DNA of 64,000 nt from Dictyophora rubrovolvata. Its lineage: Eukaryota > Basidiomycota > Agaricomycetes > Phallales > Phallaceae. The stretch is taken from positions 248,001 to 312,000 of the forward strand of contig CP114120.1 of assembly GCA_029959195.1 (NCBI GenBank), read 5' to 3'. Position numbers and translations under genes: made by a program. Below, one piece after another: positions 1 to 64,000 of this stretch (position 1 is its first letter; the number at the start of each line of letters is the position of its first letter). Under the pieces are notes generated by a model. That model was not told where the DNA came from. It saw only the letters and a list, made by a program, of their open reading frames with translations, and did no database searches.

Positions 1-354
1 ACTGCCGGTTTGCATGGAAGGCGATGAAGGTGTGGGTTGACTAGTGGAGGTATTGTTGTTATTGGAAGCGACAGCAGCGGTAGTAGAAATGGTCTGTCTT
101 CTAGATGGTATAGGCGATTGAGGCAGAAGCTGGGAAAGAGCCGCTGCTAAGAGAGGAGGCTGGGGGTGTTGCTGGGATAGTTGGGGCTGTTCGTTTGGAT
201 TTGAATTTCCTTGCCCTTGAGTTTGAGATGGAAGTTGAACCTGGGACTGAGGATGTGCGTGAGCAGGTGGTGGTGCCTGTGTGCGCGGTCGAGAAGGACG
301 ACCGAGAAATGCGAGAAGAGATTGTCGTGGCGTATCACTTGCAGGAGAGTCCAT
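1..354 (-). CDS. N-terminal part of a Pro/Gln/Ser-rich protein, cut by window edge
   Basis: The minus strand is open from an ATG at 354-352 to the window edge, 118 codons without a stop. It begins MDSPASDTPRQSLLAFLGRP and turns into Pro/Gln/Ser/Asn-rich low complexity with QPQ, PPP and NNNN runs. This composition is typical of disordered N-termini of fungal regulatory or scaffold proteins. No folded domain is visible in this piece, so no function is given. The overlapping plus-strand ORF (195-509) and the shorter minus ORF in another frame (147-338) look like shadows. The rest of the gene lies to the left of the window. Confidence 0.55.
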   Translation of the reverse strand, partial: MDSPASDTPRQSLLAFLGRPSRPRTQAPPPAHAHPQSQVQLPSQTQGQGNSNPNEQPQLSQQHPQPPLLAAALSQLLPQSPIPSRRQTISTTAAVASNNNNTSTSQPTPSSPSMQTGS

Positions 355-1067
355 CAAAACATAAAATAGTGAATAGAAAAACAGAGGAAAGAAGGTCAGT
401 GGACAAGGTTGAGGTTGAAGAGATCTCCTCTCGGTTGTGGAGGAACACTGGCACTCCCCTTTACTGCTGCTGGCGAAAATGGAGCGCCCGGTCCTTGATT
501 TTTTTTTGACTCCGCTTTATTAGACGCCCAGGCGTTGTTTTGGTGTACGCTAGTCTGCAGGGTTGCGGAGGATAGTCAAAATATTGAGAATATCGGAGGA
601 ATCTAATGTATTGTAGCTGTTCTTCTTGGAACTTCGATGTTTCGGCTTTCGTTTCCGAGACGTTTATTACTTTAATTTGTACGGAAAGGCACGGATTTCA
701 GCCCACAGCTTCCGAGTCTTCCGTTCTGACTTGGAGCGGAAAATCTGCAGCCGTCATGTGGTATAGTCACAGCCATGGCACCAGCGCAATAATAAGGGTC
801 AAATAGGAGTATATACAATGTGAACTACTAGAGTAAAGGAGCCTAAGGAGAACTTGCAGGGAACCAGAGATTGATATTGACATGTGCGGCCCGCGGGACA
901 TGTGATGTCATTATTCGGCAACGGCTCTGCCGACCTGTATCAGTGATAGACAGTGAGCCATATAGATACAGCGTGATTACAGCCCAGGTTGGTTTGATGC
1001 TTAGCCCAGAGTGCGTTCCTGTTAAAGGAGCATTCCTGGCTTGCTTAGCAGCCCCGCCAAGGCCGAG
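355..1067. other. Intergenic, nothing recognised
   Basis: This is the presumed upstream region of the left-edge minus gene. It holds only short unconvincing ORFs and a T-run near 500. I see no RNA gene or repeat. Confidence 0.5.
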
Positions 1068-1919
1068 TTAACTAATTAAAAGTGCTTTCTTGTGTTTCGG
1101 GAAGGCAATATACCACTTGATCTTTGAACGTATCTGGAGAATCGTGTCAAGTGAACCGGGAAAGCCATCCACCATAATCATTAGCCTTTCCAAGTGAGAT
1201 AAATTTATGACAATGCAGTGAAACTTTATTTCGTAACTTGACGACGAATCAGCTACTCTCCAATTACGAGAGCCTGAGATATAAAGCAATTTGAGGCAGA
1301 GAGATATCGAGCAAGTGTCCGAGATCGGTTTCTTCCGCGCGCAAGATCAGCACAAAGTAGTGCCCTTGCGAAACTGTAAACCATGAGGAGAGTCGGCTCC
1401 GAAGTAAATTACACCAGAAACAGAAACATCCGTGGCTTTGGTGACGTGGGTTGCTGAAGGTCCGACAAACCCAGACAAGGTGAATCGGCGTGAAATCCGA
1501 AGGGAGGAGTCCCAAGGCGATGAATTTAGATAAACGGAAGAGCTCGGAGCATGTTTGATGTTTGATTCGTCCTCATTCAGCGAGCCGCAATCAATCAATT
1601 TGAGAAAGACAATGGAGCCGAATCGGAACGAAAAAGTAATCTCATTAAGTATTCCACTTGGCACGACCACATCAACGGATCGGGCCAGGGAGAATCCCGC
1701 CACGAGCTGCGAGCAACAGACATCATGGCCCATGGGACGCGACAATGGAAGGCGAGACGAATTGAGAGTCCGGCTCGGGTCGCCCTCTTCTCTAGGCAAT
1801 TGTACGTATGCGTAAACGTAAAAGATTATCAAATCTCGTAAGGAGGACGCAGATAAACTCGAGTTCATTGTTTTGAACAAGTTGGGGGCGAGACTTGGAC
1901 AAGGGACCTGCTTAGTCAT
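1068..1919 (-). pseudogene. F-box gene relic FB1
   Basis: Minus-strand fragments in several frames match the local F-box family in the right order. Near 1800 is a decayed F-box start (LRDLIIFYVYAYVQLP, compare LREIMLYTYVYTLDLP in intact copies). A weak PSGILNE follows, where intact copies have KPSGIMELL. Near 1070-1260 is a leucine-rich segment (INLSHLERLMIMVD, then KIKWYIAF) matching VDLPCLEKLVLDVN..FKWYI. Frames change between the pieces, and the total length is about half of an intact copy, so parts are deleted. It is an old, dead member of the family described at 22-54 kb. Confidence 0.6.
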
Positions 1920-2700
1920 CTATGAACCATAGACGCCATACGTCTGCCAAGCTCATATGATGGTAAAAGTAAACCGTGAGCATTGCTCTCCCGCCTTCAT
2001 CTCTTTGTGTTGATACACCTTTCAGCATTATAGCCTTTTTCCACCAATTTTTTCATGCGGAGATGGAAAAGCGCCGGTGTTAGGAACACCTCGGATGATT
2101 CAGTTTATGGAGAAAACATCAGGATTGCAATTCTGGACTGAATTTACAACCTTTCTACGTAAGTGTGGTACCCGTGTGTAGCTGATATGTCATCCTTCAT
2201 TTGTGGTCCTTTAGATATTTTCAGTTCCTTATTGCGCATTCCCATCTGTCTTTGTTCCCCCTTCCTTTTAATTCATTTCTTTGTCTCGACTTTCTTTGTA
2301 ATAGTACATTCCATTATGATAAACGTCATGTACAGATAAAGGTTCGTCGTAGAATCCCGAGTATCATTCTTCCGAGTCTGGAGAACGTTCACGCAAACTT
2401 ACATCTTGTACGCACAATGTATTTCAAGGCCATTGCCTAGTCCCCGGAATTGCAACACGATGGCAAAAGTAAGTCTACATATACATTCCGCGCTAAATGA
2501 ATAGCTAATACTACATTTTAGTCCTAGCAATTTGTTCAAGTTTCTTCTATCTAAATCAATTCTGGGACAACCAAAGCAACGGATCGTCCCCGTCATCCCA
2601 ATTCAAGTTGAGAATTGCAGGAGAGGGGAAATCAAGTTTCAGGTGGCCTGATGCGAGATGTTGATTTGATATACATCAATTCCTCCCAGCCTTCAATGAA
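1920..2700. other. Intergenic, nothing recognised
   Basis: A stretch between two F-box relics. ORFs here are short and show no family resemblance. Confidence 0.45.
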
Positions 2701-3030
2701 CTAGGACAGGTGTGGATAAAGACACGTGAGTTTACGACCATTGAATCGATTGATATACCCGACATCGCGTTCTTCTTTTAGAGACAACAGGACGCCTCCG
2801 TCACCTAGAAACTTGGTCTCGAGGATTGTGAAACGCGCTGAACGGAGAAGATGAAGAAATTCCGTCGAAAACGCTACTCCTGGACAATTGTGAGTGGAAA
2901 CATGCCAGTTGATAGTTCCAGGAAAAGTCAGGTGCTTCAACATTAATTCTTCGATAGAATCAAGCACGAGCCTTTTGAGGATGGGCAGATTAACTTTGCG
3001 GTCGGAGGTTGAGTTGGATTTAAGGAGCAC
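2701..3030 (-). pseudogene. F-box gene relic FB2 (middle part only)
   Basis: A 109-codon minus frame carries the middle block of the local F-box family: SDRKVNLPILKRLVLDS, then LKHLTFPGTINWHV, then LLRSARFTILETKF and LSLKEE. Intact copies have SDRMVDLPCLEKLVLDV..LKHMTLPSNFKWYI..LLSRTHFTSLQVRF at the same spacing. Neither the F-box nor the C-terminal block is present. The piece lies upstream of FB1 on the same strand but is out of order with it (FB1 has the N-terminus further downstream), so the two come from separate copies. Confidence 0.65.
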
Positions 3031-3314
3031 ACAACCTTCATCATTTTCTTTTTTTTGTCCTCAGCTTCGTTTATTGGTCCTCAGGCCCTTTTTGTATTTC
3101 ACCCTCCATCTTAAGCTTGTAGATCACCATATTAGTATTATCCCTCAGTCATATGTAGTAATAATACTAAGTTTTCAGAGACTCTTGGACATTTTCACTC
3201 GCGAAGACATACACTTTATTTCGACACAGTCTATCTCCGTAGTAGGTAGCAGTCACACAATACAATACAAGATCTTTGAATATGATTACGCCTTTACAAG
3301 AAATGATGCCTTGT

Positions 3315-4298
3315 TCAATTATCGTTGTGAGTCGGAGGAGCAATCACGAGTAGAGTATATCTAATGCTACCCGTTTTGGACATCATGTCTTTCGTTACTG
3401 CTATAACGCTCTGCACACATCAATACCCATACAATCTCTGCGGTGTAGTAGAGACCTGCTTACCTTGAGAAAATCCCCATCTCCACGGATGGCAATAGGA
3501 CCATGCGAAATGGGGCCCGAGCGAGCCCATCCATCTAATTCGAGTAGTTGGCCGTTGTAATCCGTAAACGCGAGATAGTGGGAGTCTGTATCGTCTGGGT
3601 CGTCGAGCTGTCATTGAAAGTAAAAGTAAAGATTGAATTGGGAGATTACGATCATTATGATGAGTTACCCACCCATGATTGGCCCAAGTCGGCAGCGGAA
3701 CGGTGTAGTTCTACGATATTAGTTTCTTCGAGTAGTTTTGCGGATTCATTGGGTGTACGCCCTTTGCATTGCTCGAAAAGGGTTTTGATAGGCCCCGGGT
3801 CTTGTTCGGTGATAGATAAGATAGTGATATGCCGAATTGCCAATTAGTTAGTGAATGATACGCCACTCAGGCTGCCAGCGTGGGTGTGGCGACTCACCTA
3901 AGGGAAGAGAAGGCGTATTTGCCAAACTGTGAAGAAGAGCCTTCGACAGAAAGTGTTTAGTGTTATCGTAAAATCAGTCTATCTCATACCATCGTCCCAC
4001 AGTGATTCGACAGCGTCTGTCTAATGAACACAACTTCCTCCGAGCTATCATCGAAAGGCCACCTCTTTTTTACTTCTTCTTCGGCAGAAAGTGACACGGG
4101 GTCATCGAACCGCTTGGGGGTAGGATAGAGCAGTATGGCAGCTTTGACTGGGCGTGGAATGAGTGCGAGTAATTCGTCATCAAAGCCTAGAATGTCATGA
4201 ATGCGGAATTGGGAAGTGTCCAAGCCGAGTTTTTGAGCCAGACTGTTAAACGAGATAGGGTTGGCCTCAAGAGGCATAATTCGAGTTTTGTCAGCCAT
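3315..4298 (-). CDS. Ubiquitin carboxyl-terminal hydrolase, UCH (peptidase C12) family, UCHL3/Yuh1-like
   Basis: A cysteine protease that removes small adducts from the C-terminus of ubiquitin. Five exons join in phase: 4298-3990, 3940-3898, 3800-3673, 3607-3464 and 3410-3315, giving 239 aa, the usual UCHL3 length. The start ATG gives MADKTRIMPLEANPISFN, and FDDELLALIPRPVKAAILLY follows. The oxyanion Gln and catalytic Cys are in RQTLSNHCGTM. The catalytic His is in DSHYLAF and the Asp in LLELDGW, so the active site is complete. The end (SIRYTLLVIAPP) matches the usual last strand. The gene is divergent from the small ORF at 4463. It looks like a housekeeping gene and contrasts with the fast-evolving genes around it. 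Confidence 0.93.
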
Positions 4299-4462
4299 GT
4301 TTTATCGATTACTATGTGATTTGTAGATGTGATTTAGTGATTGTGCTTGAAAAGAAAACGATCTTTGGCACTCGTCACAAGAATTGCCAAAGTCGGCGAG
4401 CGCCGCCTAAACTACAGGCGCGCTTCTTGGCGTCAAACCACAAGTTCAAATTCCCTCTCAAT

Positions 4463-4769
4463 CATGTCTTTCAATGGTGTCTATAATATATCCCTCGTCG
4501 AGGGTGGATCCCTTAACGTTGTAACTGCTAGTGATCAAGGTCTCATTCTAACAGAAAGTTCCCCAAGTGATACACAATGCGAGTTGAGTCTGGTGCTAGA
4601 CCAAACAGGGGACATCAAGGACAACAGTGTCAGATTAGTTCTGTTGGCAAGGATAAAAATTAAATTAGTACTATCAGGAAATCAGTCAATTCCGGTACGT
4701 ACTACCATACGAGCTATCTCAGAATCTTCAGGGCAAAGCCAGGATTTTTACAATGGCAACAAAGGATAA
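4463..4769 (+). CDS. Small unplaced protein, possibly beta-trefoil-like
   Basis: An open frame beginning MSFNGVYNISLVEGGSLNVV and ending at 4769 gives about 100 aa. The opening (G-x-Y-x-I, then a Gly-rich turn and hydrophobic strand) resembles the start of fungal beta-trefoil proteins such as ricin-B-like lectins or I66-type protease inhibitors. Only one or two trefoil-length repeats would fit, and I see no confirming QxW motif. A further frame at 4778-5023 could be its decayed continuation. The ATG follows a CT-rich stretch and is divergent from the UCH gene, so the two may share a promoter of about 160 bp. It may equally be a remnant. Confidence 0.3.
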
Positions 4770-4899
4770 ATCGGCATGTGATTAGCGTACGCGTTCGAGA
4801 CCTACAAGGGAACGAGATTAAACAGTGCGGAGCTGGTGAAGCTCAATGTTTTGAATCTTTGATTGGTAACCAATTGGTCACACGGATTAGTGCCGTACG

Positions 4900-5330
4900 G
4901 CATACCCAATCGCCTTTTCAAATTCTTCCAGCCTCGTCGGACGCTCTGTCGCTGGCAGAGATGCGGCGGGGACCCTGCGAGAGGGGGTGGAACCTGAAGG
5001 GTTCGGTGCGCGGAGGGAGGTGACCGCTCGGGTGGGCGGGCCCTCTTCTCCGCGACTGGGTCCCTTGCGATCACTGTCATTGCTTGCGGGTGTACTCAAT
5101 GCTTTGATACTGTGAAATGTGTATGTACAACGGAAACTCCTAGTGTAATAGTTGATATTAGAGCCAAATCTAGTGCATGAGGGTGGGAGGTGGGAAAGAA
5201 ATGAATGCGAAAGGAGATGAAATGAATCTAGTGAGTGCAATGAGTTCCTGTCGTGGTTAGAGAGCTAGACGAACCGTCGTGACAGCGACGGCGCTTACCT
5301 GCTCAGCTGAACGCCGGTGCCTGGCGGCAC
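4900..5330. repeat. GC-rich island, possible fossil mobile-element fragment
   Basis: From about 4925 to 5065 the base composition jumps to high GC in an AT-leaning region. On the minus strand it reads as a Pro/Ser/Arg-rich low-complexity frame (4887-5240) preceded by CT-rich sequence. This style is common in leader and gag-start regions of mushroom LTR retroelements, but no conserved domain or terminal repeat is visible. Family and age cannot be stated. It could also be an unrelated GC-rich patch. Confidence 0.25.
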
Positions 5331-5442
5331 TCTGCTAATTGAACTCCGAAGCTTTAAAGTCTCGTACGGGTATGAACTAAGCAAACTTACATAAGCTACT
5401 TGGCGTCGCGCGTCAAAGACTTGAAGCACTTGCCACTACCAA

Positions 5443-7113
5443 TTGGGCAGAATTAATCCAACCGAAAATCTTTTCCTTCTCTTCTCCTGGCCAATGTCCC
5501 AAATGGAAATTAAACCCGTCTTTCAATGTTTTCTTTCTGACATCTTCAGGGAAGTTATTCTCTACACCTACGCGCACACAATGCAGTGCCGTGACACGGT
5601 GGTTGATGAAATTTCATTCAACTTACAAGTCCCATCACCTCCCATACCCGCGTCGCATGTCTGTCGTTCGTGGAGATATGCTCTTCTATCTGACCCCACG
5701 ATGTGGTCGTTACTTTCGATCCCGGAAATCAAACCTAGCGGAATTTACTGGAACTGCTTAATCGTTCGGGTTCTGCTCCATTGAACGTCTTTCTCAGAAT
5801 AAGGGATCCTCGCGATACATATTACGAGGAGATGGAGGACATGCTTTACGCTCTTTTCCAGCAAATCCATCGATTCAAGGTATTGCGCTTGAAAATTAAT
5901 CCTTTGTTCTTACCTCTTACTCCAGAACTCCCGAACATGGCCGTCTGCAAGCATTAATTCGAAATGTGTTGTCATACCTCCAACAGCCCGCGCCAATGCT
6001 ACGAACTTTCCCTTTTTGGTACGAGAATGTTATTTCCAATGGTCACAACGTCAACGAAGACGTAATTACAAATGCATTGTTCTCGGGAGATGTGTCCAAT
6101 CTCCAGCGATTACGCTATCGACTCCACCACTCCCGAGAATTAAAGCGAATTTCGCGATCTTTCGGAGCTATACGTTACTTCACTTCGTTAAACGAACCCC
6201 CATTCCTTCTCGAACTTATAGCATCGTCTCCCCGCCTTAAACTGGTCCACGTTTTTGCTTTTCAGAATTACTGGATGGAAATCGTGGAGACAAACCAGGC
6301 ATTGCCCGACCGCCAGGTTGATTTACCGTATCTGCAGTCACTTAGGCTCGTGGTGTTCGACCAGGTTAACCTTTTGTACTTGTTCTTGAAACATGTGACT
6401 TTCCCTCCGGACCTCAAGTGGTCTATCGTTTCAGACCATCGAAATGACTTTGAAGAGTCGCCGCCTTTACTCCAGCTACTCTCTCGAGCACACTTCATAT
6501 CTCTTTGTCTTGGTTTCGATGGAGTCATAAAGTCGATTTTTAGAGCAGAACACAGCTCCAACGAACTTTGTTTTCGTTGTTTGACCCGAACGCACCTAAG
6601 GACCCTTTGGCGTCCATTGATGCATGTTGTCCAATCTTCTTCACATGCATCTTGTCTTCCAATATTCGTCGGAGGAGTATTTGACAGTACTTGCAAAAAT
6701 TTTCTTGTCGGCATGCAATCTGTGAAACAGCTATGCGGAAGTGACTGGTCTTGATTGAGTTGCCCGATGACATTGACACCGATTCCCAAGAAAGCGATGG
6801 AATACGTGGCGAGGAATATGCCGGATACGAACACTGTGGATATGAGGCAAAGGCCCTGGACTGGAATTCTTACGCTCCATTGGCTCAGAAGATGATTATG
6901 CCACCGCGCAAACTACATTTAAAGCTGAATCATCCATTAACCGAACTACAGGCAATTCTGCTTCGTATCTGTGTTGAGACACGGCAGAATGAGGGACATC
7001 CACCGTCACAGATATCGGTTCATTGCCCAAAAATGAATAGAAGTGTGATATGTATACTGTGCCCGAAGAATGAACCTATTCAAGTCCCATTTGTTTCTGC
7101 TGACGACTACTAG
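5443..7113 (+). pseudogene. F-box gene FB3, near full-length pseudogene
   Basis: Three successive plus frames cover the whole local F-box protein. 5500-5740 carries the F-box (DIFREVILYTYAHT, PPIPASHVCRSWRYALLSD, PTMW). A shifted frame from about 5745 carries LNRSGSAPLNVFLRI and LFQQIHRFKVLRLKI. The frame 5966-6754 carries LSYLQQPAP, LFSGDVSNLQRLRYRLHHS, VDLPYLQSLRLVV and LQLLSRAHF. The C-terminal part continues in another frame to a stop near 7113. At least three frame changes are needed, with an early stop after KPSGI, so it is not a working gene. Divergence from the intact copies is moderate. Confidence 0.75.
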
Positions 7114-7627
7114 AAGATGTCGTTTTATATATACTTTGTGGCGAGAAATGAAAGCTCTTTTGCCGTTGTCAGAATTCACAACATTTATAACAGATCTCTT
7201 CTTTTGATGCTGTAGACATCAATGCTCCAATCATCGTTATTACCTTATCCGGTTTTTAAATGTCCCGAATAAGTATCATTGAAGTACTGACTGTAGTAGA
7301 TTTTATACGTCACAGTATCACTAGACGCAAGAACACGAAAACAAGAAGTCACCATTTCCTTATAACTATTCCTGCACTCGTGGCCAACAGCTGGGCGCGT
7401 ACTTCAAGATTTCCTCTTCAAATTCTTGGTTTCCGGTAATACTGATTCACTTTGGTCTCTTTTCCTGGTACACTCGTCGTATTGATTTAGTGGATTCTAG
7501 GGGCGGCCCTATGGCAGATTACTTTCGACATGTAATAATACCAGAAGCACAAAAATCGAACAGGCGAGACTATTATTTCGAAGGCAGAAATATATAATGA
7601 CAAATAAAAAATTATTTAATAGTTATA
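7114..7627. other. Intergenic, nothing recognised
   Basis: Spacer between the F-box pseudogene and the 3' end of the convergent FAD oxidase. AT-rich, with no convincing ORF or repeat. Confidence 0.5.
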
Positions 7628-9525
7628 TCAAAGCTTGAAACCACCAGTCAAACCCATAATATTATTGGGATCGATGGATTTTTTCAAGGTGCGTAACTGG
7701 GGTAAGTTGGAGCCGTACAAAAGCTCCAAAGGCGTGTTCTCAAGAACATAATTAATATAACGGATGTCGTCCCAACGGCTTTGGTTTTGAGCAACAGCGA
7801 CAGTTTGAATCTGATTGGACATGTTCAGCAACGCGGTGTTGAAGTAGGTATCATCAGCGGGGTCGGAGTAGATCATCCAAGGGTTGCAAGGAGTGACAGG
7901 ACGAGAAGGCGGGTGAGGGAAGGCAGAGGGTAGGTTATGGTTGTTCACTCCGAAGAAAGGTTCGACCCCAAGAATAATGGTGTTTATGGATCTTCCTTCC
8001 GAAACTGCTTGTGTGAAGGCAGCGTTAACTTTGTCTTCAATGGTGAGAAGAACTGTTTCGGTGTATTTGAGGATGGGGACCATGTTAGACCAAGCACGGG
8101 AGAATGCATTGCTGAAAATTAAAGAAGATAGAGGTTATTTAACATCAGTTTGACATGATAAAAAAGTAGAATGTCAACATACGGATTAATAGGATTAACA
8201 ATAGATATGAAATCAATGAAAGAGCGAGTACCGACATCGCTGGAGATGTTGGGGATACTCAGGAAAGGCAAGAAGACATCTGGGACTTGGGGTTCGGAAT
8301 TGCTGAAAATAAGCTCCCAAATATTCTACAGTTGTACAAGGTGAAGACATTAAAAAGAGGGGAATGTAATGTATACGCTTACAGTTCCATTGGTGTTGAC
8401 GTAGGCTGCGGCAATCTGAGCCTTAGGATTCGTATTATTCAAACTAAAGTTCGCAATTGCCTGAATGATCTGGTCATGGACTTCGGGAACGGTAGGATCG
8501 TAGTCTATGATACCCGCCTGGTATTAGAGCAACCAATGAGCATATTCATATAGATCAGCAAGAACGTCTACTTACCCAAAAATCTCCAATAGGGACAGCA
8601 TTAAACGTCAAAGTGGTGACAATCCCAAAGTTATTGAGGCCGCCACGGATACCGAACATGAGCTCGGGGTTAGTCGCATCTGTGACATGAATAAACGTTC
8701 CATTCGGGAGGACAAGGTCGACAGCAATGATGTTGTCAACGCCCAAACCGACTTGGTCGGCGATCCAGCTGTAGCCTCCGCCGAGAGCCAAACCGACGCC
8801 TTGATGAAAACGTATGAGAATCTAGGGCAAAGTAGCTGAAAAGAATAGGAGAAGAAGAAAACTTACCGACACCAGGAACGCGACCACCTGCAACAGTCAC
8901 ATTGAAGGCAGAGAGGTCAGCATAAATCTGATCCCATGTTTTTCCGGGTTGTAGTGTAACGGTTTTAGTCGTGGGGTCATATGTGGTATTTCTGAAATTG
9001 GTCATGGAGATCTGGACACCAGTGGTGGAGCTGAAACCATGATTAATAGAATGGCCACCAGCTTTGACCTTTGAGAATGAAGGTTAGTGGTTATATTCTT
9101 GGCAAACAGGCGATGCGGCAAACGTACAGCGAAAGGAGAGCGGATATCAGGACGACCGACGATTTTCAACTACACCATTCTCGATAAAAAGATCAAATGA
9201 TGGATATAGAAGACGCTTACGATGGTGCTGATATCTTCTGGAGAAGTTGGCTCAACGCTGCAAGTTGCATTCTGGGTACTGGAGAACTCAAAGTGGGAAA
9301 TATCAGAAGCATATTGAGAAGAGCCTTCGGTGACGCGTGTTAATGTGCAATGTGACAAAAAAAAGAGAGACAGAACCAACCAGGGAAAAATATGGAGTCG
9401 GGAAGAGCTGCTTTTAATAAAGAACAAGCTTTCTGTGCATTGCGCTGCGGATTAAGAGCAGGAAGGACTGGAAACGAAGCGAGAGCTGTGAGAACGAACG
9501 AAGACAACAAGACGAAGGTTCTCAT
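7628..9525 (-). CDS. Secreted FAD-linked oxidase, berberine-bridge-enzyme type (VAO/PCMH fold)
   Basis: An oxidase expected to oxidise small alcohols or ring systems with O2. It opens with a signal peptide (MRTFVLLSSFVLTALASF), so secretion or the endomembrane system is likely. Exons in phase include 9525-9381, 9324-9221, 9169-9128, 9068-8867 and 8799-8576; further exons lie at about 8517-8382, 8325-8185 and to the stop at 7628. KAGGHSINHGF holds the His that takes the 8-alpha FAD bond. GGRVPGVGVG then GLALGGGYSW is the FAD cleft, and IAVDLVLPNG and GGLNNFGIVT follow. The C-terminus (NPWMIYSDPADD, YGSNLPQLRTLKKSIDPNNI) is the BBE-like segment with its substrate-domain end. The second FAD-linking Cys of true BBE is absent at the GGRVPG loop. 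It stands 1.4 kb from the aldo-keto reductase, divergent, so it probably belongs to the terpenoid cluster. Confidence 0.9.
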
Positions 9526-10908
9526 GGTGTAGTTTTACCCTGAACCTGCTACTGATGCGGAATGACTTGAAAGATATTAAGCTGGTCTCGTTGCTGTTCT
9601 TATACTCTTCCCAAGGTGCTTGGATTAGCGAGAGTGAAAACATATCTAAAACCTTGCCAAAAAAGTTTCCTAACAACTCGGCCAAAAAAGATCATAGTCG
9701 CGCCAACTTTTGGGTGGCACATGTGGATGGGAATCACCCTTAATGGATAATGCATAAGTAATCTCATCCACGGACTATTTGCTGATCTGTCATTAATAGA
9801 GTATGCCTCCATATGTAAATCAAGAAACAATGGCATCAGTTTAGGCTGCACGATTGGACAGACAGCTAACTCACGTGTATGATCTCTTAGCCAGCAAGAC
9901 GGGCCGCGCTCAGCTTCCGAACACCGTCGCGACCCCTGGTTATAGTTGTCTTAGCTTAGCCGGAAGCCATTAGCGCCAGCTACACAGTTCTCGCTGTTGT
10001 CAAACCCGCGGCGAAGAGTGAAACAAATTATGTGGAGTTATTCGGTATCATCAATCTCTGGTCAATCTGCAAATGGAGCAACCGAGGACCGACGGAGTTC
10101 TGGTGTGTACGGGGCTCGGATAGACCTCGAAGTTCGGACGCAAAGGGCAGACGAACGTGACCATGTAAGTACTTAATCGATGGGAAAACGACGCTCAAAA
10201 ATAAAGAGAAACATACCGCAGTTATAATATAGTTTGGATGTATTGGGTGAATAGAATCATCGAAGAGAAGGCCTGCCAGTCCATGGCTGATCCATTGCGC
10301 CGGAAGATTTGACTGTACGCGCTCCAAAATTAAACACTGACGTCGATTTTCGTTCTTTCAGCTGCCTCCACGCTCTGTTTCAGCTTGGAGCTCTCGGCTG
10401 GCTCTGCATAAATTATTCGTATACTTGGGACAGAGACAATGCTGCGTAATGCCGGTTGTTGGCAAACTGTGGTGCTACTTGCGCTGCGACCCGTCAAGCT
10501 TCAAGGGCCATCAAGACTGCATGGTTAACTTCTGGTAAAAAGCTGGTAAATGAGCTTCGGATCTACCCAATCGCTTTAAATTCGGGGTGAGTCTGGTAAG
10601 AAAGGAAGCAACAGACGTTTAAAGCGCTTAAAGAATCAGGCGATCACGTGCAGCAAACCCGGCGTAACCGTCGCCGGTAAGCGCTTAATCACTTATCTCA
10701 AGTTGCATTTTCTTTTTGCAATCGACTGAAATCTACTGAACTGCGCTGCGGGGAGGTACAAAAAAAATGACATAACCCTTGTTTAATCGCCTCGCGATTC
10801 GGAACGTTCAAAATTTGTCTTGTTTTCGGGTCGAGAACCGACCGGCCTGGGCAGGGATATACATAAGTGATTCAACTCGTAGGCTGTGCAACCACCAACT
10901 AATCCGCC
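9526..10908. promoter_or_regulatory. Divergent intergenic region between FAD oxidase and aldo-keto reductase
   Basis: About 1.4 kb without a supported gene separates two divergent starts. On the minus side a TATAAG box (9597-9603) lies about 75 bp upstream of the oxidase ATG. On the plus side GGGATATACATAAG near 10855 lies about 50 bp upstream of the reductase ATG. The minus ORF at 10028-10327 has no recognisable features. Confidence 0.4.
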
Positions 10909-12311
10909 ATGAGTTTCTATCCTCCTACTCCCCCTGCTCCTACTGCCCTTGGTCGCTATCGTCCCTTTTCCAAAAAATCCGGCATTCATGTGTCTCCGCT
11001 CGTCTTGGGCGGTATGAGTATCGGAGACGTCTGGCAGCACATTGGAATGGGCCAAATGGACAAGACGTCGAGCTTTAAGCTTTTAGATGCCTTTTACGAT
11101 GCCGGTGGCAATTTCATCGACACCGCCAACAACTAGTAAGTATAGCACGGCTCTTTAAGATAGACATAATCATTGATTAATTTACGATGATAGTCAAAGC
11201 GGTACCTCCGAACAGTTCATCGGTGAATGGATGGAAAACCACAAGAACCGTGAGCAAATGGTCATTGCTACCAAAGTACGTGTGCAGATATTGCATTTAG
11301 TGATTCCGCCAACACAGTTAACGCGGGTTGTAGTATTCCTTCAATTACAAAGTCGGCGATCCTTCTGTCCAACAGAAGATTAACTTTCACGGTAACAATG
11401 CCAAGTCATTACTCAACTCCTTGAGTCAATCCTTGAAGAATCTGCGCACTGATTACGTTGATATCCTTTATCTACACTGCTGGGACTGGGAGACTTCCGT
11501 TGAAGAAGCCATGCACAACCTTCACAAAGTCGTCCAACAAGGGAAGGTTCTATACTTGGTATGTCCTTCAATTTCACGTCCGCCCCAACAATTTTGACGT
11601 TTTATCGACTTAAGGGTATTTGCAACAGTCCCGCTTGGATCGTCTCCCAATGCAACCAGTATGCTATCGATCACGGTCTCACCCCCTTTGCAGTCTATCA
11701 AGGTTCTTGGAACATTATGGATCGTGCCTTTGAGCGCGACATCATCCCAATGGCTCGTGAACATGGTATGGCAATCTGTGCTTGGAACGTCCTCGCGTCT
11801 GGAAAGCTTCGTTCCGACGAGGAGGAGGCACGTCGCGAAAAGTCTGGCGAACAGGGCCGTGATCTCAAGATCGATAACAACGGCTGGAAGCGTACCGAGA
11901 GGGAGAAGAAGTATTCCAGGGCTCTTCAGAAGGTTGCCACGCAATTAGGACTGGGTCAAGAGGCCGTTCCGGCCATCGCTATTGCCTATGTTATGCACAA
12001 GGCCCCTTACGTCTTCCCTATCATTGGTGGAAGGAAGACCGAACATCTTCACGCAAATATCCAGGCGTTGAAGATAAGACTCTCGGAAGAGCAAATCCAG
12101 TCCTTGGACTCGATTGAGTCTTTCGACGTTGGCTTTCCTCACACGGTCTGCGTACGTCTTCAAAAAACGAGAGCTTATTTTTTGTTTTTGAATTTTTTCT
12201 CTCTCTTTCTCACAGGGCAATGGAACCAAAACTGTTGATATTCTTAACATGGTCGCCGAGCACGATCGTGCTCCTTACGCTAGCCCAATTCTCCCCCCCA
12301 AGAAAGCTTGA
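10909..12311 (+). CDS. Aldo-keto reductase, aryl-alcohol dehydrogenase type (AKR9-like)
   Basis: An NADPH-dependent carbonyl reductase. Five exons join in phase: 10909-11135, 11194-11275, 11334-11558, 11615-12151 and 12216-12311, giving 388 aa, normal for this family. The catalytic tetrad is visible: Asp and Tyr in FIDTANNYQ, Lys in MVIATKY, His in YLHCWDWETS. WNIMDRAFERDIIPMAREHG and the cofactor-binding IIGGRKTEHL are hallmark stretches shared with aryl-alcohol and norsolorinic-acid reductases of fungal secondary metabolism. It lies between the FAD oxidase and the first P450. A role in reducing an aldehyde or ketone made by the oxidases is inferred from this position; the substrate is not known. 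Confidence 0.92.
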
Positions 12312-13574
12312 ATGTTACGTTTGCTCCGCTGATAACGCGTGTAATCAACCAAAAATTATGAAGAATAGAAATTTTTACAATGATATTGTCAAATGTGTGA
12401 TTTTTGATCAGTTGCAAATAACGCATTGGGGTAATTGATAATCCACTTGAAGAATTCTTGAAAGTAAATATCGTCATGATCGTTAGGCGTTAACCGCTGA
12501 AATGGATCGCCATCCTTAGGTCATAGCGCTTCCCTTAAACCACGATAAGCTTACTTGTGTAGGCGCAGAATCATATTGCTGGGCACTTTTGATCTTGACC
12601 TTGACCTTGACTGTCATGATTTACAAATTATGACAGCCGGCTGAGAATTCGGCAAATAACGCATAACGGACTCTATAGAACCAGTTCGAGACCGGTCACC
12701 GACGGTCTTCTTCAAGATTTGAAATACACAGCCAGACAAATTAGATTGGCCATTTCAGGCTACCCTGAGCTCCTCCAAAAAAGAAACTGTATACGGATGA
12801 CTGACTCGGACAATTAGAAGTTGAAAAAAACAGGTTCATTGATTCAGAGTTTACCGAATTCAGGATCAAAATATCGATTCGCGAGAATAAGATTGTTAAC
12901 CCCATTTCTTGTCTGGTTAATGCAGCACAGCAGAATCAGCTTGAGTTTAATGATTCATGTAGACCGGGACTCGGACGACACTAGTTTGTGTAGAAACGGT
13001 GCAAGAACCTTTCAATCGCGAGCTTCTAGATTTTCTATTTTGCAACTTCGTTCCAAGTCACAACTTCGTCCTATCTAGGGTGGGTAATAAACTTTAAATT
13101 TAAACTGAAACATGCGGGCAGCTGTGCAAACCGGATATCCCTGAGCTCAATTTGACTGTCGCGTTTTACATATATTATCCGTTGGAGTACGTATCGCGAA
13201 CGCCTATGATTGACAGGCACATGAAATCTTCTATAATAATCCGGACCATCAAGCTCGGAAAGGTTAAAAGGGTCTTGCAATCGAAGAGACGCTTCTTGCC
13301 GAAGTAAAGGTATTTCTCATCGACTGGTTCGGAGCAAGTGCCTATTATATATGCTGTTGGGGCACGAATACTCGTGATATTTTTCAAAACGCTTACGGCC
13401 GCAAGGGTTTGAAAGCTTATCACGGTACACACTGTCCCCGGTAATAGCCAATTCATATCGTAGATTCGATTAGGAACCTAGGCTCAAAAAATGGCATCAC
13501 TTGTAATAAACATGAGATACCCAAACTTTTATTGCATAATTCTTTCTAAATAATTATTATATACGCAATATAAT
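12312..13574. other. Intergenic with a short CTTGAC microsatellite
   Basis: Holds no supported gene. A small run of CTTGAC-type repeats lies at about 12588-12615. ORFs at 12821-13078 and 13071-13456 have no family resemblance and stay unassigned. Confidence 0.45.
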
Positions 13575-15624
13575 TCAATTACTACTAATGTCTTCATGGC
13601 TAACACCGTATTGAATTACACTTTCAGGGACTCTGGGGGTGAAATTGACTGTGAAGCGAGGCGCAAAACTGAACGAATAGTAATTAAATCGTGTATCCAA
13701 TATTTTGTGACAAATAGCGCACCTTATCATTGCGTTCGTATATTCAAGTTCAGTCTCAGGAGTAATTAACTCTCCGTTCAGCGTCTTTGCATTAGAAATG
13801 TTGTATGCCGCCAGAATTGAAGCAGCCATTATCCAAATGGTGTCCCGAGCGATGACTATGATGAATCATTAAACAGAGAATTGGAATAAAAATTGGGAAA
13901 AAGACTAACATCTGCCTGGGCAAGCACGTCTTCCGAATCCGAAGGCCATATCTACTTCGGAAAGATCGCAAACTGTTGTCTTTTCAGCGCTTATGAATCT
14001 TTCCGGCATGAATCTATCTGTCTTGGGCCCGAAGATTGTTTCATCACGTAAAATGGCCCAAGCGTTGGGAACAATAATCGAACCCTTTGGTATGAGGTAG
14101 CCTTCGTAAACGTCATCCGCGGTAGAAACGTGATATACGGCGAAAGGCGTCACAGCTTGCCATCTGAAGACCTCGTTGACCATGGCGGCAAGGTAAGGTA
14201 GCTTCTCAAAGTCTGAGAAGTCGGGAAGACGTTGGCCCTGGAGTACCGCATCCAAATCTTTTTGAGCTTTTTTCTGGACTTCGGGATAGATGGCCATGGC
14301 TAGAACGAAATTATACAAAGCGCAAATGCTCTGAAAAACGTTATCAGCATCTTATTTAGCCTAGGTAATATATGCATACCGTATCAGAGCCGGCTGGTGA
14401 AAAAGATACGTTTAGAAAGGGGAAAAAAACAATAATGAAGGAAATGTTACCGAGGTAAGCATTAGCGAGGACATTGCGAGTCGCCTCGACTTCGGTTGCA
14501 TCTAACTTTTCGCCATCTTGCAACATCGAAAGGAAGCGCGATGCCACTGAAGGAAGAGCAGTACCGTCATCCTTATCAACAAAGCGAGTTTTAAAGACAG
14601 AATGGACAGAATCAGAAAGAAGGAATGCTCACGACTTTAACTTGCACTTCGGCATAAGGTCCAGTAACAACAGACTTGGCCAAAGGCCTGCCGCGATTAG
14701 CGACCTCCCAAAAGGTGGCACCAGGAGTCCAAGCGGGAAGGTATTTCAGGAATGGAAAAATATCGACTAAATGAAATTCTAAATAAACTACCTTTTTTTT
14801 GCAAAGTTAGCTCACCCAGATATCTCCCTTTTGCAACGTCTGCAAAAATCGCGTTAACGGCTTCAGTAACTTGAATGAAAGGATGTTCAAAGCTCGTGGG
14901 TGTAATTCCATAGGTAATCGAGAGGACTGAATCAACAGCCGCTCTGAAAGCAAAAACTGTAAGAAGGGGGTTATATGTAAAAGCTGATAACGTCGTACAA
15001 TCTGAGTTCGCCCTCATAGTCCTTGCTGTTTAACAGGCGACGCAAAAGCCTTCGCGCCGCCTGAACTTCATGAATGCGATTAGCAGCGGTTGATTCGCGT
15101 GTGTCAAATTCACGGCGGAAGATATGACGATGTAACTTCCAGCGCTCATCTTGGTTCATAAAGACGATTAGCCAACCAGTCTTAATTCTGGACTTTGAGT
15201 CAGTGCCATGAATGACGTGCAGCCAATTTAATAAAATACATACAAATCATAAAGTAGTGTTGAACGAGGTCTATCCGAGTAAATACTGCTGCGTTTAATC
15301 AGTAGCTCTTGAACGACCTTCGCGTTATTGAGAATGACAAAATGAGTGCCGGGGAACTTCAAGCTCAAAATATCACTGTCTGAAAGGTGTAATAAAACAT
15401 TATTTTTATAGTAGATTGGGAACAGACTTACTGTATTTCTTCGACCACTGCAGGTAGACCTTCCACGACTCGTGCGATGGCAACTGGAAGAGGTTACCAA
15501 AAAAAGGTATACCGGGGGGGCCAGGGGGGTATACAGGTTTCGAACGAAATACTTTCAAGTATGCGATACAAAGAGCCACGAGCACTACTATCCAACGAGA
15601 AGTTTGAATAAGTAAGCCCCCCAT
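13575..15624 (-). CDS. Cytochrome P450 (P450-1), membrane-anchored monooxygenase
   Basis: A heme monooxygenase of the fungal type often annotated as O-methylsterigmatocystin-oxidoreductase-like. The chosen start at 15624 gives a hydrophobic anchor (MGGLLIQTSRWIVVLVAL) followed by the hinge YPPGPPGIPFFGN; an upstream Met at 15675 adds 17 residues. Many short introns split it. The I-helix AGSDT lies near 14390, the K-helix ExxR is NEVFRW, the PERF motif is FMPERF, and the heme loop is FGFGRRACPGR with its Cys. The last intron candidate (54 nt just upstream of FAPRFTVNF) is a multiple of three without a stop, so both spliced and retained forms stay open. It is divergent from the terpene synthase across about 1 kb and is the paralogue of P450-2. 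Confidence 0.93.
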
Positions 15625-16694
15625 AGTATCTACTGGAAAGAAAAGACTGTCAAAAGACGAAATAGCGTTGTACATCGTGAAACACGCTGGACGTGGAATG
15701 AGAAGAAGGCGGAAAAGAAAACCTGTAGATTTGCGCTTTTCATCTTAACCAAAGTATCTACGTTTTTGGTTTAGAATCCGTACGCTCGGCATCATTAACC
15801 CATGGAGTGAATCCGGGTGATTCTCGCAAGATTAGCGCTCCAAGGAGCCAAAAGTGATGTGACATGTGACACTCGTCTGGCGCTTCCGGACGTCTCTAAA
15901 GTCGAATCATTTTGCCAAGGTCTAGGACATTTGTCTTCAAGCTCGCATCGGAGTGTGCCTTCAAACTTCGATATCTTATCTTGTCTTTACTTTTACCCTC
16001 GGGAATGCCAGCCTGCGAAGGTACTTCGAAAGGTCCGACTCAATAAATTGTAATACTAGAAATATTGGCACATCATGATGTATGTTGGACCACCCTCTTT
16101 TGATTCTGAAAGAACCCATGACATGATAGAGTTATTATTATGTCAAGGCGTGTGAGATTTTTCGATGCAAAATAAGAACTGATACTGAAAAAACAACCCG
16201 ATCGTTGGTTCTTCTGAAACTACAGTTTTGAACAAACATTTACCTTATCACAGAAATAATTTTATAAATTTCCCTTAAAAATGCTTCTGGCCGAGGGCCG
16301 GCGAGTGAAATAAACAGCAAAACAACTTACCGCTTCGCAGTTTCACCAGCCGTTTCAGTGATATCGAAACGGACAGCGAAAAAAAAAACTCTGACATCCC
16401 CTATCAATAATCAAATGAGGTACTTATCTGCAAACTGTACCGGCGATACATGGCCGGAAAGCACCCTCATAGGGTGGCCTTTAGGGTGAGTGGACTCTGG
16501 TTTTAACCTATCGTAATTCCGGAATTCGCCATAGTACGTTGTTTTGAACAAAAGTATGATGCACCTGCAGCATCACAGATACATAAAGGACTTTGTTTAT
16601 GATACTGGCGCAACAAATTTACAAACTCCTATTCAATCACTAGTGATTTTAGGCAAAACACCCCAACGCTTTGACGCCTTTACCCTCATCCATC
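15625..16694. promoter_or_regulatory. Divergent promoter region of P450-1 and terpene synthase
   Basis: About 1 kb lies between the two divergent starts with no supported gene. A shared bidirectional regulatory region is inferred from the layout. I could not identify a specific factor site. Confidence 0.4.
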
Positions 16695-17949
16695 ATGCCC
16701 GTTCCCTCAGGACCACAGACCTTCCGTCTTCCCCTTCTGCATGAAACATTCTCTGTTTTCCCCGATAATGGCTTCAATCCCAATTATAACATATGTCGGC
16801 CTCAGTCTAGAGCATGGATCACCAAATATACTGAGCAAGTTTGTGGTCCCAAAATGCGAGCCTTCATGGACAACTGTAACTTCGAGCTGTCTAATGCCTA
16901 TGTTTATCCTTACGCGCAACCTCCTGGCCTCAGGGCAACTATGGACCTCGTATATTGTTTCAGTCCTTTTCTTATCTTTTCCTTTAACCGACTCAGTTTT
17001 TAGGCGAACATTCTATGGCTTTATGATGAATACACTGATATGCAGACTGGAGCGGATGCAGCAAAAGCCGCCGTCATCGTCCGAAAAACACTTTCAGATC
17101 CAGAATATGACGACGGCTCATGGATTTGTCATATGATGCAGGAGTAAGTTGATCAGTATCGTTTAAGATGAATCAAATAATGATTTTTTTCTCAGTTTTT
17201 ATGTCAACCATATTCAAAAGTGTGGTCCCAATGTGGCTAGTCGTTTTATCAAGAACTTTTGCAAATACACCGAAGTCGTTGGAACTGAGGCTGAACTTCG
17301 TGAAAAAAACCAGGTTCTGGATATTCCCGGTTATATCGCCCTTCGTCGTGAAATTAGCGCTGTCCGAACATGTTTCGATCTTGTCGAATATTGCCTTGAT
17401 CTCGACCTTCCTGAAGAAGTTCATAAGGACCCTGTCTTCATCAACGGATACAACGCTGCCATGGATTTGGTATTCTGGGCAAACGTGAGCCGTTCGAATA
17501 ATCAAAATTTTTCAACTGTAGACTCGTTATTTTAGGATCTCTTCTCGTATAATATGGAGCAAGCGAAAGGTCATGCCGCTGCCAATATCGTAACAGTCAT
17601 AATGACGTCAAAAAAAATGGACTTACAAACGGCTATCGACTTCATTGCTGGTTATTGTGAGGCTCTCACTTTCCAACTACTCGACGCCATATACATGCTT
17701 TCTCGCCGCGAGGATCCTACTTTCTCTCGAGACGCGGTGAGATGCCTGGAAGCATTTGGAGACTGGGTTCGCGGGAATGACGCGTAAGTTCGAAAGGTTC
17801 ATGGCATTCGAACTTATTATTGAAAAGTTTTACTTAGGTGGAGTTTTGCAACGACACGGTATTTTGGTCCAGAAAACGACATCGTTAAAGAGACTCGCAT
17901 TGTCAAACTCAAGGCACCTTTTGAAGGTTCTGTTGCCTTGAAAGAATAA
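16695..17949 (+). CDS. Class I terpene synthase (probable sesquiterpene synthase)
   Basis: Cyclises a prenyl diphosphate, most likely farnesyl diphosphate, to a hydrocarbon. Five exons join in phase: 16695-16949, 17004-17143, 17196-17484, 17536-17783 and 17838-17949, giving 347 aa, normal for mushroom sesquiterpene synthases. The aspartate-rich metal motif is WLYDEYTD (DExxD). The second metal motif, NDLFSYNMEQ (NDxxSxxxE), spans an exon junction. The diphosphate sensor Arg is probably in LRREISAVRT, and the end carries the conserved WSFATTRYFG and VKETRIVKL, with the RY pair. The ATG at 16695 (MPVPSGPQTFRLP) was chosen because translation upstream has no family resemblance. With P450s on both sides it is the core gene of the cluster. 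Which product it makes cannot be read from the sequence. Confidence 0.95.
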
Positions 17950-18755
17950 TATCATTTTGGATTATTACCCTCTTCAAAGATCGAACATGTTTCGACATAA
18001 GGAATCGTGTACATGTAATTACTTAGGAGGCCATTAGTAAACTGTAGTTAGATAAAGCTTCATTATGAATGTATTTTGTTGTTTGAATAACCACACGCTC
18101 AGCGAAGAATAGTGTCATTAATCAAAAATTGGATTATGTGCCGAACCACCGCCTGTTTGGTACCATTCCAGTACTGATTTCATTGCGCAGCAGTAGTTGT
18201 CCTAAACGAGGTACATAATGAGATAATAAAATAGTACGGGTACCACAAATTTATGGTAATTCGGTACATTATCCATTAGCACAATTACTGGCGCTATTCC
18301 TTGCTCGGCGTGTAGGATGCGATGTGAAATCCCCGCGGCTTTGCAGTATTACCATATCGCAACCGAATTTTTTTCAATAATTAAAGCACTGATTGGCGAG
18401 AGAATGCATTTGAAACGGCTAATCAATCTAATGAACCAACATGGGGTTTACTACATGGAAGCGCCACCAGAAGCGCGGCATCGACGTTATCTCGACTCTT
18501 CGATTTTGTGTCAAAGTAATTATTAATCAAATAGTACGAGTCTCGCCTATTGAAAACCTTGCACAGTCAATCAAGCTTTGAGCTTCAAGTGCTGCAATGG
18601 CGGTTGGACAGATCTAGATCTTCCATCAATCAGAACTTCAGAAGCCGCGGGTACTAACAACGAGTCAAAAGTCAAGCTCACGTGGAGGCTCCACAGATGA
18701 TGTGACAGATCTGTATAGTACAACTTGAAGTGAATATACATATACACGTCAAAAA
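17950..18755. other. Intergenic, nothing recognised
   Basis: Three-prime side of the terpene synthase. An ORF at 18317-18526 shows no recognisable motif. AT-rich, with no repeat seen. Confidence 0.45.
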
Positions 18756-19098
18756 AAATTTACCTTGCGACTTCCGTCTCTACGCGGGCGCCATCACAGG
18801 GACTAGACTTGACAAGATTCAGAGATAGCACGTACACGGCCAACCAGCTTCTTCAGGCTCGATTTGGCTATCGGCGCCTTTGGCATTCGATTTCAAAAAA
18901 TGTCGTGAATGATCTTGTTGTTTTTTCAAACGTAAGTGTTTAGCTATATTTGCTGAAGATAACAATTATGGAATTCCAAGGAGATACATAGCCTCAGATC
19001 AACAATAATCAGTACCTGGATCGACCGATTCGCGCCTGAGCTCAAACGTTTGCTTGTTGCTCCATTCCAATATTTCATGCGCGACATTGCTCTCTAGA
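18756..19098 (+). other. Possible unrecognised coding exons or gene remnant
   Basis: A coding-like stretch (containing QLLQARFGYRRLWHS and NVVNDLVVF) ends at a good donor (GTAAGT) near 18931. After a possible acceptor at about 19014 it continues in a frame reading TWIDRFAPELKRLL and FQYFMRDIAL to a stop. No clear start codon precedes it and I do not recognise the family. It could be the tail of a decayed gene between the terpene synthase and P450-2, or chance. Confidence 0.2.
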
Positions 19099-19407
19099 CG
19101 AAGATCCGTTGACCGGAAACCTTGGGAAGTTATATTTTCAAACTTTTTTCTCCGGCGCAGATAGAAGTGCCCACTAGTAACTCCATTCGGGGTTGCTTCT
19201 GGCTTTCAGCGTGTTTGTAGGTCCGCAACCATTTATCGGATATCCCCGGAAGACTTGATAATTTCATTCAATAATTGCACCTCCTGACTCACAATCTCAA
19301 ACTGGTACCCCTGAGAATTCCTAGGAATTTGTAAGAGAGATAGACATATTGCAACCTTGCTCGGTTTCAACCCGTGTCCTCCATAACCTTTCCTTTAGCC
19401 ATTCACT

Positions 19408-21514
19408 ATGCTACCTGCTTTCATTAACTCTAACAGCGCGGTCATCCCATTGGTAGTGGTAGTGATCATCACGCTTCCGTGGATCTATCGCAGACGTCAA
19501 CGATATCCCCGCGGTCCTCCTGGACTTCCTGTCTTGGGTAATATATTCGATCTTCCACAACGAGAATCATGGAAAGTGTACCTACAATGGAGTAAACAAT
19601 ATAGTAAGTCGCAACTATAATTTACAGTTCACTGACTTACCTAGGAACTTTCGTTTCTCAAGACTCTGATATTCTCAGTCTTAAAGTCCCAGGTGTTCGC
19701 ATGTTTATTCTGAATACGCCCAAAGTTATTGAGGATTTACTTGTAAGGCGAGCGGGTATCTACTCCGATAGGTAAGGAGACAAACCTGACCTCAGCTTCA
19801 GAGAAAAGTACTCATATTTTGAACAGGCCCAAGTCTACGATGCTGAATGATTTGTGGGTTCTTTTTGACGAATTTGCAAGTGGTCAGCGGAATGCTAAGA
19901 TATACTCAATAGAATCGGAACTGAGTGGATCATTCCTTTCATGGATTATAATGAGGAGTGGAAAGGTAAGTTTTGATGTTGATCTTTCTTCTCAACCCAC
20001 ATCCTTCAGAACACCGTCGTATATTCCGTCGAGAGTTTGACTCGATTGATGCCAGCACCACGAATAAAAGCCACGAAGTTAACGCCGCTCGTAGACTGTT
20101 GCGTCGTCTTTTGACGTCGACAGATCACCTTGGTGATCTACGGATGTCAGTTAAAAACGTTCGTTTGGGGGGACTATTGACTAACTATGATATCCCGTTA
20201 AGAGCTGCTGCAGATGCCATTCTTTCAATCACCTATGGCATCACACCAACTGATTTCTCTCATCCCCTGATCAAAACTCCCGAGGGCATTAATGCGATCT
20301 TTGCGGATGTTGCTAAGGGTGGCTACTTAGGTTTCTCACATCCACCACCACTCATGTTGAAAAAAACTGAAATAGATTATTTTAGTGGACGTTTTTCCCT
20401 TCCTGAAACATATTCCCAGCTGGTTCCCTGGTGTCCAATTCCACAAGGTGGCAGCGAAAGGAAAACCGCTTGCTAGAGCCCTCGTCATGGCGCCTTATGA
20501 GGAGGTTAAACGTCAAGTTGCAAGTAACAAATCGGTCTTCTTAGAATATACATTAATTTTTAAATTTTTTTGATAGAAAGATGGCGTTGCTGTCCCCTCG
20601 GTTGCGTCCAAGCTTTTATATGGTGTTCAAGAAAATGCCACCAGCACCGAAAAAGAAATAGATACCGTTCGTAACGTGCTTGGAAATGCTTATCTCGGTG
20701 CGTCAACTTGCGATATCTATCTAGAAAATGATAGGAAACCTGTGCTCACCAGGTGGCGCTGATACAACCGTTTGCGCGCTGTTTAACTTTACGCTGGCTA
20801 TGGCACTGTATCCCGAAGTTCAGAAAAAAGCTCAAGGCTTTCTTGATAAGGTTCTAGAAGGAAACCGTCTCCCAGAGTTTTCGGATCTTTCGGAAATTCC
20901 TTATCTCACTGCTGTTGTTTATGAAACCTTACGCTGGCATCCCGTAACTCCCTTTGCGATTTATCACCTTTGCACTAAAGAAGACGTCTACGAGGGGTAC
21001 TCTATCCCGAAGGGCTCGATCATGATACCGAACCTCTGGGCTATTCTTCAAGACAAAACGATATTTGGCGCTGACACCAATCATTTCAGACCTGAAAGAT
21101 TTATGCAAGAAGACGGGAGCGCTAAGGATATTCCAGAGATGGTCTTGGCATTCGGCTTTGGGAGACGAAAATGCCCTGGGCATTGTGAGTGATCAGGTCA
21201 TCCATTATACAAATTGATACATATGTGTGACTTCCGTTGGTTCCAATAGTGATGGCCTTTGATACCCTTTGGATTATGGCAGCACACCTCCTCGCTGCTT
21301 ATGAAATTGTGAACCCTATCGACGAGGAAGGCATGCCCATTACGAATGAGACTTATCTAGAATACACCAACGCTATGGTTAGGTCCGTGCATCCAATAAA
21401 TTCTGGCTCTTTACAGAAGCTGAACCATTTTGATATAGCTTCCCTCCTTCCTACAAGGTTGCATTGAAAAGGAGAATCCCGGAAGGTATGATCTCAGAGG
21501 CAATAATTAACTAG
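19408..21514 (+). CDS. Cytochrome P450 (P450-2), membrane-anchored monooxygenase
   Basis: Paralogue of P450-1 with the same layout. The N-terminal anchor (VIPLVVVVIITLPWIY) is followed by YPRGPPGLPVLGN and QRESWKVYLQWSKQY, near identical to HESWKVYLQWSKKY in P450-1. Exon 1 ends at 19613, and about nine more short introns follow. Visible motifs are EHRRIFRREFDSID, the I-helix GGADTTVCAL, ExxR in ETLRW, FRPERF, and the heme loop FGFGRRKCPGH. The last exon, spliced from 21378 to about 21473, ends FPPSYKVALKRRIPEG and stops at 21514. Reading through that intron instead gives an early stop. It follows the terpene synthase on the same strand. Substrate is unknown; oxidation of the terpene scaffold is inferred from position. 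Confidence 0.93.
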
Positions 21515-22276
21515 CGGATCAGTTGTCAGTAAAAAGGCACAAGGCTTACAAACTCAAACATTACCTGTTGTAGACGACAATCATAATTCTAAACTCACCC
21601 ATTCGATTGTATTGTAAGAAGCGGGGGAGTACTAGGTGGGAAAGGTGCCAATGTGATTTAAATACTTTCGGGAATGCTAGCGGATCGGCAATGAAAGAGA
21701 ATATCTCTTATGTCGAATAGCTACTATTGAATAGGTCAACAGTAACCTCTCACACGAGCTTGAGTTATTACATAAATGGCAAAATAATGGTTCCATGTCG
21801 CACAACAGGTAATTTTAATGAATTTCGGACGAAAACATGAAGTAGTTTACGGCCGGAGATTGAGAAGATCGAGGAGGGAATTGGAGTTGACGTCAAAAAG
21901 CATCTAATTATAGTGTGGTAAAGCTCAGATATATCATAGACGAAATATTATGGAGAACATAGGGACACGAAGCTGTGAATGACGTGCCTTCAAAGCGCTG
22001 TTGAGAAAAGACCTTCAATATGATTTGTACTGTAAGTTTCGACTAGCAGAGAAACTGAGATAAACCATTAACAACTTGAAAAAAAGCAATTCTCTCGCAG
22101 TTTCATTTCAAAAAGCAAAAAATGCACCGCGACGTTCTGATATTATGTATGTACACTGAGAGATCAACCCCAAATCACACTTTAAAATTCAACCACCTTT
22201 TCGTTATAAAATATATCTATACTAGACGCAGTACATCTGTAATAATCCGGTTATATAATGATCAGATAGAACGAAA
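21515..22276. other. Intergenic, nothing recognised
   Basis: Boundary between the terpenoid cluster and the first F-box array. AT-rich, no supported gene. Confidence 0.5.
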
Positions 22277-23986
22277 CTACTCTCGGAGCTTACCTTCTTG
22301 AAGAGCAGGAATACCAGTGAAACCTTCTTCTTCAATTGAACCCTCTTCTTCTTCAATTGAACTATCCTCTTCTTCGATTGGAGTCGGAATAATGGATACA
22401 TCAATGGCATCATCCTCTTCCAGAAGACGTTCGGTTTCTTCATCTATTAATGAGCAGCAGACATGTACTTCCAAGGGACAGCCAGCCTTCCGCCGCAAGC
22501 CAGAGCACGCACGGATTATTCTTGCTCCTCTTTTCCCCAGTGGATCTCGTAGCTCCAGAATTAATACACGTAACAAGGGACAAAGAGGAATGGGTATGGA
22601 ATTATGGGTGGGGATAACATCTGAGCAGGGAAGGTCCAACCTCGGGTCCCACTCCATATCTGGAATGTATTCCAAGATTTCTTTTGACAGCGGCATCAAC
22701 GTAAATAAGAATCTTAGGCATACTCCCCCTGTACTATATGGGTATTCGCTTTCTTTAATAACTAGATTCTTCAGACTCGACGTTGATTTGAAAATAGTAG
22801 GCCACATTTCAGAGAATTCCGATAAATCCTCGAGAACCATGTAAGTGATCCTGTTTAATGCGATAGCATGCTTCAATGGACCCCAAAGATCTACTAGAGT
22901 TTCTGCTTCCTCGTGAACGTAGGCAAATTCATTGGTGCTGAATCGATTGTGATAATTTTCGACTAGATGTTCCTCGGAAAACAATTGTATAATATTCTCG
23001 GACGCTATGATGCGGAGGGATGTCAAGTGCGCCCGAGACAGAAATTGAAGTAAGGACGGCGACTCAAAGTCAGGTGAATCCTTGGAATTGATATACCACT
23101 CGAGATTGGTGGGAAGGACCACGGCTTGTAAAAAAGAGTCCACCAGGTCAACCATATAGCCCACATCGAGAACAAGACTCTCCAAGTACGGTAAAGTAAC
23201 CTCACGGTTACGCAGAGATGTCCGGGTTAAACTCGGGTTCGCGGTAACACAAACATGAAGCAATTTGAGACTGGGCGACAATTCCAAAATATCCAGAAAA
23301 CGGTCGAAGTCTATATTGAACCATATACTGAGATAGATCTCTGATAGATTGTAAAGGACAGGAAAGCCAAATTCTTGGAAGGTTAGGGAAATTCGGTGGT
23401 GTATTCGCTTGAGGTTGGGCGCATCTCTCAAAAAGAGGGTACCTAGATTTGAAAGTTCGGGACTAGAGTAATAGTTGAGGTCCAGCCATAAAGAAAGAAT
23501 TTCCAACCTCGGCGCGGGTTGCTGAAGGTACAAAAAAATGTGTTTGGCTAGTGTCTCTTGCATAGTGGGAGGAGATGTCACGAAACGAGAGGCCCAACAG
23601 TCAATACGCACCCGCAATACTCTGAATCGATGGATTTGCTGGAAGAGTGAGAACAACATTTTGTGCGTCTCATTGTAACTTGTGGAGATCTCGAGAGCTT
23701 CATCGAATTCGAGAAACACGTTTAATAAAGCGGTACCTGACCGACGAAGTAACTCCATTATCCAGTTATGGTTCATCTTGTGGATTAAAAGGCACGCCCA
23801 CATTGTAGGATCTGAGAGGAGGGAATATCTCCAGGTACGGCAAACTTGCGATGCTGATATGGGAGGTGATGATACCTGTAAATCAAGTTCAGGTTCTTCG
23901 AATGGCAGCCGCAATGTATACACATATGTGTATAGCATAATGTTTCTGAGTATGTCGTAAGGGAAAAGTTCAAACGGAGAGGTCAT
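22277..23986 (-). CDS. F-box protein FB4 (leucine-rich type), intact
   Basis: Probable substrate receptor of an SCF ubiquitin ligase. Single exon. The frame is open from an ATG at 24049, but I prefer the internal ATG at 23986 (MTSPFELFPYDILRNIMLY), because a TATA box at 24071-24080 leaves no room for a transcript start before 24049. The F-box is residues 1-60: FPYDILRNIMLYTYVYTL, then PPISASQVCRTWRYSLLSD and PTMW. A leucine-rich middle follows (LFQQIHRFRVLRVRI, VTLPYLESLVLDV). The C-terminal tail is a repetitive acidic Glu/Ser run (residues about 535-565, EEEDSSIEEEEGSIEEEG), which the other copies lack. First gene of a minus-strand array. Confidence 0.88.
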   Translation of the reverse strand: MTSPFELFPYDILRNIMLYTYVYTLRLPFEEPELDLQVSSPPISASQVCRTWRYSLLSDPTMWACLLIHKMNHNWIMELLRRSGTALLNVFLEFDEALEISTSYNETHKMLFSLFQQIHRFRVLRVRIDCWASRFVTSPPTMQETLAKHIFLYLQQPAPRLEILSLWLDLNYYSSPELSNLGTLFLRDAPNLKRIHHRISLTFQEFGFPVLYNLSEIYLSIWFNIDFDRFLDILELSPSLKLLHVCVTANPSLTRTSLRNREVTLPYLESLVLDVGYMVDLVDSFLQAVVLPTNLEWYINSKDSPDFESPSLLQFLSRAHLTSLRIIASENIIQLFSEEHLVENYHNRFSTNEFAYVHEEAETLVDLWGPLKHAIALNRITYMVLEDLSEFSEMWPTIFKSTSSLKNLVIKESEYPYSTGGVCLRFLFTLMPLSKEILEYIPDMEWDPRLDLPCSDVIPTHNSIPIPLCPLLRVLILELRDPLGKRGARIIRACSGLRRKAGCPLEVHVCCSLIDEETERLLEEDDAIDVSIIPTPIEEEDSSIEEEEGSIEEEGFTGIPALQEGKLRE

Positions 23987-24070
23987 AATGAACGCGGTTT
24001 GGAGTTGGATTGAAAAGCAGGTCGAATGGGAATTTTGACAACTTGACACGTTACGATTTCAAAGGGACAC

Positions 24071-24080
24071 CTATTATATA
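24071..24080 (-). promoter_or_regulatory. TATA box of F-box gene FB4
   Basis: TATATAATAG on the minus strand, about 85-95 bp upstream of the preferred ATG at 23986 and only about 25 bp before the upstream ATG at 24049. It decides the start choice. Confidence 0.5.
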
Positions 24081-24374
24081 GTGGTGGGCGTCCTAGCTAT
24101 TGTGGGCAGAAGCAAATTAACGTCCTATTGGATCCTGGGGCCTGAGGACACGCGTCCCAGCATGAACTTACGGCGATTTACCGGCAGTGATTCAACGGGT
24201 AAAGCTGGGTAGACGTTGTAATAATACGATAAAATTCAAGATATAATTTGAAAACTACAGAGTATGTTAGTACATCTACATTAGATCTGCGTTGCTGCAC
24301 GTGTGATGCATGTGATGTATGATGTACAGACTTTCCACCTTGGGTTTGTCGATGCATCATTATTTCAGAGACTG

Positions 24375-26039
24375 TTAGAGGGAGTTGTCGATCAAAACGT
24401 GAATGGTATCGTTTTCTCCCGTTTGTATCATGGACTCGACACCTTCCTCTATGTCGGGGCATCGAACCAATATTCGCAGAGGGTATGCCTCTTTCCGTCG
24501 TCCGTCAGAACATACACGGAGCATGGACGCATGGACTTTGTTTAGCGAATCGCTCAGCTCCACAGTTAATTCGTGTAGAAGAGGACAAAGAAGCGCAGCT
24601 GATGTGGGGGCTGATGGTATAGAATCAGTGAATGGAGCATTATCCTCCAGCGAAAGAATGGACAGCGAGCTCAAATAAGGTTCTTGAGACGGATTCGGTT
24701 CGGCCTTCTCTGTTATGCCAGTGTTGATATTAGATAATAAGGGTATCAGTGCTGACAAACACGATACGCATGGTTCCTCAGCATCATAATAGGGGCCTAC
24801 AGTCTTTTGTCTAACTGTCAAGGATTTGAGATTTTGCATCGTTCGGAGAATTTTGAGAAATACTGTAGATTCCACCGTGGACTCGAACACAAGGTCAAAG
24901 TAAGTGATGCTAGACAATGTTTCGATATATGGACTCGCTGTATCCAAGAGCATGGCGAAGTGATCTGCGCCGTCAAACATAAACACTAGCTTATTCCGAG
25001 AAAATTGATTGAGATATTGCGGTCCGTGTTCTTCTTCTTTAAGTGTTAAATCCACGCCCCTGTATTGATTAAACAGAATACGGAAAGTGGCAAAATGTGC
25101 CCGTGAAACGAGTTCAGGCAAGTGCGGCGAATCATTATAACGCTGATGTTGAACAGTGATATGCCAATTAGTATGCCGTGAAAAGGTTACGCATTCCAAG
25201 ATCAAATCTACGAGTTCGGATGTGCAATCCACTTCGAGTATTATCCTTTCCAGAAAGGGCAAGTTTACCTTGCGGAATGAACTGGGGAATTGATAGGCTA
25301 TGGCTGAACCTCCATCTCTATAAACGCGAAGCAATTTAAGATGTGGGGATAGTCCTATAAAGTCTAGGAGATGACTGAGCTCTATGGTGTGAGCAGGCAC
25401 AGTGAGGTAAAGTTCCGAGAGATTGTGGAATAGAGAACAACTGGATTCTCGGAAGTCGAAGGATGGTCGATAATGTATCTGCTTGAGATTGGGAGCTTCT
25501 CCCGAGAAGAGTGTGGTTAGGAATGTTTGGTCGAGACGAGAAGTGTTCTTGTACCAAAAACGCAACGTCTCTAAATTCGGTGCGGGCTGTCGGAGGTATG
25601 GCAAGACCGTTTGGATTAATATTTCTAAATGATTGACAGATGAGGTTCTAGGACGATAGTACCCCCAAATGTTGACTTGTAGATGTAGGATTTTGAAACG
25701 ATGAATTTGTCGAAAAAGCGCTTTCAGCACGCCCGCACGATCATAGTGATCTTGCCTGTAAGGATGCTTTATAATGAGAAATACGTTTAATGGAGCAGAT
25801 CCTGATCGACGAAGTATCTCGATTATTCCACTCGGTTTGATTTGTGGAATCAACAGGCACGTCCACATGAACGGATCTGATACCAGATCATATCTCCATG
25901 AACGGCAGACATGAGACGCAGCTATGGGAGGTGATACCAAATGCAAGTCTAGCTCGGGCTCGTCAATCTCCTCTGGCTTCGGTATGTACATGTTGGAGAG
26001 AAGTATTATCTCCCTAAGAATATCGTAAGGGACATGCAT
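24375..26039 (-). CDS. F-box protein FB5 (leucine-rich type), intact
   Basis: Single-exon, 554-aa member of the family and probable SCF adaptor. The F-box is at the very start (VPYDILREIILLSNMYIP, then PPIAASHVCRSWRYDLVSD). A leucine-rich body follows: LFRQIHRFKILHLQV, YLRQPAPNLETLRFWY, VNLPFLERIILEV, LVSRAHFATFRILF. The C-terminal block is LCPLLHELTVELSDSLNKVH and CPDIEEGVESMIQ. EIDEPELDLHLVSPP and the end block are closest to FB13 at 50.1 kb, which lies on the opposite strand of the other array, so FB5 and FB13 are probably a recent pair. No TATA or ACGCGT box is evident upstream. Confidence 0.9.
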   Translation of the reverse strand: MHVPYDILREIILLSNMYIPKPEEIDEPELDLHLVSPPIAASHVCRSWRYDLVSDPFMWTCLLIPQIKPSGIIEILRRSGSAPLNVFLIIKHPYRQDHYDRAGVLKALFRQIHRFKILHLQVNIWGYYRPRTSSVNHLEILIQTVLPYLRQPAPNLETLRFWYKNTSRLDQTFLTTLFSGEAPNLKQIHYRPSFDFRESSCSLFHNLSELYLTVPAHTIELSHLLDFIGLSPHLKLLRVYRDGGSAIAYQFPSSFRKVNLPFLERIILEVDCTSELVDLILECVTFSRHTNWHITVQHQRYNDSPHLPELVSRAHFATFRILFNQYRGVDLTLKEEEHGPQYLNQFSRNKLVFMFDGADHFAMLLDTASPYIETLSSITYFDLVFESTVESTVFLKILRTMQNLKSLTVRQKTVGPYYDAEEPCVSCLSALIPLLSNINTGITEKAEPNPSQEPYLSSLSILSLEDNAPFTDSIPSAPTSAALLCPLLHELTVELSDSLNKVHASMLRVCSDGRRKEAYPLRILVRCPDIEEGVESMIQTGENDTIHVLIDNSL

Positions 26040-26839
26040 GTTGTGAGATGTCCACTCTTCAGAGCATGCTCTAATAGAACGACACCGTTAAAGCCTAGAA
26101 AAACATTGATGGTAGAAACTTTTGCCCACTTTTAGTGGTCTCGACTACGTACTTCAGTCGTAGTAATTCCCCGAGCAAAACAATGCTGAAATAATGGGAA
26201 TTAAAGTTAGCCTGGTTGAAAAAAATCAGTATAAATCAACTGACCGCTCGCGATCAGTGAAAAAAGACGCATGTTGCTTACGTACGTGTGTCAGCCGGTG
26301 TGTGGCATTAAATTTGCTCTACGCTTCAAGCCTCACTGGCACCAATCGACGTGCCTCCAATTACAACCACCGCACAAAACCTTCGACGTACCATCTGAGT
26401 AATGCATAATGCAGCCGCCTGAAGACTGTTTCAAGGTTCTGTTTTTGTGCAGTTACGACAGGTCTACCGTTTTTTTTCATTTTGCAAATACGCCAGGAAG
26501 TAGCTGATTTTCGCCAAACCTTCTAGTCTTAAGCTCCACCAAAAGAAAAAAACAACAATAACAAGTTAAACGAGCATCAATTCTAACTCATACAAAATAT
26601 TTCATTAATACATCATATATCATACCTTATGTACATAAATTGAGTTGCATAAACGAGTGATCATACAATTGTGGCGGGTAAGCCAGAGACTAGCAGCTAT
26701 AGACTTTGATGTAATCGAGCAATAATAAACGTCGTTGCGGTACCAGCATTCACAGGATGAAGACCTGACCTAGTGTAATAGACTTTTGTGAAATCCAATC
26801 AAAATGAACAGAGCTCATTGCTTACTATGTATGGATTGC
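26040..26839. other. Intergenic between FB5 and FB6
   Basis: No supported gene. AT-rich, with poly-T and poly-A patches. Confidence 0.5.
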
Positions 26840-28528
26840 CTACTGGTCCAAACCAATAGAGACCTGGACGTCACCATTTTTCGACAGTTTCAGTATATCC
26901 CCAACATCTTCCATTTTGGGGCATTGGATGGATATCTGCAACGGATATCCCTTCTTCCGACGTATTATAGAGCAGATGACAAGATTGAAGACGTGCGTTC
27001 CGCCCGGCGGATGTTTTGCCTTCAAAATTAGTTTGCGTAGAAAGGGACACGGAAACGCGGTGGTATGAAGGGGGCCTGACGGGTCAAGATCAGAAGCAGA
27101 AATGATATCATCCCAGTCAATGGACTTCAGCTCCAAGTCCGGATCTTGTGCTGCATTCGAATCCGATTGTGCCAGCTTGTCCGTAAGATATTCCATCACC
27201 TGTAAGGCATTCGGCACCAGAGCAATAAACCAATGTATGAACCATTCGCCAGTGTCAGTTACGATCATGCGTCTGGCAGTCAGGAACTCGAGATGCGACA
27301 TCGTGTTGAGGACATGTGTGAATATCACATTGTCTTCTGATGAATTCTCGAATTCGAGGTCCACATGAGTGATACGACATGACTTAAGAGTGCTTATGAA
27401 CGAAATCCCAACTATTACCATGTTCGCTATGGTTTCGTAAATACGCAAGAGCCCATTCTCATCGGATTGATTACTTGTGTCCTGATTTTCTTGAAGAAGC
27501 AGTGTCATAGGTTCGGCGAACCGGACCTGGAGAGACGTAAAGTGCGTTCGAGATAGAAGTTGGAGTAAATGCGGTGACTCTTTAGCGCCGAAATAGTGCA
27601 GGGAAGTGATATACCATTTGAAATTCGATGGAAGAGTCATGTGTTTGAGAACCAAGGACACCAATTCGACAGCGTGGTTCACATCGAGCACGAGCTTTTC
27701 TAGGCATGGCAAATCAACCATCCGATCGGAAGAGGATTTGAGAATTGCTTTTACGTCAATTGAGGACCAGTCAACGTAAACATGAAGTAGTTTAAGGCGG
27801 GGAGATGCTGCCAGAAGATCGAGAAAAAGATCGAATTTGATGTCGAAGAGTATAGTGAGGTGAAGTTCGGAGAGATCGTGAAATGCAGGACAAATTGATT
27901 CTTGGAAGTCAATAGAAAGTCGGTGGTGTATTCGTTTAAGATTGGGTGCGTCTCCCGAGAATAGTGTGACTGGATATTTGTGGTTGGGATTGAGGTCGGG
28001 ATTGAGGCCACTGAGACTATTGTACCAAAAAGAGAATACTTGTAAGCTGGGAGCCGGTCGTTTGAGATGTGACAAAACCAGTTGGACTAATGATCCCAAA
28101 TAACCGAGAGAAGGCTCAGGTAGATAAGTATGAAGCTTAATCTTTAAGCGCAATACTTTAAATCGATGGGTTTGTTGGAAGAGGGAGGAGAGCGTCTCTG
28201 CCGTATTGGCACGATCCATTCCTTGGGTATCGTTTAATTCGAGGGATACGTTCAAGAGTGAAGAATCCGATCGACGAAGTAGCTCCATTATCCCATCGGG
28301 TTTCATTTGGGGGATTAAAAAGCATGACCACATTGTCGGATCTGACAGAAGAGCACGTCTCCACGAATGACACACATGCGAGGCGGATATGGGTGGTGAC
28401 AGCACTCGCAAATCAAACTTGGCCTCTTCGTCCAGCGGTTCCAATACGTGTACGTAGGTGTAGAGCATAATCTCTCTGAGAATATCATAAGGAAAATGTT
28501 CGAATCCAGCAGTCATTTTCGACGACAT
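26840..28528 (-). CDS. F-box protein FB6 (leucine-rich type), intact
   Basis: Single-exon, 562-aa frame. The start MSSKMTAGFEHFPYDILREI leads straight into the F-box (PPISASHVCHSWRRALLSD, PTMWSCFLIP). The middle carries LFQQTHRFKVLRLKI, LSHLKRPAPSLQVFSFWY, LFSGDAPNLKRIHHRLS, VDLPCLEKLVLDV and LLQLLSRTHFTSLQV. The end carries FPCPFLRKLILK and GYPLQISIQCPKMED. All segments are in one frame with no breaks, so it is likely functional. Two ACGCGT sites lie 60 and 84 bp upstream of the ATG (28588 and 28612). As with the other members, the target substrates cannot be guessed. Confidence 0.9.
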   Translation of the reverse strand: MSSKMTAGFEHFPYDILREIMLYTYVHVLEPLDEEAKFDLRVLSPPISASHVCHSWRRALLSDPTMWSCFLIPQMKPDGIMELLRRSDSSLLNVSLELNDTQGMDRANTAETLSSLFQQTHRFKVLRLKIKLHTYLPEPSLGYLGSLVQLVLSHLKRPAPSLQVFSFWYNSLSGLNPDLNPNHKYPVTLFSGDAPNLKRIHHRLSIDFQESICPAFHDLSELHLTILFDIKFDLFLDLLAASPRLKLLHVYVDWSSIDVKAILKSSSDRMVDLPCLEKLVLDVNHAVELVSLVLKHMTLPSNFKWYITSLHYFGAKESPHLLQLLSRTHFTSLQVRFAEPMTLLLQENQDTSNQSDENGLLRIYETIANMVIVGISFISTLKSCRITHVDLEFENSSEDNVIFTHVLNTMSHLEFLTARRMIVTDTGEWFIHWFIALVPNALQVMEYLTDKLAQSDSNAAQDPDLELKSIDWDDIISASDLDPSGPLHTTAFPCPFLRKLILKAKHPPGGTHVFNLVICSIIRRKKGYPLQISIQCPKMEDVGDILKLSKNGDVQVSIGLDQ

Positions 28529-28883
28529 AGTTTGGCGCAGATCGTGGGGCTGTCAAGGATTTGCAGCAAGGCGCCAAAATGAGAGTAACGCGTGCATCAC
28601 GCCGCCGCTTCACGCGTTTAGAGTTACACCACTGAGATTATTTGGAGATTATAAAACTTAACAGTGTTAACATTACTCTGAGTCTTCCTTTAGCATGCGA
28701 CAAAAGAGACAAAATTAATATATCATTAAAAACACACGTACAAAACATTACAGTAACAGCGAACTATGTAAGTGTCAGAAACAAAACCTGTAATTACTAA
28801 TGACCTTAGTTGTGAGTCGAATAACGACGAAACAAATTGTCGTTGCTCACCCTAAGGTGATTAACCATTGTAAGCATTTCTCT

Positions 28884-30620
28884 TTACACGGCATAAAGCG
28901 GAGAAACGGAGATCTTAATAGAATTGTTCTCCAGCAGTTCTAGCATTTCTTCAACACCTTGTTTTATCTGCGAGCAACAAACACGCATCTGGAAAGGATA
29001 GCCCGCCTTTCGACGTAAACCAGAAATCGAATAAAGAAAATCTACGTGTTGCGAGTCTAGTGAATCGCGGAGTTCCAAAGTTACTTCACGTAACAGGGGA
29101 CAAGGAAATACAGGCGTAGTCAACATTGTCGGGTTATTATTATGCTCCGGGTCCTGTATCGAGTCCGTGGCACTTGTAGTATTGTTGTTATGCGAGGCCT
29201 TCCTTATTAAATCTTGAAAATCCGGTAACAGTGCAGCTAAGCACAAGAAGCGCATTCCGTCTACATCACTATCAGGAGGAAGGGCAATATCCGGTCTAAT
29301 AACCAAAGACTTCAGACTCGACGTTGAAGTGAAAAATCTCGGAAACATATCAAAGTAACCCAAGCAGGTACCAATGTCGAGTTCCATGTGAGTGATACGG
29401 GAGGATGATTTGAAAGCGTGCGTTACTGGATCCCAAAGATCCACCAGGTCCTGTACGTCTTCATTGATAGAGATAATAAAACGATTGATGTGATTATTAT
29501 TCAATGTTTCTTGGAAGGTCAACCGTGCGAGGGAGGGGAGGACTCGGATATGAAGGGATGTAAAGTAGGCTCGAGATAGAAATTGGGATACAGATGGCGA
29601 TTGTCCAAGATCAGGGTAATACCGGGAACTTGCGATAAGCCATTGGATACTTGAAGGAAGAGTTACATGTTTCAAAACCAAATCTATCAGCCCGGTCATA
29701 AAGTTCACCTCGAGCACGAGCTTCTCCAGGAATGGCAAACCAACCTTACGGTCAGAAGGTTGTTCGAAATGTGCCAACAGGTCATACGATTCGCCATCAA
29801 GATGAAGAAGCTTGAGGCGGGGAGATAATGTTAGGAAATCAAGGAAACGACCAAAGTTCAAGTCGAAAACCAGAGTGAGACGCAGCTCCGATAGGTTATG
29901 GAATACAGGACAGCCTAATTCTTCGAAGTCGCGGGAAAGTCGATGATGCAATCGCTCAAGCCTGGGTGCATCTCCCGAAAACAGCTTCTTGATAACTGTG
30001 TAATCGGGACTGGAGTCCGGGTCGAGATCGAGATAGTTGTACCAAAAAGTAAGCGTTTGTAGCTCCGGCGCGGGTCGTTGAAGGTGTGAGACAACCTGTT
30101 GGGCCAATACTTCTACAGAATCTGGAGGAGAACCCGAATACCAAACGTCGACTTGCACGCGCAATATTCTGAATCGATGGATTTGCTGGAAGAGGACCGA
30201 AAGCACCTTCGATGTCTCATCGTAACTCGTCTTGGACGGCACATCTTGGTAGATGAAGAGGGACACGTCTAATAAAGAACAATCCGACCGACGAAGCAAC
30301 TCCATTATCCACTCGGGGCGCATCTCAGGAAATATAAGACACGTCCACATTGTAGGATCTAATAGGAGAGCACGTCTCCATGAACGGCAGACATGCGAGG
30401 CGGGGATGGGAGGTGATAGGACTTCTATATCGAATTCGGCTTCTTGGGGCAACTTCAGTGTATCAACATAGGTATGGAGCATGATTTCTCTGAAAATGTC
30501 GTAAGAAAAACGTTCAAAGGCAGGAGTCATTCTGCTGAACATGTTTTTGATGGACTGTGCAGTGGTAGTCGGGAAAATTTGCAGCAAGGCGTTTATTCGC
30601 CGGCAGGTACTGGGCGTCAT
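28884..30620 (-). CDS. F-box protein FB7 (leucine-rich type), intact
   Basis: Single-exon, 578-aa frame. The frame opens at 30620, but internal Met codons at residues 27 and 31 (MFSRMTPAFERFSYDIFREI) stand where other copies start, so the true start may be about 30542 or 30530. F-box: PPIPASHVCRSWRRALLLD, PTMW. Body: LFQQIHRFRILRVQV, LFSGDAPRLERLHHRLS, VGLPFLEKLVLEV, SQFLSRAYFTSLHI. End: FPCPLLREVTLELRDSL and GYPFQMRVCCSQIKQG. Both flanks of this gene match the shortened copy FB10 at 43.1-43.7 kb on the other strand, including sequence beyond the stop codon. Confidence 0.9.
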   Translation of the reverse strand: MTPSTCRRINALLQIFPTTTAQSIKNMFSRMTPAFERFSYDIFREIMLHTYVDTLKLPQEAEFDIEVLSPPIPASHVCRSWRRALLLDPTMWTCLIFPEMRPEWIMELLRRSDCSLLDVSLFIYQDVPSKTSYDETSKVLSVLFQQIHRFRILRVQVDVWYSGSPPDSVEVLAQQVVSHLQRPAPELQTLTFWYNYLDLDPDSSPDYTVIKKLFSGDAPRLERLHHRLSRDFEELGCPVFHNLSELRLTLVFDLNFGRFLDFLTLSPRLKLLHLDGESYDLLAHFEQPSDRKVGLPFLEKLVLEVNFMTGLIDLVLKHVTLPSSIQWLIASSRYYPDLGQSPSVSQFLSRAYFTSLHIRVLPSLARLTFQETLNNNHINRFIISINEDVQDLVDLWDPVTHAFKSSSRITHMELDIGTCLGYFDMFPRFFTSTSSLKSLVIRPDIALPPDSDVDGMRFLCLAALLPDFQDLIRKASHNNNTTSATDSIQDPEHNNNPTMLTTPVFPCPLLREVTLELRDSLDSQHVDFLYSISGLRRKAGYPFQMRVCCSQIKQGVEEMLELLENNSIKISVSPLYAV

Positions 30621-30729
30621 TTAAACGGTGCCTGCTTGGCGGATACCCCCGCCTTTCAGTGAGAACGAAAAAACGGAGCATACGAGGCGAAAAAAGGTTG
30701 AACTGAACTTGAAGTCAGTCGAGAGTTGG

Positions 30730-30930
30730 AATAGATTAAATCCTAATATCCACGCGCATTACCTTGAATTGATGCAGTGGAAAAGGGAGGGAAAGCATCT
30801 TTAAGAAATACATTCCAAAGGTTATGAGGGATTATGGAAACCCGACCGACGAAGAAACACCAGTTTAAAAGGTCGTAAGGAAAAGCATGGGTTATCTTGT
30901 TGAGCATGTTACTGCCTAATAGCAGGTCAA
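30730..30930 (-). pseudogene. F-box gene relic FB8 with large internal deletions
   Basis: The minus strand reads MLNKITHAFPYDLL, then jumps to sequence matching the NVFLKDAF segment and, in another frame, FKVMRVDI. The distal part of the F-box and the whole body are missing. The opening (MLNKITHAFPYD) matches MLSKITPAFEHFPHD of FB10, placing it in the FB7/FB10 subgroup. It sits upstream of FB7 on the same strand, about where a tandem duplicate would be. Confidence 0.55.
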
Positions 30931-30996
30931 ATTTCTTGGTGGAGGGTGAAATCAAACTGCTTGTACGCAATGATGTAACGGGGGACGAATACGTCA

Positions 30997-31370
30997 CTCA
31001 GGATCGCGTCTAAGGCACTACATAGTCAAATGCAGTGAAAAACAGAGTATTAGTGCTACCCGTGAAGTTAAGAGTTTGCTTGCCGAGCTCGAGCCGCTTG
31101 CGAGACCTTGGGCCGGGTTGGCGCCAGTGTATTGTCCGGGGAAGATGTGTTGAGATACGATATACAAGCAAACGAATAAAAATTATGCATAGGATTAATT
31201 GTATCCATTTGAGACATGTAATAAATCAAGTATTCACTAGTCATCCACGTTGTTGAAGTGTTGATGTCCAAGCATCGAGATCTGTATTAAACCTAATTAA
31301 ACAAAGGAAAGACAGCACTTTAATTAATTGCTTACTTTGAGTCGTATATTGCCAAACGTTTAATTCCTTT
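30997..31370. other. Intergenic, nothing recognised
   Basis: Short spacer between FB8 and the 3' end of FB9. Confidence 0.45.
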
Positions 31371-33043
31371 TCAATCCGAGGGAATAATGAAGACCTTGAT
31401 GGCGTCATTCAATTCTGGCCGTTGCAGTATACGTTCCGCGCCTTCGTTTATTGATGGGCAACAGACACGTATTCGCAAAGGATGGCCCATCTTCCGCCGT
31501 AGGTCAGAGCATTTGGTGAGAATCTTGGCCTGTTTTATCTTTAGTGGATTACACAACCCTAGTGTTACTGTGCGTAACAGGGGACAATAAATCACGGGTG
31601 TGGGGAGATTTGGCGGGACAGAGTTATAGGCAGGGGTATCTACCGAGTCCGGCTCTAGATTCCATATCGAACTCGTGGTATTCATATTTTTTTTCAGATT
31701 TACCAGATCCGGCACCAATGCAGCCAAGCATATTAAGTGCACTCTGTTCGTATTAATGGCGAACGCCTTGTTTGGTCCCATTACTAGAGATTTTAAACTC
31801 GACAATTTAGCGAAAATAATCGGTAATATCCTGTAGGAATTCAACAAATCATTGGGCTGGAGATCCATGTGAGTGATATATGATGATGTTATGGCACGCG
31901 CCAGTGGATTCCAAAAACCTGCTGGTGGGTCTTTAGCGCGATATTTGTAGACGAGCATATTGCCATCGGATTGGCCCTCGTTTGGTTCTTCTTTGAAATA
32001 AAGGGATATAAATGTTTGGCTGATGTCAACAAGAAGGTATGTGAAGCGCGCTTGAGATGGTAATTGGTGTAGAGGGTTGAACGACTCTTCGAAGCAAGGA
32101 ATATGCAGAACACCAATGCGCCAGTTGACATTTGAGGGGAAAGTTATGTGTTCCATAAACAAAACCAATATGTGGGTCTGAGCGTCCACCTCGAGCACCA
32201 GCTTTTCCAGACATGATAGATGTACTTTACGATTAGAAGGTAGTTCGAAGTCGACTTCCGCGGGATCCGAGACGTGAAAATGAAGCAACTTAAGGCGGGG
32301 GGATGCTTCTAGAAGATCAAGAAAGGGACCTAACTGCATGGAGAAAGGCGGAGATAAAGCTCCGATAGATCGTTGAATGTGGCACAACGTGATTCTTGGA
32401 ACTCGAGGGAAAGTCGATGATGTACTCGCTTAAGGTTGAGTGCATTTCCGGAAAATAGGTTGCCTATGACTGCGTAGTCGGGATTGAATTCCCGGTCGCC
32501 CTCTAGATAACTGTACCAAAAAGAGAACGCCTGTAACCTCGGCGCGGGTCGTTGAAGGGAAGGCATAATCACTCGAAACGATGCTTCCATGAGATCGAAG
32601 AAAGAAGATTCGTAGTTCCACGAGTCAATTTGCACGCGCAACACGCTGAATCGATGGATTTGCTCGAAGAGGGTGGAAAACATGTCCGGCGTCTCCTCAT
32701 AACCCAGCTCGCAAGCATTGCTCAGATGGAGAAACACGTTTAATGAAGAAGATCCCGACCGACGAAGCAACTCCATTATCCCGTCGGGTTTCATTCTGGG
32801 AATCACAAGGCACGTCCACATTGTAGGATCTGATAAAAGAGCGCGTCTCCATGAACGGCAGACGTGGGACGCGGTGATGGGAGGAGCTAGTACTTGTATA
32901 TCAAATTCGGGTTCGTCAAACCTCACTTCCAGTGTGTACTTGTCAGAGTAGAGTATAATTTCCCTGAATACGTCGTACGGAACGCGTTCCATGGGGGAAT
33001 TCATTCTGCTGAGCTGTCGGGTTTGAACTTTGGAACTGTACAC
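31371..33043 (-). pseudogene. F-box gene FB9, otherwise complete but with one frameshift
   Basis: Two overlapping minus frames make up one family member. 33043-32330 holds the F-box (VPYDVFREIILYSDKYTL, PPITASHVCRSWRRALLSD) to LSELYLRL. 32387-31371 holds the rest (LDLLEASPRLKLLHFHV, VHLSCLEKLVLEV, CPLLRTVTLGLCNPL, CCPSINEGAERILQ). One frame change within about 32340-32375 is the only break seen over about 550 codons. Either the gene died very recently or a single-base assembly error is present. A likely start is the MNSPMERVPYD Met near 33004. Two ACGCGT sites stand just upstream (33060-33072), inside a perfect palindrome. Confidence 0.8.
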
Positions 33044-33059
33044 GACGAGTAACGTCGTG

Positions 33060-33072
33060 ACGCGTCACGCGT
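33060..33072. promoter_or_regulatory. Paired ACGCGT motifs upstream of FB9
   Basis: ACGCGTCACGCGT, two ACGCGT cores one base apart, preceded by TG so that TGACGCGTCA is palindromic. In yeasts ACGCGT is the MluI cell-cycle box read by MBF; whether that holds here is inference. Single or paired ACGCGT cores also lie upstream of FB6 (28588, 28612) and FB4 (24150), and at 54172. Confidence 0.35.
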
Positions 33073-34773
33073 GCCGAATGTTTGTTTTTTTACAGCTTGA
33101 CCAAGTAGGATGATGCGTATTCATTTTGTATTTACAACACAAGAAATAATTCACATATATACATCAATGGCGAACATCAAAAAACGACCCGGAAGAAGAC
33201 CTATGACTTGAATGTGCAATGGACATCTTGATACATCTGGAAACCGTATGCAAAGGCGAGGAAAAAATGCATGTTCTAGGATCCAAGGAACGATGACACA
33301 GAAAAATAAGGCAGAAGCAAAATAAAATGAGTAATGTTAGAAAATGAGTAATGTTAGATAATAAAAGCATTGCAATGATGAGAAGATGATGTATGACATA
33401 TGACATGGGCATAATGATCGAGAGTGACAAAAGATGATTTGAAGAGAAATATGATGTATCGATGAACCAAATATGAATTTGAAGTGGGATTAAAATGCGG
33501 AAGTGGGAGTAATGAAAATATGATATGAAAACAAAGACGCGCATTGCGTCATACGCTGTGCGTGCGTCGCATTGCATGAGGCAAGCCCCGGATAAGAAAA
33601 AAAAAAAACAAAAGTGATCAACCCAAGCATGAAAGAGAAATACCCAATCCCAAAGAAAAAAAGAAAAATCAAACGAAACCCAATTTTTGTTTTCCTTCTT
33701 CAAATGCATGTGCCTAGAAAAAAAAACGCACCACGATGAACGTTTACGCCCGCGTGCAAAAGAGGACGTCGATGACCGAAGAAATCCGAAACGGGGAAGA
33801 AAAACCGCCATGAAAGGCTTAGAAAGCCTAGACTGGAAAAGCTGCGTTCTGGACCCGAGTAGACCGTATGAGCTCATATGAGAAAGGGGTGGAAATGATT
33901 AGGAGGGAAGGAAGGGTCAGAAGTGGCTGGCATGGGAAGGGTAAACAGTAGCATAGGAACGAAACCAAAAGCCGAGAAAAACCAAAGGAGTAAATAGTAC
34001 CCTTTCCTGCATGCACATCTCATCTTCCTCATCTTTTCATAATCGTACTTTATCCGGCTTGCGCAAGACGGATTTTGCCCCCCCCCCTCAACCCTCCATA
34101 CGGCGACCTAATTACCAAAACACCGGATGGTGTATGGCGAGCTGTGTTACAAAGCCCGTACATCGCAGAACAAACGTCACCCCAGATTTCGAGATCTCTC
34201 AAGATCGTATATCCCTTAATTGCGTCGCATCGCCAATGAAGAAGATGCAGATAATACAGGGCGGGAGGGACGAGCGGATGAACGGATGAAGCCCAAAGGA
34301 GCTTATGAGACCCGCGGAACGGAATTGCGTCACAAGCCGTTATCCTCCGTAACTCAAACCCGTTTTGGTCCTTTAGTTCCTGTGAAAAAAAGCCATTGCC
34401 ATTTTCTGTTCGTTAATTTTGAATTGTTATAGAATGACACGAGGCTGGGGGACATTTTTGGACTAAACTCGGGACGTGCGATAAGCGACTTGTGATTGGA
34501 CTGCAATGCGGACAGGATAAGTCTTTGTGGAAGGTTTTTTTTGTCTTTTCTCGGTTCTGGGTTTCCTGTGAGAGTGCGCGTTTCGGCAGATTGCGAAAGC
34601 CGAAGGAACTTGAGGGTGCGTGCACATGCGCGTGATAGATGATGGGTGGGTTTCACAAGTTTAAATGGATTAAAAAGGGATGCAGATAGGGAAGGATACT
34701 GGAAGTGAGATAAGATGGAACGTGCGTCCTTGTAGTTGCTGTGTTTGGGTTCAAAGGCCCAGTTCGTTTCAGT
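33073..34773. other. Gene-poor stretch, purine-rich on the plus strand
   Basis: A 237-codon minus frame (33164-33877) consists of Phe/Leu/Ser/His-rich sequence produced by A-rich plus-strand tracts and does not look like a protein. It may include 3' UTR of the minus gene that ends at 34774. Nothing else seen. Confidence 0.4.
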
Positions 34774-35750
34774 TCATCCATCTCGGGTTTGAGAATGTGG
34801 CCTGGAACCTTGAGGTGAGCTTTGAATCTTGGAGGATTGTCCATCGAATTGTAGCCTTGATCTCGAGCACCCACTGACATTAAAGAGGATTGGCCTTCTC
34901 ATATGAGACGGATCCTCAACATGTCGGTTTTTGACGTGACTGGGCAGACGCAATAACGATTAATTAAAAAAAAAGATTCTTAAATGGTCACATCGGACGT
35001 ACTCTCATCATGATGGGGGGTGAGTGAGATATAGGTGAACTTGGTTCACTATAAACAGGATGAGGAACGAGTGTTCTCGGCTGTTCCAAGATGGTACATA
35101 TGTAGCGGAAACGAGAAGGGTAAGGGTAAGGGTGAGGAAAAAAAGGCGAGATCAGTCATCAACAAACGTGCTTCGTTTAACAAGACGAGTGGACTAACGG
35201 GATATGGTTGTTGATAATGACCCTGCCCAACTAGCGACGGTATTGGTGATTGTGGTTGCGGTTGTATTGATGGTGGCGTCGGAATTGGTGGTGCACCTGC
35301 CGCTGTCGTTGGTCAAGAGCTACAAAGCAAGATTGATTTCCATACCTGTAACAATACCTGTCAAGTCTTCCCTAGCAGCATTGCGTTCCAATGCTTTTTT
35401 TAGCTGAAAAAAAAAACGGCAAGTCAGTCGTTAGATCTTTAGATGTCAACGAGAAAAAACCCTGGGGGCGGTGCGCCAGGCGCTACGCTGGGGTTTCGGG
35501 AAGAACGTGCCTTGGCTTCGCTCTCTGCGTATCTCTGCGCAGACGATGTTGGATAAACGGGTAGACTTTCCATGTGTCTTGCTTGCGGAAGGATGAAAAG
35601 ATGACTTGACATTGAGGGTAGAGCGACGATTGAGGACGAGGGTGAGGACGCCAGCGACGGTGACGCGGTCTTTTGTTTAAGCCTTGACGATGTCGACGTC
35701 GATACTGCTGGCAACGACGGGGGCGCCTTGGACGACGTTTTTGAGGACAT
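34774..35750 (-). CDS. Predicted spliced gene for a Ser/Pro/Gln-rich disordered protein
   Basis: Five minus-strand exons join in phase without a stop. They run from ATG 35750 (MSSKTSSKAPPSLPAVSTST) to about 35458, ending APPPGFFL. An exon reading LKKALERNAARED follows, then AAGAPPIPTPPSIQPQPQSP to GHYQQPYP, then PEPSSPISHSPPIMMR, then DPSHMRRPILFNVSG to a TGA at 34774-34776. All junctions use GT..AG, and the phases match, including a split Pro codon. A TATA box lies about 150 bp upstream. The product is about 200 aa, disordered, with one short helical segment (LKKALERNAARED). I do not recognise the family. It is the only supported gene between the F-box array and the second aldo-keto reductase. 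Confidence 0.5.
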
Positions 35751-35894
35751 GACGAGGAAAAGGAAGAAAATAACAGCGGCAGGAAAGGAAAACGGGAGAA
35801 TAGTTTGCTGGCGGAAGAAAAAAAAAATTGGCCCAGAAAAAAAAGGACCAACTGCCAGACGAACTTGTTTGTGTGGTTGGTATGGGGGAGTTGT

Positions 35895-35904
35895 TATATA
35901 AATA
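35895..35904 (-). promoter_or_regulatory. TATA box of the disordered-protein gene
   Basis: TATTTATATA on the minus strand, about 145 bp upstream of the ATG at 35750. It supports transcription of the minus strand there. Confidence 0.45.
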
Positions 35905-38900
35905 GCACGGCGGCGGGTTTTGCAAACATATGTTTCTTTGTCTTCAAACGCGTTTTATATATATTATATATATATCCGCACATATGTACATATGTATAAA
36001 CCCCTGCAGCCCTGTTGGATAGCCCTTCAAGGCAAGTCTGGGCCAGCACAGCCGAGTCTGGGTCCAAAATAAAATAATTTTTTTAGCTGAGAGTGTCATG
36101 TGACTTTAGGGCATTTTCCCCCCGGAAACTTTCTTTTTTCTCGCGTTCACCAACCAGCACCCGGCTCGTTATCTGCATTGCACTCGCAGTTACCAGCCAT
36201 CGTAACGTAACACACACACGCCTTGACGTTGCCAATTTCCCTTGTTTTTTTTTCCCATTGTATAATATTCCAGTCGTATCGATACATTCGGACATATCAA
36301 CACAAATTCGCAACTCAAAATATCATCATTCCAGTCCAGCCACGGTGCCACCCCACTCTTCTTCACACTCTTCTCCGAATCACGCATGGGCCACGAGCCA
36401 ATTGAAGAACCATGTCATTCGACAATTCATATCCACCCTTCTTTGTTTTCAAAATAGACGATTAGACATGGCTAAACCGGACAAGTATATAAAAAAGAAA
36501 AGCGAAGAAGGTCAGAAGCACATACATTTTTGACAATCTGCATGCATGATTATATCATCGTCATCAGTCAGCCCATGCCCATTCAAAACAGACTAAGACT
36601 AGCACATACTACTCCCATCGCTTTAATTTAAAAGCTCGGGATGACTTCAAAGCGTAATTGAGTCATCCAAACATCGATGGGCATCACAGCCTTGCTTATC
36701 AGTTGTAATCATTAATACCGTCATCCGTGCTAAGACGAAAGTATTTAGAGAGGCACGATTTTCATACGGAATGCCACTCCGAGTCTCCGTTTACTAGGCT
36801 ATCACGAAACCATGGATCTACATATTCTCTCCGACAAATCCGGATGTCGTGCACTAACAAAGGAAGATGGACCTTGCGTGCAAAGGCACCATGGTACCAT
36901 GTATTGGCATGTCCATTACACGACAATTACTACAGGACACGCCCACTGGTTACCTTCATGCACGCTTTGCCAAGGAAGAGTGCAGAATGCAGAATGCACA
37001 TGATGCTTCTCCCAAGTCCTCTCGTTCTCTTCTCCATTCCCCCGACATCGGTCCACTCATCATACGCATCTATGTATGTACGTACCTTAACCATATCCAT
37101 CATCGCTTTTGGAAATGCCGAAAATGAAGGGCAGAACTCGTGTTGACGATACGACGCTAACGGAAGCGGAATGGCGGCCCGAGGTCAAACTGCACTAAAG
37201 TCCGATAAGCTTGCCGTTTTTTTTTTCCAAGCTAAAAAGGATATACATCTGATGATGTTCGATTTTTTGCAGTTTCAGCCTGTGTTTTTTTTCTTTTCCT
37301 TTTTCTTTTCTCTCCGCACTTCTTCAGAATCGGGCACAGTTGAACGAAGAAGACTTTCCGAAATAGACAAAAGATTGCTGTCTCTGTTCAGCTTCTACCC
37401 ATGCCATGCACGATCATTCAAAGAATGACTCAACTCTTTGCTATATATAACCGGATACAGCTTGGATACAGCCATCTCGCATCATATCGCATACCGGCAT
37501 CGATCTCCAGTAATTTCCGGAACAAGTTCTATTTGAGGGAAATCAAGACCATCGCTGTGGTTCGAACCTTCTTTATCTCAGTGGGCCATCCAGCTCAAAT
37601 CTGCACTTACCATGTTCGTTCGTTTAACCGGCCTCTGAATGAAAGTACCGCACTGGTGTCCATACCTTACGGTGCCTTTCGTAACGTAATTAAAGACAGA
37701 TTCATATTATCACTATTCTGATCAATATTTACCTTCTCTTAGCAAACCTAAATGAGGATCGACGCGAGAAGCATGTTTGTAGCGTAATCGTCCTTGTCTA
37801 TGCCTTCCCCGTTTTGATACAATCGTCCACGTTTTTGCGTACCGTAACACTCCCTAGACTTATTTCTTTCGAGATTGATCGGTGTTTAAACCCAAACTCA
37901 CTTGTACTAAGACCAGGGGTTTTGTTGCATGTACTAAGCTATCAGGCGTAAACTAGAGGCGCGATTTCATCTCATCATCCTCAATTATCGGCTATCATTT
38001 CGAACTTCCCATATAGACCGCGATAGACAGCCTCAACTGACACGGCATGCCGAATCACACCATGCAGTGTGTATACACACGCACCAGTCGCGAATGAAAA
38101 TATCAAGGCTCAAACCGCAAAAATCCGAACTTTTCCTGTGATCGTTCATCCCGATTAACCCATGCGCGCAGTTTTCTCCTTTCCCAACTGTACATTTCCT
38201 CTCGAGAATATCATGACACAGATAGAAAGCAATTGCCATCTTACGTACAGTGGTACCATACCACCATGATCCTCCGTTGGCGGATTCTCTGGGAACACTA
38301 CGCTAACATTTGGGGAATGGCAAAATATCTGGCAACACCGGCGCAATCCGTTGCCCTTGAAAGGAAAATCGATAATATGCCGTGTTTACTGTTATGGTTC
38401 TATAGAGTAATAAAATCAATGACGGGATAGGTTCGCAACTAACCCGGATTTGGGCTTGGAATGGCTGTCGCGTCTAATTCCAGTTGTCTGACATACACAA
38501 ACAAGTTGCAACTTCGTGAGTATTATATACAGGTACGCTTCCTTCCTTTAGATTGAAACAACATGAATGGTTTTTGACACTTCTTCTTTACGCCGGTTAT
38601 GAAACAGAGTTTTGAATCCGAAGGTTTCGTATTTTCGCAGGCTGGTTCAGAGCCCCCTTGGACTGCCAGACATATCATCAAAAAAAAAATTGCAATTCCG
38701 TAATTTTGGCAAAATAAACGAACGCGCAATCACACAATTGTAAGTGCACATTTAAACGCTGTGTCCATTAATAAATCAATAGCATTTGCAAAAATAAAAA
38801 CAAGGCCCCGGATCTTCCGTGTTCGTGGAAGATATTTGACTTGGGGGGTCATCTGACCCGCGAAACTTTAATTTTTATATATCTCAAGCTTTCCGAAGGA

Positions 38901-41151
38901 ATTCGGTATTTCAAACTTTGAATGTTTGGGGGTTAGTTTTGGCAATTCAATCTGCACAGGTATATATAACTTCTTTAAGGCTCAGGCACAGAATATCAAG
39001 CACGTCCTGACTCCTGAGTACTATGTACCGAGCTGTGGTCGTATTTCCCCAGCCTGACGAACTGCGGGGCCCATCTTTTTTTAATTTCGCTACCTATGTT
39101 TCTACTTCTTCTATCCGAATTGGCCGTGATTTTGGATGCACCTCTTCCTTTTTTCTAAGATTTTTTTCCTTTCCCTCGGCCTAAATGGCCAATATCACGC
39201 ACGCACGCACGCCATCATCATACCTGCGGCAATTACGTTGGCACGACCTGATTCTCTCGCTCAGTGCCCTTGACAGCCCCAGTTAGAATTTAATCCCTGC
39301 ACACGTGATTTCTTGCGTGGGTCTGGTGTGGGATTGGAATTTAATGCAGAAATGGGTTAGAAAAACTCCTGACAATCAAATGCTCTTAAACCCTGAGTCT
39401 TGGCGAATGGATGATTAATGGTTCAGATGACTGAACTCGCAGCTGGCGTCGTTGTGCGTTGTGGTCAAATGTGGCGTGAATGACCATCGAACCAAAAGCG
39501 AGAACGAATTCCCGAGTATGTGTACTACTGGCGCCGGCGGCTCTCTCCGTTAAAGCTTTCAAATTGGTAAAAAACACGCTCAGATTTCATGTCACTGACT
39601 TTCATTTCCGGCTTTTCCTTGTTTTGGTTTTCAATTTTGGGGACTTACTTATGTATGACAGATCCACGCGATGTCGGGCGATCTCATTTTCATTTTCATT
39701 TTCATTTGCAATGTTGCAAATGGCAAATGGCATCCTTCGCATTCTCAGATTGTACGGAGGTCAAGCCCTTGTGAAAGATATAAATTTATGACTTCGTACT
39801 CCCAGCCTTATCTTATCCTCACAGGCTAACATTGAATTCATGGTCACCCGCTAAAAAATGAAATTTCTATTGGACGTACGAAATAAATGGCGATTTCAAA
39901 GCAAACGCACTGCTTGATCAGATGCAAGTATGACGCAACGAGGCACCTTCTGGCACATTACATATTGCGTTTAATAACTTTAAAAAAAAAGACATTCTTG
40001 GCTTAGAAGCGAAAGGGCGGTTCAGATTCTTTCAAATTCTCCCTTCGGATTCTCCCGATTGTGTCCTTAATTTTACTACGAGTTAGTTTTAGTCTGAACA
40101 GTCGTGATGGTCCGACAATTATGGACCATTGCGCTATACCTATCTAAGGTGTGCACGTGGAATTCATCTGACCGCTGAAGTACTGACGGATTGATTTCAG
40201 GAGATTCGATGGCTGACTTGGGGAATAATTACACTTCGAGTGCGAACGTCGATTTAAACGAACCTTGATTTCTGAGATCGGTGATGTCGATGACTGATGG
40301 GAACTTTCATGTGATGCGCTTATGTTCCAAGTCTATGGCACAGCATATACATAAGGGTGCGCTTGTCCCAGAGCAGCATCTTGGTGGGCTTTCCGCTAGG
40401 CGTATTGACGGTGATCATGCTTTGCCTATCGATTACACTAAAACCAAGTTTATTGGGAATATAATTTTTTTTAAAAAAAACAAAGAGAAAAATGTGAAAT
40501 GTGATCTGCGTTTTAATAAAACTGCTATATCGTACTGAAATATGTAAGCTCCTTTTGAGCGCATTGAGAATGAACAGATCAAATCATTGGATTGCTATTA
40601 CTGAATCAATATTCTGAAACGTTGTCAGGAACTCATTTCCAACTTCCTAAAGGCTCAGTGGAGGGCTGACGATCTGTCACTTTGGTGATTCCCTTGAGCC
40701 AGCCAATATTACTTTTACATGTAACTTTCACACGGGAATTTATCATACGAATTCTACGAGATTGAGCCCAGAGTAGAATGGGCATGAGATATATCATGTA
40801 CTGTAGACTTTGACAGATTGGCATGTGTCAATGGCACAGTGCACAAAGACTGCGGGGGATATGACATCCAAACTGTTTTTTTCTCTCTCAGGGAAGTATC
40901 TGCTTGGATTCTAAAAAATAAACTGAAGAATGAAACTCTTCAGAAACAACGACCTAATTATCTTTCGTTTGAGTTTTTCCAAGTAGCACATGTATATGTT
41001 CAAAATTTCGTCTATTTTTAGCAGAGTCGATATCGGCCCGTTCCTGTGAAAGTCCATCGGCAGTGGTTGCGCCGTCGGCTCCTTTTTTCCCTCGTTATCG
41101 CGTACGCCTTTGAGCTTGGCCTGTTTGTCTTCCCCCCCATTTGCATTGAAA
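35905..41151. other. About 5.2 kb gene-poor spacer
   Basis: No ORF here has recognisable motifs or splice-linked partners on either strand. Small repeats are seen: ACGC units near 39198-39212 and a CATTTT run at about 39690-39710. Long T-rich and A-rich tracts are common. It could hold UTRs, a noncoding transcript, or decayed DNA; I cannot tell which. Confidence 0.4.
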
Positions 41152-42586
41152 ATGCCTTGGTCCAGTGTCAAACTAAATACAGGTATCTTTTTCTTTATAA
41201 AGGAATATTTTATATCACTAGATTCATAATCGTCGTAAATAGGTGATACCATTCCTCAAATAGGCTACGGCACATGGAAAATCCCACAGCCTGACACCAT
41301 AAAACAAGTTACGCAAGCTGTTGAAGCCGGTTTTGACCATATAGGTAACTTGAAATGTGCTCTATCATTATTGTCTTGTCTTGATGTTGAGAACAGACAC
41401 GGCTCAATCATACAGCAACGAAACTCAGGCGGGTCAAGCTCTCAGAGAGGCCGGTTTGCCGCGAGGTTCAGTGTGGATTACGACGAAATTTTCAGGGCAA
41501 AAGAGCGTAGAAGATTCGATTAAGGATTCTTTGGATTACGTTCGTTTACTATTTTACTTCGTGTTCTGCTTTTCAAAGTCTGAAAAATGCAATTGCTTGT
41601 TTAGCTGGGCATCAGATCGGTTGATCTTTATCTGATTCATAATCCTCGATTGGCCAATGGTGATATTCCCGGACTGTGGAAGAAGTTTGAAAGAGTCAAA
41701 ATAGCCGGTCTTGCTAAGTAAGTATTGGTTTAGATAAAAATTCCTCCCAATGCTTTACGACGCTTTTCAGAAATATTGGTGTCAGTAACTTCAATGTTAA
41801 CGACCTCGAAATTCTTCTGGAAGAGGCTAAGATTAAGCCTGCCGTGAATCAGGTAGACTTTAGCTCTCTGTCTGATGTCATTCATTCATTCATTTTTTGA
41901 TTTAGATTCTTTTACACCCCTATGTTTACCACACCCAACGGCCCATTATTGAATTCTGTCATAAGGAAGGGATTGCCATTGAAGCGTACAGTCCTCTTAT
42001 GTACGTTTTGTTTGGTCCAGACAAGCACGCCTTTTTAACAACAATTTCGTCGTTTCAGCCCTGTTACCAGTCGTACTGGTGGACCAATTGATGTTCCTTT
42101 GGAAAAGATCTCGCAACGCACTGGAGCAACGTATGATCAAATCCTGCTTGCATGGAACAGGGCTAAAGGATCAATCGTTTTGACGTATGTGGATATTCTT
42201 CTTATTTCTATCGTTAGAATGACACACGGGGATTTTTTTTTATCAGATCAAGTTCTAAAGCTTCTCGCCTGGAAGGTTACAGGAAGGCTGGAGACCTAGG
42301 TATGTATCAAATGTTTATACGTATATTTCCAGCTCTCTCATACATACAACTCTTTATACTTCAAGAATTGACCGCGGAAGAAATTTATGAAATTGATGCA
42401 GCGGGTGAATTCGGTGCAGCTATTGAAAAAAGTCGAGATGCATTGTCTATGTTCGCTGAAGAAGTAACCCCGAAGGCTATTGGAACATCCAGAGCCAAGG
42501 CCCTTTCATTGATTCTTCTCGTTGCTGTTTCTTTGACTGTCGCAATGGCTTTTTGGGTCGGTCCTCAGATATTTGATTGCATGTGA
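41152..42586 (+). CDS. Aldo-keto reductase with a C-terminal membrane tail
   Basis: NADPH-dependent aldehyde or ketone reductase of the xylose-reductase-like branch, distinct from the one at 10.9 kb. Exons in phase start 41152-41182, 41243-41344, 41397-41539 and 41605-41717, with about five more to 42586. The start is MPWSSVKLNTG, then IPQIGYGTWKIP. The tetrad is visible: Asp in FDHIDTAQSY with its Tyr, Lys in VWITTKFSG, His in LYLIHNPRL. GVSNFNVNDL and KPAVNQILLHPY are standard. After the usual end (LTAEEIYEIDAAGEF) comes an added tail of about 50 aa with a hydrophobic stretch, LSLILLVAVSLTVAMAFWVG, a likely tail anchor. This suggests work at the ER or another membrane. Neighbours are F-box genes and the gene-poor spacer. 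Confidence 0.9.
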
Positions 42587-43110
42587 GGTCTTGGACAATG
42601 GAGCCGTGTACCAACGTGGGACAGTACGTATGAACTAGCTGTTTTTATGATTGGACCATTTTCGAACTTTCACCAAAAAGAAGAAAACAAAAACTATTGT
42701 CTGTCATTAAATTTTTCTTTTGCAGTGATTATCTGTACTTTCATTTCATGCATGTGAATCCTTTTGAAATCTCCCGCTGTGCGCCTCTTAACCGACTGTG
42801 GTTGGCTCGGTAAACGCCCGTTTAGTCATCAGCTATGAGCGCCAAGCACTCTGCTTTGGCAGTCTCGACTCTTGTGTGCTTTTCCTTTTCGTCTTCATAT
42901 TTCACGGAACTTGCATCGTGTCTTCACGACAAAACGCAACTTTGACGATGTAATGTTTTTCTTATTCAGCGGTTGGAGTGCGTTGTGTCCTGTCGTATCC
43001 CAGTTTGAACCCAGGAGAGCGAGAACTGATCCAACTGAATACGGAACGCTCGACATGCTACGAGGATTGAAATGGTTCCAAATTGGCGGTGATTCGATAC
43101 ATAAGCGTGC
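42587..43110. other. Intergenic, nothing recognised
   Basis: Spacer between the reductase and F-box copy FB10. No supported gene. Confidence 0.45.
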
Positions 43111-43700
43111 ATGTATCCGACTCGTAATTTGAATGGCGCCTGGCACGTGCCAACAGTTGACGCTGCCTTGCTGCAAAAGTTTTTTTTTTGGACCACCACA
43201 CAGTCCATCGAAAACATGTTGAGCAAAATCACTCCTGCCTTTGAACATTTTCCGCACGACATTTTCAGGGTAATCATGCTTTACACCTATGTTTATACTT
43301 TGGAGTTGCACGGAGAAGCCGAGTTTGATATAGAAGTATTATTCCCCCCCATACCCGCCTCGCATGTCTGCCGTTCGTGGAGACGTGCTCTCCTATCAGA
43401 TTCTACATATAATTCCCCAAATGAGTTGCAAACGGATAATGGAGCTGCTTCGTCGGTTGGATTCTTCTTTATTAAATGTCTTCCTCGGGCGTTGAAGAAA
43501 TACTAGGGCTGCGGAAAGATGACACCATTAAGATACCTTCTCCGTTCTATGTTGAAAAGAAGTTATACCTTTATAATGCTTTCTCACCTTACGGTGGGCA
43601 ACGAAAATTCTCTCGTCGTTATTTGACTTGATACTAAGGTCATTGTAGGTTTTGTTTCGGGACACTCAACTCATTAGTACGTCGTTACTGTAATGTGAAG
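43111..43700 (+). pseudogene. F-box copy FB10: both ends of an FB7-like gene with the body deleted
   Basis: Reads TTTQSIENMLSKITPAFEHF, then the F-box (HDIFRVIMLYTYVYTLEL, PPIPASHVCRSWRRALLSD). A small deletion then removes PTMW and shifts the frame, so LLRRLDSSLLNVFL is read in another frame, and the copy ends. From about 43585 to 43700 the DNA matches the region just downstream of the FB7 stop codon (28.80-28.88 kb, inverted), including CTCGTCGTTATTTGACTTG-like and CTAAGGTCATT-like stretches. About 1.4 kb of coding sequence is missing between the two matching flanks. Confidence 0.75.
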
Positions 43701-43902
43701 GCATCGACCATGATATACATTCATTTTATCCCTCTTGTCTCGGCGTAAACAAGACTCAGAGCGACATCAACATGAGTCCGATAACATTGAAATTAGGCAG
43801 TTGCTAAGTTGGAGACGCGACCCTGACCGCGCGTTTCCCTCGGTTTGACGCCTTACTTCAAAAACTTGACCTGCACCCAAACATATTCAGCGGAAAAGTG
43901 GA

Positions 43903-45567
43903 ATGACTCCTGAACATTTTCCCTACGACATTTTGAGGGAAGTTATGCTATACACCTATGTGTATACGTTGGACCTGCCGTCTGACGAAGCCGAACTTGA
44001 TTTGCAAGTACTATCACCTCCCGTACCCGCATCGCATGTCTGCCGTTCGTGGAGACACGCCCTCCTATCGGATCCGACGATGTGGACGTGCCTCTTAATT
44101 CAAGACATGAAACCTGATGGAATAATGGAGTTGCTTCATCGGTCGGGTTCGTCTTTATTAAATGTGTTCCTCAAGCTGCGGCAACAAGATGCTGTTCAGA
44201 TGAGATATGATGGGACGTGGAACATGCTTGCCTCTCTCTTTCAGCAAATCCATCGATTCAGAATATTGCGCGTGGAGATTCTCTATTGGCCCGATCGTTC
44301 TCGTGCTTCGCCCCGAGATTGTCTCCAGACATCGGCTGAACAGATCATGTCGTACCTTCAACTACCCGCGCCAAAGCTGCAAACGTTCTCTTTCTACTAC
44401 GACCATCTTGATATGGACGAAGAGTTTAATCCAGACTACATGCTTATGAGCAACCTATTTTCGGGCGATGCACCCGATCTCAAGCGAATACATCATCGAC
44501 TATCTCTCGAGTTCCAAGAAGTATATTGCCCTGTATTCCATGATCTATCGGAGCTTTATCTCAGTCTAATTTTCGGCACGAGATTTCGCTCTTTCATCGA
44601 TCTCCTGGCACTATCGCCCCGCCTCAAACTGCTTCATATTCATGTTGACTCGTCCTTGGATGACGTCCACATCTGGGACATCATGCGCACCCCTTTTGAC
44701 GGTAGAGTCAGTTTACCGTGCCTAGAAAAGCTCGTTCTCGATGTGAATTATATGTCCGAGCTCGTGCCCATGTTTTTAGAACACGTGGCTCTTCCTTCGG
44801 ATCTCAAGTGGTATATTGTATTTATGCATTGGTCCGGCTTTGAAGAGTCACTACCGTTGCTCCAACTTCTGTCTCGTGTCCGCTTCACATGCCTTTATAT
44901 CAATGTCGCGGACGTCATAAAATTCTCCTTCGAAGAAAAACCAATCAAGAATATCAACCGATCTGATGCCAATGGATTCGCCTATGCTTATGAAAAAACG
45001 CAAGACCTAATGGATATCTGGGTTCCACTAATGCGTGCGATTGATTCATCTCATATTACTCGTATGTCTGTCGATCTAGAGAATGCCTTGGGATGCGGGG
45101 ATATATTTCCGACGATCTTCGCTTCGATGCCGAGTCTGAAGTTCCTGACTGTCAGACAAGTCCGTATACGTACCTGTGATGAAGACGAAGTAAACTTATC
45201 ATGCCTGACCGCGTTGATGATGGCACTGGGGTATGTGGAAGATATCGAGGAATACAACCCAAATTCTCCAAATTTGATACAGAATTCCGAGCCGGTAGAT
45301 ATCCCCGCCCATAACTCTAATCCGCCAACGTCCACTATGCCCTCACTCCCTTGCCCCTTGTTACGCAAAGTAACTGTACAATTGCGCGATCCACTAGGGG
45401 AAGAGCACGTAGAGATACTTCTCACATGCGCCGAATTACGGCGTACAGAGGGATATCCTTTACGAATACTTGTCCGTTGCCCGCAAATAAACGAAACAGT
45501 TGAACGTGTATTGCAAGTGCAAGAAAATGACGACATCCATGTCTTCATTATTCCGCTTCAAGGTTGA
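43903..45567 (+). CDS. F-box protein FB11 (leucine-rich type), intact
   Basis: Single-exon, 554-aa frame on the plus strand. The start MTPEHFPYDILREVMLYTYV leads straight into the F-box (PPVPASHVCRSWRHALLSD, PTMWTCLLI). Body: LFQQIHRFRILRVEI, LQLPAPKLQTFSFYY, LFSGDAPDLKRIHHRLS, VSLPCLEKLVLDV, LLQLLSRVRFTCLYI. End: LPCPLLRKVTVQLRDPL, GYPLRILVRCPQINE. No breaks. Its 3' part has a decayed partial duplicate immediately downstream (FB12). A GC-rich CGCGCG patch lies about 60 bp upstream of the ATG, but no exact ACGCGT was found there. Confidence 0.9.
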   Translation: MTPEHFPYDILREVMLYTYVYTLDLPSDEAELDLQVLSPPVPASHVCRSWRHALLSDPTMWTCLLIQDMKPDGIMELLHRSGSSLLNVFLKLRQQDAVQMRYDGTWNMLASLFQQIHRFRILRVEILYWPDRSRASPRDCLQTSAEQIMSYLQLPAPKLQTFSFYYDHLDMDEEFNPDYMLMSNLFSGDAPDLKRIHHRLSLEFQEVYCPVFHDLSELYLSLIFGTRFRSFIDLLALSPRLKLLHIHVDSSLDDVHIWDIMRTPFDGRVSLPCLEKLVLDVNYMSELVPMFLEHVALPSDLKWYIVFMHWSGFEESLPLLQLLSRVRFTCLYINVADVIKFSFEEKPIKNINRSDANGFAYAYEKTQDLMDIWVPLMRAIDSSHITRMSVDLENALGCGDIFPTIFASMPSLKFLTVRQVRIRTCDEDEVNLSCLTALMMALGYVEDIEEYNPNSPNLIQNSEPVDIPAHNSNPPTSTMPSLPCPLLRKVTVQLRDPLGEEHVEILLTCAELRRTEGYPLRILVRCPQINETVERVLQVQENDDIHVFIIPLQG

Positions 45568-45755
45568 AAAGAAAAGGTCAAATTTGACAAGGATTAGGCA
45601 CATGGAAACTGTCTCGTCGTTGGTTTCCATTTCTTAATGAAGGATTTACCGCCGTTTTTATGTAAATACATAAACATCAGCACCCTAACAGCGTCGATGT
45701 TGGTGCCAATAATCTACCCATAATATCACTTTTTTCACTACAACACTATGGAAAC

Positions 45756-46031
45756 TTGAAACTTGATGTGTCGAACTGTCTTTCGTTTGGACAGTGCCCT
45801 GGATTATTTAATTTGTCCCTGTCGAACGGCCGCTGTTACTGCACGCAATCTGTATTTTCACTTACCGGCTTAGAAGATACCACCCCCACGGTTCTGATCC
45901 GCCAACGTTTACTATACTCTTTCCTTGTTCCCTGTTACGTGAAACAACTGTGGAACCACACGACTGTGACCCACTATAGACAAAGCATGCAAAGACACTC
46001 ATGCACTCATGGCTCGGAGCCTCGGACTTAA
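45756..46031 (+). pseudogene. F-box relic FB12 (C-terminal coding piece)
   Basis: Around 45888-45960 the nucleotide sequence parallels FB11 at 45305-45385: a Pro-rich linker, TCCGCCAACGT, then a stretch matching the CPLLRKVTV codons, at high nucleotide identity. No F-box or body precedes it. It looks like a tandem partial duplicate of the FB11 end, now unreadable as a protein. Confidence 0.55.
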
Positions 46032-46725
46032 ATACGACAGAAGACGGCGGCGACGTCACCCTTCGTTATACCGTTGTCTATTTTTATTCCTTTGTGCGTA
46101 TTTGCACATATATATGTCCCCGTATCTCCCTTTATCTCGTCTCACGAAGACTCGATACTAGACTCATAATACTACTTAGGGGATCGTCTAGTATACTTCA
46201 ACCTGAACGTGGACGGACACGTTCAGACAAATCCAGGCTAATCAAGAGTAATTTTTTATCTGCATAATGCATACAGTGTCGCTTTCAACATTGTAACTTG
46301 TTAATTTACCCTTTCCAAGTGAAGTAGAATAACAACGTAGTCGATGATCATTGATCCCTCTCGGTGATTTTTATCGGCATTGTCAATTCATATGAACCCA
46401 GTTGACGATCTATCTGAATTTGGGTGATGTCCTCCCAATAAATTCGTGTAATTCATACTGCTTGAAGATACGGAACGTTCAAGCAGTCACCCCACAAGCG
46501 GGAACAGCCGAAAATGTTATGAGTCATCAACGCGCTTCCTCTTTTCGTAGGCTAGCATCGCTATGCCTGCCATCCATTGAGAGCTTCATCATCATTGTTT
46601 CGTAAATAACGACGAACTAGTCATTGATTGATTGGTGATTTCAACATTTACACTATTCTACTAGGGAATGGACTTGAAGTACGTCTATCCTACGTTTCTA
46701 CCGCGCCAGAATTTCTCTGACCTCA
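46032..46725. other. Intergenic, nothing recognised
   Basis: AT-rich spacer up to the LTR at 46726. No supported gene. Confidence 0.45.
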
Positions 46726-46999
46726 TGTAAAAGTCGGAAGACTTTTACACAAGAACTTCAGATAAAACGAGGATCAGACAACAATGAGTGTAGTAACCTT
46801 CGTAGAATTAGAAGCTAAAGAATAAAATATCTACATCTCGAGTATTTATAAGAAAAAGAAAGATTATCTAATAAGAAATAAAAGGAAACTTATGGAAAGA
46901 AACTATTAATAAAGACAAAGAATAAATGAAAGTAAGACAAGCTGACTACGTCTGTAGTCTCCGACTCGGGGAACTCAGATAAGAGTCCAGACTCTTACA
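46726..46999 (+). mobile_element. Solo LTR (LTR retrotransposon footprint) with target-site duplication
   Basis: A 274-bp unit starts TGTAAAAGTC and ends GACTCTTACA, so the ends form the short inverted repeat typical of LTRs. It is bounded by a perfect 5-bp direct repeat, CCTCA, at 46721-46725 and 47000-47004. No internal element lies next to it, so it is a solo LTR left by recombination. A related unit stands at 49636-49841. Superfamily cannot be told from the LTR alone. The perfect duplication suggests a fairly young insertion. Confidence 0.8.
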
Positions 47000-47358
47000 C
47001 CTCAACAGCACGGCCTTAGAACACAACACGATTATCACAGAGGCCTCAACTCAAATTCGACATCCACTCAAGTTCGAATACACTCTGAACAGCACAATAC
47101 TAGAAGCTGCGATGCTATTTTTCCTTACTACACTTGTTAGCTTGTCCCGTTGTCTGGCATAAACAGGCTTCAACTTCGGAGCTTCGGAAGAACTATCCGT
47201 TCAGACGAAGACTGTCAACCTTGACTGCGATAATAAAACGCACAGTGTCGTGTCCATAGAATATTGAGGCCGTGAAGAAGAAACGGAAGTACAGTCCAGC
47301 CCTTTGCTCGCACATTGCCCGATTGTCCGAAATCCACGCTGTCCTGGATTGGTTGCAA

Positions 47359-47368
47359 TATTTAAAAG
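47359..47368 (+). promoter_or_regulatory. TATA-like box of the zinc-finger-like gene
   Basis: TATTTAAAAG about 90-100 bp upstream of the ATG at 47458. Confidence 0.35.
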
Positions 47369-47457
47369 CTGTCGACTCTTCGACTTCCTTCCATAATAAG
47401 CGATTTTCATCACCACTTAACCATCAAGCACCCCCACCTATCGATTGTCCAAAAACA

Positions 47458-49510
47458 ATGTCATCAAACCATTTTTCCGTCGACACATTCCAGGTATGGT
47501 CTCAAGTAATACAACAAATGTCTTTTCCATGATTGACGTGTCTTTTGCGATTAGCTCCAAGGAAGTATTAACGGATCTCAAATGTATACTCAGGAAGAGC
47601 ATTGTATTGCACTCGAACACACCGCAGGACCCGGTCACCTGAACAACGCCGTGTATCATTCAGAACAGTATATCAAAGACAACTATGTTCCGTTTGACGT
47701 CGATGAGAAATGGTTTGGAAGTAATGCTGGACAGATACCGCAGGTGCGTGTCTGTGTTCCAATTCTCTTTGAATAGAATGACATATTAGACGACGTCTCT
47801 CTCCCAGGTTTCTAATATGGGAGAATGTTCTTTAGTAGGAGCTGGTGGCCGTCATGCTGCATCAGTTGATTCGGGAAATCAACTGGTCAAGAGCACTGAT
47901 ACTGCAAGGAAAAACCCTCTTCAACGCAAACAAGTACGCGTGCAAGGTTTCTTCTCTCCAACACGCGTTCTAACTTACAACTTGAGGTTTTTGTCAATGC
48001 TCCTTCTACAATGGTCGATGCGTCATCTCAATCCCAACCCCAAAACATAGAAAGCAACGATGTCGGTTTCATGGCTTATTTTACATCGCTGTCGCATCAA
48101 CAACAAGCAAAAGTGTGTACCACATCCTCTGATTTAATTTATCCCTACTTATCACCATTGTTGTTAGCTTCAGGCATTCCTGAAACTGATGGTGACCGAA
48201 ACGAGTATGCGAGTATGTTGATATAACCACACCTTCAATATGTTGGTCCTTGCTGAATCGATCTTTTTTAGCCTGGAATCGAGGGGCGTCCTGGGATGAA
48301 TGGTGTGTCGACAGTTATGCAGGCGAAAGAGCAAGTGACAGTACATCAGTCTAATGCGGTATGTTTATCGACATAATTCTCTCTTTCCGTTTTCAAATTG
48401 TCCTCAGTGCCACCAGACAAAGGACACTAATCTTCCACCCTCGACTCGGGATGATGCGTCAACAACTACGTATGCCGTAGTTGAAAATAACCCGCCGATA
48501 ACAAGACCAAATCGGGTATGGTCTCGTGTATTTCGCTATTTCTGCGTGCGATCATTGAACGGAGCCTAGGTCTCAAACTCTAACGCCGCACAAGGACAAG
48601 CGAAAACTCATACTAGGCAAACACCATCCCGACGTAACCCTTTCTTTGACAACCCGAACTATCGATGGAAGGGGCAAAACGACACGCTGGCCCTGATCGA
48701 ATACATGGAAAGGTTATTGGGAATTAAGATTCGTCCAGACGATCATGAAGTTATTTGTTTTTCTATCCTTTTCTGTTGCAAGTTTGTTGATTTTTGTTTG
48801 TTCAGATTTTCATCCAGGAATTTATTTTCGGTGAGAATTTGAAGAAACGCTGTGAGTTTGATACATCCTATCTGAGTCTCCACAATCTAATTCGTCACTG
48901 TCGCGTTGTAGGCATGGGCTTGAACAGCCAAAATCCAGGGTATAATCAACCCCAGTTTGTGCAAGGGAGTTCAACAGGTGGTACGACTGTTTCTTTGCCG
49001 CGCGACGATTTCCTATATAGTAATCATTCAAACAGGAGAGGCCTTATGTCAGTGCTGACACACGCCGATTCGTCTTCTCCCCTTTCCTCACCACTGGGCA
49101 ACAGTCACATCCCCACTCGAAACACCGTGGACCTTGTTGAAACGCTCTTCGTAAGGGAGGAGGAGGTACCTTGTTGTACATACAAACACCCTCTCACAGG
49201 AGCAGTGTGCAACGCGCTTGTGAGGGGGTCGCGACGTAATCGCCACCAACATTTGACTATCCACGCACAATCCGAGGGGCTGCTGCTCAGTACTGGAGAT
49301 ATCGATGTAGAGGATGCTTTGGTGTTGACGCTCCTACCCAAGGTCGTGATGTCGTGTGATGTTGGCGGGTGCAATTATATGGAGATGGTTTGGAGGACCA
49401 ATAAGGCCAAATTGAATCATGAGAAAGAATATCACCCGGAGGTGTATTTGAATCGTCTGCACGCGAAACGGCAGAACAAAGCTAAGTTTTGGGCGAAGAG
49501 AGTAGCTTAA
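47458..49510 (+). CDS. Nine-exon protein with two C-terminal C2H2-like zinc fingers
   Basis: Exons 47458-47493, 47555-47743, 47808-47933, 47987-48112, 48168-48212, 48272-48358, 48408-48515, 48570-48749 and 48806-49510 give 533 aa. Every exon is a multiple of three and all eight introns are phase 0 with GT..AG ends. The first two-thirds (starts MSSNHFSVDTFQ) is polar, Gln/Ser-rich and probably disordered. The last 120 residues hold two zinc-binding patterns: CCTYKHPLTGAVCN then HQHLTIH, and CDVGGCNYM then LNHEKEYH. This suggests a nucleic-acid-binding regulator. I do not recognise a named family. It interrupts the second F-box array and lies between two related solo LTRs. Confidence 0.7.
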
Positions 49511-49635
49511 CTTGAAGATGTGGGAGATAAAGATCAAAACGGTTGTGGTCAAAATTTAAGCTAAGATATCATGTATTTACATCTGTTTCTCTAATTATGA
49601 ACCTATGAGCCCCTTCCATAATGCCGAGTCCCAGT

Positions 49636-49841
49636 TGTAATGTCACCTGTTGCCAGTTCTCTAGCTAATAAAGAACATGTACATATCTACATCTCGAGTA
49701 TACGGAAAAGAAAGATTATCTAATCATTAGAAAAAGGAACTTACAAAACAATAACTATTCATAAAGAGGAAGAGAGAAATGAAAGTAAGACAGGCTGACT
49801 ACGTCCGGGGGTAAGACTCCGTAAGAGACCGGACTCTTACA
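49636..49841 (+). mobile_element. Second LTR fragment of the same family
   Basis: A 206-bp unit ends GACTCTTACA, like the LTR at 46726-46999, and shares its middle and 3' half, including TATCTACATCTCGAGTAT and AGAAAGATTATCTAAT. Its 5' half differs and is shorter. I see no matching target-site duplication, so it is older or shortened. Same orientation as the first copy. Confidence 0.65.
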
Positions 49842-50109
49842 CTAACACCGTCAATGTGGGTGCATCCGCGGCTTCGCTCCTTTCCTCGACGCCGAACGCC
49901 GAATGGCGCCTATGACCCTGTTGCACCCAAATTTTTCCTCTACTCCCGCTTGTATTGCAAGAAATTGGAACGAAGGTAGATCAAGCCAAACTTGAAGAAA
50001 GGGTTTAAACTTTAGATTGCACGAATCAAGTACACGTGAGCTGGCTATCACACACAGCAAATTAATGCTCTTTAATGCTCTTCTAGGCCCATTTTACCAA
50101 GCATTCTAA

Positions 50110-51816
50110 ATGGACATACTAGACTCACCTGCTTCTACGCGCCTTCCTTACGAGGTTCTCAGAATAATAATCATTCTTGCCTATGCGTACATACCTCAGC
50201 CACAGGAACCCGACGAGCCCGAATTAGATCTACAGCTGGTATCACCTCCCGTAGTCGCATCGCACGTTTGCCGTTCATGGAGATACGGGCTTCTGTATGA
50301 TCCGTCACTTTGGACATGCATTTTGGTTCCACAATTCAAACCAAGTGGTGTAATGGAGATCCTTCATCGATCGGGATCTGCCTCATTAAACGTACTCCTC
50401 GTATTAAGGCTTGATTACTCGTCGAAGCCTTATATCTATGACGGCATACCACAGATGCTTTTCTCCCTATTTCAACAGATGCATCGATTCAAGCTTTTGC
50501 ACATACAAATCAACCTTATGGGCTATCGCTCTTCACCTCAGCACGCCGACTCCTTACACAGTTCAACCGAAAAGCTGTTGTCATACCTTAAACAGCCGGC
50601 ACCGAAACTACAGACTTTCCGTTTTTGGTGCAAAGAAAATTCTTTCACTCTCGATAACACATTTTCGAACACGTTATTTTCAAGAGAAGCGCCCAACGTC
50701 AAACATATACATTATCAACCTTGCCCTGACTTCCGAGAAATAGAGTCTCCTCTATTCCATAATCTATCGGAGCTTTACCTCACTTTGCCTGGTGAAAACA
50801 TCGAGCTCGACCATCTTCTCAGGCTTGTCGAGTTATCACCTGAGCTCAAATTGCTTCGTGTGTATAGCGACTGGGAGGAGAAAGCCGTGATAGTTCATCA
50901 ACCTGATTCATTCCGCAAAATAAATCTACTTCACCTGGAAAGGCTAGTACTCGAGGCGAACAGTACAACCGAGCTCGCAGATTTTATTTTGGGATGCATA
51001 GTGTTCCCCCCGTATCTCGTTTGGCACATCACCCTTGACAGTGGGTGTTTAACCGATGATATTCAACTTGAAGATTCGCCCCACTTAGTTGAATTTCTGT
51101 CTCGCACACCTTTTTCATCCCTTCATATACAGTTTGGTTCGGATGGATTTGTGAGTTTGACCATCGAGGAAGAAAATTACGGGCCACATCATCTTGACCG
51201 GAATAGACTCTTTTTTGTGTATGGCAGTTTGGATGAATTTTCCATCCTCTGGGATACAGCCATTTCTTACATTGGACTATCGTCCCGGATTACCCACTTG
51301 GATCTTGTAATCAAGACGAACCTGGAACTTACGATATTCCCGAAAATTTTCCGAAGGATGCAGGATCTTGAATCCCTGACAATCAGGGAAAGGATTCAAA
51401 TACACTCTAATGTCGATGGTTCAGGATTACCCTACTTGTCAATATTGACACTGAATCCACAAAGTGTAGCAACCTTGGAATACAATGTCAACGCGGGTGT
51501 TACAGGACCTCCTGATTTGGACCTGGTGTCCATAAGCGAGGATAGTCCTTCTAGCTCGCCCTCTTCAGACTCTTCTGCCCCAATAACTGCGATTCTCTGT
51601 CCCCTTCTACGCGAATTAACTGTGGAGCTGGACAATCCATTAGACAAAGCCCATGCGTTTATCCTTCGTGCATGTTCTGATTCCAGACGACGGGAAGATA
51701 TAGACGTATACTCTCTACACATATTGGTCAATTGCCCCGGCATGGAGGAAGGAGTTGAATCCATATTGGGTATGGGAGGAAATGACGGCATTCATGTCTC
51801 CGTTGTTTCCCATTGA
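50110..51816 (+). CDS. F-box protein FB13 (leucine-rich type), intact
   Basis: Single-exon, 568-aa frame. Start MDILDSPASTRLPYEVLRII, then the F-box (PPVVASHVCRSWRYGLLYD). Body: LFQQMHRFKLLHIQI, YLKQPAPKLQTFRFW, INLLHLERLVLEA, VEFLSRTPFSSLHI. A Ser/Pro-rich linker (SEDSPSSSPSSDSSAP) precedes LCPLLRELTVELDNPLDKAH and NCPGMEEGVESILG. PDEPELDLQLVSPP and the end block are closest to FB5 (24.4-26.0 kb, opposite strand). No breaks, so probably active. Confidence 0.9.
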   Translation: MDILDSPASTRLPYEVLRIIIILAYAYIPQPQEPDEPELDLQLVSPPVVASHVCRSWRYGLLYDPSLWTCILVPQFKPSGVMEILHRSGSASLNVLLVLRLDYSSKPYIYDGIPQMLFSLFQQMHRFKLLHIQINLMGYRSSPQHADSLHSSTEKLLSYLKQPAPKLQTFRFWCKENSFTLDNTFSNTLFSREAPNVKHIHYQPCPDFREIESPLFHNLSELYLTLPGENIELDHLLRLVELSPELKLLRVYSDWEEKAVIVHQPDSFRKINLLHLERLVLEANSTTELADFILGCIVFPPYLVWHITLDSGCLTDDIQLEDSPHLVEFLSRTPFSSLHIQFGSDGFVSLTIEEENYGPHHLDRNRLFFVYGSLDEFSILWDTAISYIGLSSRITHLDLVIKTNLELTIFPKIFRRMQDLESLTIRERIQIHSNVDGSGLPYLSILTLNPQSVATLEYNVNAGVTGPPDLDLVSISEDSPSSSPSSDSSAPITAILCPLLRELTVELDNPLDKAHAFILRACSDSRRREDIDVYSLHILVNCPGMEEGVESILGMGGNDGIHVSVVSH

Positions 51817-52115
51817 CACTATAACTGGCACTGGGAGGAAAGTTTTGACATCGTCTTTTGCGTAGTAACCCCGAAACACGGTAATATATGTATTCTTCGC
51901 TGCGTCACTTGACGTCAATCTATCTTACAATTCGCTACTCATATCTGTCATTGAATTCATCAACGTTGTTCAAACGGCTACCTGTGTATAAACTGGGCTA
52001 CCCCAAGTGTATGCCAGTGCTGCATTACCACTAGTAGAAATATGTACAAATTCATTATTATTATTGTTATTTGTGGAGCTTTTGTTTTAGAAGATTTGGA
52101 ACGGAAGTCCATTCT

Positions 52116-53640
52116 TCAGCCGTTTGTCATAACACTTACGAATACCAGATCTGTGGCTTTTTTAAGGGACGCCCGAGATCTATAGTGAGTTCGCGTAAAG
52201 GGGCATGGAAACACAACTCGGAGGCCACGCTCACCAGTGGAGCCTGAGACTCTGGGGTCACCTGAATCGAAATTAGAATCCTTCGACAAGTCCGTATTCC
52301 AATCCACCTTTTTGAGTCGCAATGCTAACAAGAAAAATAATCACGGTTCTGTAGTAAAAGATGCACCTTCAATTTCAGTTTTTTGTTAGATACTCATGGA
52401 AACTGCATTCGGAACCAAAGCGAGAAGTTGGGAGTATAATACATGTTCTGCATCATTCTCCAATTCAAGAAACAGGTATGTGATAGGACATGTGGATACG
52501 ATAGTGTGAGCGGCCGGGGGATAGTGGTCTCCAGTGTACTAGGCCTCCGGTGTTTTCAGAAATGTATACAAATTCATGATCGTCAGAGTAATTGAGAAGA
52601 CCTTGGCGGCCGTGTTTCTCAAGTTCTTTGAGAGACAACACCACTTTTCTGACGATAGTGAAACGCATGTGGAGGAATGCGAAACGTACTGCATGAATGA
52701 GTTCCTGGTATTCATGCGAGATAATGGATTCATACGAATCCTTGGAAATAATGCGCCACTTTGTATTTTTGGGGAACGTTGCGTATTCCAAGAACAAGTC
52801 TGCCAAGCCGATTACACGGTTTATCTTGAGCACGAGTCTTTCTAGATGTCAATGTGGTTAATCAATTTTGTGGTCGAGAGGCAATTCATAGATTTGTACG
52901 TATCTCGAATACCAATCACTGAAGACCCGAAACAGCTTGAGACGAGGCAGAACTTGTAAAAGATCCAGGGGATAATCAAATCGCACGTCGGCATCGGGTA
53001 GTATAATGAGGTGAAGTTCCGACAGATTCATGGAATAAAGGACGAGTCAATTATTTGGAGTTGCGGATAAATGGGATATGCAAGTTTTTGAGATTAGATG
53101 CACCTGCTTGTCCCGCGAAGAGTTTGTATAAGAATGATCGGTGGAGAGGGCATTCAGGATCGGTATACCAAAAACGGAACGTTTCTAGTTTCGGCGCAGG
53201 TTGTTGGAGGTATGACAAAACATACTGAATCCACACTTGAACAAAGTCGTAATTAAATTCAGAGGGAAAGCCAACAGCGTGAACATGCAGATGCAATAAC
53301 TTGGCTCAAATGGATCTGCTTGAATAAAATGCTAAGCATCGTCGCTGTGTCGTCGTCGTCCAACTCGAGATAATGTCCTAAACTGAGGAATATGTATAAC
53401 AAATCCGGATCCGATCAACGAAGTAGTTTCATTGTGCCGCGTGGTTTGATTTTCGGGATTGGGACGGGTACACATGTGTGGATCGGATAACTGTATCTCC
53501 ACCATCGACAGACAAGGGACGCGGCTGTGGGCGGGAACATAAACTGTATATCCGATTCATATTCGTCTTTCTCCTGCGTTTTGGTGTGTAAACGCAAATG
53601 TAAAGGATTATTTCCTTAAAAATCTCCTAAGAGATCCGTG
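52116..53640 (-). pseudogene. F-box gene FB14, full-length but heavily decayed
   Basis: Minus-strand pieces in family order. 53597-53415 is the F-box (PPTAASLVCRWWRYS, IPKIKPRGTMKLLR). 53296-53051 is the body start (LSYLQQPAPKLETFRFWY, LFAGQAGASNLKNLHI). 52833-52465 is the LRR part (INRVIGLADLFLEYATFP, LIHAVRFAFLHMRF). 52331-52116 is the C-terminal block (FPCPFTRTHYRSRASLKKAT). Several frame changes separate them. The YLQQPAPKLETFRFWY segment is near FB5/FB13, so it probably came from that subgroup. It is convergent with FB13. Confidence 0.7.
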
Positions 53641-54440
53641 CGACTGCAGGTGAATTCAACGACGAGTCAGGCACCATTGTGACACGACTACCAGTAGGAC
53701 TAGAACTAGTTTAAAAATAAGGAATGTCAAGTATTGTATTTCCGTGCTATACATTGACAATGCTTACACTAGTTCAATGGGTGGCATTGCGTTCGAGGTG
53801 TGATAGGTTATGGGATCCGGATATGTACTCTCTGCCAGTGCTTGTGCTTCTCTGAGTTGTCCTAAGTGTCCGTGTTCTCACTGAATGGGTAAATGATGTG
53901 ATTAGACGAAAACCAAACTGTATATTTCCATTCAAACCAATGTCTGAAAATGGCGTATCTTCAAAGATCCACGTTGACCTACCGCGCTATAGCACAATTG
54001 ATCCAAGGTTATGCCTACGTGCACTTAAAGTAGAGTTCCATTCACCAAACTTATTCAACGTGAAGAATAAATGTTAAATGAATCCTGCGACGACACATTA
54101 GTGATTGGGGGAGCTTGAAACGGAAACAGCCGAGAGAAACTTTCAATCTCAGTCGCTGAAGTCACTGCGTCACGCGTCACGTCCTTGGCAACCACCACGC
54201 AAGCAGTTTATCTCAAGCTCTGACTTCATCTAGATATCCGTTCGGTTTCTACTCCGTATTTGTGTGTCTATGTGTCATCTCAACGGTCAAGCGACCAGGC
54301 ACTCGGCGGTTGAACTAAATAGCAACACTCCTCCCTACCACAAGACTGCGAACGGTTAATTAGCTCAAACCATTTTTTTTCAATTATAATTACCTCAAAC
54401 ACATATTCTCTCGTCATTAGTCTATCGGGAAGGGTTATCT
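53641..54440. other. Intergenic with one ACGCGT site
   Basis: No supported gene. GTCACGCGTCACG occurs at 54170-54182, like the site upstream of FB9. Confidence 0.4.
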
Positions 54441-54459
54441 GGATTGTCCTGCTATCTTG

Positions 54460-54660
54460 ATACGAATTGACACAACGTCCGAAGTACATGTGCAGAAGCT
54501 GCAAGTGCTCTGACAGACAGCGGGAGATGGGATATCCTTACATATTAGTCCGATTCCCAAGAATGAAGAAAAGGGTCGAGCGCATAATGCGAATGAGCTA
54601 GAGAATGACAATATCAATGCCTCTATTGTACCACTTGAAAACAACACCACTCATGTACAT
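54460..54660 (+). pseudogene. F-box relic FB15 (C-terminal piece)
   Basis: Plus-strand DNA parallels the last 130 bp of FB11: GGATATCCTTACATATTAGT (compare GGATATCCTTTACGAATACT), then codons for a decayed CPQINE..ERV block, then GAGAATGACAATATC and a stretch like the IIPL end. No start or F-box is present nearby. Confidence 0.5.
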
Positions 54661-55028
54661 AACGTTCTGGTGAGCGAAGATCATACAGACTTTGTCAATA
54701 TCGGATTTCACGAAAATTCAATGCGAAAGATCCCCGCCGTCATCAATAATAATTGATGAGTTAATCTGGGTCAATGAAAATTGCTCCGGCGACTGATCGT
54801 ACTGATCATCCCAGATGGTTAGAATCTAAGGGAAGGTAATGTTGTTCAGTGACCAGTGGACGCGTTGACGATTGATATCAATCAAATTACAACTGGTGAT
54901 TTTGCTCATTCGCGTGGCCTGCTATGATTCATTTGCTTACATGAGGTTATACCGAGGTCGGGACGCAGTCAGTGACGATTATTTCATAAAGTTCAGTTTG
55001 CCAATTCAAAAAAACATAATGACGATTA

Positions 55029-55275
55029 TATACAAAACTGCGGAATCAATCGGTCATTTCAAATTTACACTATTGATTCAAGACAAGAAACTACTATACA
55101 AAACTGCGGAATCAATCAGCCATTTCAAATTTACGCTATTGAACTAGGCTAGAGCTGAAGGAATACTCATTGCGCTATCAACTGCACCCGAGGTTCAAGA
55201 CAAGAAATTACTATACAAAACTGCGAAATCAATCGGTCATCTCAGAATTTACACTACCGACTCAAGACAGGAAAA
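55029..55275. repeat. Tandem repeat, about 66-bp unit, three copies
   Basis: Copies begin at 55029, 55095 and 55212 with TATACAAAACTGCG(G/A)AATCAATC and continue CATTTCAAATTTACACTATTGA, CAAGACAAGAAA. The first two are exactly 66 bp apart; the third is separated by an unrelated 50-bp insertion. They lie just 3' of the GMC oxidoreductase gene. Confidence 0.7.
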
Positions 55276-55305
55276 TACGTATCGTTATTGAGATATGGGA
55301 AGTGC

Positions 55306-57066
55306 TCAATTGGACGGAGTAATGGGGGCAAGGTGGTCCACCAGCCGAAGGACGACCGAGGTCAAGGTGTGCGCTGGGTTCGCCGGCGTACTGTATGGGA
55401 ACGTTGACAAATCACCAACGTAAAGATTATCCAGGCCCTTAAACTTCAAATTTGTATCCACAACCCCAGCCTCCTCTACACGCTTCCCAGAAGAAGTGTC
55501 TACGGTAGGCATACGCATCGTCCCAACTTCATGCGCGTAAATACCCGGACCCAGGAGTGTGGGACGCGGTGCTGGGTGGTCAGGGTCGCTGAAGTCCGTC
55601 CCAGAAATCAACGACAAGACTGCATCACGAATCTTGGTGCAAAGAACTTGCAGTTCCTCTTGACTTTTTTCGTCCGTATATGTCTCCGTGCGTTGGAAGC
55701 GGATAGTGGGTGGGATAGTTGCATCTTCGATAACATGATTGTCTTCATTGAGGTGAGCCCCAAATTCGAGGAATACCGCCACAGTATTGAAATCATTTTC
55801 TTGAATGGCTTTCCTCCCATCCTTAAGCCGCATGTGTTTCCCTTCGTGGTCGTAGTATTGATGGATGTGAACGTTGGAGCTCCCAGCCAGGAAGAAGTTG
55901 TAGTTGACCGTGATGCTGAGCAACGCGTGAACACCACAGACAGTGATGAGAGTTTGGAAAAGCATAGGACTGTGCGTGAACTTGGTGTGCTTCCGGTGGT
56001 CCGGAGGAATCTGTTGGGCTACACGCCACGCATAAGCAGCATGATCGATAAGACCTCGTCCAACCTTGGGTTGATAGAGCTTGAGACCACTGCGTAATGC
56101 GATATCGGCTGTGGGAAGTGTACCCGCGGAAAGGATTACCTTTGTATTCCCGACGACTGGGAAGTGGTGGATGTGGGAATCTTTGGAACTGGAGGTGTGA
56201 CGAACGGCTATGTTGCGAACGACCCTAAAAACGAAATGATATCATCAGCATCACTGATGTCCCATATTGTATTGAAGATAAGATTCTTACTTGGCAACAT
56301 CCTCTTCAGGTCTAGGCACATCGAGATGCAGAACATCGGCGTCCATTAGGACAGTAAGATATTGATCCCGGGCATATATTCGGTTCAGGAGGGCTGTTGT
56401 AGCGCTGTAGGCACCCTGTGGGAAGACATACGGAGAAGGAGAGTTGAACTGGATAGCGACCGGGCCAATCCTGAAGCCCTCGTTCTTGTCAACGATATAG
56501 GAAATGAGCTTGCTATTGATTTTTGCCTTCGATTCTGCAAGAATGTCCGCAGGGATGAACCCATTCGGATAGAAATGATTGGGATCATCTTTCTGGGAGC
56601 CATTGGTCAAGAGTTTGAAAGACTCGTCGAAATACCTGCTCTTCAAATCATTCGCCAAAACAGATGGGAAATGATCCTTGAGGGTATAGTCATCAGCACG
56701 GGGGACCCAAAGACCCCATACATTACTCTTGCCACCTAGAGTGAACAAAGGTCCGCCCACAAAAGTTTCCGAGTCAGGCGTAGTTTGCACCGGAGCATGA
56801 AGGTTATTGAAAATGGTTTCATTCCCTTCCGGAGAGTCGCCTTTGCCTCTTGCGAAACCCGGACGTGCTGTATTGACGACGTGGGTGGACCAAGTAGCAT
56901 GCCCTTTCTCGATGAGAAGTACTTTCTTTTTACGATCGGCAAGCTGATCAGCTAGAACTCCTCCACTGAAACCACCTCCGATAATGATGTAATCGAATCG
57001 TCCGATGGCGCACAGTTGGCGCACAGTCTCGATGTCTGATGCAATGAAAGCCTTTAAATCAGTCAT
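55306..57066 (-). CDS. FAD-dependent GMC oxidoreductase (pyranose-oxidase-like)
   Basis: Oxidises an alcohol or sugar hydroxyl to a carbonyl with FAD. Two exons join at an intron of about 66 nt (56221-56286), giving about 565 aa. N-terminal Rossmann motif: FDYIIIGGGFSGGVLA with the acidic LLIEKG end. GGKSNVWGLWVPR is the FAD/substrate loop. The C-terminus carries GPGIYAHEVGTMRM, holding the catalytic-region His (HxxGTxRM), then VVDTNLKFKGLDNLYVGDLS and NPAHTLTSVVLRL with the Asn of the His/Asn pair. No signal peptide, so probably cytosolic. It is divergent from the class III aminotransferase 1.5 kb away; a carbonyl made by one could be aminated by the other. The substrate cannot be told. Confidence 0.92.
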
Positions 57067-57375
57067 GTTGGAGACTAGTAGAATGAAAGTCAGAAGAGCG
57101 TCAAAGTTGAATGGAGGACGTACAAATGTTAGAAGATGGGTATGGGGATGAGCAGTCGCTGGGGCTCTCTCCGCCTTTTATTGCCTAAAACGCTTTATAT
57201 TCTCATAGAGATTAATCATCATATTTGATATAAATAAACAAAGTCAGACCACCGAGCTGGCTCTTCAAATAGATGTCATCCCCAGCGCCAATTGCTCCAA
57301 TGATGAACACCCCGCTGTATTCTGTGTCAAAGAAGCTGTTGAGCATGTTCGGGTCTGTCGCAGGTCCGTCACCCG

Positions 57376-57650
57376 ACAGTGGTCCGCTCAGAAGTATAGT
57401 CACGAGAAGACAGGGTAAAGGTTGTAGCACTCTTCGAGAAGAAGATACTGGACAAAGATGTATTTTGAGCGAGACTCCACGTACAGTTAGCTATGTGATA
57501 CTTGTTACATAGTGGTCCGCTCAGAAGTCAGAAATATATTGTTACAAGATAGAAGAGTAGAGATCATCCTTCGAGAAGGCGGAAGATATCGGACAAAGAT
57601 GTATTACAAGTCACACTCTACGTACAGTAACTGTGTGAATATGGGGAACA
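57376..57650. repeat. Tandem duplication, about 135-bp unit, two diverged copies
   Basis: Copies start AGTGGTCCGCTCAGAAGT at 57376 and 57510. They also share CTTCGAGAAG, GGACAAAGATGTATT and CTACGTACAGT-like stretches at matching spacing. They lie in the intergenic region between the GMC gene and the aminotransferase. Confidence 0.6.
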
Positions 57651-57654
57651 TAAT

Positions 57655-58528
57655 AAGTAGAAGATTAATTCGTGACACATACAGAATGTATCATTACTGG
57701 AGTTAGGAATACTCGCGCGATGAAGAACGGGGCTGTGCTCTCGGTGTCAAACTGAGAAGACTCCGGCCAATAGAAAAGCACTGTCCATGGTATGATTCGG
57801 GCTCGTAGGCGCCCAAAGTGGATACTGAGAAAACAAGCGAGATGGGATTTCACTTCGAAACAATTTCGAACCTTAAGCTTAAGTCGTGGTTTTTCAAGCA
57901 CCGAACTTCTTGAGCATTGAATGTTGATCATCCGAGTGAATGAGATTAGGCCGCAAGCTCAAGGTCCTTTCGCTGATCAATTTAATGCGGCATACGGTAA
58001 TTCAAACGGATGGACAGCGGGATCTGACTTCGACCGTCTAGTGCCAAAACGGGATACTAGAGTCAACCATTCCGAGGGATACCCGATAGCCGGAAATGGT
58101 ACAAAACCCAGAACAGCGTTTGTTTAGCTGACTCAGGCCAAGATTTTGATAGACTTTCTTTTGGTGGATCATTTCGACTTCCTAAGCAAACAGTCAGTGG
58201 AACAGCCAGTGTACGGGCTACTCAGGCCTCCCTTGATACTACCCTGCCGAGTCAGCGGAGCGCGCTGCAGCCAAATTGCTTTCGGCGGTTCAAAGACATA
58301 ACCTGAAATGATGACGAATGATAGCGTGTCATTAGCCTTTCTGTCAGAGAAGATGCTATCGAAGAGAAATCCTATTCGTCTACCAGGATTTTCGCCTTTA
58401 AGGCGACTTCTGACAATGACATCCCCGATGAAATGTATAGGGAACCGAATCCTTCCGGCATGTTGTGGTGGAAAGCCCGATAACTGTTTTGGTTTCTAAG
58501 CCAGTCGATCCTCCTTGTCGTGTCTCAG
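57655..58528. other. Intergenic; a possible coding remnant
   Basis: An ORF at 57921-58127 (QFNAAYGNSNGWTAGSDF) and a minus ORF at 57665-57931 contain no motif I recognise. A minus stretch at 57212-57375 and one at 57700-57760 share a short FDTE-type segment, so a decayed duplicated gene is possible. Confidence 0.3.
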
Positions 58529-58535
58529 TATAAAA
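58529..58535 (+). promoter_or_regulatory. TATA box of the aminotransferase gene
   Basis: TATAAAA 64-70 bp upstream of the ATG at 58599. Confidence 0.5.
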
Positions 58536-58598
58536 GAAACTCGAAACTGAGGAGTCACCGCATCACTTCAATCCACAATTCGAAAATTCACTCACACA

Positions 58599-60180
58599 AT
58601 GTCATCTGAAACTCCCTCCGCATATCTTTACAAACAGACTACCTTTTCCGAGGCAAAAACAATCGAAAAAGCCAGTGGCATCTGGTTACATCTGACAAAT
58701 GGCCAAAAACTCCTAGATGCTACAAGCGGTGCTGCTGTATCAGCTTTGGGTCACGGGAACGATCGTGTCCATCAAGCCATTGCAGATCAGCTACAGACAG
58801 TCGCCTATTGTCACCCGGGCTTTTATCAGAATAAAATCGCGAGGGATTTGGCTGAGTTTTTAGTAGACTCGACCAATGGGAAAATGGCAAGAGCATTGCT
58901 CACCGGATCAGGTAGGTTATTTCGAACATCAGCACAAAAAAACAAGTTCTTAAATTTGACATGCTTCAGGGTCAGAAGCCGTTGAAGCAGGTATGAAACT
59001 CGCACGACAATACTTTTTGGAGCTTTCCCCTCCACAGCCGGAAAGATATCACTTCATCGCAAGGCAGGGTTCGTGGCATGGCTGCACAATTGCGACATTG
59101 GCCGCTGGTGATTTTAAAGCTCGGAAGACTATGTTTGAACCCATCCTACCCACAAACGTCAGTCGAGTCTCCGCATGCAACCCATACAGAGACCTTCGAC
59201 CTGGAGAAACCACCTCGGAATACGTCGCGAGATTGGCAGACGAGCTCGATGCCGAGTTCCAACGCGTAGGTCCTAATAAGGTCTGCGCTTTCATGGCAGA
59301 GCCTGTCGTTGGATCCGTGAGTCTGATAGCAAACCCAAACTAAGGAATCGTACTAATAAATTCGCAGGCCCTTGGGTGTGTACCAGCTGTAAAGGGGTAC
59401 TTCAAAGCGATGAAAGAAGTTTGTGACCGCTACGGGGCTTTGTTGATCTTCGACGAAGTCATGTGCGGCATGGGCCGTATTGGTACTTTGCATGCATGGG
59501 AACAGGAAGACGTTGTCCCACACATCCAGGCTGTAGGAAAGACATTGGGAGCGGGATTCATTCCAATTTCAGCCGTTCTGGTTCATGAAAAGGTTATATC
59601 AGTATTCAACAAGGGAAGCGGGTATTTCGCACACGGACAAACATACCAATCCCATCCGGCTGCTTGCGCTGCCGCATTAGAAGTCCAGCGAATCGTTAAG
59701 GAAGAGAAATTGGTGCAAAATGTAAAAGAAATGGGCAACCATTTGGAAACTCGTCTACGGGACCGCCTCGGATCCCATCCTAATGTCGGCGACATCCGCG
59801 GTCGTGGCCTATTCTGGGCTATCGAGCTCGTTGCGGATAAGACTACAAAGAAACCTTTGGATCCTCGTCTCAAAGTGTCAACGAAGATTCACGAAAAGGG
59901 AATGTCGCGTGGGTATGACATTGCACTTTTCCATGCTACGGGATCTGCTGGAGATGGACTGGAAGGGGACCATTTCCTCATCTGCCCTCCTTATATTATT
60001 ACCCGTGACGATGTTGAAGAAATTGTAGATCGGGTGTACAGGGTTGTCAAAGACGTATTTGAGGAATTGCCCTCGACCGTGGAGTCAAAGGCGGTTCAAA
60101 TTCCAGTCAATGTAAAGGAGAACGGTCGACTCCCATCAACAAAGAGAAAGGGATCCTTAGTATTACCGAACTTTGCCTAA
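58599..60180 (+). CDS. Class III PLP-dependent aminotransferase
   Basis: Moves an amino group to a carbonyl using pyridoxal phosphate; class III enzymes usually act on omega-amino acids, aldehydes or keto sugars. Three exons join in phase: 58599-58911, 58970-59316 and 59368-60180, giving 490 aa. Motifs: LTGSGSEAVEAGMKLARQY (phosphate loop), RQGSWHGCTIATL, FMAEPVVGS, LLIFDEVMCGMGRIG with the Asp that binds PLP nitrogen, and AVGKTLGAGFIPISAVL with the Schiff-base Lys. The HGQTYQSHPAACAAAL segment is standard. The tail adds about 35 residues beyond the usual end. Fungal homologues of this sort occur in secondary-metabolite loci. Its neighbour, the GMC oxidoreductase, could supply a carbonyl substrate. 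Confidence 0.94.
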
Positions 60181-60849
60181 GTCATTTGTAATGTAACATT
60201 AGATTAGATAGGTTATAATTAGAGGCGTTATATTCAATAAGCATGAAAATAGAACACATCGGCTCCGGTTAAAGCCATACAACACCATTACGAGTTGTCG
60301 TATCAGGGTTTTTCCTAATTGAACTCGGAAAGAGCTGGCGTCAAGTTGTGTCTGAGAAAAATGAGAATGCAAAGTGAAGGGAAGCGGCATTTTGGGCGGG
60401 GCGAGTTTTCCTTGATCACAAGGATATTCAGATGATATAGCAAGAAACATAAGAAATACATACCATGTTTGGGTTCTGTGAGTCTTATTCACACATGATC
60501 CTATCCATCCTATCATACAACGTTAACCCATGGTAAGTCTCCTCGAAAAAAAGTTCATGGACATTCGATGGTGCATCCGAAGTTGATGCAAGATGAGCGG
60601 GGGCCGGAGACACAGGCATTACGTGATTCGTTAAGACTAGCTTCCTATACGCTATTTCATGTTGCTTCCGAAGAAACACTGGAAAAGGCCATCATGCTTG
60701 TTGTCGTCGTTGTGAAGCGGAGACAGCCGAAACTTGGGCTTAGTCATCAATGCGTCTTATCTTTTTTTCCCGCTTCGTAACGTGTGCCTTTTATGCACCT
60801 AAACCTTCATTACCGTTACATACATACATGTACATAAAAAACTGCTTCA
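60181..60849. other. Intergenic, nothing recognised
   Basis: Spacer between the aminotransferase and an F-box relic. No supported gene. Confidence 0.45.
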
Positions 60850-61740
60850 TTGCTTTATCAAAGCGACTCAACTTTGTATCGAGCCCTCGGCGGTCACATT
60901 TCAACCCTGTATAACGTAAGCAACTGTACAGTACCAACGCTCGAAACTCTTGTCAAATCCATCAATGTGGTCATGCCTCGTAATCCCACAGATCCGGCAC
61001 TACTTCGACGATCTGATCCTGCTCTATTAAACGTATTCCTCAAGGAGTCAGCTCAAGGTATAGATCATGATGATACACCAAACATGCTCTTCTTTATTCT
61101 TTTCGCAAATCCATCTATACTAAACCACTACACAAGGTTTAATTCCTCGACCGATTGGCTATCTCTGGAGATCGGTTGATTCAACATGTCTTGCCATACT
61201 TCCAGCGATTCGCCTCCAAACTACAAACGTTCTATCTTTGGTAAACTAATTTCAATATCTAATTCGAAGAAACATTCCTTGACACTTTTCTCGGGATGCT
61301 CCTAATCTTAAACGCTTACACAAAGTGAGAAAATGTGCCTGTAGAGAAAGAAGATATATTTGAGGTTCGTTGAGAGTGGTACAGATCCGAAAGAATTGAT
61401 GTTCCGTTGGGCTCAAGTGGTGTTTAAGATCAATAATTTTTCCATGCCTTTCGACTGTGTTTCGGAACTTCACCTTGCTCTGCCTTATATTTTTACCCAG
61501 GGTTTCAGCCGCCATCTCGATCTTCTCGACTTGTCATCATATCTTAAAATTGTTTCTTCCAAATATTGCTCAAGGCTCGTGTGGTGGTCCTCTGACTTCT
61601 CCTCTAGCCCTAAAGTTGCCTTGCCACACATGGAAATGGCCGTTAAAAAAAGAAACAAGCTTAGCTCTTATGTAAATCAAGATCGGTGTTCACCGTCAGG
61701 GAAGTCTTTGCTCCGTCGTTGTAATCTTTGAAAGTTTCCT
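60850..61740 (+). pseudogene. F-box relic FB16, F-box itself missing
   Basis: Plus-strand pieces in order: DPALLRRSDPALLNVFLKES and the family spacing DHDDTPNMLF near 61000-61090; LIQHVLPYFQRFASKLQTFY in another frame near 61180-61240; VSELHLALPYIFTQGF and LDLLDLSSYLKIV near 61455-61555; SSSPKVALPHMEM near 61605. The N-terminal F-box segment and the C-terminal block are absent or unrecognisable. It lies between the aminotransferase and the O-methyltransferase, the furthest member of the family from the arrays. Confidence 0.6.
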
Positions 61741-62678
61741 CTAACTTGTTTTAACCATCCTTGAAGCTTGACATGCAACAGAAACATTACCCGGTACTAC
61801 AGAACTTTGAGGAGATCGGGCCTTATTTTGCTTTCGGGGAAACATCGTCATTTTTGTCTAGTACTTACAATTTCAAACAGAGAGTCATAGTTTCGGAGGG
61901 TTTCATTATATCACCTTGATTGGATCCCCTGCGAGCTGTCGATATAATGTGTCCGTGATCGGTGTTTAGACTTAGGCCTTAATAAGGTTAGTTGTTTTAA
62001 TATCGGTGACAGATATTTTCAAATGCCATCATTCATTGGAGAAGTAAGGTCGGTTCCGATTCACCATGGAAGACACCTGATTTGCTTCTGAACCGTGAGA
62101 TCCGTTCTCACGCTTAACATAGTACCCGACTAATTTTCGAAGCAATTCATATCGTAATACGTATCGGTCGGGTTATTATCTCTTCGCGATAATTTCTCGT
62201 TGAGGTGCTAGGGTTTATTGATCCTCGAAGGATTTTAAACTTGTTGATAATGGGACCTGACATGTGAACATAGATTAAACCATGACTCACGTATGGAGAT
62301 CCTTGAAAACCCACGATCCTATTCTCGGACTAGACTCGATGCCTCTTTTTGAACGACAACAAAATCGGAGTGACAGTTAGCCCCTACTTCCCACGCTTAG
62401 GGAGCCCTAAGCCTACTAGAGGCCGGTTCGAGTCTAACGCTCGCAAAGGAAGCTCCGTCGAGGTCACGAGAACGCCCTAGAATGCGGTATTCTTTAAGGA
62501 AATTCAGACTGTCCACTGTCAAATGCAGTGTCTAATGCCGGCATCTATACAATTTTGTGAAGGGTTCAGACTGGAACGTGTTCATCATGAGGTGTCAATG
62601 GCGTGCAACTATGCATACTACCCTGATTGTGCCAGATAAGCAATTACCCAAACAAGGCTGAGAGAGTTCAACTAGGCG
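61741..62678. other. Intergenic with a short palindrome
   Basis: No supported gene. GCTTAGGGAGCCCTAAGC (62395-62412) is a perfect 8-bp inverted repeat with a 2-base loop. Function unknown. Confidence 0.4.
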
Positions 62679-62686
62679 TATATAAA
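62679..62686 (+). promoter_or_regulatory. TATA box of the O-methyltransferase gene
   Basis: TATATAAA about 73-80 bp upstream of the ATG at 62759. Confidence 0.5.
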
Positions 62687-62758
62687 GGTGAAGCTTGTCG
62701 TCTTTGAATTGAATCCGCGCATACTTCTGCCATACCCAGTACAAACCTGACCACTATT

Positions 62759-64000
62759 ATGACTTCCTCATTGACAGGAGATGCCCAAGCCCTCGCCTTA
62801 GCCGAACTAATATACGAAACAACTGGTAAAATCGTCCAAGAGTACAACTCTGCGGGACATTCTCTCCCGTCTCTAGAATCTACAATCCCGGGCCCCCTTG
62901 ACACGCCAGAAAAGATTTCCGCCGATCTTGGTCGGTATATGCGTATAATTGAAGGAGCATGTGCTCAACTCAGCATTATGGTCAATAGACCTGGTCATGT
63001 CATCATTAACGTGAGCTTCTTCTCATGATCTATGTACGCGTGAGATGGAACCTAAAAACGCACCTTTCAGAAAGGCTGCAATGTCAGTACAAAAAGCGGG
63101 TGGTTATTCTGGCAACATGCGATATTGACGTGGTTGAAAGTTTATAGAAGTTTCTTGTCTCAACGTTGTTATTGATGCCAAAGTTGCTGATCATTTACTC
63201 GATAAACCTGATGGGTTGCACATCAATGAGCTGGCCGCTAAGAGCGGATTGGACTCGTACAAATTGGGACGGATTCTGCGTCTTCTCGCAACCGTACATT
63301 GCTTTAGAGAAGGTGATTTACACTCACAATCATTATCGATTAAATCCCACCGTTATCATTTTCCAAATAGTGAGCCCCGATGTATTCGCAAACAATCGTG
63401 TCAGTGTTCAATTGTGTTCCGGCAATGCAGCAGGAGGTTATGCGGGGCTGTTGTACGCAATCATTTTGTCAGAAGACGATTTTTTTCACATCATGTTTAG
63501 AGCCGACGAGGGACTCATTGCAGGCGGGTATCTGAACGAGACTATTTCTAGTCCAGAATTCGGGGCGTCGCTATCCCCAGATCATACCGCATTTCATAGA
63601 GTTTTTGGGATGTCTTTCTATGAATTCTATGCTCTTGTAAGAGACAAGTTGATTATCATATTGAACAACGTTGAATAGCACGTACGTACTAGCCCTCTAA
63701 TATCAAACGTCATGAGGTGAGTAGGACTGGTGGCAATTATATCCTCTGTGCAGAATAACCCAGCGATTCGTTCAAAGCATGATTGGTTTCGCCGAAGTAA
63801 CCGGGAAATTTTCAATACCCCAAGGTAATCCTGGAAATGTGGAATAGTTATACTTACTACATATCAAACTTAAAGCACTCCCTTGGGGGTCGGCACCCGA
63901 GGGTTCCATCATTTGCGATATGGGAGGTGGAAATGGTCACATAACCCTCCTCTTAGCCAAACAATTTCTCAATCTTCGCGTTATCGTGCAAGATCTCCCA
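62759..64000 (+). CDS. S-adenosylmethionine-dependent O-methyltransferase, 5' part (cut by window edge)
   Basis: Methylates a hydroxyl group of a small molecule. Exon 1 is 62759-63010 (MTSSLTGDAQALALAELIYE). Later exons have approximate boundaries. The winged-helix dimerisation region reads CLNVVIDAKVADHLL, DGLHINELAAKSGLDSYKLG and RILRLLATVHCFRE, then VSPDVFANNRVS. Further on come MIGFAEVTGKFSIPQ, then PWGSAPEGSIICDMGGGNGH, whose GxGxG-type loop is the SAM-binding motif, and LLLAKQFLNLRVIVQD. The catalytic C-terminus lies beyond 64000. This is the fungal secondary-metabolite OMT type, and it stands 2.6 kb after the aminotransferase. Confidence 0.85.

What the first reader, a model, noticed from the sequence alone, without database searches (positions are those of the whole stretch)
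7628..21514. Probable terpenoid biosynthetic cluster: FAD oxidase, aldo-keto reductase, P450, terpene synthase, P450
Five genes with complete-looking catalytic motifs lie together: a class I terpene synthase flanked by two P450s, with an AKR and a BBE-type oxidase alongside. Seen directly: the motifs and order. Established: fungal terpenoid pathways are clustered and use such tailoring enzymes. Inference: they act on one scaffold. The combination of a BBE-type oxidase with a terpene synthase is not a common set.
Basis: partly seen in the sequence, partly recalled or inferred. Interest (0 to 1): 0.75.

Follow-up and report, generated by a model that had tools for sequence, protein, structure and literature searches.

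The report
Mushroom sesquiterpene gene cluster, five genes
Five intact genes in an unnamed, probably mushroom-forming fungus sit side by side and look like an ordinary small production line for an oxidised sesquiterpene; a similar set has been proposed in another mushroom.

Summary
In detail: 7628-21514 holds five complete spliced genes, BBE-type oxidase (-), aldo-keto reductase (+), P450 (-), class I terpene synthase (+), P450 (+). Nine ORFs from the gaps gave no Pfam family over cut-off. Of 11 synthase loci in this genome, only this one has P450, AKR and FAD_binding_4 places all within 20 kb. The synthase groups with AcCop4 (40% identity, support 99/97), so a cadinane- or cubebane-like scaffold is likely. 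The P450s are 58.8% identical and share seven intron sites. The set has one published parallel, a proposed Coprinopsis strossmayeri cluster of FAD oxidoreductase, sesquiterpene cyclase, AKR and P450 (PMC7135263, passages). That the BBE and AKR belong is inference: the BBE looks secretory, the AKR has four similar copies elsewhere, and no shared promoter word was found. Co-expression and synteny in relatives could not be tested. Verdict: real, ordinary, a new member of a known kind.

The parts
7628..9525 (-). BBE-type FAD oxidase, 492 aa, 8 exons; hydrophobic N-terminus, 10 N-glycosylation sequons; flavin-linking His103 present, Val161 where PpBBE-like 1 has Cys
   Evidence: spliced model; Pfam FAD_binding_4 and BBE; best PDB match PpBBE-like 1; N-terminus and sequons
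9526..10908 (.). 1383-base region between the divergent BBE and AKR genes; three ORFs from it gave no Pfam family over cut-off
10909..12311 (+). aldo-keto reductase, 388 aa, 5 exons, D71/Y76/K103/H151
   Evidence: spliced model; Pfam Aldo_ket_red; residues
13575..15624 (-). cytochrome P450 A, 520 aa, 10 exons, hydrophobic N-terminal anchor, I-helix AGSDTS, Cys loop FGFGRRACPG
15625..16694 (.). 1070-base region between the divergent P450A and terpene synthase genes; two ORFs from it gave no Pfam family
16695..17949 (+). class I sesquiterpene synthase, 347 aa, 5 exons, Cop4 type; DEYTD, NDLFSYNME, WSFATTRY
19408..21514 (+). cytochrome P450 B, 514 aa, 11 exons, hydrophobic N-terminal anchor, I-helix GGADTT, Cys loop FGFGRRKCPG; 58.8% identical to P450A

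Best explanation
A compact sesquiterpenoid biosynthetic cluster. The synthase ionises farnesyl diphosphate, isomerises it to nerolidyl diphosphate and closes it 1,10 to a cadinane- or cubebane-type hydrocarbon or alcohol (inferred from its place beside AcCop4). The two membrane-anchored P450s, a local duplicate pair, hydroxylate or further oxidise that scaffold at different positions (inferred). The AKR reduces a resulting carbonyl (inferred). The BBE-type flavin oxidase oxidises an alcohol, or desaturates or cyclises a late intermediate, probably in the secretory pathway (inferred). Shown here: five intact genes, their classes, their closeness, the synthase's grouping and the P450 likeness. 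Not shown: any product, and that all five work in one pathway.
For: Intact models and Pfam classes. The synthase groups with AcCop4 at 99/97 and 40.0% identity; the best of the 12 other sequences compared is 30.7%. AcCop4 is cited as cubebol-producing (a title in the reference list of PMC12864622), and clade II is defined as 1,10 closure of (3R)-NPP (PMC9501842, passages). P450B is the closest other gene to P450A by score: 62% over 145 residues, against 38% and 53% for the next two genes (the reverse search was not run). The pair is 58.8% identical overall, and 7 of the 9 P450A introns recur in P450B in the same phase within one residue. Of 11 synthase loci, 3 have a P450 place within 20 kb and only this one also has AKR and FAD_binding_4 places. 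The BBE has no close copy in the genome: the next place by score is 31% identical. A proposed precedent exists for the gene set.
Against: No 9-mer or longer is shared by the three promoter regions, and the 2 shared 8-mers are fewer than the shuffle mean of 3.33. The AKR belongs to a small family with four other members, 49-62% identical over most matched exons (43% over one short stretch). None of these lies within 20 kb of a synthase, though the one on C6 lies about 30 kb from synthase L011. So the AKR may do general work. The BBE has a hydrophobic N-terminus and 10 sequons, which fits a secreted protein better than a cytosolic step; no signal-peptide predictor was run. No transporter or regulator was recognised, but only selected ORFs were scanned. 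The chance estimate is post hoc and assumes independence.
Confidence: 0.6

Rival explanations
1. Core cluster of synthase and two P450s only. AKR and BBE are neighbours by accident, or form a separate divergent pair, for example in aromatic alcohol or sugar metabolism outside the cell.
For: The BBE looks secreted; its best PDB match is PpBBE-like 1, with chitooligosaccharide and glucooligosaccharide oxidases further down the list. The AKR has four similar copies elsewhere. Another FAD_binding_4/AKR pair occurs on C3 without a P450 place within 20 kb. No shared promoter word.
Against: Three ORFs between AKR and P450A gave no Pfam family, and the spacing is as tight as within the core. FAD_binding_4 and AKR places are rare, 17 and 22 merged places in 28.2 Mb, though these are approximate and may be lower bounds. 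A proposed precedent has both classes.
Confidence: 0.3
2. A silent or decaying cluster: intact reading frames but no current product, or a P450B that splices poorly.
For: Several P450B introns have unusual donor sites (GTTTCT, GTGGGT, GTCAGT, GTCCGT); fungal clusters are often silent (recalled).
Against: No stop or frameshift in any of the five models; catalytic motifs kept.
Confidence: 0.1

Closest known systems
Coprinopsis strossmayeri proposed bovistol cluster (PMC7135263, passages)
   Same: FAD oxidoreductase, sesquiterpene cyclase, aldo-keto reductase and P450 side by side in a basidiomycete
   Different: its cyclase is put in the 1,11 class and one P450 is listed; here the synthase is Cop4-type and there are two P450s. 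The subtype of its FAD enzyme was not seen, and the cluster is proposed, not proven.
AcCop4 of Antrodia cinnamomea (PDB 8gr5)
   Same: closest solved structure by sequence, 40% identity; shares the SYNMEQAKGH stretch and a W-x5-RYFG end
   Different: DEVSD against DEYTD; loop GHSGNN against GHAAAN, a loop whose changes alter the product in Cop4 (PMC9501842 passage)
Armillaria gallica Pro1 cluster (PMC7778616, passages)
   Same: sesquiterpene synthase with neighbouring P450s
   Different: protoilludene synthase and four P450s; 'aldo' does not occur at a word start in the text and the one 'FAD' is about halogenases

Membership tests
class I fungal sesquiterpene synthase | aspartate-rich motif, NSE triad, Arg sensor, WxxxxxRY, Terpene_syn_C_2 family | tested here: met
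   DEYTD at 93, NDLFSYNME at 228, R182/R183, WSFATTRY, Pfam 6e-41
Cop4-type (clade II) synthase | branches with a Cop4-type enzyme and not with a protoilludene synthase | tested here: met
   with AcCop4 at 99/97 in a 14-row tree; only three outside references, aligned parts only
Cop4-type (clade II) synthase | 1,10 closure of nerolidyl diphosphate | not testable with these tools
   needs an enzyme assay
cytochrome P450 | p450 domain, ExxR, PERF and Cys-ligand loop | tested here: met
   PERF is read from the sequences, since the pattern used for it was mis-set
aldo-keto reductase | Aldo_ket_red domain and Asp-Tyr-Lys-His tetrad | tested here: met
   the role of the tetrad is recalled
BBE-like flavoprotein | FAD_binding_4 plus BBE domain, flavin-linking His | tested here: met
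   His103 aligned with the His of PpBBE-like 1; its role is recalled
bicovalent BBE (His and Cys links) | second flavin-linking Cys | tested here: not met
   Val161 stands where PpBBE-like 1 has Cys; the role of that Cys is recalled
biosynthetic gene cluster | backbone and tailoring genes close together, beyond chance | tested here: met
   post hoc estimate
biosynthetic gene cluster | shared control element | tested here: not met
   exact-word test on three promoter regions; degenerate motifs not covered
biosynthetic gene cluster | co-expression; conserved grouping in relatives | not testable with these tools
   no RNA data; the genome search says the genome has no relatives here

The most novel reading that the evidence does not exclude
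A Cop4-type cadinane pathway finished by a secretory, singly linked BBE-type flavin oxidase: P450s and AKR make a reduced precursor inside the cell, and the exported oxidase makes the final oxidised compound in a vesicle or outside.
Probability: 0.1. Interest if true: 0.5.

Novelty: new member of a known kind. Interest (0 to 1): 0.25.

Why it matters
It is a small, complete and readily testable set for what is probably a cadinane-type sesquiterpenoid. The gene models given here are a starting point for expression. The secretory-looking BBE is the only unusual point, since it raises where the last oxidation takes place. Otherwise it adds one more example to a well-known class.

Tried and rejected
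Further genes inside the interval: eight ORFs from the gaps gave no Pfam match over its cut-off (where 8 of 10 queries were gap ORFs; one had a sub-threshold DUF6404 match), and one more at 18260-18523 gave none. Shorter ORFs were not scanned. A shared promoter element: none. A link with the GMC oxidoreductase (55309-57177) and the class III aminotransferase (58551-60177): rejected, since they lie more than 33 kb away beyond F-box-like genes. A protoilludene-type synthase: rejected for this gene, because it branches with AcCop4 while L013 and L014 branch with the protoilludene synthase 8h72. A TP_methylase search meant as a marker gave one gene only, whose start resembles a siroheme-type enzyme (recalled resemblance), which shows nothing either way. 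A paper search for an Omphalotus assembly of that size listed no Omphalotus genome paper (12 of 27 listed). If it were Omphalotus, the cluster may already be covered by Wawrzyn et al. 2012, which is not held. Literature on such gene sets: searches gave one relevant paper; the other listed papers were not opened. NCBIfam gave only matches far below cut-off. tRNA and Rfam scans of the window were empty.

Full report
Observation. The window is C4:248001-312000 of a 28.24 Mb, 11-contig genome. I read the gene regions in three frames per strand and built spliced models by hand. All five genes are complete: BBE-type oxidase 9525-7628 (-), AKR 10909-12311 (+), P450A 15624-13575 (-), synthase 16695-17949 (+), P450B 19408-21514 (+). 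All 34 introns have GT-AG ends and are 44-71 bases long. A splice-aware aligner that I wrote returned both P450 models exactly when each was aligned to the other's locus. With the synthase protein itself as query it also returned the synthase model; BBE and AKR were not re-derived. Pfam confirms all five classes.

The synthase. It has DEYTD, NDLFSYNME and WSFATTRY. Its best solved relative by sequence is AcCop4 at 1.4e-69, ahead of a protoilludene synthase at 2e-40. In a tree of the 11 synthases of this genome and three PDB sequences it joins AcCop4 at 99/97; identity to AcCop4 is 40.0%, and to the 12 others 21-31%. AcCop4 is called cubebol-producing in a reference title (PMC12864622). Clade II enzymes are described as closing (3R)-nerolidyl diphosphate 1,10, with delta-cadinene, cubebol and other products (PMC9501842, passages). 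I therefore expect a cadinane or cubebane scaffold. The loop after the NSE motif reads AKGHAAAN here and AKGHSGNN in AcCop4. Changes in this loop shift the product of Cop4, so the exact product is open.

The P450s. They are 58.8% identical. Seven of the nine P450A introns recur in P450B in the same phase, within one residue. In a genome search with P450A, P450B is the closest other gene; the reverse search was not run. They look like a local duplicate pair around the synthase. P450A and the synthase start on either side of a 1070-base region, and BBE and AKR on either side of a 1383-base region.

AKR and BBE. The AKR keeps its Asp-Tyr-Lys-His residues. Four other AKR genes are 49-62% identical over most matched exons, with one short stretch at 43%; one of them, on C6, lies about 30 kb from synthase L011. 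The BBE-type gene has no close copy: the next place by score is 31% identical, and shorter places reach 33-35%. It keeps the flavin-linking His103 but has Val161 where PpBBE-like 1 has Cys; the roles of these residues are recalled. Its N-terminus is hydrophobic and it holds 10 N-glycosylation sequons, against 0, 1, 1 and 4 in the synthase, AKR, P450A and P450B. That points to the secretory pathway and is a caution for a shared cytosolic pathway. No signal-peptide predictor was run.

Is it a cluster? Of 11 synthase loci, 3 have a P450 place within 20 kb and only this one also has AKR and FAD_binding_4 places. The places are exon matches merged by position (94 P450, 17 FAD_binding_4, 22 AKR); they are approximate and may miss or split genes. 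In one search I added seven P450 places taken to the 104. The chance estimate (about 7e-5 to 1e-3 for 11 synthases, multiplied by hand from the values) assumes independence and was made after the fact. In the match lists there are two FAD_binding_4/AKR pairs within 20 kb, and only this one has P450 places within 20 kb (the P450 list given to that script covered C3 and C4 only, where the two pairs lie). Against a joint pathway, no word of 9 or more bases is shared by the three promoter regions, low-complexity words left out.

Known or new. PMC7135263 (passages) proposes a cluster of FAD oxidoreductase, sesquiterpene cyclase, aldo-keto reductase and P450 for bovistols in Coprinopsis strossmayeri, so the combination has a precedent. 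On the other side, the review PMC9501842 holds neither 'FAD' nor 'aldo' at a word start, and five literature searches gave no second parallel in their listings. Most subscription papers are missing from the library.

Verdict. A real and complete sesquiterpenoid cluster, most likely cadinane-type, with a firm core of three genes and two likely further members. It is a new member of a known kind, of modest interest.

Noticed in passing
window 22280-33064, 43870-45564, 50110-51813, with pieces at 2704-3060, 5900-6751, 52468-52848: The cluster is flanked by single-exon, about 570-aa F-box-like ORFs; the six long ones are 35-49% identical to each other, and related pieces lie on both sides. The Pfam F-box-like match is below cut-off in the three scanned.
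   Followed up: partly
window 55309-57177 (-) and 58551-60177 (+): GMC oxidoreductase and class III aminotransferase ORFs near the right end; nothing seen links them to the cluster.
   Followed up: no
G000:C5:806414-814335 (L015, L016, L017): Three terpene synthases within 8 kb with no P450 place within 20 kb.
   Followed up: no
L013, L014: Two synthases with a DEHTD motif branch with a protoilludene synthase; L013 has a P450 place 3 kb away. The L014 model carries an in-frame stop, perhaps an artefact of the automatic model.
   Followed up: no
window 19408-21514: P450B has several unusual intron donor sites (GTTTCT, GTGGGT, GTCAGT, GTCCGT).
   Followed up: partly
window 3987-4301 (-): ORF with part of a ubiquitin C-terminal hydrolase (Peptidase_C12).
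   Followed up: no
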